In this document: positions 1 to 35,458 of the stretch, piece after piece
Numbering within the stretch: the stretch's first letter is position 1
Layout of the letters: the number at the start of each line of letters is the position of its first letter
NCBI RefSeq assembly: GCF_008692195.1
Contig: NZ_RXOM01000031.1
Location: forward strand, 1 to 35,458
From: Salegentibacter sp. R32
GTDB lineage: Bacteria; Bacteroidota; Bacteroidia; Flavobacteriales; Flavobacteriaceae
DNA length: 35,458 bases
Reading direction: 5' to 3'
Translations under genes and position numbers: made by a program
Notes under the pieces: model-generated
The model's database searches: none
Seen by the model: the letters and a program-made list of their open reading frames with translations, nothing else
What the model was told of the DNA's origin: nothing

Positions 1-106
1 GATGGGACTAATACGGGCAATAGAACTCAAATTCTAGCCGGCAGGAAAGTTCACCCATCCTTTTCTTTTGGAAAATTAATTCAAAATCATTTTACAAACC
101 TAAGAG

Positions 107-195
107 TCCGGCAGGCGGGCTTGATTCAGGGTCTCATCCTCAAAATTTTGATTTTCAATACCGTATGAGATTCCGGGTCAAGCCCGGAATAACGC
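107..195 (+). repeat. dispersed intergenic repeat with hairpin (copy 1)
   Basis: The 271 bases before the first gene hold no ORF I can support. Within them is a structured repeat. ATTCCGGG (170-177) pairs with CCCGGAAT (183-190) around a 5-nt loop. The stretch with TTGATTCAGG, CTCATCCT and GTATGAGATTCCGG recurs in opposite orientation at 22934-23040. It is probably a non-coding dispersed element; its function is unknown. Confidence 0.55.
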
Positions 196-271
196 AAAAT
201 CTTAATTATCCTAATAATAAATATTCTATAGAGCAATATTTCCTAAAATTGTACATTAGTAAAAAATTCTT

Positions 272-3193
272 TTGAAAGAGAAACTTCCACATTTAGCGCA
301 ACAACTTCAGGGTGAATTTTATTTTGACCAATTAGTAAAATCACTTTACGCTACCGATGCTTCGGTTTATCGAGAACTCCCACTCGCGGTAGCTTTACCT
401 AAAACAGTACAAGATATTCAACGGCTTATTCAATTTTGTGTGGAAAATAAAACCAGTTTAATTCCAAGAGCGGCGGGAACTTCCCTCGCAGGACAATGTG
501 TGGGCGATGGAATTGTGGTTGATATTTCAAAATACTTTACCAAAATCATTCAGCTGAATGAAAAAGAAAAAACAGTTACGCTTCAACCTGGAGTAATTCG
601 GGATGATTTAAATCGGTTTCTTGAACCTTACGGTTTATTTTTCGGTCCTAATACGTCTACTTCCAACCGATGTATGCTTGGCGGAATGGTAGGAAATAAT
701 TCCAGTGGAACTACTTCCATCAAATACGGAGTAACGCGTGATAAAATAATATCAATGAAGTGTGTACTTTCAGATGGGAGCGAAGTCACTTTTAAAGCCT
801 TAACTGCGGAAGAATTTCAGCAAAAATGTCAACTTTCTACTCTAGAAGGAAAAATTTATCGGGAACTTTACGAATTATTAAAACCGAAAGAAGTTCAAGA
901 AGAAATTCATCGCCAATTTCCTAAAGGGGATATTCATCGTAGAAATACAGGTTATGCGATCGACGAATTAATTACTACAGAAGTTTTTTCAGAAGCTACC
1001 GGAAAATTAAATATCTGCAAACTATTAGCCGGAAGCGAAGGTACTTTAGCTTTTACTACAGAACTCACGCTCCAATTAGACGATTTACCACCAAAACGTT
1101 CAGCTTTGGTGGCCGCTCATTTTAGCAGTATTGAAGATTGTTTGGCAGCCGTAGAACCGGTCATGGCACATTCATTATTCACTTGTGAAATGATGGATAA
1201 AACCATTTTAGATTGCACGAAAAACAATTTAAAATATAAAGAGAATCGTTTTTTTATAGCAAATGATCCGCAGGCGATTTTAATGTTAGAAGTGCGAGAT
1301 CATCATCAAAAAGATTTAGAAATTCAGTTACAAGCGCTTTTAAAAGAACTTGATGAGCATACACAAAGCTATGAAAATCCTGTTCTTACCGGAGAACATA
1401 TCGAAATGGCGATCGAGCTTCGAAAAGCCGGACTCGGTTTGCTGGGCAATATGGATGGCGATGAAAAAGCCGTTGCTTGTATTGAAGATACCGCGGTGAG
1501 TATTCCCAATTTGGCAAATTACATTAATGAGTTTACGGCAATTATGAAGGCTTACGGTCAGCGTGCGGTGTATTACGCGCACGCCGGAGCGGGAGAATTG
1601 CATTTGCGTCCCATCCTAAATTTAAAAGTGAGTAAAGACGTAAAACTTTTTAAAGAAATTACACACGCGGTAGCCAAATTAGTGAAGAAATATAATGGAT
1701 CGTTAAGTGGTGAGCACGGTGATGGGAGAGTGCGGGCAGAATTTATTCAGGAAATGGTAGGCCAGAAGAACTATCAACTTTTTATTCAGGTGAAAAAACT
1801 TTTTGATCCGGAACATCTATTTAATCCGGGAAAAATAGTTTTTGCGGCACCGATGGAAACTTCTTTGCGTTATGAACCCGACCGAAAAGAACCGGAAATA
1901 AAAACTTTTCAGGACTTTTCTGATACCAATGGAATCTTGCGAGCCATTGAAAAATGCAACGGAACCGGGGATTGCCGAAAAAGCGTGGAAGCAGGCGGAA
2001 CTATGTGTCCGAGTTACCGAGCTACCAAAAATGAAAAAGATACCACTCGGGGTCGCGCCAATGTATTACGGGAGTTCTTAACGCAAAGTGAACAGCCCAA
2101 TAAATTTAATCACCAAGAAATAAAAGAGGTTTTAGATTTATGCATAAGCTGTAAAGGCTGTAAAAGTGAATGTCCGTCGAATGTAGATATGTCCACCTAC
2201 AAAGCGGAGTTTTTATATCAATACCAAAAAGAAAACGGATTCAGTTTTAGAAATAAACTCTTTGCCCATACCAATAAAGCAAACGAATTAGGAGCAAAGT
2301 TTTCAGGCATAACAAATACGTTATTTAGTAATTCAATCTCTAGTGGACTCATTAAAAAAGTGATGGGTGTCGCTCCACAACGTTCCTTACCTAAAGTAGC
2401 TAAGAAAAGTTTACGACAGTTAATTGCTACTGGAGAACTTAATTTACTTCCTCAGCAAAAAATAGGAAGTGTTTATTTGTTTATTGATGAATTCACCAAT
2501 TTATTAGATACCACTATTGGTATTGATGCGATTGAATTATTAGTCGGTTTGGGTTACGAGGTAAAAACCCTTGACCATGAAGAAAGCGGAAGAAGCTATA
2601 TCTCTAAAGGTTTTTTAGAAGAAGCCAAAGTGCTAGCAAATAAGAATATTGAGGTATTTAAAGATGTAATTTCTGAAGAAATTCCATTAATTGGGATTGA
2701 ACCCTCGGCTATTTTATCGTTTCGGGATGAATATTTACGATTAGCGGAAAATAGGGAAGAAGCTTCCGTTTTAGCGAAAAATGTTTTGCTAATTGAAGAA
2801 TTTCTTTCCGCAGAAATCAAAAAAGGTAATATTTTTTCAGCACAATTCAGTAAGGAAAAGAAAACCATCAAAATTCATGGACATTGTCATCAAAAAGCCA
2901 TGTCGAATGTAAAGTACACTTTTGACTTATTGAACGTACCTGAAAATTTTAAGGTGACCATCATTCCGTCAGGTTGTTGTGGAATGGCCGGTAGCTTTGG
3001 ATACGAAAAGGAGCATTATCAAGTCAGCATGCAAATTGGGGAACAAACGCTTTTTCCGGCAGTGAGAAAAGCAAATCCCGAAACCATCATCGTCGCTAAT
3101 GGCACCAGTTGCCGACATCAAATTAAAGATGGAACACAAAAAAATGCCCACCATCCAGTGAGCATTTTAAATAACTTTTTATTAAAGCAGTAA
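272..3193 (+). CDS. FAD-binding oxidase / 4Fe-4S D-2-hydroxyacid dehydrogenase (D-lactate dehydrogenase/YdiJ-like)
   Basis: This is a three-module flavo-iron-sulfur dehydrogenase of 973 residues. The N-terminal PCMH FAD-binding domain (about 35-270) has the RAAGTSLAGQ and GGMVGNNSSGTTSIKYG motifs of the lactate/glycolate oxidase family. A C-terminal FAD-oxidase domain follows (about 270-525), with SGEHGDGRVRAEF. Next is a ferredoxin-like segment with CNGTGDC...CPSYR and CISCKGCKSECPS, able to carry two [4Fe-4S] clusters. A CCG-type C-terminal domain ends the protein (GHCHQKA, SGCCGMAGSFGYE, GTSCRHQ). The architecture matches E. coli YdiJ and other large D-2-hydroxyacid dehydrogenases that pass electrons from D-lactate or D-2-hydroxyglutarate to an acceptor. 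The substrate cannot be read from the sequence. The start is TTG; I see no in-frame ATG nearby. It converges on the OmpA-like gene. Confidence 0.9.
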   Translation: MKEKLPHLAQQLQGEFYFDQLVKSLYATDASVYRELPLAVALPKTVQDIQRLIQFCVENKTSLIPRAAGTSLAGQCVGDGIVVDISKYFTKIIQLNEKEKTVTLQPGVIRDDLNRFLEPYGLFFGPNTSTSNRCMLGGMVGNNSSGTTSIKYGVTRDKIISMKCVLSDGSEVTFKALTAEEFQQKCQLSTLEGKIYRELYELLKPKEVQEEIHRQFPKGDIHRRNTGYAIDELITTEVFSEATGKLNICKLLAGSEGTLAFTTELTLQLDDLPPKRSALVAAHFSSIEDCLAAVEPVMAHSLFTCEMMDKTILDCTKNNLKYKENRFFIANDPQAILMLEVRDHHQKDLEIQLQALLKELDEHTQSYENPVLTGEHIEMAIELRKAGLGLLGNMDGDEKAVACIEDTAVSIPNLANYINEFTAIMKAYGQRAVYYAHAGAGELHLRPILNLKVSKDVKLFKEITHAVAKLVKKYNGSLSGEHGDGRVRAEFIQEMVGQKNYQLFIQVKKLFDPEHLFNPGKIVFAAPMETSLRYEPDRKEPEIKTFQDFSDTNGILRAIEKCNGTGDCRKSVEAGGTMCPSYRATKNEKDTTRGRANVLREFLTQSEQPNKFNHQEIKEVLDLCISCKGCKSECPSNVDMSTYKAEFLYQYQKENGFSFRNKLFAHTNKANELGAKFSGITNTLFSNSISSGLIKKVMGVAPQRSLPKVAKKSLRQLIATGELNLLPQQKIGSVYLFIDEFTNLLDTTIGIDAIELLVGLGYEVKTLDHEESGRSYISKGFLEEAKVLANKNIEVFKDVISEEIPLIGIEPSAILSFRDEYLRLAENREEASVLAKNVLLIEEFLSAEIKKGNIFSAQFSKEKKTIKIHGHCHQKAMSNVKYTFDLLNVPENFKVTIIPSGCCGMAGSFGYEKEHYQVSMQIGEQTLFPAVRKANPETIIVANGTSCRHQIKDGTQKNAHHPVSILNNFLLKQ

Positions 3194-3194
3194 T

Positions 3195-3221
3195 TTAAAT
3201 AGATTAATATAACCTATTTAA
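3195..3221. terminator. possible weak bidirectional terminator hairpin
   Basis: TTAAATAG (3195-3202) pairs with CTATTTAA (3214-3221) across an 11-nt loop, in the 36-bp gap between two convergent genes. The stem is AT-only and the T-runs are short, so this is weak. Confidence 0.25.
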
Positions 3222-3229
3222 TATCAGTA

Positions 3230-4060
3230 TTATTCAGATTCCAACATCGCCAAAAACTTATCTAAGTTAGGTAAGATGATAATTCTTGTTCTTCTGTTTT
3301 TATCCCTACCTTCTCGGGTTTCATTATCAGCAACAGGCTTATAGCTACTACGACCGGAAGCGATCAGTTGTTCACCATTTACTCCATATTTGTCTTGTAA
3401 CACTCGTACAATAGAAGTGGCACGGCGTACACTTAAATCCCAGTTATCTTCTAAATAAGAATCTTCAACAATCGTTTGATCGTCGGTGTGACCTTCTACC
3501 AAAACTTCCATCGATGGTTCAGATTTTACCACTTTCGCGATTCTTTCCAATAAATTATTAGCGCGCGGACTTACCCAATAGCTTCCGCTTTTAAACAATA
3601 ATTTATCGGAGATGGTAATTTGTACTACGGTTTGATCTACGTTAATGTCGATTCCTTCATCTTCCCCTTCATTTAAAGATTTGGTCAAATTATAAGAAAC
3701 CGCTACATCCATACTATCGCTTAAGGTTTTAGCGTCTTTTAGTTTTTCAGGATCTACTTTGGCTAAGGTTTTACGCATCGCTTCCTTGTTCTTCACAGAC
3801 ATCGCAGCGATGTTATCAACCATTTCCAGCTTGTTATCACTTTCTTCCTGTAAAGAATTGATTTTGGCGTAATAATTTGATACTTTTTCTTGAATCTTTG
3901 CGTATTTATCTTCGCATTCTTCTTTATCTACACGCGTTTTCATTAATTCACTACGCGTATTATCCAATTGGTTTTCCAATTCAGTATATTTCTTTTTAGA
4001 AACACAAGAACCTAGCAAAAGGCTCATGGAAATAGTAGATAGCAATACAGCTTTTTTCAT
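3230..4060 (-). CDS. OmpA family lipoprotein (peptidoglycan-anchoring)
   Basis: This 276-residue envelope lipoprotein begins with a signal peptide and lipobox ending LLLGSC, so Cys19 is the lipidated residue. A charged coiled-coil segment follows at about 22-105 (KKKYTELENQLDNTRSEL and onward). The C-terminal half (about 150-270) is an OmpA domain: LLFKSGSYWVSPRANNLLERIA, then VEGHTDD, LSVRRATSIVRVLQ, IASGRSSYKPVADN and NRRTRIIILP. These residues are known to bind diaminopimelate in peptidoglycan, so the likely role is to tie the outer membrane to the cell wall. It is divergent from the secreted-protein gene at 4263 and convergent with the dehydrogenase. Length and layout are usual for Flavobacteriaceae OmpA/MotB lipoproteins. 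Confidence 0.9.
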   Translation of the reverse strand: MKKAVLLSTISMSLLLGSCVSKKKYTELENQLDNTRSELMKTRVDKEECEDKYAKIQEKVSNYYAKINSLQEESDNKLEMVDNIAAMSVKNKEAMRKTLAKVDPEKLKDAKTLSDSMDVAVSYNLTKSLNEGEDEGIDINVDQTVVQITISDKLLFKSGSYWVSPRANNLLERIAKVVKSEPSMEVLVEGHTDDQTIVEDSYLEDNWDLSVRRATSIVRVLQDKYGVNGEQLIASGRSSYKPVADNETREGRDKNRRTRIIILPNLDKFLAMLESE

Positions 4061-4236
4061 AATTTGTTATTTTCAGTTACTAAAAGCGAAGTAATGAGTT
4101 TAGGTTCTTAAAATATCTTTTTAAAAACTTATTGTTTTGTTAAAAATGAACTGTGGAAATTCTACACAGCTTACAGAATCACTTATTTTTGGTAAGATTA
4201 TTGATTTCAATTTATTAAAGAAACCTTAATTCTTAG

Positions 4237-4244
4237 TATTTTTG
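4237..4244 (+). promoter_or_regulatory. candidate -7 box, TATTTTTG
   Basis: The sequence matches the Bacteroidota -7 consensus TAnnTTTG and ends 18 bp before the ATG of the secreted-protein gene at 4263. No convincing -33 TTG box is seen at the usual spacing, so the call rests on one element. Confidence 0.35.
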
Positions 4245-4262
4245 AATTATACTTGAAAACCT

Positions 4263-4916
4263 ATGAAAGTTATTATTTTATTTATGCTCGCCATTTTCAG
4301 CTTTGGTTCGGTTCACGCGCAGTTTGATAGTCCGACAACCACGACTAGCGGAAATCTATTAAATTCCAATGAAATCAATACATCTACGCAGCGAACAGCT
4401 CCCAGTTTAAGCAAGCGGAATTATAATTTCTACAAACGTCCTGAACAAGCGACCTTAGATGAAAAAGAAGAGAAAGTAGATATTTCTGAAGATGAAGGTT
4501 TTATTGAACCGGAAATAGATTTTAATCCTAAATATGCTCAAAAGGAAGGGAACGAACGTAAAATGAGCGAAGAGTTTAAGCAGAATCAATATTTAGGGGA
4601 TTTTAAAACCAAAAGTGGTGAAATAAAAATTATCTGTCGGGACCATCAAGCGGTTGATGGTGATTTGGTACGAGTCTATCAAGATGGGGAAGTGGTGGCC
4701 GATAAAATTTACTTGGAAGGCCGTTACAAAACCATTTACATGCAATTAAAAGAAGGTTTCAATAAAATAGAGGTGGAGGCGCTCAACCAAGGACAATCGG
4801 GCCCAAACACCGCACAATTTAAAGTACTGGACGAAAGCGGAAACGTAATTACTTCTAACGAATGGAATTTAGCCACCGGTTATAAAGCTTCTTTTATCGT
4901 GGTAAAGACCCCATAA
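4263..4916 (+). CDS. secreted protein of unknown function
   Basis: The protein has 217 residues. A Sec signal peptide (about 1-20, ending VHAQ) precedes a low-complexity Ser/Thr/Asn stretch, an acidic and charged linker at about 60-105, and a C-terminal part at about 110-217 with alternating beta-strand-like sequence (GEIKIICRDH, DGDLVRVYQDGEVVADKIYL, YKTIYMQLKEGFNKIEVEALN). The C-terminal part looks like a small beta-sandwich. It has no sorting domain and no lipobox, so it is probably periplasmic. I do not recognise a named family. The gene is divergent from the OmpA lipoprotein and ends 5 bp from the end of the VCBS-repeat gene, with no room for a separate terminator. Confidence 0.75.
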   Translation: MKVIILFMLAIFSFGSVHAQFDSPTTTTSGNLLNSNEINTSTQRTAPSLSKRNYNFYKRPEQATLDEKEEKVDISEDEGFIEPEIDFNPKYAQKEGNERKMSEEFKQNQYLGDFKTKSGEIKIICRDHQAVDGDLVRVYQDGEVVADKIYLEGRYKTIYMQLKEGFNKIEVEALNQGQSGPNTAQFKVLDESGNVITSNEWNLATGYKASFIVVKTP

Positions 4917-4921
4917 CTTTT

Positions 4922-6277
4922 CTACTGAATAATTAATTTTTTTTGAAAAGTGTCCCTTTCCGATTTACATTGCATGAGATAGATTCCAGAAGGTAAAAAA
5001 GTTAAGTTGATGGATGGAGTGGAACCGGTAATTTTTTGAGCATAAACTTTCTTTCCGGTGAGGGAATAAATACTTAGCTGCCGGTATTTATTGATTGGTT
5101 GATTCATATAAATTTTACCGGTGGTAGGATTCGGGTAAATCACAAGAGCGGAGCGTCGAGGCGATGATGTGGAAAGGTTTTCATTTTTCTGATAAGCTAA
5201 AGTTTGACTTGCGGCAGACCACAAAAATTCCTGTTGTCCGTTATTATCCAAGTCTGCTAGGGCAATTTGATCTACAAATAAATCCGGATCATCATCCAAT
5301 AACATACTGCTGGAAAAACTTAAATTATTTTCTTGAAGGTGCAAACTTGGTTTCCCTTCATACACGGTATAAATATCTTCTTGACCATCACCATTAAAAT
5401 CAATATGATACAATCTTTTCACCGAATTGTTACCGGTAGTAAAAAGGTCACTCTCATAAGTATAGTTAAAGCCATTGGTGGTGTGGGTATATAAACTTAC
5501 AGCTCCGCCGGCACGTTGCGCTACGATATCTAGATGATTATCATTATTCGCATCAAAAACCTTTAACACAGTGAGTGTACTATGGGTGGAAGGCGTTACT
5601 AAGTGGGGAGTAAAATTGGCTTGACCATCATTTTCATAAACTACTGCTCCCAAGGTCTCTCCCGTAATAATGTCGATATGCCCATCATTATTGATGTCTC
5701 CTTTGTCCATCGTCCAACATTCCAAGATGTTGGGAGAGGAGGAAGTAGTAAGAATAGGAGATTTGGTAAAAGTCCCATCCGTATTATTGAGGTAAAGATT
5801 AATGGCATGTTGCCAAATAACAACGAAATCTAAATTTCCATCTTCATTAAAATCATCAATCTGGATAGCTTTTCCAAAACTAGGCTCCGTATCGATTAAT
5901 TGCGGGTTAGCAAAACTCCCATTGTTATTTTTGTAATAGTACAATTCGCCGGACGATTCGGTAATTACGAGGAAATCCTTCCAACCATTATTACTGATAT
6001 CTTCCGCTTGAATATACACCGGATCACTAAGATTAGTAAGGATTGCTTCTTGAAAGTTCATCATTCCATTATTCCAGTAAACACTTACTTGGTCATAGTC
6101 ATAAGCCTTAGCAACCAAAATATCGGTGAATCCATTATTATCAATATCAGCGGTGGTCATATAGCGATTGCCTCCTGAAGATTGATCGCTATCTATCACT
6201 TGGGGAGTTCCAAATTGGGCTGAACTTTCTGTAGCATATACCAAGAATAAGCAAAAAGAGAGTAGATAATATTTCAT
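4922..6277 (-). CDS. secreted FG-GAP/VCBS repeat protein with type IX secretion C-terminal sorting domain
   Basis: The protein has 451 residues. The signal peptide is about 1-20 (ends SSAQ). The body (about 25-370) is a row of FG-GAP/VCBS blades with repeated Asp/Asn-rich calcium-type loops such as DIDNNGFTDILV, DFNEDGNLDFVV, DINNDGHIDIIT, DANNDNHLDIVA and DFNGDGQEDIYT, expected to form a beta-propeller. The last ~75 residues are a T9SS type A sorting domain: YPNPTTGKIYM, LSIYSLTGKKVYAQKI, LPSGIYLMQC and a KKLIIQ end. Proteins of this kind are exported through the Por secretion system and anchored at the surface. The ligand cannot be inferred. It converges with the gene at 4263. Confidence 0.88.
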   Translation of the reverse strand: MKYYLLSFCLFLVYATESSAQFGTPQVIDSDQSSGGNRYMTTADIDNNGFTDILVAKAYDYDQVSVYWNNGMMNFQEAILTNLSDPVYIQAEDISNNGWKDFLVITESSGELYYYKNNNGSFANPQLIDTEPSFGKAIQIDDFNEDGNLDFVVIWQHAINLYLNNTDGTFTKSPILTTSSSPNILECWTMDKGDINNDGHIDIITGETLGAVVYENDGQANFTPHLVTPSTHSTLTVLKVFDANNDNHLDIVAQRAGGAVSLYTHTTNGFNYTYESDLFTTGNNSVKRLYHIDFNGDGQEDIYTVYEGKPSLHLQENNLSFSSSMLLDDDPDLFVDQIALADLDNNGQQEFLWSAASQTLAYQKNENLSTSSPRRSALVIYPNPTTGKIYMNQPINKYRQLSIYSLTGKKVYAQKITGSTPSINLTFLPSGIYLMQCKSERDTFQKKLIIQ

Positions 6278-6339
6278 AACTCATTTAACTTTATTCCTAA
6301 AAGATATAAAATATCTTTTGAATAGTAACTATTAGCTCC

Positions 6340-7248
6340 TTACAGCTTATTAGTGGTTTGGATATACACTTGGGTGATTTTAGGCACTTCCTGTTTAATA
6401 TGATTCCGAAGTCCTTCCATGACTTGTTCAGCTTTAAGTAATTCTAAATCATCCTGTAAATCTACTTCAACAATCAATAAAATACTTTCCGGGCCAAAAT
6501 GCATGGTTTGGGGTAAACCAAACTCTACTACGTGGCTGTTGTTTTCTAAAATGTTTTGCACTTGTAGCAGTACTTCCGGGCGGGCACTTTCTCCTAACAA
6601 TAAACCTTTACTTTCACGGGCCAAGAAAGTTGCTACGGTTAATAAAATAGTACCAATGGCAATAGAAGCAATGCCATCGATATACGGATTTTGCAACCAT
6701 TGCGATAAAACCACTCCAATAAGCGCTACGGCCAAGCCAATTACGGCTGCCGTGTCTTCAATAATCACGGCAAAAGTGGCCGCGTCCTTACTGTGAACAA
6801 TACTGGAAATTAAGTTTTTAGATTTAGCGCGGGACTTATTAAATGCTTTTAAGGCCAAGAATAGGGCAGTACCTTCAAAAATTAACGCGGCGATGAGTAC
6901 AATATAGTTCCAGGTAGGATCTTCGGTAACGTGTGGATCTTGCAAGGCGTGAATCCCTTCGTAAATGGCAAATCCGCCACCGAGGGCAAAAATTAAAACA
7001 CTTACCACAAAACTCCAGAAATAAACTTCTTTTCCATATCCAAACGGATGAAGCTCTGTCGGTTTCTGTTTAGAGCGTTTAACCCCCAGCAATAATAAAA
7101 ATCCGTTTCCGGTATCGACCAGTGAATGAATACCTTCCGCTAGCATAGCCGAGCTTCCGGTGAAAAAAGAAGCTGTAAATTTGCTAATTGCGATTAAAAG
7201 ATTGGCACCAATTGCCCCGTAAATTGCCACATTTGAATTTCCCGCCAT
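6340..7248 (-). CDS. cation diffusion facilitator (SLC30A9-like metal exporter)
   Basis: This is an inner-membrane divalent cation/proton antiporter of the CDF family. The first transmembrane part has EGIHSLVDTGN (the HxxxD metal site) and the conserved HPFGYGKEVYFWSF loop. A later helix carries IIEDTAAVIGLAVAL with the second site aspartate. The C-terminal ~80 residues form the cytoplasmic ferredoxin-like domain (LLIVEVDLQDDLELLKAEQVMEGL). The EDTAAVIG form and the loop resemble the SLC30A9 branch rather than the HxxxD/HxxxD zinc exporters, so the metal is uncertain. The reading frame opens at 7278, but I choose the ATG at 7248 (MAGNSNVAIYGAIGANLL) because the extra ten residues have no hydrophobic or conserved character. 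Confidence 0.88.
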   Translation of the reverse strand: MAGNSNVAIYGAIGANLLIAISKFTASFFTGSSAMLAEGIHSLVDTGNGFLLLLGVKRSKQKPTELHPFGYGKEVYFWSFVVSVLIFALGGGFAIYEGIHALQDPHVTEDPTWNYIVLIAALIFEGTALFLALKAFNKSRAKSKNLISSIVHSKDAATFAVIIEDTAAVIGLAVALIGVVLSQWLQNPYIDGIASIAIGTILLTVATFLARESKGLLLGESARPEVLLQVQNILENNSHVVEFGLPQTMHFGPESILLIVEVDLQDDLELLKAEQVMEGLRNHIKQEVPKITQVYIQTTNKL

Positions 7249-7300
7249 GGTAAAATTAGTTTTTGCCCGAAAATACAATTTTATTTCTATTCACAAGTCA

Positions 7301-7864
7301 TAGTCAGTTCGAGTGTTTTCCATAACCACGTGGAGGAAAATGTATCGAGAACCATGTGAGAACTTAAAATCCTATATTTTCGATACAATTTTACTTTTTC
7401 TAACGCATCCGTAAATTACTCGAATTGACGGATAGCTTGAAATTGGACCAATTATTTTTACCCAACGATATAGTCAGTTCGAGTGTTTTCCGTAACAGCG
7501 TAAAGGAAAATGTATCGAGAACCGTGTGAGAACTTAAAATCCTTATTCTCGATACAATTTTAGTTCCGCTATCGCTCAAATAAAATCACTCGAATTGACG
7601 GATAGCTTGAAATTGGACCAATTATTTTTATCCAACGATATAGTCAGTTCGAGTGTTTTCCGTAACAGCGTGGAGGGAAACGTATCGAGAACCTTGTGAG
7701 AACTTAAAATCCTTATTCTCGATACAATTTTAGTTCCGCTATCGCTCAACTAAAATCACTCGAATTGACGGATAGCTTGAAATTGGACTAATTATTTCAT
7801 CCAACGATACAGTCAGTTCGAGTGTTTTCCGTAACAACGTGGAGGAAAATGTATCGCGAACCAT
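7301..7864. repeat. tandem 170-bp repeat, 3.3 copies, with nested inverted repeats
   Basis: The gap between the CDF gene and the DUF4251 gene is filled by direct repeats starting at 7301, 7471, 7641 and 7810 (spacing 170, 170, 169). The last copy stops at about 7864. Each full unit contains TCAGTTCGAGTG near its start, paired with CACTCGAATTGA near its end, and inside that TGTATCGAGAAC paired with TTCTCGATACA. A single strand could therefore form a nested cruciform. No ORF of note lies within it. Related arms occur in the dispersed repeats at 23899, 27161 and 28775. Confidence 0.9.
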
Positions 7865-7921
7865 TCAATAAAAATTTCTTAAATGCTTACTTAACCTCAA
7901 GGAAGTTATTATCTTGTAGGT

Positions 7922-8434
7922 ATGAAAAATAGTAACTTATATATTTCGGTACTCCTTGTAGGTTTTTTAATGATTACGGCTTGTAAAAGCACGAAAAATA
8001 GTGCTCATAAAGAGAAAGACTGGCAAGCGGTAAAAAGTTGGGTAAATGGAGAAGAATTTGAAGTAGAACACCAATGGTTATATCCGTTACGGGGCAATCA
8101 GATTAATTTAATAGGAAACCCTAATTACATACGGATTTATAAAGATAGTGTCGATATATTTTTACCGTATTTTGGCGTACGCCAATTTGGGGGTGGTTAT
8201 AATGAAAGTGGAATCAATTACAGCGGAAAGCCCAAAGATTTCTCCATAACTACCGATGAAGCTACCCGGGAAATTGAAATTACCTTTGAAGGAAATTATA
8301 AAACGGAAATCCTTAATTTTAAATTGAATATTTATCCCAGCAAAACTGTACGTACATATGTGCAATCTTCACACCGCGATAATATTAGTTACCAGGGAAG
8401 AATTAAAGAATTGGATAGTTTGGCAAAAGAATAA
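7922..8434 (+). CDS. DUF4251 domain lipoprotein
   Basis: The protein has 170 residues. A lipoprotein signal (about 1-21, FLMITAC) is followed by a short linker and a DUF4251-like domain: VKSWVNGEEFEVEHQWLYP, GNPNYIRIYKDSVDIFLPYFGVRQFGG, INYSGKPKDFSI and LNFKLNIYPSKTVRTYVQSSHRDNISYQGRI. The family is common in Bacteroidota, is exported, and has no known activity. The gene is flanked by the 170-bp repeat block upstream and by a decayed dispersed repeat downstream, and appears to be a single-gene unit. The start is clear because the signal peptide begins directly at this ATG. Confidence 0.85.
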   Translation: MKNSNLYISVLLVGFLMITACKSTKNSAHKEKDWQAVKSWVNGEEFEVEHQWLYPLRGNQINLIGNPNYIRIYKDSVDIFLPYFGVRQFGGGYNESGINYSGKPKDFSITTDEATREIEITFEGNYKTEILNFKLNIYPSKTVRTYVQSSHRDNISYQGRIKELDSLAKE

Positions 8435-8436
8435 TT

Positions 8437-8500
8437 CACGGAAACTGAGGGAAATCTTTATAAAAGATTTTGTACCGAAGTTCTGTGTAACTTAAATATC
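8437..8500 (-). repeat. remnant of the dispersed 3' repeat arm
   Basis: The stretch ACGGAAACTGAGGG then AAATCTTTATAAAAGATTTTGTA is the reverse complement of the end of the repeat family found at 23899-24140 and 27161-27421. It is shortened and diverged, with no partner arm nearby. Confidence 0.5.
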
Positions 8501-8636
8501 AAACTCAGCTAACTAATTAAAAATTACATAACCAAAGAAAAGAGGAGTTGTAAGGTTAGGATTCTTTCTAGGTTTTAAAATATTCTATTTTACATAATAT
8601 AGATTATAGTTCTTTCTGATGAATTACTTTTATTTT

Positions 8637-9554
8637 TTACGGAACCATTTCTAAAAAGTCGTTTGACTCTTCTATAATCCAATCATTATTTGTAATAAGT
8701 TCTTGTATTTTTATCTGTTGTTCAGAATTAAAATAATAGTTGTCTGAATAAAACTCGTCATCCTTTGTTTTCCAAAAACTTTGATGTTTTGATTTTTGTA
8801 TATTTTTCGGTTTACCATTTGGTGTTAAAAGCTGAATCGCATCAATTTTATCTTTTACCAGCTTGTATATTTCCAAACCATCATAATCCCAATCACAAGA
8901 ATAGTAAATAGGTAGACCTTTCAAATCAACATGCTCTAGCATTTGAACATTATATCCCCCAGCAAACCATAACTCAATATTGCTTGGACGACTTAGTTCA
9001 GGTAACTTTAAGTAATGTAGGTTTTCACACAGAACTATCTTTTTAGGTTTTTTACAAGGAATAACATACAAATACTGTTTATCTTTTCCTGACGGTAAAG
9101 GAGGTACATTTAAAATCTTCTCAACTGCTTCAATTAACCTAAACTTTTTATCCAAATATTTGTCATTTTCAAAAAACATTTGGGAGATTCCTCGAACTGA
9201 TTCATGAGCTTTAAGGATTTGTTCTCTTAGAATATCTAGCTCACCATTTTTAACCTGTTTTTCTAATTCCAACAATGTTTTAAAATCTTTATCTTGAAAT
9301 CTAATGTATGGTGAAATTAAATCGTATCTTTCTAGAAGATCAAGTGCTTCTTCATAGTCTTTTTTGTAATCTCTCTCGTAGGTTTCTGAAAAACCTTCAT
9401 TAGGTTTAACCTTGATAATCTTGTCTTTATGTATGAGTTGTTGAGTAGAATTTAATAGGAACTTTATATCATCATCTTCTAAAATAGTTTTTTTGGATTC
9501 AGTTACATTGTTGAAGTACAACTCTTGGAGACTTTTCATTGTTACCCAATTCAT
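8637..9554 (-). CDS. jetD: JetD-like Toprim nuclease subunit of a Wadjet system (DUF2220-like)
   Basis: The last gene of the operon encodes the presumed DNA-cleaving subunit. The N-terminal ~150 residues are charged and helical. The C-terminal half carries the Toprim-like pattern of DUF2220 proteins: IVLCEN with Glu177, an AGGYNV turn at about 198-203, and the acidic DWDYDG cluster with Asp221, Asp223 and Asp225. The protein ends with an EESNDFL segment. In characterised Wadjet systems JetD cuts DNA that the JetABC condensin has extruded, restricting circular plasmids. At 305 residues it is shorter than the roughly 400-residue JetD proteins I recall, so the N-terminal arm domain may be reduced. 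It overlaps jetC by 4 bp (ATGA), which indicates translational coupling. Confidence 0.8.
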   Translation of the reverse strand: MNWVTMKSLQELYFNNVTESKKTILEDDDIKFLLNSTQQLIHKDKIIKVKPNEGFSETYERDYKKDYEEALDLLERYDLISPYIRFQDKDFKTLLELEKQVKNGELDILREQILKAHESVRGISQMFFENDKYLDKKFRLIEAVEKILNVPPLPSGKDKQYLYVIPCKKPKKIVLCENLHYLKLPELSRPSNIELWFAGGYNVQMLEHVDLKGLPIYYSCDWDYDGLEIYKLVKDKIDAIQLLTPNGKPKNIQKSKHQSFWKTKDDEFYSDNYYFNSEQQIKIQELITNNDWIIEESNDFLEMVP

Positions 9555-12500
9555 GCTTCCAGATTTTCGAGATATGTAGACAGCTTTCTTCTTGCATTTT
9601 TAGTCTTGAAATAACTTGCTGGAATGGGATAGTTGAGATCTTTGTTTTCTTTCCCTTTTATTAATTGATGTAAGTACCACCCGTCTGTTGAATCAGAGCC
9701 AAAGGGTTTAGGAGTCATGGTTATGATTTGGTAATTATATTCTTTAGCAATTTTTGGGAAGAGGTTGAAGTTAGTGTCATCGAGGTTAGAACTTTCTTCT
9801 AAGATTATGAATTTCAAACCTTTATCTTTATTTTGAACAAGCGATAATCTAGCAATACCCAGCAGAACCAAAGCCGTATAGGTTTCACCAGTACTTCCAG
9901 AATTTTCAACGCCATTTTCATCTACCATCTTAGTAGATAAATGGAAATAACTCTTAGGGTTAAGCAGATCTGATAAACTAACCTTTTCCCGATGCTTTGC
10001 TATCTGTTTAAAAAACTTTTCGATAAAGTCGTCCGTTGACTCACCATATGGAATCTCTCCTTTCATAAAAACTTCACTGGACTTCTCTCTTAGAGAATAA
10101 ATCCAATTAATATCCAAACATTTTTCAGTTGAAAAATAAATGGAAAAATAATATTGTTCACTAATTTTCTTGTTTTTAAAGAAGTCATTCAAATCTTTCA
10201 CCTTTGCATCAAACTTCTTGTATTGGTCTTCAGTTTTCGAAAAGATTTTGATCATTTTCTCGTACAAATTATCCACAAAATCAAGACGATTTCTGTTCAT
10301 CTTATCCATCTCGGGCTTTACATTATCTAGATGTTTCACTCGTGAACCCAATAAGGTTGATTCAAGAACAAAGAAGTCTAACGTATCTGATTTAATTTGG
10401 AGATTGATGTTTACGTCTGCATTGTTTTTTGTCTCATCAAAAGCACTGGCAACTTCAATATATTCTTTTTGATAGGCTTTTTTAGCATCTTCTAGGTCCT
10501 TATTTAAGTCATTATATTTTTCAGAATCAAACACCTCTTTTTCAATGAAGGATGGATCAATCCCTGGGAACTTCTTACTGAAATTATCTTTACTTTCTTT
10601 AAAGGTATTTTTAAGTTTATCAAATGTTTCCTTGGTAGACTTATATCTATCAGACTGCCATTTCAAATCCTTATTGGTAATAGCGAAATCTGTTCTTGCA
10701 GTACTCAATTGATCTTTATTATCTTTCCATTCCTTTTCAAGAGCTTTTCGTTGCTCCTGCAGTTCTTTAAATAATTGACTCTTATCGTCTTCTTTTTTGA
10801 GCTTCAATTTCGCATTCAAGGAGTTTAACGATTTGATTTTTTCCTGATTTTTTTCCTCTAGTTGTTCAATGATTTTATCTTTTTTCAGAAAAAGTACCAT
10901 TGCTATTTTAAGCTGATTAATTAAGGTATTGTGCGTTAGTTTTAAATCAAAATCCTCCTTAACTACTTCTTTGTCATAAGGTTCTCCATTTTGTATTTTT
11001 TCAATTTCGGTAAGCCTCTTCTGAATTGAGATCAGTTCTTTAAGTAAACGTTCTTTTAATTTATCTATCGCCTGCCCAAAAGTTTTAGGATGAGCAAATA
11101 GTCGTTTATAATTATTCTTTTCAAAGAATTCTGATATATGCCCAAGATTTAACCATACCCCATTGTTATTAATGTCTTCATTTATAAATTTTTCATTAAG
11201 AATATCATTATCAGTGATGTATCGTGTTCCTTTTTTAGGGTTTTCCGGTTTCTTGAAACCTAATTCAAGTAAAGACATAAATACTGTTTCCTGCTTTGGG
11301 CTTAATTCCTTTTCTGAAGTCAGAACTTTATTTAGCAAACTATTTTCGCCTACATTATTTAAAACTGAATTGAGCTTATCCTTTTGGATCTTTTCTTCTT
11401 GGAGTCTGGCCTTTTCTCCCTCTAGTATTTCTCTTTGTTTTTTGCGCTTTTCTTCCAATACTGTATAACTCCCATAAACTTTTAGTAAGCTGGTTGATGA
11501 ATAGAAAACTTCTTTAAGCATGTTAAGTTTTAGATCACTTGGAGCTTTCTGTTCTGCGAGTAAAGTTTTATCTGCTGAAGATATATCTGGAAATCGCATT
11601 TTTTTCCAAAACTCAATCTCTTCTATAATTGGAGTTAGGTTATTTTCTACCTCTAGTAAATCTGACAATTGATCACTTTGTTTATCAATTAGATCTTTCT
11701 TCTTTTCTTTAGACTCTACAACCAATTCCAAACGTTCTACTTCTTTTTTAAGATTTCCTTTTTTATTCTCAAGTAAGCTCAATTCTTTTTCTAAATTAGT
11801 TTTATTCTTCTGAGCTTCTTCCCTATTATAATAATGAAATAATAGTTCCATCCGGCTTTGCTCCAAACTTAACTGCTCATACTGATCACTCTTCTCTTTT
11901 AATTTGGTTAGGGATCTTTGTTTACTCTCGAGGGAATCCATTTTTTCCTTTAGCTTCCGGAAATCTTGCATTAGTCTGAGCAGATCTGATTTGTAACGGT
12001 TGTATTCGCTTATCAGATTTTCTTTTTCGGATTCAAATAAGAAGTCTTTAAGGTCTCTTGAACTCTTTAGACGTAGGTTAGTAGCTCTTGAGAAGGATTG
12101 AATAACCGTTGCAAATGATCTTAGGCTATTCTCCTTAGATAAATTGATAGGTAGGATATCTTTCTGATAAAGAAAGTCATAGTATTTATCTAAATTTTCA
12201 GAGTGAACGAAAGAAGTAAGTTTGAGACCTTTTTCTTTATTTAGGTGTTTTGCTAATTCTTTAAGGTTTTGTACCCGTCCTGAGGTAGCTAAGAAATCCT
12301 TAAAGAATAAGGGGCTAGAAAAAGTATTTTGCTCAATTTTTAAATCTATGTCTGTATTTCTTGTAATTGTAAAAGGTTTAAGAGAAACACCTGTTTTTGA
12401 AGAAATACAAATGCCAATAACAATGTATTGATTTTCTGCTATCCGAATGTTTAAGAAAGAGTAGGCCTCATTCTGATTGTAATAAGGAATAGTATGAATA

Positions 12501-12700
12501 TTTCTTTCTTTGGCATCTGTGCCAAATTTTATAAACTTCTTATTGGCTATAAATATTATTTGCAATAAATCAGCTATGATGGATTTTCCAGAACCATTAG
12601 ATCCTGTAAAATCAGTGCGGTCTTCATGAAGAAGATAATCTTGATTGAAGTGCTGACGAATACCAACAGTAGATATGGAATAAATATTAATCTCCTTCAT
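9551..12700 (-). CDS. jetC: JetC-like SMC/MukB-type ATPase of a Wadjet system
   Basis: This is the 1049-residue motor ATPase of the condensin-like complex. Walker A is TGSNGSGKS (about 32-40). The middle (about 235-870) is long charged coiled coil broken by a hinge-like globular part near 440-560. The C-terminal head has the ABC signature SGSTGETY (about 934-941) and a Walker B region FIILEESSNLDD (about 964-975). The family loops and translocates DNA by ATP hydrolysis. The residue before the catalytic glutamate is Glu (ILEE) where SMC/MukB proteins usually have Asp (LDE). The gene overlaps jetB by 14 bp and jetD by 4 bp. The fixed A-B-C-D order separates it from RecN, SbcC or RecF. Confidence 0.85.
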   Translation of the reverse strand: MKEINIYSISTVGIRQHFNQDYLLHEDRTDFTGSNGSGKSIIADLLQIIFIANKKFIKFGTDAKERNIHTIPYYNQNEAYSFLNIRIAENQYIVIGICISSKTGVSLKPFTITRNTDIDLKIEQNTFSSPLFFKDFLATSGRVQNLKELAKHLNKEKGLKLTSFVHSENLDKYYDFLYQKDILPINLSKENSLRSFATVIQSFSRATNLRLKSSRDLKDFLFESEKENLISEYNRYKSDLLRLMQDFRKLKEKMDSLESKQRSLTKLKEKSDQYEQLSLEQSRMELLFHYYNREEAQKNKTNLEKELSLLENKKGNLKKEVERLELVVESKEKKKDLIDKQSDQLSDLLEVENNLTPIIEEIEFWKKMRFPDISSADKTLLAEQKAPSDLKLNMLKEVFYSSTSLLKVYGSYTVLEEKRKKQREILEGEKARLQEEKIQKDKLNSVLNNVGENSLLNKVLTSEKELSPKQETVFMSLLELGFKKPENPKKGTRYITDNDILNEKFINEDINNNGVWLNLGHISEFFEKNNYKRLFAHPKTFGQAIDKLKERLLKELISIQKRLTEIEKIQNGEPYDKEVVKEDFDLKLTHNTLINQLKIAMVLFLKKDKIIEQLEEKNQEKIKSLNSLNAKLKLKKEDDKSQLFKELQEQRKALEKEWKDNKDQLSTARTDFAITNKDLKWQSDRYKSTKETFDKLKNTFKESKDNFSKKFPGIDPSFIEKEVFDSEKYNDLNKDLEDAKKAYQKEYIEVASAFDETKNNADVNINLQIKSDTLDFFVLESTLLGSRVKHLDNVKPEMDKMNRNRLDFVDNLYEKMIKIFSKTEDQYKKFDAKVKDLNDFFKNKKISEQYYFSIYFSTEKCLDINWIYSLREKSSEVFMKGEIPYGESTDDFIEKFFKQIAKHREKVSLSDLLNPKSYFHLSTKMVDENGVENSGSTGETYTALVLLGIARLSLVQNKDKGLKFIILEESSNLDDTNFNLFPKIAKEYNYQIITMTPKPFGSDSTDGWYLHQLIKGKENKDLNYPIPASYFKTKNARRKLSTYLENLEA

Positions 12701-13379
12701 TATTTCTCTTCTTGATTATTTTTTCTGCAAACTCATTGAAGTTACTTAACTCGTGTTGATACATCTCAACAAACCTTTCAATACTTTCTCTAACGGTAAA
12801 TTGTATGTCTCCTCTTCCAATACCCTTTTTTCTTTCACACCATCCCAGTTTTTCAATACTTTTAATAGCATTATCTACTGCTTTCTTTGCATCTCTCCAT
12901 TGTGTATCCGAGTATCCACCACCTTTTAGTTCTTTGAAAAAAAATCTTTTATACTGTTCACTATTTTCCCCATTTAGTATCTCTCTTTTAATGTCCTCCC
13001 ATTTGAATTCCTTCTCAAAACTGAAGTATTCAGAATAATACATGTTTAGAATTAACAACGTTACTATGGTTTGCTGCTCAGTTAAAAAATGATGTAGTTC
13101 CTGAGCAGCTAGTCTCCCTTTGTTCTCTTCAGGAAAATCTAAATAGAAATATTGAACGTCATGTGCAATTTTTCTTTTAAGTTTTAATTGATATAAACGA
13201 TCATAGTAGAACGTGAATTCATTAGCGTATTCATCGAGTACATCAAATAACTTGTACTCATCTTGTTGAATATGCCTACCCTTCAAAAGATTGATATTGA
13301 TTGTTGCAAAATTTTGCTCCATCTTCTCACTCTCTAAAAAATCAAATGAATCTATTTTCTTTTCTGTAATATCTTCCAT
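12687..13379 (-). CDS. jetB: JetB-like MukE/KITE subunit of a Wadjet system
   Basis: The protein has 230 residues and is soluble and charged, with no signal peptide. Predicted helices and a winged-helix-like C-terminal half (YSDTQWRDAKKAVDNAIKSI, LGWCERKKGIGRGDIQFTVRESIERFVEMY) fit the MukE/KITE (DUF4194-like) subunit that dimerises on the kleisin and contacts DNA. The identification rests mainly on operon position between the kleisin-like and SMC-like genes and on size, since this subunit is poorly conserved. It overlaps jetA by 28 bp and jetC by 14 bp, consistent with one translated mRNA. Confidence 0.75.
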   Translation of the reverse strand: MEDITEKKIDSFDFLESEKMEQNFATININLLKGRHIQQDEYKLFDVLDEYANEFTFYYDRLYQLKLKRKIAHDVQYFYLDFPEENKGRLAAQELHHFLTEQQTIVTLLILNMYYSEYFSFEKEFKWEDIKREILNGENSEQYKRFFFKELKGGGYSDTQWRDAKKAVDNAIKSIEKLGWCERKKGIGRGDIQFTVRESIERFVEMYQHELSNFNEFAEKIIKKRNNEGD

Positions 13380-14707
13380 GATTGAATATCGTCTTCAGTT
13401 AGTCCCAATTTTTTTTCTATTATAACTTCATCACCTATATTGCTTTGGCTATCGATAATTAAGTTGTAGTTGACCCTTAATGGAATAAGTGTATTATTTT
13501 CTTCCAAATAAATTTTCTGAAATTCAGATGATAGATTTAGTTGTTTCTCAGATTCCAGACGTTGTTTAAGGTTGTCAACCCACACTGAAATTCTTTCCTG
13601 ACTATTGACATCCTTTAAAAACTCTTTCTCTTGAGTATCAAAATATTCAGCATCTTTTTCTAAAGGAACAATTGCATTTGGTTGCTCCATTTCAAAGTCA
13701 TATCGCTTAAATGCACGAAAATAGACCTCCTGTGAGGGAATTGCTTTTAATGGAAAAGACTTGAACCGAACACCAGTGTCCGTATGTTTCATATCTTCCA
13801 AAGCAAGGCGAAGTATTTTCTTCAGATTAACCTTCAGCAATGCCTTTTTTTCAAAGGTTTCACCTAGTTCATTTAACTTCTTACTGGCGTAATGAATTTG
13901 ATTGCTAATATTGTCTAAGCGTAAATCTATTTGGTCAAAGAAAGCCTTTACATTATTGGCAATTTCCTTTACCGTATCCCAGTCTTGTCTTGAACTTTCA
14001 AACTCACGCTTATTAACAGTTCTTTGTGAAGCTGAATAAGAGTCGTACTTTTTATAAAGTTCATTTTCAAAGTCATTTAGTTGTTTTAATACTTTGTTTT
14101 TGAAATTGATGACTTCACGAATTTCTCTCGACCTATCTACAAACTTTTTAAACACTTTAGAGAATTCCTCTACTAATTTTAAAGCATCCAGATTCTCCAC
14201 CAATAGAATTTCGTTTAATTCTTTTGTGGCTTCCTTTAAGTCATCATATAGACTTTCAATATGATCAGAGACTACTCTTTTTGAAATGAGACTGAAGCTA
14301 AGTTCGAACCAATTATTCAATTGCTCGGCCGAAGCAAGAGTATCTTGATCAAGCGCAAAGTATTTTTCAAAGTTTTGTTTGAGTGGAAGATTTGAATAAG
14401 GACTACTAATTTTATCTGATATGACTCCCACAAAGTTTCTTGCATATTGAGTTAAACTATAAGAATTACTTCTAGTAGGGTGTTCAATTAAGAAAAAATT
14501 TAATAGGTACTGAACTGCTATTTCAATGTTGATGGTTGTTTCTGACTCTACTTCCCTAGAGCAGTATTCAATATCTTCAAACCTAAAATACTCTTCCAAT
14601 TCACCTTCGTTGATTTTCCTGTCTAGTCTTATTATAATTGAAGCGTACTCCTTCTTCGGGATTAGGAGATGGTATCGTGATAATATATTTTCTATGCTAT
14701 AAGACAA
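13352..14707 (-). CDS. jetA: JetA-like MukF/kleisin subunit of a Wadjet system
   Basis: The protein has 451 residues and is the first gene of the operon. The N-terminal ~130 residues look like a winged-helix unit (YFRFEDIEYC, IAVQYLLNFFLIEHPTRSNSYSLTQYARNFVGV). A long helical bundle or coiled-coil middle (about 140-300) follows, with a C-terminal part that could bind the ATPase head. This is the layout of MukF/MksF/JetA kleisins, which bridge the two SMC heads. The start is TTG: an in-frame TAA lies 4-6 bp upstream (14711-14713) and the next Met is far inside, so no ATG alternative exists. The 24-bp palindrome at 14742-14765 lies 35 bp upstream. Confidence 0.75.
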   Translation of the reverse strand: MSYSIENILSRYHLLIPKKEYASIIIRLDRKINEGELEEYFRFEDIEYCSREVESETTINIEIAVQYLLNFFLIEHPTRSNSYSLTQYARNFVGVISDKISSPYSNLPLKQNFEKYFALDQDTLASAEQLNNWFELSFSLISKRVVSDHIESLYDDLKEATKELNEILLVENLDALKLVEEFSKVFKKFVDRSREIREVINFKNKVLKQLNDFENELYKKYDSYSASQRTVNKREFESSRQDWDTVKEIANNVKAFFDQIDLRLDNISNQIHYASKKLNELGETFEKKALLKVNLKKILRLALEDMKHTDTGVRFKSFPLKAIPSQEVYFRAFKRYDFEMEQPNAIVPLEKDAEYFDTQEKEFLKDVNSQERISVWVDNLKQRLESEKQLNLSSEFQKIYLEENNTLIPLRVNYNLIIDSQSNIGDEVIIEKKLGLTEDDIQSWKILQKRK

Positions 14708-14741
14708 TTTTTAATTTATAAAACGAAATAATTAAATTAAC

Positions 14742-14765
14742 TTTACAGCAATTAATTGCTGTAAA
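14742..14765. promoter_or_regulatory. 24-bp perfect palindrome upstream of jetA, candidate operator
   Basis: The half-site is TTTACAGCAATT followed directly by its exact reverse complement. It lies 35-58 bp upstream of the jetA start, where an operator would overlap or flank the promoter. It lacks a T-tract, so it is not a terminator. No regulator gene sits beside it. The rest of the 429-bp gap to 15136 is AT-rich and shows nothing else I can support. Confidence 0.5.
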
Positions 14766-15103
14766 TAACTTACTTTTTATTTTCTACAGATTACACCTAA
14801 ATATTTGACCTATTTTCTAGTTTTTCTCTTCAATTGTTTCAATTTGTTTTCAAATTCGACTTATTTTTCCTATATAAGATGTAGCTGTACTATGCACGTA
14901 ATCTAGAATGTTAGAAAAATTAAATATAGTAAAAATTTACAAACATATACTTACGTAAACCCGTAATTTGCTAAAAATAAGAAGCAATAATTATTCCCAC
15001 TCCTCTCCCCTTTTAACAAAAACCTTATTTCAGTACCGCTGTAAAAAACCATTAGAAAAAGAAAATTAAAATTATTTTATCAGTTCATCTTAGGCTTATT
15101 CGT

Positions 15104-15111
15104 TAACTTTG
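15104..15111 (+). promoter_or_regulatory. candidate -7 box, TAACTTTG
   Basis: This exact match to the Bacteroidota TAnnTTTG box ends 25 bp before the ATG of the interrupted lipoprotein gene. The -33 element is not clear. Confidence 0.45.
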
Positions 15112-15136
15112 GTAGAAAACTTAAAATTTCAACCCT

Positions 15137-15811
15137 ATGGCGATGCGTATTTTTCAACGACTTTCTTTTTTCAGCCTCATTTTATTGTTTTTTATCATCA
15201 CTTCTTGTTCCGGTACCAAAGTAGTGAGCAACTGGAGAAAACCCGATTCTGAGCAACTTAAATTGCATAAAGTGTTGGTGTTGGCAATGACCCAAAAAAC
15301 GGATATAAGAAAACGCGTGGAAGATAAACTTACCCAAACTTTAGAAAAAAACGGGATTTCAGCTGGCGCTAGTTTAGCCTTTTTTGGGGAAGAAATGGAT
15401 AGCTTACCCAAAACCTTAGAAGACTGGCTTCCGCATATTCAGCGTTTAGAGCAAGAAAATTATGATGCCGTATTGGTTACCAAAGTGGTGGGCCAATAGG
15501 GAAAAGATGCTAAAAGTGGTATCGTACGCTATTACAATGAGTTTTTCGGGAGCTTTAAGGAAGATATCATGAAAAATAAAGATTTATATTCTGAGGAGGA
15601 AGGCTTTAAAGATTACTATATCCACCGGGTGGCCTCTAATTTATATTGTATTTGTGAACGAAATGAGGAGGAAGATTTAATATGGAAATTAAACGTGGAT
15701 ATTAAACAAGCTTTCGATTCTGATTATTTGATACAGGAAGGTGTACGTCTTTTCTCTAAACAGTTTATGAAAGAGTTAGAGGAGGAAGATTTGTTTGTAA
15801 CGGGGAAATAG
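15137..15811 (+). pseudogene. lipoprotein gene interrupted by an in-frame TAG
   Basis: Two open pieces, 15137-15499 and 15569-15811, lie in the same frame. The 23 codons after the stop at 15497-15499 are also open (GKDAKSGIVRYYNEFFGSF). Read through, the product is a 224-residue lipoprotein. A signal peptide and lipobox (FFIITSC) precede TKVVSNWRKPD, KVLVLAMTQKTDIRKRVEDKL and YDAVLVTKVVGQ. After the stop come EEGFKDYYIHRVASNLYC and DLIWKLNVDIKQAF. This resembles a Bacteroidota lipoprotein group of unknown role with a DUF4136-like flavour. The second piece has no good start of its own. A single substitution could have created the TAG. The promoter box upstream looks intact, which suggests recent inactivation or a sequencing error. 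Confidence 0.75.
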
Positions 15812-15844
15812 TAGTATTTAGTTGGCAGTGTTCAGTTAACAGTT

Positions 15845-15901
15845 GACAGTATTCAGTTGGCTGTATTTTTGATTTCAACTTCAACTTCATTTTCAATTTC
15901 A
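15845..15901 (+). repeat. short dispersed repeat, copy 1 of a local pair
   Basis: GACAGTATTCAGTT, then TGTATTTTTGATTTCAACTTC and ACTTCATTTTCAATTTCA, recur with few changes at 16334-16391. The unit is pyrimidine-rich and non-coding. The gap 15812-16421 holds only this pair and the two other repeats listed, and no ORF I accept. Confidence 0.6.
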
Positions 15902-16051
15902 AAAATGTCACCCTAAGTCTATCGAAGGGTTAATTTCAAAGCTATCTCCTCACTCAGCAACTCACCACTATAAGGTGGCTTTACTAATTAAAATTATATT
16001 TTTTCTTCTTTCGGGGGTTTCCCTTCTTTTCCATCGACGAAAAGAAGCAAA

Positions 16052-16071
16052 CCTGCCTGCCGGCAGGCAGG
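16052..16071. repeat. 20-bp perfect GC-rich palindrome
   Basis: CCTGCCTGCC followed by GGCAGGCAGG. Partial versions (CCGGCAGG, CCTGCCTGCATGC) occur at 113 and 22936 within other intergenic repeats, so it belongs to a dispersed family. It has no T-tract on either side and is not next to a gene end. Confidence 0.6.
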
Positions 16072-16333
16072 AGTCTAGGCAAGATTTTTATATCCTTGAA
16101 TGATGACAGAAATTTCTAGGCTTGCGGATGGCAAACGCTCCGAAGTGCCTTCCTCTCCCTTGGGTCGTCGGAGGCAGGCCTCCTCTGCCCTACGCTTTAA
16201 AATTTCTTATCATTACTACGGATATAAAAATAAGCCACTTCATTAATAGGAGTTCAAGTATAGTTTTGAGTTTAGATAAAAAGATTTCTCGACTCCGCTC
16301 GAAATGACAGGTAGGGAATCTTAGAAAGCAGTG

Positions 16334-16391
16334 GACAGTATTCAGTTTACAGTATTTTTCGATTTCAACTTCGACTTCATTTTCAATTTCA
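16334..16391 (+). repeat. short dispersed repeat, copy 2 of a local pair
   Basis: This is a near-copy of 15845-15901 in the same orientation, about 490 bp downstream. It ends about 30 bp before the end of the kinase pseudogene. Confidence 0.6.
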
Positions 16392-16421
16392 TCTTCAATT
16401 TTGTTTACAAAAAAGGCTAAG

Positions 16422-17463
16422 TTAATTACTTATAGGAATGGTGATGGTTGCTTTTACGGTTCCTTCAGAAGCTTCTTCAATTAAAGTGAATTTTGCTTTC
16501 TCTTTGTAGTGTAATTGAAGCCGTTGTTTTAAATTATTTAACCCTAAATTGCCGTCAATCCGTTCTTTAAAAAATAGACAACCGGGATTGGTAACCTGTA
16601 TCAAAATCCCGCCTGATTCTTTAGATATAGCAACTACAATTTTTCCACCTCTTATTGAATGATGTATTCCGTATTTTACGGCATTCTCCACCAAAGTTTG
16701 AATGGATAAAGTCAGGATTTTATAGTCGAGTAATTTTGTATCAATTTTTGTTTCTAGTTGTAACCTTTGCTTAAAACGAAGTTGCTCTATTTCTATATAA
16801 TCTTCTACCAAACACAATTCTTCTTCTAAGGTAATACATTCTTCCCTCGTGTAAATTGAGGAATGTAATAAACCGTATAATAAATCAATCGACCGTTTTG
16901 CTTGGTAAGGTTTCTCTGAAATTAAGGTTTTAACACTATCTAGTGTATTAAATAAAAATTGAGGTTTCATCTTTTTTGATAAATGATTGAACTCCCCTTC
17001 TTTAGCGAGGAGAGATAATTCTGCTTGATGTTTTATGGTTTTTATTTGCTCTTTGTGATAGCTGTATAAATGATAAGCAAGTACCCAAATAGACATTAAT
17101 CGCAAGCCTTTTATAAAAGGAAAGTTCCAAAAAAACAAAGCATTTATATAATCAGATTCTTCTTGCTGAATAATTGCCCAATACATATGCCATCTTATAT
17201 TACTAAGCATCATAAATAAGATGGCTAACACTATAATTAAGATAGCTAATAATAGTAAATCATAACCTTTGATAAGTTTATAGCCCACTTTTAAAAACAT
17301 CTAAAAGAAAGTTGATGCTAGTATGAAATAATGAACAATCTTGTCTAAAATAAAGAATATAAGCCCAATCTAGAGAAGCTATTCCCCATCCCAATAATTG
17401 AAATTTCCAATATAGAGAGATTCTATTTCTAATTTTTATGCCCCCCTTTTGTTTCATATACAT
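16422..17463 (-). pseudogene. LytS-type sensor histidine kinase, frameshifted and lacking the phospho-acceptor His
   Basis: Two overlapping frames together encode one kinase of about 345 residues. 17463-17278 gives the N-terminus (ISLYWKFQLLGWGIASLDW, the usual start of Bacteroidota LytS kinases). 17300-16422 gives the remaining membrane helices, a His_kinase domain and an HATPase domain (LVENAVKYG, GNLGLNNLKQRLQLHY). The frames join in a T5A4 run at about 17288-17296, so one base gained or lost explains the break. The catalytic box reads MKPQFLFNTLD where the family has nPHFLFNtLN: the acceptor His is Gln (codon CAA). The C-terminal ORF could still make a 292-residue membrane protein with an ATPase domain but could not autophosphorylate in the normal way. 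No LytTR regulator gene is adjacent in the window. Confidence 0.75.
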
Positions 17464-17472
17464 TTACAAAAT

Positions 17473-17490
17473 AACTAACTATAGTTAGTT
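17473..17490. promoter_or_regulatory. 18-bp perfect palindrome upstream of the kinase remnant
   Basis: AACTAACTA followed by TAGTTAGTT, 10 bp upstream of the first kinase frame. It may be an operator or a hairpin over the ribosome site. The rest of 17491-17784 is AT-rich with no gene and no clear terminator for the upstream operon. Confidence 0.35.
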
Positions 17491-17784
17491 TTGGAGAGGG
17501 CAAATACATAAACGTCCTTATAGGCTCATAAACGTTGCACAAATGCGTTTTATATGTTTAATCGTGTTTTTAATTTAAGAGAAAAAATCTAATAAAGTAA
17601 TGATGTAAAGATCGCTTTTGTAGAGTAGATTAAATAATGTAGAACACTAGAAAAATTAACACATAAGAAGTTGTTATACACGTCACATATTATAGAAATA
17701 AGTGTATTTGATTTTATTTTTTAGAAAAACAATTTTAAAGTCATCAACTTATATTACCTTAAAATACTTATAAAAATTTGTATG

Positions 17785-19569
17785 TTAAGTACTTGAAATT
17801 GCTAAGGACAGATACTTGTTTTTTTCTGTGTACATCAATCTATTCTTTACCATCCTATTTAAGAAGGTAAGTACATCGTTATTTTCTATTTTGTATTTAA
17901 ATTTATTGTGAAATTTAGTTTTGATGTTTTTAATGGTTTGCTCTGTATCACACAACAAATATATGTAAGATTCCATTTCATTTAAATTATATTCCAACCT
18001 TCCACTTGCATACCTTAAGTCAATAATTTTAATAAAATTTTCTCCTTTTAAATAAACTAATTTTCTGTAAACATTTTTTGTATTGGTATTCCAATCTCTT
18101 ATAAGAGACCTCACCTTATCCTCATAGCTAGATGACCTTTCGGTTTTCCTTGTATTTTCTAATTCATAGTCATATTCTTCTGCAATATTTTTAATATTTT
18201 CTTTGGAGATAAAAGAGAATACATAATTGTACCAATTTAATGGATTCTTAATGAGGATCCCATGTTTTTGTGGTTCTTCAAAATAGGGACTTAATTTTTG
18301 TAATCTAAATCTATTAAAAGAAGGAGGCCATAAATGAAATAAAGAGGGTATTAAATCAAATAACTCTTGCATATCATTTTCTCCTTCCCCCGGAAGATTG
18401 TATAATATATTCCATTCAGCTCTAACATCATATTCTGATGCCCATTTTAAGGCTTTGATATTTTGAATAGCAGTTGCACCTTTGCTTATTTGATTTAAAG
18501 TATGACTATTTAAACTTTCAACACCAAACTGGACTACTGCTCCCATTTTTTTCAAAATTGGAAATTTGTCTTTGCTAAGATTTACTTTAGATTGTAGGTA
18601 TATGGTATAGTTTAAATTTAACTTTATTAAATTCTGAAAAAGTGTTGTAAAATAGGATGTAGATATTATCCAATCGAAAAATTGAAATTTTAAAACCCTA
18701 TATCTATTAGATAATTCAATAATACCTTGTAAACTATTATTAATATCTTTTTCCCTAAACGTAGCGTTTGTTTTTGTTAATGCACAAAAAGAACATTTAG
18801 ATTTTTCTGCCCACCAACACCCTCTTGAGGTTTCAAATGGGATCCAGTTTTCATAGTGAATTAAATCCCTAAATGCGTTTTCTTTTAATCGTTGATAATA
18901 TTCATCATAATTAGGTATATTTAAAAAATCCAATCTTCTTACATTTAAATCTACAGGAGCTATCTTGTTTCCACGTAACACATCAAGAATATTTTTTTCA
19001 GGATCACATGCGAGAACATTTGTAATAAAATTAAATTCTTGAGTTAACATTTTTTCTATATCGCCTTCTAAGACCTCTCCTAGAAAAAATATTGAAACTT
19101 TAGGGAATTTTGAGTGAATTAACTTAGCTAGTGCAAGAGATGGAGTAAGCTCTCTATACATTGGGCAAAAAATAACGGTAGTTGAAGCTTCATCAATAAT
19201 TTCTAGTTCTTCCAGCACATTATCTAAAAAAATTGAAGCAATATCTCTCAACTTCAAAGCAGTTTCAATAATATCTTTTCCAATTCCGTTTTTTGTTAGA
19301 TAACTTATATATTCATTGTCATAATGCTCTTTTACTGTTTTTAAAGGAGGTATTGAAAAAATAAAGTCCCCTAACCCATAATTACCTATCATGGCTTGAT
19401 AATCCCTTAAATTTAAATCAAATTCACTAATGAAGTTTACAAACTCTAAATGGAAAGAATAAGATGACACATCATAAAACTTATCTACAATGCTATGGAT
19501 ATTTCCCATTAACAAGCTAGGCTGGACAGGTTGCCCCCAGGGCATAGTAATTAATTTAACCTTAGACAT
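17785..19569 (-). CDS. RiPP maturation radical SAM protein, B12-binding N-terminus, PqqD-like C-terminus
   Basis: The protein has 594 residues. Its layout matches the bacteriocin-maturation radical SAM type 1 group: an N-terminal cobalamin-binding-like Rossmann part (about 1-200, MPWGQPVQPSLL, TVIFCPMYRELTPSLALAKL, FFLGEVLEGD), then a radical SAM core. The cluster cysteines are 251, 259 and 262 in RGCWWAEKSKCSFCAL, the CX7CX2C spacing typical of this group. Later landmarks are VVQFGVESLNSHTLNQISKGATAIQNI and EWNILYNLPGE. The last ~80 residues (NEMESYIYLLCDTEQTI, VLTFLNRMVKNRLMY) resemble a PqqD-type peptide-recognition domain. It should bind and modify a ribosomal peptide, most likely the eight-repeat protein encoded upstream. 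The chemistry cannot be read from the sequence. It overlaps the glycosyltransferase gene by 8 bp. Confidence 0.85.
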   Translation of the reverse strand: MSKVKLITMPWGQPVQPSLLMGNIHSIVDKFYDVSSYSFHLEFVNFISEFDLNLRDYQAMIGNYGLGDFIFSIPPLKTVKEHYDNEYISYLTKNGIGKDIIETALKLRDIASIFLDNVLEELEIIDEASTTVIFCPMYRELTPSLALAKLIHSKFPKVSIFFLGEVLEGDIEKMLTQEFNFITNVLACDPEKNILDVLRGNKIAPVDLNVRRLDFLNIPNYDEYYQRLKENAFRDLIHYENWIPFETSRGCWWAEKSKCSFCALTKTNATFREKDINNSLQGIIELSNRYRVLKFQFFDWIISTSYFTTLFQNLIKLNLNYTIYLQSKVNLSKDKFPILKKMGAVVQFGVESLNSHTLNQISKGATAIQNIKALKWASEYDVRAEWNILYNLPGEGENDMQELFDLIPSLFHLWPPSFNRFRLQKLSPYFEEPQKHGILIKNPLNWYNYVFSFISKENIKNIAEEYDYELENTRKTERSSSYEDKVRSLIRDWNTNTKNVYRKLVYLKGENFIKIIDLRYASGRLEYNLNEMESYIYLLCDTEQTIKNIKTKFHNKFKYKIENNDVLTFLNRMVKNRLMYTEKNKYLSLAISST

Positions 19570-21148
19570 CCCTAAAATAAATTAGATTGAGATTAGAACA
19601 CCTTTGTAATAAAATATTTAAGGTATTTTCTTCAATCTCTATATGATTGGACTTGACTATTTCTTGTAGTAATGATTGGTAGGTGATACTATTACTGGAT
19701 TTTATAATTGTGAGAATAGGTATAATATCTTTTTCATTATCGTCTATTAAAGGTTCATGTTTACCACAATACTCTATTAGCGTACTATTGTCTATAAGTT
19801 TGTTAGACATAATTGGTAAAATGTGATCTAAATTTACTAATGGAAGTGGCGGGTTTAGTGTACTTTCATCATTACTTTTGGCTTCGTTAGCGAGTTTAAT
19901 AAAGAAGTCTACTCTCTCTTGAGACTTTTTTTGGATACAATAGTTGTTTTTTGCAAGCTGACTGGAATTTTTTCTCATTTGGGACAACAAATCTGGATTT
20001 TTTAATAATTCTAAAACCCTACTGATGAATTGATTGTTGTTTATGGATATAAATTTTTCAATTTCGGTATTTAAATACATTGAATCTCTGGAAAAGATTT
20101 GTCTTGATACTTTAGAAGTAACGTTAGCTGTCCAACAATCTATTAAAAAACCATTTTCGTAATCTTTTATAATATCTTTCATTCCAGACCAATTAGAAGC
20201 AATTACTGGTAATGAATGTGATAAAGCTTCTAAAACAACATTAGAGGTTGTTTCTTCCAATCCCCTTGTTGTATGAATAAAAACATCACAACCGGACATC
20301 AAGTAATTATTTGCGTTTTCCCATAAATCAAAAGGGTTTGCAATTACCCTTATATTCTCATACACCCCTACATTCTTTGCTAGTTTTAATAATTGTTTGG
20401 GGTATTCCCGATAATCGGGTGTGGTTACTATTGCACCAGCTATAACCAAAATGGCTAAGGGTTCTTCTTTTGATATTTTAGCCCAAGAATAGATTAAAGC
20501 TTCATAATTAACCTTAGAGTTTGGAGCAATACGGCTATAGCAAAGAAACAGCTTAGAACTATTACTTAAATTAAAAGTTTTTCTAAATTCATCTCTATAT
20601 GCTAAATTTAAAGAATTTTCTTTTATATTAACTCCATTAGAAATTACAGTACTTTTAATCTGAAATTTTTGAGAAAACCTTTCGGACCAATTATTCAAGG
20701 TCATTTCAAATATCTCTTTAGTTCTATTAGACTTAAATATGATCCCATCATTTGTAGAGATATTCCCTTGTATAAATGATAAAAAAATAGAACTCCATTG
20801 TTCTGGGTAATGAGTAGTACCGATCTCAGCAATTATCGGTATTTTCATATTACGCCTTAGGCCAAAACTATCATACTGAAAATGACCTCCAGAAAGATAA
20901 ATAACATGATATGCTAAGTCTTGAATTCCATAAGCCTCAAAACATAATTTTCTTACAACGCAATCATCTACATTTTGGGTATGTTCATTATAAAAAATTT
21001 CATCATATAAATCTATTCTTGCAAATTTTTTTGATTGAATTAGTTGGTTATATATATTAAAAGAAGATTTTAAAGAACCATAAGGAAGATGTGCTAAGGG
21101 AGGTTCTGGTACACCCCTCACAATTGCTAAATTAAACTTCTCTTGCAC
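19562..21148 (-). CDS. GT4-type glycosyltransferase with a C-terminal extension, RiPP cluster
   Basis: The protein has 528 residues. About 1-420 is a GT-B glycosyltransferase: an N-terminal acceptor half (IAEIGTTHYPEQW, STVISNGVNI), then a donor half (FLCYSRIAPNSKVNYEALI, LVIAGA) and the nucleotide-sugar motif GLEETTSNVVLEALSHSLPV with the EX7E pair Glu299/Glu307. GT4 enzymes are retaining transferases using UDP- or GDP-sugars. Residues about 425-528 are not part of the GT fold. The segment YQSLLQEIV...NTLNILLQRCSNLNLIYF looks winged-helix-like and could be a peptide-recognition domain matching the one on the radical SAM partner. It has no signal peptide or membrane segment, so it acts in the cytoplasm. 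Its place 3 bp after the precursor gene suggests it glycosylates that protein; this is inference. Confidence 0.82.
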   Translation of the reverse strand: MQEKFNLAIVRGVPEPPLAHLPYGSLKSSFNIYNQLIQSKKFARIDLYDEIFYNEHTQNVDDCVVRKLCFEAYGIQDLAYHVIYLSGGHFQYDSFGLRRNMKIPIIAEIGTTHYPEQWSSIFLSFIQGNISTNDGIIFKSNRTKEIFEMTLNNWSERFSQKFQIKSTVISNGVNIKENSLNLAYRDEFRKTFNLSNSSKLFLCYSRIAPNSKVNYEALIYSWAKISKEEPLAILVIAGAIVTTPDYREYPKQLLKLAKNVGVYENIRVIANPFDLWENANNYLMSGCDVFIHTTRGLEETTSNVVLEALSHSLPVIASNWSGMKDIIKDYENGFLIDCWTANVTSKVSRQIFSRDSMYLNTEIEKFISINNNQFISRVLELLKNPDLLSQMRKNSSQLAKNNYCIQKKSQERVDFFIKLANEAKSNDESTLNPPLPLVNLDHILPIMSNKLIDNSTLIEYCGKHEPLIDDNEKDIIPILTIIKSSNSITYQSLLQEIVKSNHIEIEENTLNILLQRCSNLNLIYFRDV

Positions 21149-21151
21149 TTT

Positions 21152-21658
21152 TTATTTGTGGGATAATTTAACTTGACCATCATAGCCTATAGTCTTATTA
21201 GAAATTTCACTCTTACTAGAAGCAATTTTCACTTGACCGTCATAGCCAATTGTCTTGTTGGAAATATCACTTTTTATACTAGCAATTTTTACTTGGCCAT
21301 CATACCCTATAGTCCTATTGGAAATTTCATCTTTTACGGAAGCAATTTTTACCTGTCCATCGTAACCAATGGTTTTATTAGTTATTTTGGTCTCTACTAA
21401 TGCCATTTTCACTTGCCCATCATAACCAATAGTTTTATTTAATATTCCGTCACTTGAAATGGCTACTTTAACTTGCCCATCATAACCGATGGTCTTATTA
21501 AATACCTCCTTATTTAATAAGGCTATCTTTACTTGTCCATCATAGCCAATAGTTGCATTGGAGATTTCATTACCTCCTATGGCAATTTTTACCTGCCCGT
21601 CATAACCGATGGTTTTATTAAACACATCGCTATTGCTTGAAGAGATTTTGTTTTTCAT
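21152..21658 (-). CDS. candidate multicore RiPP precursor, eight 20-residue repeats
   Basis: The 168-residue protein is almost wholly repeats. Eight units start at Asn14, 34, 54, 74, 94, 114, 134 and 154, each exactly 20 residues. The core N-x-TIGYDGQVK is invariant in all eight (x is Lys, Ala or Arg), followed by a hydrophobic residue and Ala or Ser. A variable spacer of about seven residues ends in Asp/Glu/Lys/Gly-Ile/Val-Ser/Phe/Leu/Thr. There is no Cys, signal peptide, double-Gly leader or membrane segment. The first 13 residues resemble a spacer more than a separate leader. It is the first gene of an operon with a glycosyltransferase (3-bp gap) and a RiPP-type radical SAM enzyme, which is why I call it a precursor. 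A repetitive beta-solenoid structural protein is the alternative. Confidence 0.75.
   Translation of the reverse strand: MKNKISSSNSDVFNKTIGYDGQVKIAIGGNEISNATIGYDGQVKIALLNKEVFNKTIGYDGQVKVAISSDGILNKTIGYDGQVKMALVETKITNKTIGYDGQVKIASVKDEISNRTIGYDGQVKIASIKSDISNKTIGYDGQVKIASSKSEISNKTIGYDGQVKLSHK
21171..21619 (-). repeat. 60-bp coding repeats, eight units
   Basis: The DNA shows eight units at exact 60-bp spacing, for example ACTTGACCAT at 21171, ACTTGACCGT at 21231 and ACTTGGCCAT at 21291 on the plus strand. They are the codons of the precursor repeats. Third positions differ between units while the encoded core does not. Confidence 0.9.
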
Positions 21659-21877
21659 TTTTAGTTAGTTTTTAAGTTATCGTTATAAATTTATAAAATA
21701 AATTATGTTAAAACAATAAAAAAATATTTTTTTATATGTTATAGTAATAACCCTTTATTTAACCAATAAATATCTAACCTGTTTTCCCTCAATATTTTAT
21801 AAAAAACATTTTTTAAAGAAAAATGTTAAAAGTAAATAACTAAAATCGCTCCTTCTTACATCACTATAAAAACAAAA

Positions 21878-21908
21878 ATTGGCGAATAGTAAACTACTAT
21901 TCGCCAAT
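21878..21908 (-). terminator. intrinsic terminator for the secreted protein gene
   Basis: ATTGGCGAATAGT (21878-21890) and ACTATTCGCCAAT (21896-21908) form a 13-bp perfect stem with a 5-nt loop. On the minus strand it is followed by TTTTTGTTTTT. It lies about 30 bp after the stop of the gene at 21939 and separates it from the RiPP operon, whose own promoter must therefore lie in 21659-21877. That stretch is very AT-rich and shows no clear -7 box. Confidence 0.85.
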
Positions 21909-21938
21909 GTAAAAAGTATAATTTTTTATATTTTTAAT

Positions 21939-22688
21939 TTACCTAGCCTTATGAGTTCTGGCAATTACATAGCGAATATCATACACCTCTGCTGCGGAAC
22001 TTGCTTCAATTTTTACTGCACCACCATTGGTTTCCCAAGTATCTAAGGTATAAGCACTAATGGTCTGCAGGTAATAATGTTCTTGGCCCTGCCCTTTGGA
22101 AAGTACAAAAGTGTTGGGGTAAATCTCTCCTACCACACCTCCTATATCAATAGATAATGATAATCTCGTTGAAGAAGAAGTGGTGGGCCGGGCTTTAAAT
22201 TCGATGACTATATTAATGGCATCACCGTTTCTTCCGGTGATAGTATTAGTAGTTTCATCGTAAAAAGTAGTTACATCTACCGGTTTTTGACTGTCCCTTA
22301 CAGTAGAAGCATCGTTAGGTAGAGTGACTTGAACACCTCCTGAAAGTGATAAAGGACTTGCAGAAGTATAAGTACCATCTACATAATCTCCCCATCCGGT
22401 GTAATCACTGGCGCTACTTTCAGTAATCAGTGCTATCCAAGTATCGGTTTGGTAATAATAGAAAGCATTCAAGTCGGTATCAAACACTAGTAACCCATTA
22501 GATGGGTTAGAAATAGCCTCTCTTTGTAGGGTTGTCATGCGTGGCATAAGCACACCGGCTGAAGTTGAATTAATATCTAAAATAGAAGAGGCATCAGGAT
22601 CGGTGGTACCTATTCCTACTTGCGCATAAGAACTTATAGATACACAAAAACAAAATATAACTAGAGAGATGGAGAATTTATTCATCAT
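21939..22688 (-). CDS. secreted protein with Bacteroidota 'GIGTT' N-terminal repeat region, unknown function
   Basis: The protein has 249 residues. The signal peptide is about 1-22 (ends SYAQ). Directly after it comes VGIGTTDPDASSILDINST, GVLMPRMTTLQREAI and GLLVFDTDLNAFYYY, a module found at the start of many secreted Bacteroidota proteins and tail-fibre-like proteins. The C-terminal ~150 residues (LPNDASTVRDSQKPVDVTTFYDETTNTITG, INIVIEFKARPTTSSSTRLSLSIDIGG, AAEVYDIRYVIARTHKAR) look like a beta-sandwich or jelly roll that could bind sugar or protein, but I do not recognise the family. It has no T9SS tail. Two Met codons start the frame (22688 and 22685); either is possible. Upstream are three 21-bp-spaced direct repeats, and downstream a strong terminator, so it is transcribed alone. 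Confidence 0.75.
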   Translation of the reverse strand: MMNKFSISLVIFCFCVSISSYAQVGIGTTDPDASSILDINSTSAGVLMPRMTTLQREAISNPSNGLLVFDTDLNAFYYYQTDTWIALITESSASDYTGWGDYVDGTYTSASPLSLSGGVQVTLPNDASTVRDSQKPVDVTTFYDETTNTITGRNGDAINIVIEFKARPTTSSSTRLSLSIDIGGVVGEIYPNTFVLSKGQGQEHYYLQTISAYTLDTWETNGGAVKIEASSAAEVYDIRYVIARTHKAR

Positions 22689-22741
22689 AGTAGTATTTTT
22701 TTGTTACTAAGTATATACGCTAAATCTTAGCTAAAAGTTTT

Positions 22742-22796
22742 TTAATCGTTAAAATAAACCTTTTAATCGTTAAAAAAGCGCTTTATTACGTTAAAG
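22742..22796. promoter_or_regulatory. three direct repeats at 21-bp spacing, candidate LytTR-type binding sites
   Basis: TTTAATCGTTAAAA, TTTTAATCGTTAAA and TTTATTACGTTAAAG place the shared CGTT at 22747, 22768 and 22789, exactly two helical turns apart. A degenerate fourth (AAATCTTAGC) sits in phase at 22726. LytTR regulators (AlgR/AgrA/ComE) bind 9-bp direct repeats with 12-13 bp between them; these match 7-8 of 9 positions. They lie 55-107 bp upstream of the gene at 22688. Confidence 0.5.
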
Positions 22797-22933
22797 ATTA
22801 ACTTTCAGCTCTTTACTATATACTAAAGAGAAACTTAATTACCGGTCATATTACTTTATCTTAATGTGTGTTTTTTGGTTATACCAGAATTTAATTATCC
22901 GTAATTTGTAATAATGGATATTTTCATCATTAT

Positions 22934-23040
22934 GACCTGCCTGCATGCAAGACAGGCTTGATCCGGAATCTCATACTACATTGAAAAAAATATTTAGGAT
23001 GAGCCCCTGAATCAACACTTCGACTCCGCTCAGTATGACA
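22934..23040 (-). repeat. dispersed intergenic repeat (copy 2)
   Basis: This is the reverse-orientation relative of 107-195, sharing GGCTTGATCCGGAATCTCATAC and AGGATGAGCCCCTGAATCAA. It ends with CTTCGACTCCGCTCAGTATG, a short motif also found near 16287 and, in the other orientation and diverged, near 15905 and 33917. The 22689-23189 gap otherwise holds only the regulatory repeats and the csp terminator. Confidence 0.6.
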
Positions 23041-23138
23041 AAAGGGTGACGGCGCCTCATTTTCATAACGGATATTCAATACTAGAAAGTATTATTGAAA
23101 ATTTTAAAGGAAATCTTTCAAGTTACTTCCATAAAAAA

Positions 23139-23164
23139 AGCCTATCTAAAATTTAGATAGGCTT
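23139..23164 (-). terminator. intrinsic terminator for the cold shock gene
   Basis: AAGCCTATCTAAA followed directly by its reverse complement makes a 26-bp palindrome. On the minus strand it is followed by a run of T. It starts 26 bp after the stop of the cold shock gene. Confidence 0.85.
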
Positions 23165-23189
23165 CAATTCGTTTATAAAAGAATATATA

Positions 23190-23381
23190 CTAAATAACTT
23201 CTACGTTAACCGCATTTAATCCTTTTTTTCCTTGTTCTAGGTCAAATTTTACTTCATCACCTTCACGAATTTCATCTACCAATCCACTAATGTGTACAAA
23301 ATGGTCTTTGTCTTCACCTTCTTCGGTGATAAATCCAAATCCTTTACTTTCGTTAAAGAATTTTACTATTCCTTTATTCAT
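23190..23381 (-). CDS. cold shock domain protein (CspA family)
   Basis: The 63-residue protein is a single cold shock domain: a five-strand OB fold that binds single-stranded RNA and DNA and melts RNA structure. RNP1 is KGFGFI and RNP2 is HFVHISG, both intact. GIVKFFNESKG at the start and GKKGLNAVNVEVI at the end are standard for the family. Several paralogues are normal in Bacteroidota, so I give no symbol. It is monocistronic, with a strong terminator 26 bp downstream. About 170 bp of AT-rich DNA separates it from the divergent gene at 23551, leaving room for a leader; I cannot show a thermosensor. Confidence 0.95.
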   Translation of the reverse strand: MNKGIVKFFNESKGFGFITEEGEDKDHFVHISGLVDEIREGDEVKFDLEQGKKGLNAVNVEVI

Positions 23382-23550
23382 TATAAAATATTAATTATTA
23401 AGCTACAAATGTGCGACTAATTTTTGGATTAACTGCACGAAAAGGATTTTATTTTGTGAAATTTTTAAATCTATCGTTCTTAAAAATTCCTCAACTTTTT
23501 ATTAATTTTACACCAACCTCATAATACCCCACAATACCTACTACTAACTT

Positions 23551-23880
23551 ATGAAATTATATACCCATTGCTCCGGGTGCGGAGATGAAATCACGATTAA
23601 GTCTTCGGCTACCGACCGTAGAAAACTAAAACTAGAACATGGTGACCAAATACAAGTGAATTGTCACCATTGTGGCAAAAAAGAAAAGCAACACCTCAAT
23701 AAAATATACGCAGAAATAAACAGCTTGCATTTGTTTATCGCTTGTGCGGCATCAGTTATTCTATCTATAGTAATTTGGTTGGCATTTGGCGTTATTGGTA
23801 CGCTCTTAATCCTTATTCCGCTTTCATTATGGTTATATCAATTAAATGCCACGCGAAATTTTAATAAGTACTTTATTTAA
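23551..23880 (+). CDS. small membrane protein with N-terminal zinc ribbon
   Basis: The protein has 109 residues. Four cysteines in two CXXC knuckles (Cys7/Cys10 and Cys38/Cys41) form a zinc-ribbon-like head at about 5-45. Two adjacent hydrophobic helices follow (about 56-74 and 77-95), with a short charged tail (ATRNFNKYF). It is probably an inner-membrane protein with the metal knob in the cytoplasm. I do not recognise a function. It is divergent from the cold shock gene, and a long dispersed repeat follows it. Confidence 0.7.
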   Translation: MKLYTHCSGCGDEITIKSSATDRRKLKLEHGDQIQVNCHHCGKKEKQHLNKIYAEINSLHLFIACAASVILSIVIWLAFGVIGTLLILIPLSLWLYQLNATRNFNKYFI

Positions 23881-23898
23881 AAAGAAACTTTCCTACCT

Positions 23899-24140
23899 TC
23901 AGGTCGAGTGAATTTTATCAAGAATCTGGTATAAAAATCATCAATCTGTTCTCGATACATTTTTCTTTACTTTCGTTCAGAAAAACACTCGAACGGAGTT
24001 GTAGTAACCCAAATCTTTTATGAATTTCGTCAATCATTTTGTGCATTGAGTGAATTTTCATAGAAAATTTGTATTAAAATGCAATTCAAACAAAACTTCG
24101 ATACAAAATCTTTTATCAAAGATTTCACTCAGTTTCCGAG
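23899..24140 (+). repeat. long dispersed palindromic repeat, copy 1
   Basis: It opens with AGGTCGAGTGAATTTTATC. The middle has TTCTCGATACATTTTTCTTT and TTCGTTCAGAAAAACACTCG, and it closes with ATCTTTTATCAAAGATTTCA and CTCAGTTTCCG. Its last 136 bp (24003-24138) match 27283-27418 with two differences. The unit fills most of the 23881-24243 gap and encodes nothing I can support. Confidence 0.85.
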
Positions 24141-24213
24141 GGCTTCATGCATAGACCTTACTTAAAGTATATTTCCCTTCCGTCCTTCAAAGTGAAATAT
24201 TATAAAAAATACT

Positions 24214-24221
24214 TATTTTCG
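24214..24221 (+). promoter_or_regulatory. candidate -7 box, TATTTTCG
   Basis: A common variant of the Bacteroidota TAnnTTTG box, ending 22 bp before the ATG of the gene at 24244. It lies after the dispersed repeat, so the repeat is outside the core promoter. Confidence 0.35.
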
Positions 24222-24243
24222 TCCCAACTACCAAGTAAAAGAT

Positions 24244-24600
24244 ATGGGCTTTTTTAGGGAAAAAGAGTTAGAAGTAGTACAACGCAAAATAGCCGTGAAC
24301 CTTCAAGAACGTCATTATTTTATTAGGAACAAATGGAAGGTTTTGATGGTAGGGCTATTTGTTTCCCTTATTTCCCCTTTTTACCGTACCGGCTATAATG
24401 GTTCTGGAAATTCTGGATTAGAACTTAGCGGACTCCCCTACTATCAATTGGTCATTTACATTTTTACAGGCTACTGTAGCGTGGCTATCATTGCGCATTT
24501 TATATTTGCTTGGCAAGATAAACGTGCCTATAAGCGTTTAAAAAAGCGAGAACAAGAACTCTTACGCTGGAAAGAAGTCAGCAACGATTTACCTTACTAA
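24244..24600 (+). CDS. small membrane protein of unknown function
   Basis: The protein has 118 residues. A basic, charged N-terminus (about 1-30) is followed by a hydrophobic helix (about 32-46, VLMVGLFVSLISPFY), a Gly/Ser-rich loop (TGYNGSGNSGLELSG), a second helix (about 65-88, LVIYIFTGYCSVAIIAHFIFAW) and a charged coiled-coil-like tail (DKRAYKRLKKREQELLRW). Both ends are probably cytoplasmic. I recognise no family. The beta-barrel gene starts 17 bp downstream in the same direction, so the two are likely co-transcribed. Confidence 0.65.
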   Translation: MGFFREKELEVVQRKIAVNLQERHYFIRNKWKVLMVGLFVSLISPFYRTGYNGSGNSGLELSGLPYYQLVIYIFTGYCSVAIIAHFIFAWQDKRAYKRLKKREQELLRWKEVSNDLPY

Positions 24601-24617
24601 TTCAACTATACTTATTT

Positions 24618-25190
24618 ATGAAAAAAAGTTACTTTCTTCTTTTAATAGTATTCAGTTCAATGAGCTTATTCGCTCAAGAACCGTGGAGTTATGGCGTAAA
24701 AGCAGGAGCTAACCTTAGTGGTTTTCATACCAAGAATTCTACGAATACCGACCTGCAAGGTTTTCAATTAGCGGGTTTGGTGAACTATCGGGCAGCTGAT
24801 GTATTTGCTGTACAGACCGAACTGCAATACATTCAAAAAGGAGGAGCTTTTACTGAAATTGATCCTGGAAATTTTGAAAACTATTATACCGAAAGTAAAC
24901 TATCTTACCTAGAAGTGCCCTTACTCGCCCAACTTATTTTCTTAAAAAAGCTACGTTTAGAAATAGGCCCACAAATTAGTTTTTTGGTGAGTGATAAAAC
25001 CACCTTGAATGGAGAAGAAATTGAAGCTAATCCTAACAGTACCGATATAGGGCTTGCTGGCGGATTAAGTTATTACTTCAATAAAGGTATAGTTATTCAA
25101 ACCCGGTATGTATATGGATTACAAGAAGTTTTTGAAGCCTATGGTTATAAAAACTCAGCTATCATGCTTTCTTTAGGCTATATGTTTTAA
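24618..25190 (+). CDS. outer membrane beta-barrel protein (PorT/OmpA-barrel-like)
   Basis: The protein has 190 residues. The signal peptide (about 1-19, ends LFAQ) is followed by an eight-strand type barrel: YGVKAGANLSGF, GFQLAGLVNYRAADVFAVQTELQYIQKGGAF, LSYLEVPLLAQLIFL, RLEIGPQISFLVS, DIGLAGGLSYYF and IVIQTRYVYGL, ending in LSLGYMF with a terminal Phe. This fits the porT-type 'outer membrane protein beta-barrel' family common in Bacteroidota, whose members are mostly of unknown role. It follows the small membrane protein gene by 17 bp. Confidence 0.85.
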   Translation: MKKSYFLLLIVFSSMSLFAQEPWSYGVKAGANLSGFHTKNSTNTDLQGFQLAGLVNYRAADVFAVQTELQYIQKGGAFTEIDPGNFENYYTESKLSYLEVPLLAQLIFLKKLRLEIGPQISFLVSDKTTLNGEEIEANPNSTDIGLAGGLSYYFNKGIVIQTRYVYGLQEVFEAYGYKNSAIMLSLGYMF

Positions 25191-25263
25191 GACTTTATTT
25201 TTTCATACCTACCAACAGCTAAAGCTGGAGGCGCCTATCTTCAACGAAATTCAAATAAAACAG

Positions 25264-25271
25264 TATATTTG
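25264..25271 (+). promoter_or_regulatory. candidate -7 box, TATATTTG
   Basis: An exact TAnnTTTG match 28 bp before the ATG of the DUF2157 gene. No strong -33 box is seen. Confidence 0.4.
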
Positions 25272-25299
25272 AGTATACCATTCACCATTATTCTATCGA

Positions 25300-26592
25300 A
25301 TGAAAATTTACAATGAATTAGAAGAACTAGTGGAAAAAGCTGTTCTTACTGAAGAAACAGCCCATAACATTAAGCACTATTACCATCAAAAAGACCAAAA
25401 TTCACCCAACCAACTCTATATTATCTTCGGTATTTTGGGAGCCATCTTGGTAGGCTTAGGTATAATTTTAATCATTGCCCATAACTGGGACAACTTCCCT
25501 ACCGGCCTTAAAACCGTCTTTGCTTTTATTCCTTTGGCACTAGGACAGCTACTTGCTCTATATGTAATTCTAAAAAAATATAGTCATATGGCTTGGCGGG
25601 AAGGAGTAGCTACTTTTTTGTTTTTTGCGATAAGCGTTAGTATTTCCCTCGTTAGTCAAATCTATCATATCTCGGGAGCTATAGAATCGTTTATGCTTAC
25701 ATGGATGCTTTTGGCACTTCCTCTTATTTATCTATTAGATTCAAGTGTAGCCTGTTTACTGTACCTTAGTGGGATTACCTTTTATGCCTGTTTACAAGGA
25801 TATTTTAATTATCCTACCAGCCCTCCCTATTTATACGGACTTTTATTGATAGCTGCTCTTCCATTTTATATTTATCAAGTAAAAAAGAAGAACCGAAATA
25901 TTCATGCGGTAGCCTTACAAAATTGGACCATTGCTTTATCATTTCTTATCGTGTTGGGCGCTTTTTCCCATCAACACCAGCCAGTAATTTACATCTCCTA
26001 TATCTGCATGTTTGCTTTTTTCTTAGGCCTCTACCCTATTAGAACATTTAAAAACGCTACTAGCCTTCAATTGTCCTATGCATTTGTGGGTTATGGCGGA
26101 ACTTTGGTAATTTTATTTATATTAAGTTTTAGGGAGGGTATTTGGGATTCTTTTACTCCTGAACTATTGGGCAATCGTTTTTTTACTTCTCCTGAATTTC
26201 TCTTAAGCTTAGCTTTTAGCCTGGCAGCCAGTTATTTTGTTTTTCAGGAATATATAAAAGCAGGAAGTATCTCGAAAATTTCTCCTTACCGTATCAGTTA
26301 TCTCCTGTGCATAGCTCTATTCTTTACAGGAATTTACCTCTCGTTAGGCGCCATTATCATTAATATGTATTTACTCATGTTGGGCCTTTATACCATTCGG
26401 CTAGGCAATAAAAAACAACACTTGGGCATCCTTAACTTTGGGCTTAGTATTATTACCGTACTTATTATTTGTAGGTTTTTTGACACCAATTTAAGTTTTA
26501 TAACCCGTGGAATATTGTTTCTACTCGTTGGAGCCGGTTTTTTTATCGCAAATTATTTAACCCTTAAACGAAAAAAGCAAAATGCTCAGTAA
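25300..26592 (+). CDS. DUF2157 domain polytopic membrane protein
   Basis: The protein has 430 residues. The N-terminal cytoplasmic part (about 1-40) has a helical, acidic character (LEELVEKAVLTEETAHNIKHYY). It is followed by LYIIFGILGAILVGLGIILIIAHNWDNFP, the defining start of DUF2157, with the conserved HNWDNFP turn. About eleven to twelve further hydrophobic helices run to the C-terminus. The family is widespread and of unknown function. It overlaps the next gene by 11 bp, and that gene encodes its usual partner (GDYXXLXY type), so the two probably act together in the inner membrane. A -7-like box stands 28 bp upstream. Confidence 0.88.
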   Translation: MKIYNELEELVEKAVLTEETAHNIKHYYHQKDQNSPNQLYIIFGILGAILVGLGIILIIAHNWDNFPTGLKTVFAFIPLALGQLLALYVILKKYSHMAWREGVATFLFFAISVSISLVSQIYHISGAIESFMLTWMLLALPLIYLLDSSVACLLYLSGITFYACLQGYFNYPTSPPYLYGLLLIAALPFYIYQVKKKNRNIHAVALQNWTIALSFLIVLGAFSHQHQPVIYISYICMFAFFLGLYPIRTFKNATSLQLSYAFVGYGGTLVILFILSFREGIWDSFTPELLGNRFFTSPEFLLSLAFSLAASYFVFQEYIKAGSISKISPYRISYLLCIALFFTGIYLSLGAIIINMYLLMLGLYTIRLGNKKQHLGILNFGLSIITVLIICRFFDTNLSFITRGILFLLVGAGFFIANYLTLKRKKQNAQ

Positions 26593-27145
26593 AAAAATAC
26601 TCTTCCCTTTATTTGCAGTCATGGTCATTGCCCAGTGGTATATACCCGGACATATGATTTGGGAAAAAGAAGAAATCCTGTTATCTGGTAAAGCCTATAA
26701 ATTTAAAATAAGGCCTTTTGATCCTTATCACCCACTAAAAGGAAAATATATTCGCTTGGTTTATGAAGAAGACTCTTTTACCGTTCCTACTGTAGAACCC
26801 TGGATGACCGGAAAAGAAATTTATGTAGTACTCACAACAGACGAAGAAGGCTATGCCCAAATAAAAGATATTCAACCCACGGCTCCCAATACCGCTAAAA
26901 ATAACTATTTTAAAGCCCGTTCCAATAATTACACAAGAGAGAACATCATTCAGCTCCATTATTCATTCGATGAATTTTATATGAATGAATTTAAAGCTCC
27001 CAAAGCCGAAAATCTTCAACGGGAAATTGCCCAAGATTCTACCAAAAATGTCTATGCTGTTGTGCATATTAAAGATGGTGAAGTGGTGTTAAAAGATGTG
27101 GAAGTTGACGGCATACCGCTTCGTGAACTTTTAAACACGAACTAA
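26582..27145 (+). CDS. GDYXXLXY-type membrane-anchored protein, partner of DUF2157
   Basis: The protein has 187 residues. A single N-terminal anchor or uncleaved signal (about 4-22, KILFPLFAVMVIAQWYIP) precedes a periplasmic beta-rich domain. The family signature is seen as FDPYHPLKGKYIRLVY (about 44-59), where the usual GDY is GKY. The later segment VVHIKDGEVVLKDVEVDGIPL is also typical. Proteins of this type nearly always sit directly after a DUF2157 gene. Here the genes overlap by 11 bp. The function is unknown; a membrane complex is inferred from the constant pairing. Confidence 0.82.
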   Translation: MLSKKILFPLFAVMVIAQWYIPGHMIWEKEEILLSGKAYKFKIRPFDPYHPLKGKYIRLVYEEDSFTVPTVEPWMTGKEIYVVLTTDEEGYAQIKDIQPTAPNTAKNNYFKARSNNYTRENIIQLHYSFDEFYMNEFKAPKAENLQREIAQDSTKNVYAVVHIKDGEVVLKDVEVDGIPLRELLNTN

Positions 27146-27160
27146 GCTTTTTACTTCCAT

Positions 27161-27421
27161 CCCGTCAGGTCAAGTGGGATTTCATAGAAAGTCTGTTTAC
27201 GGGCGAAAGTGTGATCCTGACCTTATGGTTCTCGATACATTTTTCTTTCCTTTCGTTCAGAAAAACACTCGAACGGACTTAAAGTAACCCAAATCTTTTA
27301 TGAATTTCGTCAATTATTTTGGGCATTGAGTGAATTTTCATAGAAAATTTGTATTAAAATGCAATTCAAACAAAACTTCGATACAAAATCTTTTATCAAA
27401 GATTTCACTCAGTTTCCGTCA
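27161..27421 (+). repeat. long dispersed palindromic repeat, copy 2
   Basis: Same layout as copy 1: CCCGTCAGGTCAAGTGGGAT at the start, GTTCTCGATACATTTTTCTT and TTTCGTTCAGAAAAACACTCG in the middle, CTCAGTTTCCGTC at the end. The 5' part has diverged from copy 1 while the 3' 136 bp is nearly identical. It covers most of the 27146-27558 gap; the rest shows no gene. Confidence 0.85.
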
Positions 27422-27558
27422 CTACTTCTTCAAATTTAACACAGTCCCTATTTCCTAATACCTACTCCCCACTCCCTTTTATTCCTTGTTAAACAAACTT
27501 TAAACCCGCTTATTTCTTAAAAAAGGCAGGGAGAAAGCCTTAACTTTAAAGAAAAAAG

Positions 27559-28554
27559 ATGAGTAATACTATTTTATTGAACAACCGACCTGAAGGAAAA
27601 CCACAGGAATCTGATTTTAAATTTGTAGAACAAGAAGTAGGTACTCCTGGTGAAAATGAACTTTTAGTAGAAGCCAAATACGTTTCAGTGGACCCTTACC
27701 TCCGGGGAAGGATGAGGGACGAGAAATCGTACATTCCGCCTTTTGAACTTCACAAGCCTATCTCCTCTTCTATCGTGGCTAAAGTACTCGAGTCTAATAA
27801 TGCTAACTTTAAAGAAGGAGATTATGTGTCAGGTAATATGGCTTGGAAAAAGAAACAAGTAATCACTACCGATAATTTACAGAAAGTAGACCCCGATAAA
27901 GCTCCCCTTTCTGCCTATTTGGGTATTTTAGGGCTTACCGGACTCACCGCTTATTTAGGGTTGAATGAAATAGGAAAACCCAAAGAGGGAGAAACCCTAT
28001 TGGTCTCAGGTGCTGCCGGAGCCGTAGGAAGCGTGGTAGGACAACTAGGAAAAATACTGGGCTTAAAGGTAGTAGGTATTGCCGGAAGCGATGAAAAAAT
28101 AGAACTGCTTACCTCTAAGTTTGGTTTTGATGCAGGCATCAACTACAAAACCACCGACAATATGAAAGAAGCCATAGGCAAGGTCTGTCCCGATGGCGTA
28201 GATGTTTATTTTGATAACGTAGGAGGTGAAATTTCTGATGCAGTGCTCTTTCACATTAATAAATTTGCCCGCATCGTTATTTGCGGTGCCATTGCCGTTT
28301 ATAACAAAACCGATATTCCCAAGGGAATCGCCGTTCAACCCTTTTTAGTGAAGAAAAGTGCTTTAATGCAAGGTTTTATTGTGAGCAATTATGCCGATAA
28401 ATTTAAAGAGGCCTCACAACAATTAGTAAAATGGTTACAAGAAGACAAACTTCATTATGAAGAAACCATTGTAGAAGGTTTTGAAAATATTCCACAAGCT
28501 TTTATAGATTTGTTTGATGGGAAGAACAAAGGAAAGATGATAGTGAAGCTTTAA
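27559..28554 (+). CDS. NADP-dependent oxidoreductase, MDR superfamily (CurA / alkenal reductase-like)
   Basis: The protein has 331 residues and is a zinc-free medium-chain dehydrogenase/reductase. The N-terminal catalytic domain has VSVDPYLRGRMRDEKSY, the family hallmark. The Rossmann part carries GAAGAVGSVVGQLGKILG (about 154-171) for NADPH, then GVDVYFDNVGGEISDAVL and FARIVICGAIAVYN. The C-terminus ends IPQAFIDLFDGKNKGKMIVKL. Relatives include E. coli CurA and mammalian prostaglandin reductase 1, which reduce alpha,beta-unsaturated carbonyls, so a detoxifying alkenal/one reductase role is likely. No zinc-binding cysteines are present. It is a single gene, with a 14-bp palindrome right after the stop. 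Confidence 0.92.
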   Translation: MSNTILLNNRPEGKPQESDFKFVEQEVGTPGENELLVEAKYVSVDPYLRGRMRDEKSYIPPFELHKPISSSIVAKVLESNNANFKEGDYVSGNMAWKKKQVITTDNLQKVDPDKAPLSAYLGILGLTGLTAYLGLNEIGKPKEGETLLVSGAAGAVGSVVGQLGKILGLKVVGIAGSDEKIELLTSKFGFDAGINYKTTDNMKEAIGKVCPDGVDVYFDNVGGEISDAVLFHINKFARIVICGAIAVYNKTDIPKGIAVQPFLVKKSALMQGFIVSNYADKFKEASQQLVKWLQEDKLHYEETIVEGFENIPQAFIDLFDGKNKGKMIVKL

Positions 28555-28555
28555 G

Positions 28556-28569
28556 CAGTAAATTTACTG
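28556..28569 (+). terminator. possible weak terminator after the reductase gene
   Basis: CAGTAAA followed by TTTACTG starts two bases after the stop codon, then TTTAAAATAG. The stem is short and the T-run is poor. Confidence 0.3.
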
Positions 28570-28774
28570 TTTAAAATAGATTAAAATAACATATATGCTG
28601 TAAAATTAATAAAACAGTATTAAGAATCGTGTATCGAGATTTAGGTGTAAAATACATCTATTCTCGATACATTTTTTACTCTAAAAAATATTCGATCAGT
28701 TTAGCTATCTAACTTTTTGGAGCCTATAACCTATTCCCTATCTTCTATTAACCAATAACTATTTTCCCATTCAT

Positions 28775-29037
28775 CCCGTTAGGTCGAGTGAATTTTGCAA
28801 AAATTCTGTATCGAGACCAAGGGATGAAAACCACAAATCCTGTTCTCGATACATTCTTCTTCCCTTTCGTTCAGAAAAACACTCTAACGGATTTGGAGTA
28901 ACTTAAATTATGGAAATTCCCTCAAACAGTTTGAGGATTAAGGGAACTCTCCTAGAGAATTTGTATCGAAATGCCATCAAAACAAAAACTTCCATACAAA
29001 ATCTTTGATAAAAGATTTCACCCAGTCGTTTCCGTCA
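28775..29037 (+). repeat. long dispersed palindromic repeat, copy 3 (diverged)
   Basis: It shares AGGTCGAGTGAATTTTGC, GTTCTCGATACATTCTTCTT, TTTCGTTCAGAAAAACACTC and TTGATAAAAGATTTCACCCA with copies 1 and 2, with many changes between. A shorter half-element with GTATCGAG and CTCGATACATTTTT lies at about 28630-28680. The remaining 29038-29266 is very AT-rich and shows no gene. Confidence 0.75.
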
Positions 29038-29266
29038 AGTTTTTTAATCGAACTTATGAATTTTAATTTTTCATATATTAATTATTGGATTTCTTTTTGT
29101 ATAAAATTTACAATAAAATTAAATATTGTTATAGTGAGATTTTAATAAATTATTCTTAGTATTTACATCATATGATTGCTATAATATCATATTAAATTTA
29201 AATTTTATCAGTTTTTTTGATAAAATTATTTAAATTCGACATTTTTATTGATAAACAATTTTTAAT

Positions 29267-29779
29267 ATGAAGCGATCTAAAAGGTTAAAAGAACTCTATG
29301 ATTATCAGATACTGGATACGCCTCAAGAAAAAGAATTGGATGATTTTGCCCAATTAGCCGCCCTTACTTGTAATACCCCTTTTGCTTTAATAAGTTTTAT
29401 AGATAAAGACCGGCATTGGTACAAAGCCAAAGTAGGTTTGGCCGTTAGAGAATACCATAAACGGCATCCGTTTACGGAGTTTATTTTAAAAGGGAATTAC
29501 ACTTTTATAGAAGTAAAGAACATCGATTTAGATCCGCGGTTTGAAGAAGAGTTAGTCGTTGGCGAACATTCTATTAAGTACTATGCCGGTGTTACCTTAA
29601 AATCTTTAAACGGCGAAGTATTGGGCACCCTTTGTGTATTGCATAATAAGCCGTATTGCCTTAACGATAATCAAAAAAATTCCCTGAAAATTATAGCAAG
29701 TAAGGTCATGAAATACCTGAATGACCTAAAGCCTTACTTGAACAAAAAAGTACGATTTCTAATAATGCCACCAAACTAA
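29267..29779 (+). pseudogene. N-terminal GAF domain part of a frameshifted GAF-PAS-HisKA sensor
   Basis: This 170-codon frame gives a complete GAF domain. It opens RLKELYDYQILDTPQEKELD, then has FALISFIDKDRHWYKAKVGL, YYAGVTLKSLNGEVLGTLCV and NSLKIIASKVMKYLN, all usual for Flavobacteriaceae GAF sensors. After NKK the frame runs into unrelated residues (VRFLIMPPN) and stops. The -1 frame from the A6 run at 29743-29748 instead continues STISNNATKLKKLTDHVPHL, an expected linker and PAS start. One A lost from the run would explain this. The N-terminal piece may still fold and bind a small ligand alone. Confidence 0.75.
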
Positions 29780-30390
29780 AAAAACTTACCGATCATGTTC
29801 CGCATCTTATTTTTCAGCTAAAACTGCCCGCATCTGGAAAAATTTGTATTGAATTTGTGAGTAGAGGCATTAAGAAATTATTCCCTATGATTGATAATCC
29901 TCAAAAAATCATAGAGCAACCGGAATGGTTCATAAAAATTATTCATCCTGAACATCGCAAACAATTTAAAATACACCTCAAAAAGCTACTTGATAGTAAA
30001 AAAAGACATGTAATTGAATATAAACTCAACTATCCTGAAGATAAATGGCACTTATTAAAAGTAAACCCAGAAATACATAACGATGGAAGTGTAACTTGGT
30101 ATGGACATATTGAAGATATCACCAGCCATTTAGAATACGAAAAAGCGATGGAAAATATAGTTTACGATTTATCACATGTACTCCGCCGACCTGTGGCCAA
30201 TCTGTTAGGTATTAATAACCTTTTACAAGAGGAACAAAATTTAAACGAAAAAGACCTTAAAAAATACAGTAAATTTATACAGAAAGCTTCGCAGGAACTG
30301 GATGATTTCTCCCGCGAACTAAACGATATCTATCAAAAAAAGCGTGAAGAGGTGATGATTACCAAAATTAACAAGAAACTAATACAGTAA
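29746..30390 (+). pseudogene. C-terminal PAS-HisKA part of the same frameshifted sensor, no HATPase domain
   Basis: This frame supplies a PAS domain: VPHLIFQLKLPASGKICIEF, then EQPEWFIKIIHPEHRKQF, YKLNYPEDKWHLLKVNPEIH and VTWYGHIEDIT. A HisKA-like helix pair follows with the box YDLSHVLRRPVANLLG, which keeps the phospho-acceptor His. The protein ends about 60 residues later (ELNDIYQKKREEV) with no ATP-binding domain. A GTG at 29857 opens a 177-codon ORF, but conserved sequence extends further upstream, so that start is unlikely to be the original. Flavobacteriaceae have GAF-PAS-HisKA proteins that naturally lack HATPase, so the missing ATPase alone is not proof of decay. Confidence 0.7.
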
Positions 30391-30435
30391 ATTTACTCAA
30401 AACTAATTGTGTTTTTTCGATTCTTATTCCACCTG

Positions 30436-30957
30436 TTAATCCCTAATGCTGGCTTTCAATTTTTCTTTAAACCTTTCTATTTGTCTTCTATGTCTTAATA
30501 TATGAACTATTGCGTGTTCCAATAATTGTTCCACATCATATTGCTGTCCCCATCTAACATTTATTTTCTTGTCAAATTCGTATTCGCACATTTCCAAATT
30601 CGGATAATCTTCAAACAAATTTTCATGGCATTGAAACATCTTGTTTAATGCAACTTCATATTCAACAACATTTAAAAATAATTTTTTGTCTTTATATTCT
30701 ACTTTTTCCCCTAACCATTTCCTAATTTCTATTACATAGGTGTAACCACTTTGAATCACGTGAGTGAGAATTGTTTGAATTGATTTACAGTCTTCATCTT
30801 TTGTACTGAAATCTACTATCTTCACTAAATCATTCTTCGAAACATCTTTGATTACAGCAGTAAGTTCATGTAAAGATTTTTCATATTCATCAAGAAGAGC
30901 TCCAATTGCTCCATTTGTTCGGTATTTAGATTTTCTATTCATTGGTTTGACTTGCAA
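30436..30957 (-). CDS. DinB-like four-helix metal-binding protein
   Basis: The protein has 173 residues, mostly helical. Metal-ligand-type histidines stand at His66 (QTILTHVIQSGYTY) and in the C-terminal HAIVHILRHRRQIERF segment (His148, His152, His156). This fits the DinB/YfiT fold, whose members include bacillithiol- and mycothiol-dependent transferases; the substrate here is not known. The ATG at 30942 (MNRKSKYR) may be the true start because the five preceding residues look unstructured. It stands 8 bp after the DUF523 gene on the same strand and is probably co-transcribed with it. It is convergent with the PAS fragment. Confidence 0.8.
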   Translation of the reverse strand: MQVKPMNRKSKYRTNGAIGALLDEYEKSLHELTAVIKDVSKNDLVKIVDFSTKDEDCKSIQTILTHVIQSGYTYVIEIRKWLGEKVEYKDKKLFLNVVEYEVALNKMFQCHENLFEDYPNLEMCEYEFDKKINVRWGQQYDVEQLLEHAIVHILRHRRQIERFKEKLKASIRD

Positions 30958-30965
30958 GGAGTGGT

Positions 30966-31604
30966 TTAGTCACAAAAATATTCTTTATACCATTCGGTCT
31001 CGTCGTGGTCTATTGCAGTATTATCAGGGATATGATTCGAATCAATTTTTGAAAGTAGAATGTCCAATGATTTAAAATCTCTCTGACTTATCACTTTAAA
31101 TCCATTCCTTGTGAGCATTTCAGCACACACTCCCATACCAATTTGGTATTGTGGATTTTTAGAAAGCCTGTGCCCTTTATAGATTACTTGACTTCCACAC
31201 GCTGCACTTACATCCATCATAATCGCTAACTCTATATTATTCAATTGCGCAATTTCAAGCATTTTTTTTGCTGCTTCAACCATTCCTTTAGTTATGTTTT
31301 TGCCTGTTTCTGTAATCACAATAGCATTTCCATCTAATACATCTGCACCATTTCCGTCACTTATATCGGGAATCTCTCTTGGTGTTCCAAATGAGAAATT
31401 TTCTGGGCAGAAAGAAATTATTCTTACCTTGGGGTAATTTGCCAATGATCTAATATGAGGGTAGTCTCCATAGCTGCTTCCATCTGCACCGCATAAAGTA
31501 CCTAGTAAGCAAGAACTCACTAATATTCTTAGCGGGTCACTTTCTAAGGGAGTTCTAAGAGATTTTAAGTATTCTTTATCAGTCATTATTTTAATATTGC
31601 ACAA
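30966..31604 (-). CDS. DUF523 family protein
   Basis: The protein has 212 residues. LRILVSSCLLGTLCGADGS, ISFCPENFSFGTPREIP, GKNITKGMVEAAKKMLEIA and MMDVSAACGSQVIYKG are the DUF523 landmarks (commonly SxCLLGxxCRYDG, CPExxGGLxxPRxP and SPSCG). The cysteines in these three motifs are kept, so a metal or cluster site is possible; the family is functionally uncharacterised. The SPSCG motif is changed to SAACGSQ, as in a longer subgroup with extra C-terminal residues. An internal ATG at 31586 (MTDKEYLKSLRTPLE) is an equally good start. It is upstream of the DinB-like gene by 8 bp. Confidence 0.78.
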   Translation of the reverse strand: MCNIKIMTDKEYLKSLRTPLESDPLRILVSSCLLGTLCGADGSSYGDYPHIRSLANYPKVRIISFCPENFSFGTPREIPDISDGNGADVLDGNAIVITETGKNITKGMVEAAKKMLEIAQLNNIELAIMMDVSAACGSQVIYKGHRLSKNPQYQIGMGVCAEMLTRNGFKVISQRDFKSLDILLSKIDSNHIPDNTAIDHDETEWYKEYFCD

Positions 31605-31734
31605 TAGTTGGTCAGCTGGTGAGAAGTGAAAACCTTGCTGATAAGCCTTTACCTGCCATAAGCTGTATGAATTGTTAAGTTTAGTTTTTTCATATTGCTT
31701 TTATTCAGAAAATTAATTCAGTTGCCTCCTACTT

Positions 31735-31785
31735 TTCCGTAACCTAATACACGCCAGCGGTCTTGTGTAACCTTCAGTTACGGAA
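31735..31785. repeat. imperfect cruciform, attC-like in outline
   Basis: TTCCGTAAC (31735-31743) pairs with GTTACGGAA (31777-31785). Nested inside, ACAC (31749-31752) faces GTGT (31765-31768). A paired outer arm, a bulge and a paired inner arm recall integron attC or cassette recombination sites, but no integrase is in the window. It lies in the 287-bp gap 31605-31891, which has no gene. Confidence 0.45.
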
Positions 31786-31891
31786 TTAAAGATAATGTTT
31801 TTCGGTTTAGCACTGTCTTTAGCAATTCTGAGTGGATTCGGACGTAGTCAAATCAACCATAATTGCGATTATATATTTTTATACACGTTTT

Positions 31892-32452
31892 TTATTTTTC
31901 AGATTCATATCCGTGAACATTCCAAGATTTTAAAAAGTCATAACCTTTATGTCTTAAATATGTAATTCCATCGATTTTAAATTTTGTTTTAGTTAAATAT
32001 TCAATTTCGGTTATGTCCGAATCTCCTAAATTGACAAATTCCATTTGAGTTTTGCCATCTAATTTTATTAATCCAGTTATAGTAGAGCAAGATTTTATTG
32101 GTAACTCTTCGGTTCGTTCAATTTCTTTTGAATATGGGATTGTTTCCCAATATGCTAAATTTTTCGTTTTGTGGAAATCCAACCATAGTATACTTTCAGA
32201 ATCGATTTGATTTTCAGGTATCCAAAATCCGTTTAGATTTTCACGTACTGAATCCAATTCAGTCAAATCAATTTCATAATCATTTTTCACAACTACTAAA
32301 TCACGTTTTGGATTTGAACATCCAAGTAGGAAAAGAGTCAAAATTGATATGTAAATTATTAATCTCAAGTTACTGTTTTTAAATGTGCGATAAGGGTTCT
32401 TCAGATACGAGTAGTTGCGTGGGTTAGCGGTTAATCTTGTAAGTCCAAGCAA
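31892..32452 (-). CDS. small lipoprotein of unknown function
   Basis: The frame opens at 32452, but the first ~28 residues are not signal-like. The lipoprotein signal IIYISILTLFLLGC begins about residue 32, and a TTG at 32368 (LRLIIYISILTLFLLGCSN) is the most likely real start, giving about 158 residues. After the lipidated Cys the protein reads DYEIDLTELDSVRENLNGFWIPENQ, LWLDFHKTKNLAYWETIPYS, GLIKLDGKTQMEFVN and FKIDGITYLRHKGYDFLKSW. This resembles small 'lipocalin-like' or DUF-type lipoproteins that begin with a G-x-W segment. I cannot name the family. It lies in the run of small unrelated minus-strand genes. Confidence 0.65.
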   Translation of the reverse strand: MLGLTRLTANPRNYSYLKNPYRTFKNSNLRLIIYISILTLFLLGCSNPKRDLVVVKNDYEIDLTELDSVRENLNGFWIPENQIDSESILWLDFHKTKNLAYWETIPYSKEIERTEELPIKSCSTITGLIKLDGKTQMEFVNLGDSDITEIEYLTKTKFKIDGITYLRHKGYDFLKSWNVHGYESEK

Positions 32453-32511
32453 TTACTTATAATCTTTGTTGTGGTGAGTATTTTTGCCATTGTTCTATTA
32501 AGTTTTTCAAT

Positions 32512-32880
32512 TCAGATATTTTGATTTCTTAAAATATTCAAGAAAACAAAAGAGATAGTTATTGCCAATAAGATAACAGTTAGAGTAATTATTTTTTCAG
32601 TTTTAGTCAGCTTAATTTTTTCAACCAGTTCATAATTTGGAAATCTCTGATGAAAAATAAAGAAAAAAACAAAATAGAGTAGAAAGTGAAGACCAATTAT
32701 CCAATAAATTTTTATGCTATATTTTAAATTTACGAAAACATAAACATTCAAATTTACAATTAAACTCAAAATATGGGATGGAAAAATAATCCAAAAGTCT
32801 TTTTTTTCACGATAAAATTTGATGTAGATTTTTGACAAAAGAATGAAAGGGAAATATATCCATTTAACGTTTTTGTCCAT
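32512..32880 (-). CDS. small membrane protein of unknown function
   Basis: The protein has 122 residues. About four hydrophobic stretches (WIYFPFILLSKIYIKF; IIFPSHILSLIVNLNVYVFV; IYWIIGLHFLLYFVFFFIF; IITLTVILLAITISFVFLNI) are separated by short basic loops. It is very AT-rich, and its only polar part is the loop before the last helix (PNYELVEKIKLTKTEK). I recognise no family. Neighbouring genes on the same strand are 60 and 190 bp away, so it looks like a single-gene unit of the island. Confidence 0.55.
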   Translation of the reverse strand: MDKNVKWIYFPFILLSKIYIKFYREKKDFWIIFPSHILSLIVNLNVYVFVNLKYSIKIYWIIGLHFLLYFVFFFIFHQRFPNYELVEKIKLTKTEKIITLTVILLAITISFVFLNILRNQNI

Positions 32881-33069
32881 TTTATTTAGTCATTTTTTAG
32901 TCCATTTGCATTCAAGTTTAAATATTAACTACAACGACCTTGTATAATTTCCCAGTTAAGGGAATTTAGGAAATAAAGATAGTAAAAAGAACTGACTCTA
33001 ACGCGTAAGCATTTGTGTAAGCAGGGCACAGAGCCACAATTGGAAACATAAGTTGTTGTGCAACGTTTT

Positions 33070-33690
33070 TTAGTCACAGGTTGATTTTATTGTTGTTTTT
33101 CCATTTTCTTCGACCATTTCAAATCCATTATCAAGCATTGGTTGAAAGCTTTTACGACCGGTAAATTGCCAAAGTGCATATCCATACTGACATTGATTAA
33201 CAGTTCCATTTTTATATTCTTTCCGCATCAAATTTTTTAAGTCTTCCCAATATTTTTTCGGCGAATGAATAAATATAATTAAGGGGTTAAATTCTGGGTC
33301 AACAAAATCTTTATTATAATATTTTTTTATTCGTTTAATACTTGGGAAGCCATATTTTTTAGTGATTTCTATCATTCTTTCCGTATGTTCGGCATCCATG
33401 GGATTAATATATTTTCTCCAAATTATATTTTTAATACTGTCTGATTCAAAAGATCTTTTTTTAACTTCCTCAAGTCTTAAACTATCAGAGAGGTTTTCAA
33501 TTCTGTTAGTTTCTGATTTGTCAAAAGTTTTGAAAACTGTGTATTCACGCAAAGTTTGGTCATATCCATACATAAATTCCATCTCTTCAACTAAAGCAAT
33601 AATGTCTTTTTTTAAAAGTGAATCTCTTTCAGTTTGAGAGTAAATTACATTACCTAAAAAAAAGATTAGAATCAATATTTTATATTTCAT
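33070..33690 (-). CDS. secreted protein, DUF6624-like
   Basis: The protein has 206 residues. The signal peptide is about 1-18 (ends VIYSQ). The mature part is helical and charged. The segment MDAEHTERMIEITKKYGFPSIKRI, followed by NPLIIFIHSP and then LRMRKEYKNG-like and CQYGYALWQFTGRK sequence, resembles DUF6624 proteins, which carry a YGFP turn followed by a HSP/QHA segment. The match is by eye and moderate. It is probably periplasmic; the function is unknown. It is the most upstream gene of the small-gene island on this strand, with 522 bp of structured non-coding DNA before the next gene. Confidence 0.6.
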   Translation of the reverse strand: MKYKILILIFFLGNVIYSQTERDSLLKKDIIALVEEMEFMYGYDQTLREYTVFKTFDKSETNRIENLSDSLRLEEVKKRSFESDSIKNIIWRKYINPMDAEHTERMIEITKKYGFPSIKRIKKYYNKDFVDPEFNPLIIFIHSPKKYWEDLKNLMRKEYKNGTVNQCQYGYALWQFTGRKSFQPMLDNGFEMVEENGKTTIKSTCD

Positions 33691-33987
33691 TCAGTAATTT
33701 TTTTTAAATATTTGTCAATATGCAAATAAACACAATTGCATTTATCTATCGTATTAATATAATTATTTTTTACAAACTTCTTCACCTCCTCCTATAAGCT
33801 ATAACAAAACAAACTTCAACTTAAATGAATTAAAAGAAGTTCGAAGTAGGAAGCAGAAAATTTAAGATGTAACAAAGATTTAAGACTTCGACTTCTTTTT
33901 CAACTTCAATTTCCCATGTCACCCTGAGCAGAGCCGAAGGGTCAACTTCATTTCTCCCACTCTTCTACTGCCTTCCTTCGGCAATCC

Positions 33988-34013
33988 TTCGGTAAAAGTT
34001 CCATTTTACCGAA
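33988..34013. repeat. 10-bp stem hairpin
   Basis: TTCGGTAAAA (33988-33997) pairs with TTTTACCGAA (34004-34013) around GTTCCA. No T-tract follows on either strand, so it is not a standard terminator. Upstream, 33691-33987 holds no gene; near 33917 is another copy of the CACCCTGAGC...CGAAGGG motif. Confidence 0.55.
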
Positions 34014-34017
34014 ACCC

Positions 34018-34050
34018 ACCCGAACAAGACCCGAACGAGACCCGAACAAA
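34018..34050 (+). repeat. three 11-bp direct repeats
   Basis: ACCCGAACAAG, ACCCGAACGAG and ACCCGAACAAA stand head to tail, with a further ACCC after them. They lie 160-195 bp upstream of the DUF6266 gene. Confidence 0.75.
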
Positions 34051-34074
34051 ACCCCTACTAAATCACTGAAAATT

Positions 34075-34150
34075 GACAATTAATGACAATTATGGACAAA
34101 AGTGGACAATTTTGGACAATTACAGACAATTATGGACAATTGCAGACATC
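34075..34150 (+). repeat. eight GACA units at exact 10-bp phase with AATT tracts
   Basis: GACA begins at 34075, 34085, 34095, 34105, 34115, 34125, 34135 and 34145. Six of the eight continue as AATT, one as AAAA and the last as TCTG. A/T tracts in register with the DNA helix are known to cause intrinsic bending. The block ends 62 bp before the DUF6266 start. Confidence 0.8.
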
Positions 34151-34212
34151 TGTTTGGAGGATAAGCCTAACGGCCCTTACTTTTAAGCATATTAACCTTA
34201 ATTTTTTTTATT

Positions 34213-34854
34213 ATGGCAACTATTAACAAAGGGATCTTGGGCGGTTTTTCCGGCAAGGTCGGTACGGTAGTCGGTGCCAAATGGCGAGGCAAAGATGTCA
34301 TGCGCAGCTTGCCCACCGCTAGTGGTAAAACACCTACTGCCCTACAACTCGCGCAACGGGAACGCTTCTCGTTGGTCATCCAGTTTTTAACGCCCATCAA
34401 GAGTATTGTGGGCAAGTATTTTGGGATTCCTCAAAATTCTAAGTCGCGCTTAAATGAAGCCGTGGGCTATCATTTAAAAAACGCCATCACGCCCGTGGGC
34501 GATACCTATGAAATGGATTATCCGGAGGTGCTTATTAGCAAGGGCGATTTGCCCGGATTGCAATCGCCCGGCCTAACGGCAGGAACGGGAACCCAGGTCG
34601 CCCTTACTTGGGAAGACAACAGCAACCAGGGCTTGGCCCAAGCTAACGATAGTCTATACGTGGTGTTTTACAGCCCCGCAACGGGCTATTTTGAAATGTT
34701 TGATGCGGCGGCCAACCGGGATGAGGAAGGGGCAAACTTTACCTTGCCGGGCTATTTTGGCGGTGATGACGTAGAAGGCTGGGCCACGTTTATCGCTGCA
34801 GATGAACAACTGGCAGCCACCAGCAGCTACCTGGGCAGTATTACCTTGCCTTAA
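34213..34854 (+). CDS. DUF6266 family protein
   Basis: The protein has 213 residues. The N-terminus MATINKGILGGFSGKVGTVV, with AKWRGKDVMRSLP soon after, is the signature of DUF6266, a Bacteroidota family of unknown function. The middle (about 60-110) is helical, and the C-terminal half (VALTWEDNSNQGLAQANDSLYVVFY, WATFIAADEQLAATSSYLGSITL) is beta-rich and reads like a fibronectin-type fold. There is no signal peptide. The gene is visibly richer in G and C than its neighbours, which may point to transfer. It has phased repeats upstream and its own terminator, so it is transcribed alone. Confidence 0.82.
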   Translation: MATINKGILGGFSGKVGTVVGAKWRGKDVMRSLPTASGKTPTALQLAQRERFSLVIQFLTPIKSIVGKYFGIPQNSKSRLNEAVGYHLKNAITPVGDTYEMDYPEVLISKGDLPGLQSPGLTAGTGTQVALTWEDNSNQGLAQANDSLYVVFYSPATGYFEMFDAAANRDEEGANFTLPGYFGGDDVEGWATFIAADEQLAATSSYLGSITLP

Positions 34855-34873
34855 GGATTGTTCCCCACTTTTT

Positions 34874-34906
34874 AAAGAACCTGTACATGGTATGGGTTCT
34901 TTTTTG
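34874..34906 (+). terminator. intrinsic terminator of the DUF6266 gene
   Basis: AAAGAACC (34874-34881) pairs with GGTTCTTT (34895-34902), and the T-run continues to 34905. It starts 20 bp after the stop codon. Confidence 0.8.
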
Positions 34907-35002
34907 GTTATACAAAACACGCTCCGCATCGTAGCTCTGGTAGAACCTCTTTTTCAAAGATGTACTCACCTCCCAGCTCTCGCGGAATGGGATAATAGAA
35001 TA

Positions 35003-35296
35003 TTAAATGTCCTTTTTTTGATTATAGAGACTATGGGAACGGGTCATCTTACGGTATAGCAAATGCAATACCAGTTGACGGGAAAACAAGCGGATGCCCC
35101 CTATTTTTACACTAGGCAGTATTTTCTGCTCTACCCAACGAGCAATAGTACGCTTAGTCACATCAAAGAGTTGGGCTACCTCTTGTTCTGTCATAATATC
35201 GTCGGCAGCGGGAACTACCGGAAGTGGGGCTTTATGAGGTTGGGAGGCACGGTTTTTCTCCGTTCTTCCTTCTCCCTTTTTACGAGGGTCTTTCAT
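35003..35296 (-). CDS. excisionase/MerR-type helix-turn-helix protein
   Basis: The protein has 97 residues. The first ~32 are basic and low in structure (MKDPRKKGEGRTEKNRASQ). Residues about 34-85 form a HTH_17 (excisionase) domain: DIMTEQEVAQLFDVTKRTIARWVEQKILPSVKIGGIRLFSRQLVLHLL, quoted in pieces as MTEQEVAQLFDVTKRTIARW, then the wing KIGGIRLFSR. Proteins of this type bind DNA near mobile element ends or act as small regulators. It lies between the DUF6266 gene (convergent, with its terminator between) and an IS200/IS605 left end. Its target is unknown; the nearby phased repeats are one candidate. Confidence 0.78.
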   Translation of the reverse strand: MKDPRKKGEGRTEKNRASQPHKAPLPVVPAADDIMTEQEVAQLFDVTKRTIARWVEQKILPSVKIGGIRLFSRQLVLHLLYRKMTRSHSLYNQKKDI

Positions 35297-35362
35297 AAGC
35301 TGTAAATTTATAATCGATACCGTAAGTTAAGTTTTATTGGTCTCAAAAATGGGATTTAAACC

Positions 35363-35393
35363 CTGCAATTTTATTGCAGCACTTTAGTAGTGC
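35363..35393 (+). mobile_element. left end of an IS200/IS605 element (double hairpin)
   Basis: CTGCAAT (35363-35369) pairs with ATTGCAG (35373-35379), and GCACT (35379-35383) pairs with AGTGC (35389-35393). Subterminal hairpins just before tnpA are how IS200/IS605 ends are recognised by their transposase. The exact cleavage point cannot be set without the right end. Confidence 0.6.
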
Positions 35394-35416
35394 GAAAAAA
35401 TCTATATTTTCGTATT

Positions 35417-35458
35417 ATGAGTTATCAAAGAAAAGGCTCTCATACGGTTAGTTATTTA
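35417..35458 (+). CDS. tnpA: IS200/IS605 transposase TnpA, 5' end only
   Basis: Only the first 14 codons are in the window, reading MSYQRKGSHTVSYL. This is the typical start of IS200/IS605 Y1-type transposases, which continue with an HLVFVTKYR-like segment. The window edge truncates it, so intactness is unknown. A TATTTTCG box at 35405-35412 and two hairpins lie directly upstream. These enzymes cut and rejoin single-stranded DNA through a catalytic tyrosine. Confidence 0.75.
   Translation, partial: MSYQRKGSHTVSYL

Follow-up and report, generated by a model that had tools for sequence, protein, structure and literature searches.

What does a compact operon make when it joins a protein of eight tandem units to a glycosyltransferase and a radical SAM enzyme? 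This question is raised by a locus of Salegentibacter sp. R32, which we analyzed within the window, that is, the whole stretch of 35,458 nucleotides taken from contig NZ_RXOM01000031.1. The three genes lie in series on the minus strand, from 21658 down to 17785, in the order repeat protein, GT4 glycosyltransferase and radical SAM protein, and the locus is laid out as follows.

21878..21908, minus strand: terminator-like hairpin of 14 pairs with a T-rich tail (consensus match only)
21659..21877, minus strand: intergenic stretch, the expected site of the operon promoter
21152..21658, minus strand: repeat protein gene; 168 aa, built of eight 20-residue units that share the core N-x-TIGYDGQVK and hold one N-X-T sequon each
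19562..21148, minus strand: GT4-type glycosyltransferase gene; 528 aa, GTG start, PF00534, E-x7-E at residue 299
17785..19569, minus strand: radical SAM gene; 594 aa, TIGR03975, with CX7CX2C intact, a degenerate B12-binding signature and a C-terminus weakly similar to PqqD

The stop codon of the repeat gene is separated from the glycosyltransferase start by 3 bases, and the glycosyltransferase and radical SAM genes overlap by 8 bases. The hairpin, read from 21908 to 21878, stands between the operon and the upstream gene. Promoter-like sites around 21659-21877 were no more frequent than in shuffled sequence and none was assigned, and no Rfam family exceeded its gathering score in window positions 15000-24500. 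The arrangement looked for in a RiPP locus, a precursor gene beside a peptide-modifying enzyme, is present here as the repeat gene, the glycosyltransferase and a TIGR03975 member. Our main reading, to which we give a probability of about 0.6, is that the operon encodes a RiPP-type modification system with a leaderless substrate of eight cores, which would be modified by the enzymes encoded beside it.

The repeat protein proved to be as regular as an earlier note on this DNA had described it, with eight exact 20-residue units in 168 residues. The sequence TIGYDGQVK starts at residues 16, 36, 56, 76, 96, 116, 136 and 156, giving seven intervals of exactly 20. All ten fixed letters of the core (N, T, I, G, Y, D, G, Q, V and K) are found 8/8 at their own columns, so the core that the note called invariant is so in these letters; the x of N-x-T is the sole varying column (Lys in six units, Ala in one and Arg in one). 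The array was picked up by Tandem Repeats Finder, and a three-copy GYDG pattern gave 4 matches in the window versus 0 in 100 shuffles. When codons were compared over the 28 unit pairs, the core (columns 10-20) showed 155 synonymous versus 13 non-synonymous differences, all 13 of them at the x column, whereas the spacers, which follow the pattern hydrophobic-Ala-x5-[IV], showed 57 synonymous versus 166 non-synonymous differences. The pattern matches and the codon counts together argue that the array is not due to chance, and the difference between core and spacer indicates that the units have diverged in DNA while peptide-level selection has kept the core constant.

Each unit holds one N-X-S/T sequon, which makes exactly eight in the protein, and the free x between an invariant Asn and an invariant Thr may reflect a glycosylation sequon, which it fits; other reasons for this pattern are possible. 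It has no Trp, a pI of 9.3 and 0 Cys in 168 residues, which bears out the earlier conclusion that it is neither a sactipeptide nor a lanthipeptide, as both are defined by core cysteines. To our knowledge, the core also carries none of the motifs of splicease, triceptide or rotapeptide chemistries, and these three were set aside. The first core Asn is residue 14, and since only 13 residues precede it, the protein has no ordinary leader distinct from its core. Neither NCBIfam (best E 0.00021, 20.6 bits against 150) nor Pfam (best E 0.0046, 17.6 bits against 23.5) holds a model that the protein matches over its curated cut-off, in agreement with the note, which knew of no described family with this core; PADLOC gave two weak matches, the better at E 0.0011. 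The open-licence literature was covered by topic words, and the core itself may already be in print.

Could the repeats instead build a folded beta-repeat protein with a structural or binding role, while the two enzymes act elsewhere, for example on a surface glycan or another peptide? AlphaFold2 predicted an all-beta repeat (best model pLDDT 76, pTM 0.77), the D-G of the core would suit a tight turn, and tandem repeats are common among structural proteins. However, the other four models reached only 52.5 to 40.2, and no PDB match to the repeat protein was better than E 0.31. Moreover, random 20-residue units repeated ten times are described in PMC11795689 as giving AlphaFold2 beta-solenoids in 36/50 models. 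Because such folds are frequent for random repeats of this length, we set the model aside as evidence and discounted the beta-solenoid reading. The tight operon with a member of a RiPP-maturation family, and a sequence without any signal-peptide-like stretch (highest 19-residue hydropathy, 0.36), also speak against a structural protein, and we consider this explanation unlikely.

We next turn to the two enzymes. The GT4 assignment made in the note is borne out by a PF00534 (Glycos_transf_1) match of 73 bits against a cut-off of 26.4, together with an intact E-x7-E at residue 299. The best NCBIfam match is TIGR04157 (glyco_rSAM_CFB), at 49.3 bits and thus below the cut-off of 400; the enzymes of this family presumably occur in radical SAM neighborhoods, as its name suggests. 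GtfA of the serine-rich repeat adhesins is reportedly a GT4 enzyme that acts on a polypeptide. A sequence search of solved structures gave no match for the glycosyltransferase, and neither this enzyme nor the radical SAM protein had a PADLOC match at E 0.01.

The glycosyltransferase carries a C-terminal extension of about 95 residues, which we considered as a candidate PqqD-like winged helix or RRE but do not claim as one. HMM scans gave no support, the hhalign score against the radical SAM C-termini (13.3) was exceeded by 3/60 shuffles, and the AlphaFold2 model of the region, with a pLDDT of 45, gave no support either.

The radical SAM protein matches TIGR03975 (rSAM_ocin_1, RiPP maturation radical SAM C-methyltransferases) over residues 4-591 with 353.3 bits against a curated cut-off of 281.85, which upholds the link that the note had drawn to RiPP maturation. 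Its iron-sulphur motif, CWWAEKSKCSFC, has the form CX7CX2C in an RGCWW context; the same spacing is found in 20 relatives, whose frames were chosen by that motif. All ten aligned members match TIGR03975. The note had described a B12-type radical SAM protein with CX7CX2C and an 8-bp overlap, and of this description the motif, the overlap and the family hold, but the B12-binding signature is missing. Unlike the 9 other aligned members, the protein has no PF02310 match at E<=1.

A comparison with the 20 relatives, namely 17 of 56 plasmid records and three genome places, which include near-duplicates (L003/L004 and several rhizobia), places this loss in the sequence. The protein breaks 47/115 conserved columns, whereas the relatives break 0 to 22 (leave-one-out), and within the N-terminal B12 part it breaks 17/31, against up to 9 in the relatives. 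Twelve positions on which all 20 relatives agree are changed, six of them within the N-terminal B12 part: Q140, G163, G172, D183, G188, E189, G263, N265, N300, M361, R425 and Y464 (letters are the relatives' residues, numbers those of the protein itself). As these relatives are few and in part redundant, their agreement overstates how independent they are. The alignment is gap-free over residues 132-200. Because three other places in the host genome exceed the Pfam B12-binding cut-off, a general lack of B12-binding proteins in the host does not account for the loss. From these comparisons we infer that cobalamin binding has been weakened or lost.

The missing PF02310 match and the 12 changed positions make cobalamin-dependent methylation by this protein uncertain. 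The system could nevertheless be as we propose with the radical SAM protein working as a cobalamin-dependent C-methyltransferase, forming for example one beta-methyltyrosine per core, and with the sugar added separately. This possibility draws on the TIGR03975 match at 353 bits, since the family is named for such methyltransferases, and on the B12-binding proteins of the host. It also has two precedents, as ApyD of the aminopyruvatides is an RRE-containing B12-radical SAM enzyme that makes beta-methyltyrosine (PMC10635010) and PoyC of the polytheonamides has the same CX7CX2C (PMC11285071). Both are RiPP radical SAM enzymes, like the one proposed here, ApyD being one that acts on Tyr, but they differ from it in their cobalamin dependence. 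The ApyD model NF050148 is matched by 8/10 aligned members (E<=0.001) and is not among the 10 families that our protein matches at this threshold, which, like the broken columns and changed positions, stands against a methyltransferase of this kind. We regard the methyltransferase as a real possibility that falls short of an even chance, and because the B12 signature is lost, a radical step other than C-methylation appears about as likely. The C-terminus of the protein resembles PqqD weakly (E 0.002 and 0.012, under the curated cut-offs), and its one match among solved structures searched by sequence was a weak one to a ferric uptake regulator (E 0.0079).

Under the main reading of a RiPP-type system, the repeat protein is most likely the substrate, and its sequence suggests that every unit would be modified by one or both enzymes. 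Spacer and core together would provide, unit by unit, the site that is recognized and acted on. The radical SAM enzyme would abstract hydrogen from one conserved core residue per unit, with Tyr as the first guess, perhaps engaging the substrate through its PqqD-like C-terminus in this step; the outcome could be C-methylation as in ApyD and PoyC or a B12-independent reaction. The GT4 enzyme would glycosylate N-x-T at its Asn or Thr. The product would then be a protein, or a group of peptides, carrying up to eight decorations, with cleavage and export presumably provided by host functions encoded outside the operon, as no protease or exporter gene lies within it.

How does the locus compare with known systems? 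It shares with TIGR03975 enzymes a full-length match over the cut-off, RGCWW with CX7CX2C, a weak PqqD-like C-terminus and a candidate precursor close by, but it differs in its lost B12-binding signature, its glycosyltransferase neighbor and its leaderless precursor with a core of its own. Eleven annotated stretches of plasmid DNA carrying a TIGR03975-like enzyme were compared: 7 list a precursor (pheganomycin-type, Os1348/NHLP, CefA or Nif11) and 5 a radical SAM epimerase. No glycosyltransferase was listed in any of the 11 gene tables, which are incomplete in this collection, and no relative of our glycosyltransferase was found in the DNA fetched around 20 other TIGR03975-like places (tblastn, E 0.01). 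The pairing of this glycosyltransferase with the radical SAM protein is therefore without a second example.

Large repetitive substrates beside a TIGR03975 enzyme do occur elsewhere. The CefA (Cys-every-fifth) cluster of Methylomagnum, with TIGR04463 and TIGR03975 enzymes, is one case; it differs in its Cys-rich C-terminal repeat and second radical SAM/SPASM enzyme, and no glycosyltransferase is listed for it. A second was seen in two phylum genomes (L062 6167-7054 and 9023-10582; L063 7622-8509 and 10478-12037), where a Pro-Arg-repeat protein of 295 aa, with 21 Pro-Arg pairs as counted in L062, is accompanied by a TIGR03975 enzyme and a subtilase. There, too, the repeat protein comes just before the radical SAM gene, but the repeat is another one, the N-terminal part is long and acidic, and a protease replaces the glycosyltransferase. 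The arrangement suggests a further RiPP system of the repeat-substrate kind, one that brings its own protease. In a further phylum genome (L064 4251-13505), a TIGR03975 enzyme is found together with an epimerase of PoyD type (TIGR04517, 424 bits against a cut-off of 325); a candidate precursor of 112 aa, which bears a GG-like motif, and genes that by eye resemble transporters are also present.

As in our locus, a glycosyltransferase goes with a radical SAM enzyme in Bacteroidales clusters of RiPP-like type (PMC10352776) and presumably around the TIGR04157 family. BGC3, a published cluster with both enzymes, differs in that it also contains LanC-like genes and a pseudo-rSAM, and its precursor has a GG motif (PMC10352776). 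Multi-core precursors are likewise in print (PMC8939145 and PMC11285071). The candidate new RiPP class proposed in the note is thereby weakened: it is drawn from one genome, the combination of radical SAM enzyme and glycosyltransferase has been reported in Bacteroidales RiPP clusters, and repeat substrates beside TIGR03975 enzymes already exist.

We then asked how widely the system is distributed. The repeat protein, the radical SAM protein and the glycosyltransferase were each found in 1/16 genus genomes, the one they come from. Relatives of the radical SAM protein (E 1e-15 to 1e-20) occurred in 1/395 order, 4/395 phylum and 1/395 class genomes, counts that include its own genome each time and come from partly overlapping draws; relatives of the glycosyltransferase (E 1e-20) were found in 1/390 phylum genomes, again its own. 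Plasmids held 56 records for the radical SAM protein, all with <60% identity, and one for the glycosyltransferase, covering 28% of the query at 27.6% identity. Viral contigs gave 21 loci for the radical SAM protein, at 21-28% identity, and none for the glycosyltransferase, and phage records gave none for the radical SAM protein (E 1e-10).

For the repeat protein itself, tblastn found nothing in plasmids or phages, and no frame with two or more TIGYDG was present in any fetched locus besides that of the window. A tandem GYDG x3 pattern matched 28 stretches in a genome collection described as covering 84,980 species and 27 in viral contigs, the latter mostly collagen-like by eye; since a match demands GGT as first codon, an unaltered GYDG and a unit length between 15 and about 24 residues, diverged or GC-rich relatives could escape it, and the genome of the window is possibly absent from the collections searched with it. 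The note had held that repeat proteins of this family occurring widely away from the enzymes would speak against its reading, and within the limits of these searches no such repeat was found elsewhere. The operon is thus an orphan in the searches made.

An orphan whose radical SAM protein has lost many family-conserved residues might also be a decaying operon or a chance grouping, with an inactive, degenerate relic of an enzyme and a repeat protein that arose as a by-product of slippage. We hold this to be very improbable, as all three reading frames are intact, as are the iron-sulphur motif and E-x7-E, and strong protein-level constraint on repeats with diverged codons is the opposite of recent slippage.

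Taken as a whole, the RiPP reading has on its side the TIGR03975 and GT4 matches over their cut-offs, the tight gene spacing, the selection on the core and the sequon in each unit and, by analogy, the precedents of CefA and the Pro-Arg-repeat protein for repetitive substrates beside TIGR03975 enzymes. Against it stand the orphan status, the lack of an ordinary leader and of an operon-encoded protease or exporter, a PqqD-like match under the cut-offs, a glycosyltransferase extension without RRE support and an enzyme pairing without a second example. A further-reaching proposal is that an enzyme of a cobalamin family has given up cobalamin to perform a non-methylating reaction on eight identical leaderless cores, with the GT4 enzyme as a cytosolic peptide glycosyltransferase acting on N-x-T. 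This would be a glycosylated, radical-modified multi-core RiPP class, which had no match in the collections searched or in the open papers searched by topic. We offer this proposal as a speculation, and a rather doubtful one. If the overall reading is right, the radical SAM enzyme could be compared directly with its cobalamin-dependent cousins and would show what chemistry follows the loss of a B12 site, and a peptide-acting GT4 enzyme would have a defined 20-residue peptide substrate. With three genes and a substrate of 18 kDa that lacks Cys, the system is easy to express and to follow by mass spectrometry.

Finally, we examined the genomic setting. The lowest GC of the window, 0.274 at 17001-19000, belongs to the operon; positions 32001-34000 are also low, at 0.291. 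Given this composition and the occurrence of the three genes in 1/16 genus genomes, the repeat operon is an accessory module, probably an acquired one. The nearest relative, G006, encodes flanking proteins that are 78 and 94% identical. Two 18-kb stretches of this genome, on different contigs, match parts of window positions 3236-8609 and 23130-27962, and share only a 65-base match with 8610-23129 (blastn, E 1e-5).

These 14.5 kb, from 8610 to 23129, form a variable region that holds Jet-like genes, a histidine kinase and the repeat operon. The kinase, of LytS type (PF06580; 16422-17300, minus strand), adjoins the operon and had no match in the 15 other genus genomes (E 1e-20). Further along, at 8637-14707 on the minus strand, four overlapping genes resemble a Wadjet/Jet-type SMC defence operon, with weak PADLOC matches to JetD (E 0.0024), JetC (1.2e-8) and JetB (0.00034) and none for the fourth gene (451 aa); the set is possibly of a divergent type. 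At 7300-7864, a 170-base unit is repeated in tandem about 3.3 times. Six short stretches of the window (7474-7521, 16337-16401, 23949-24000, 24093-24138, 27229-27280 and 27373-27430) all match within a single kilobase of the related genome (L082 8864-9816) and are probably one or more dispersed repeats.
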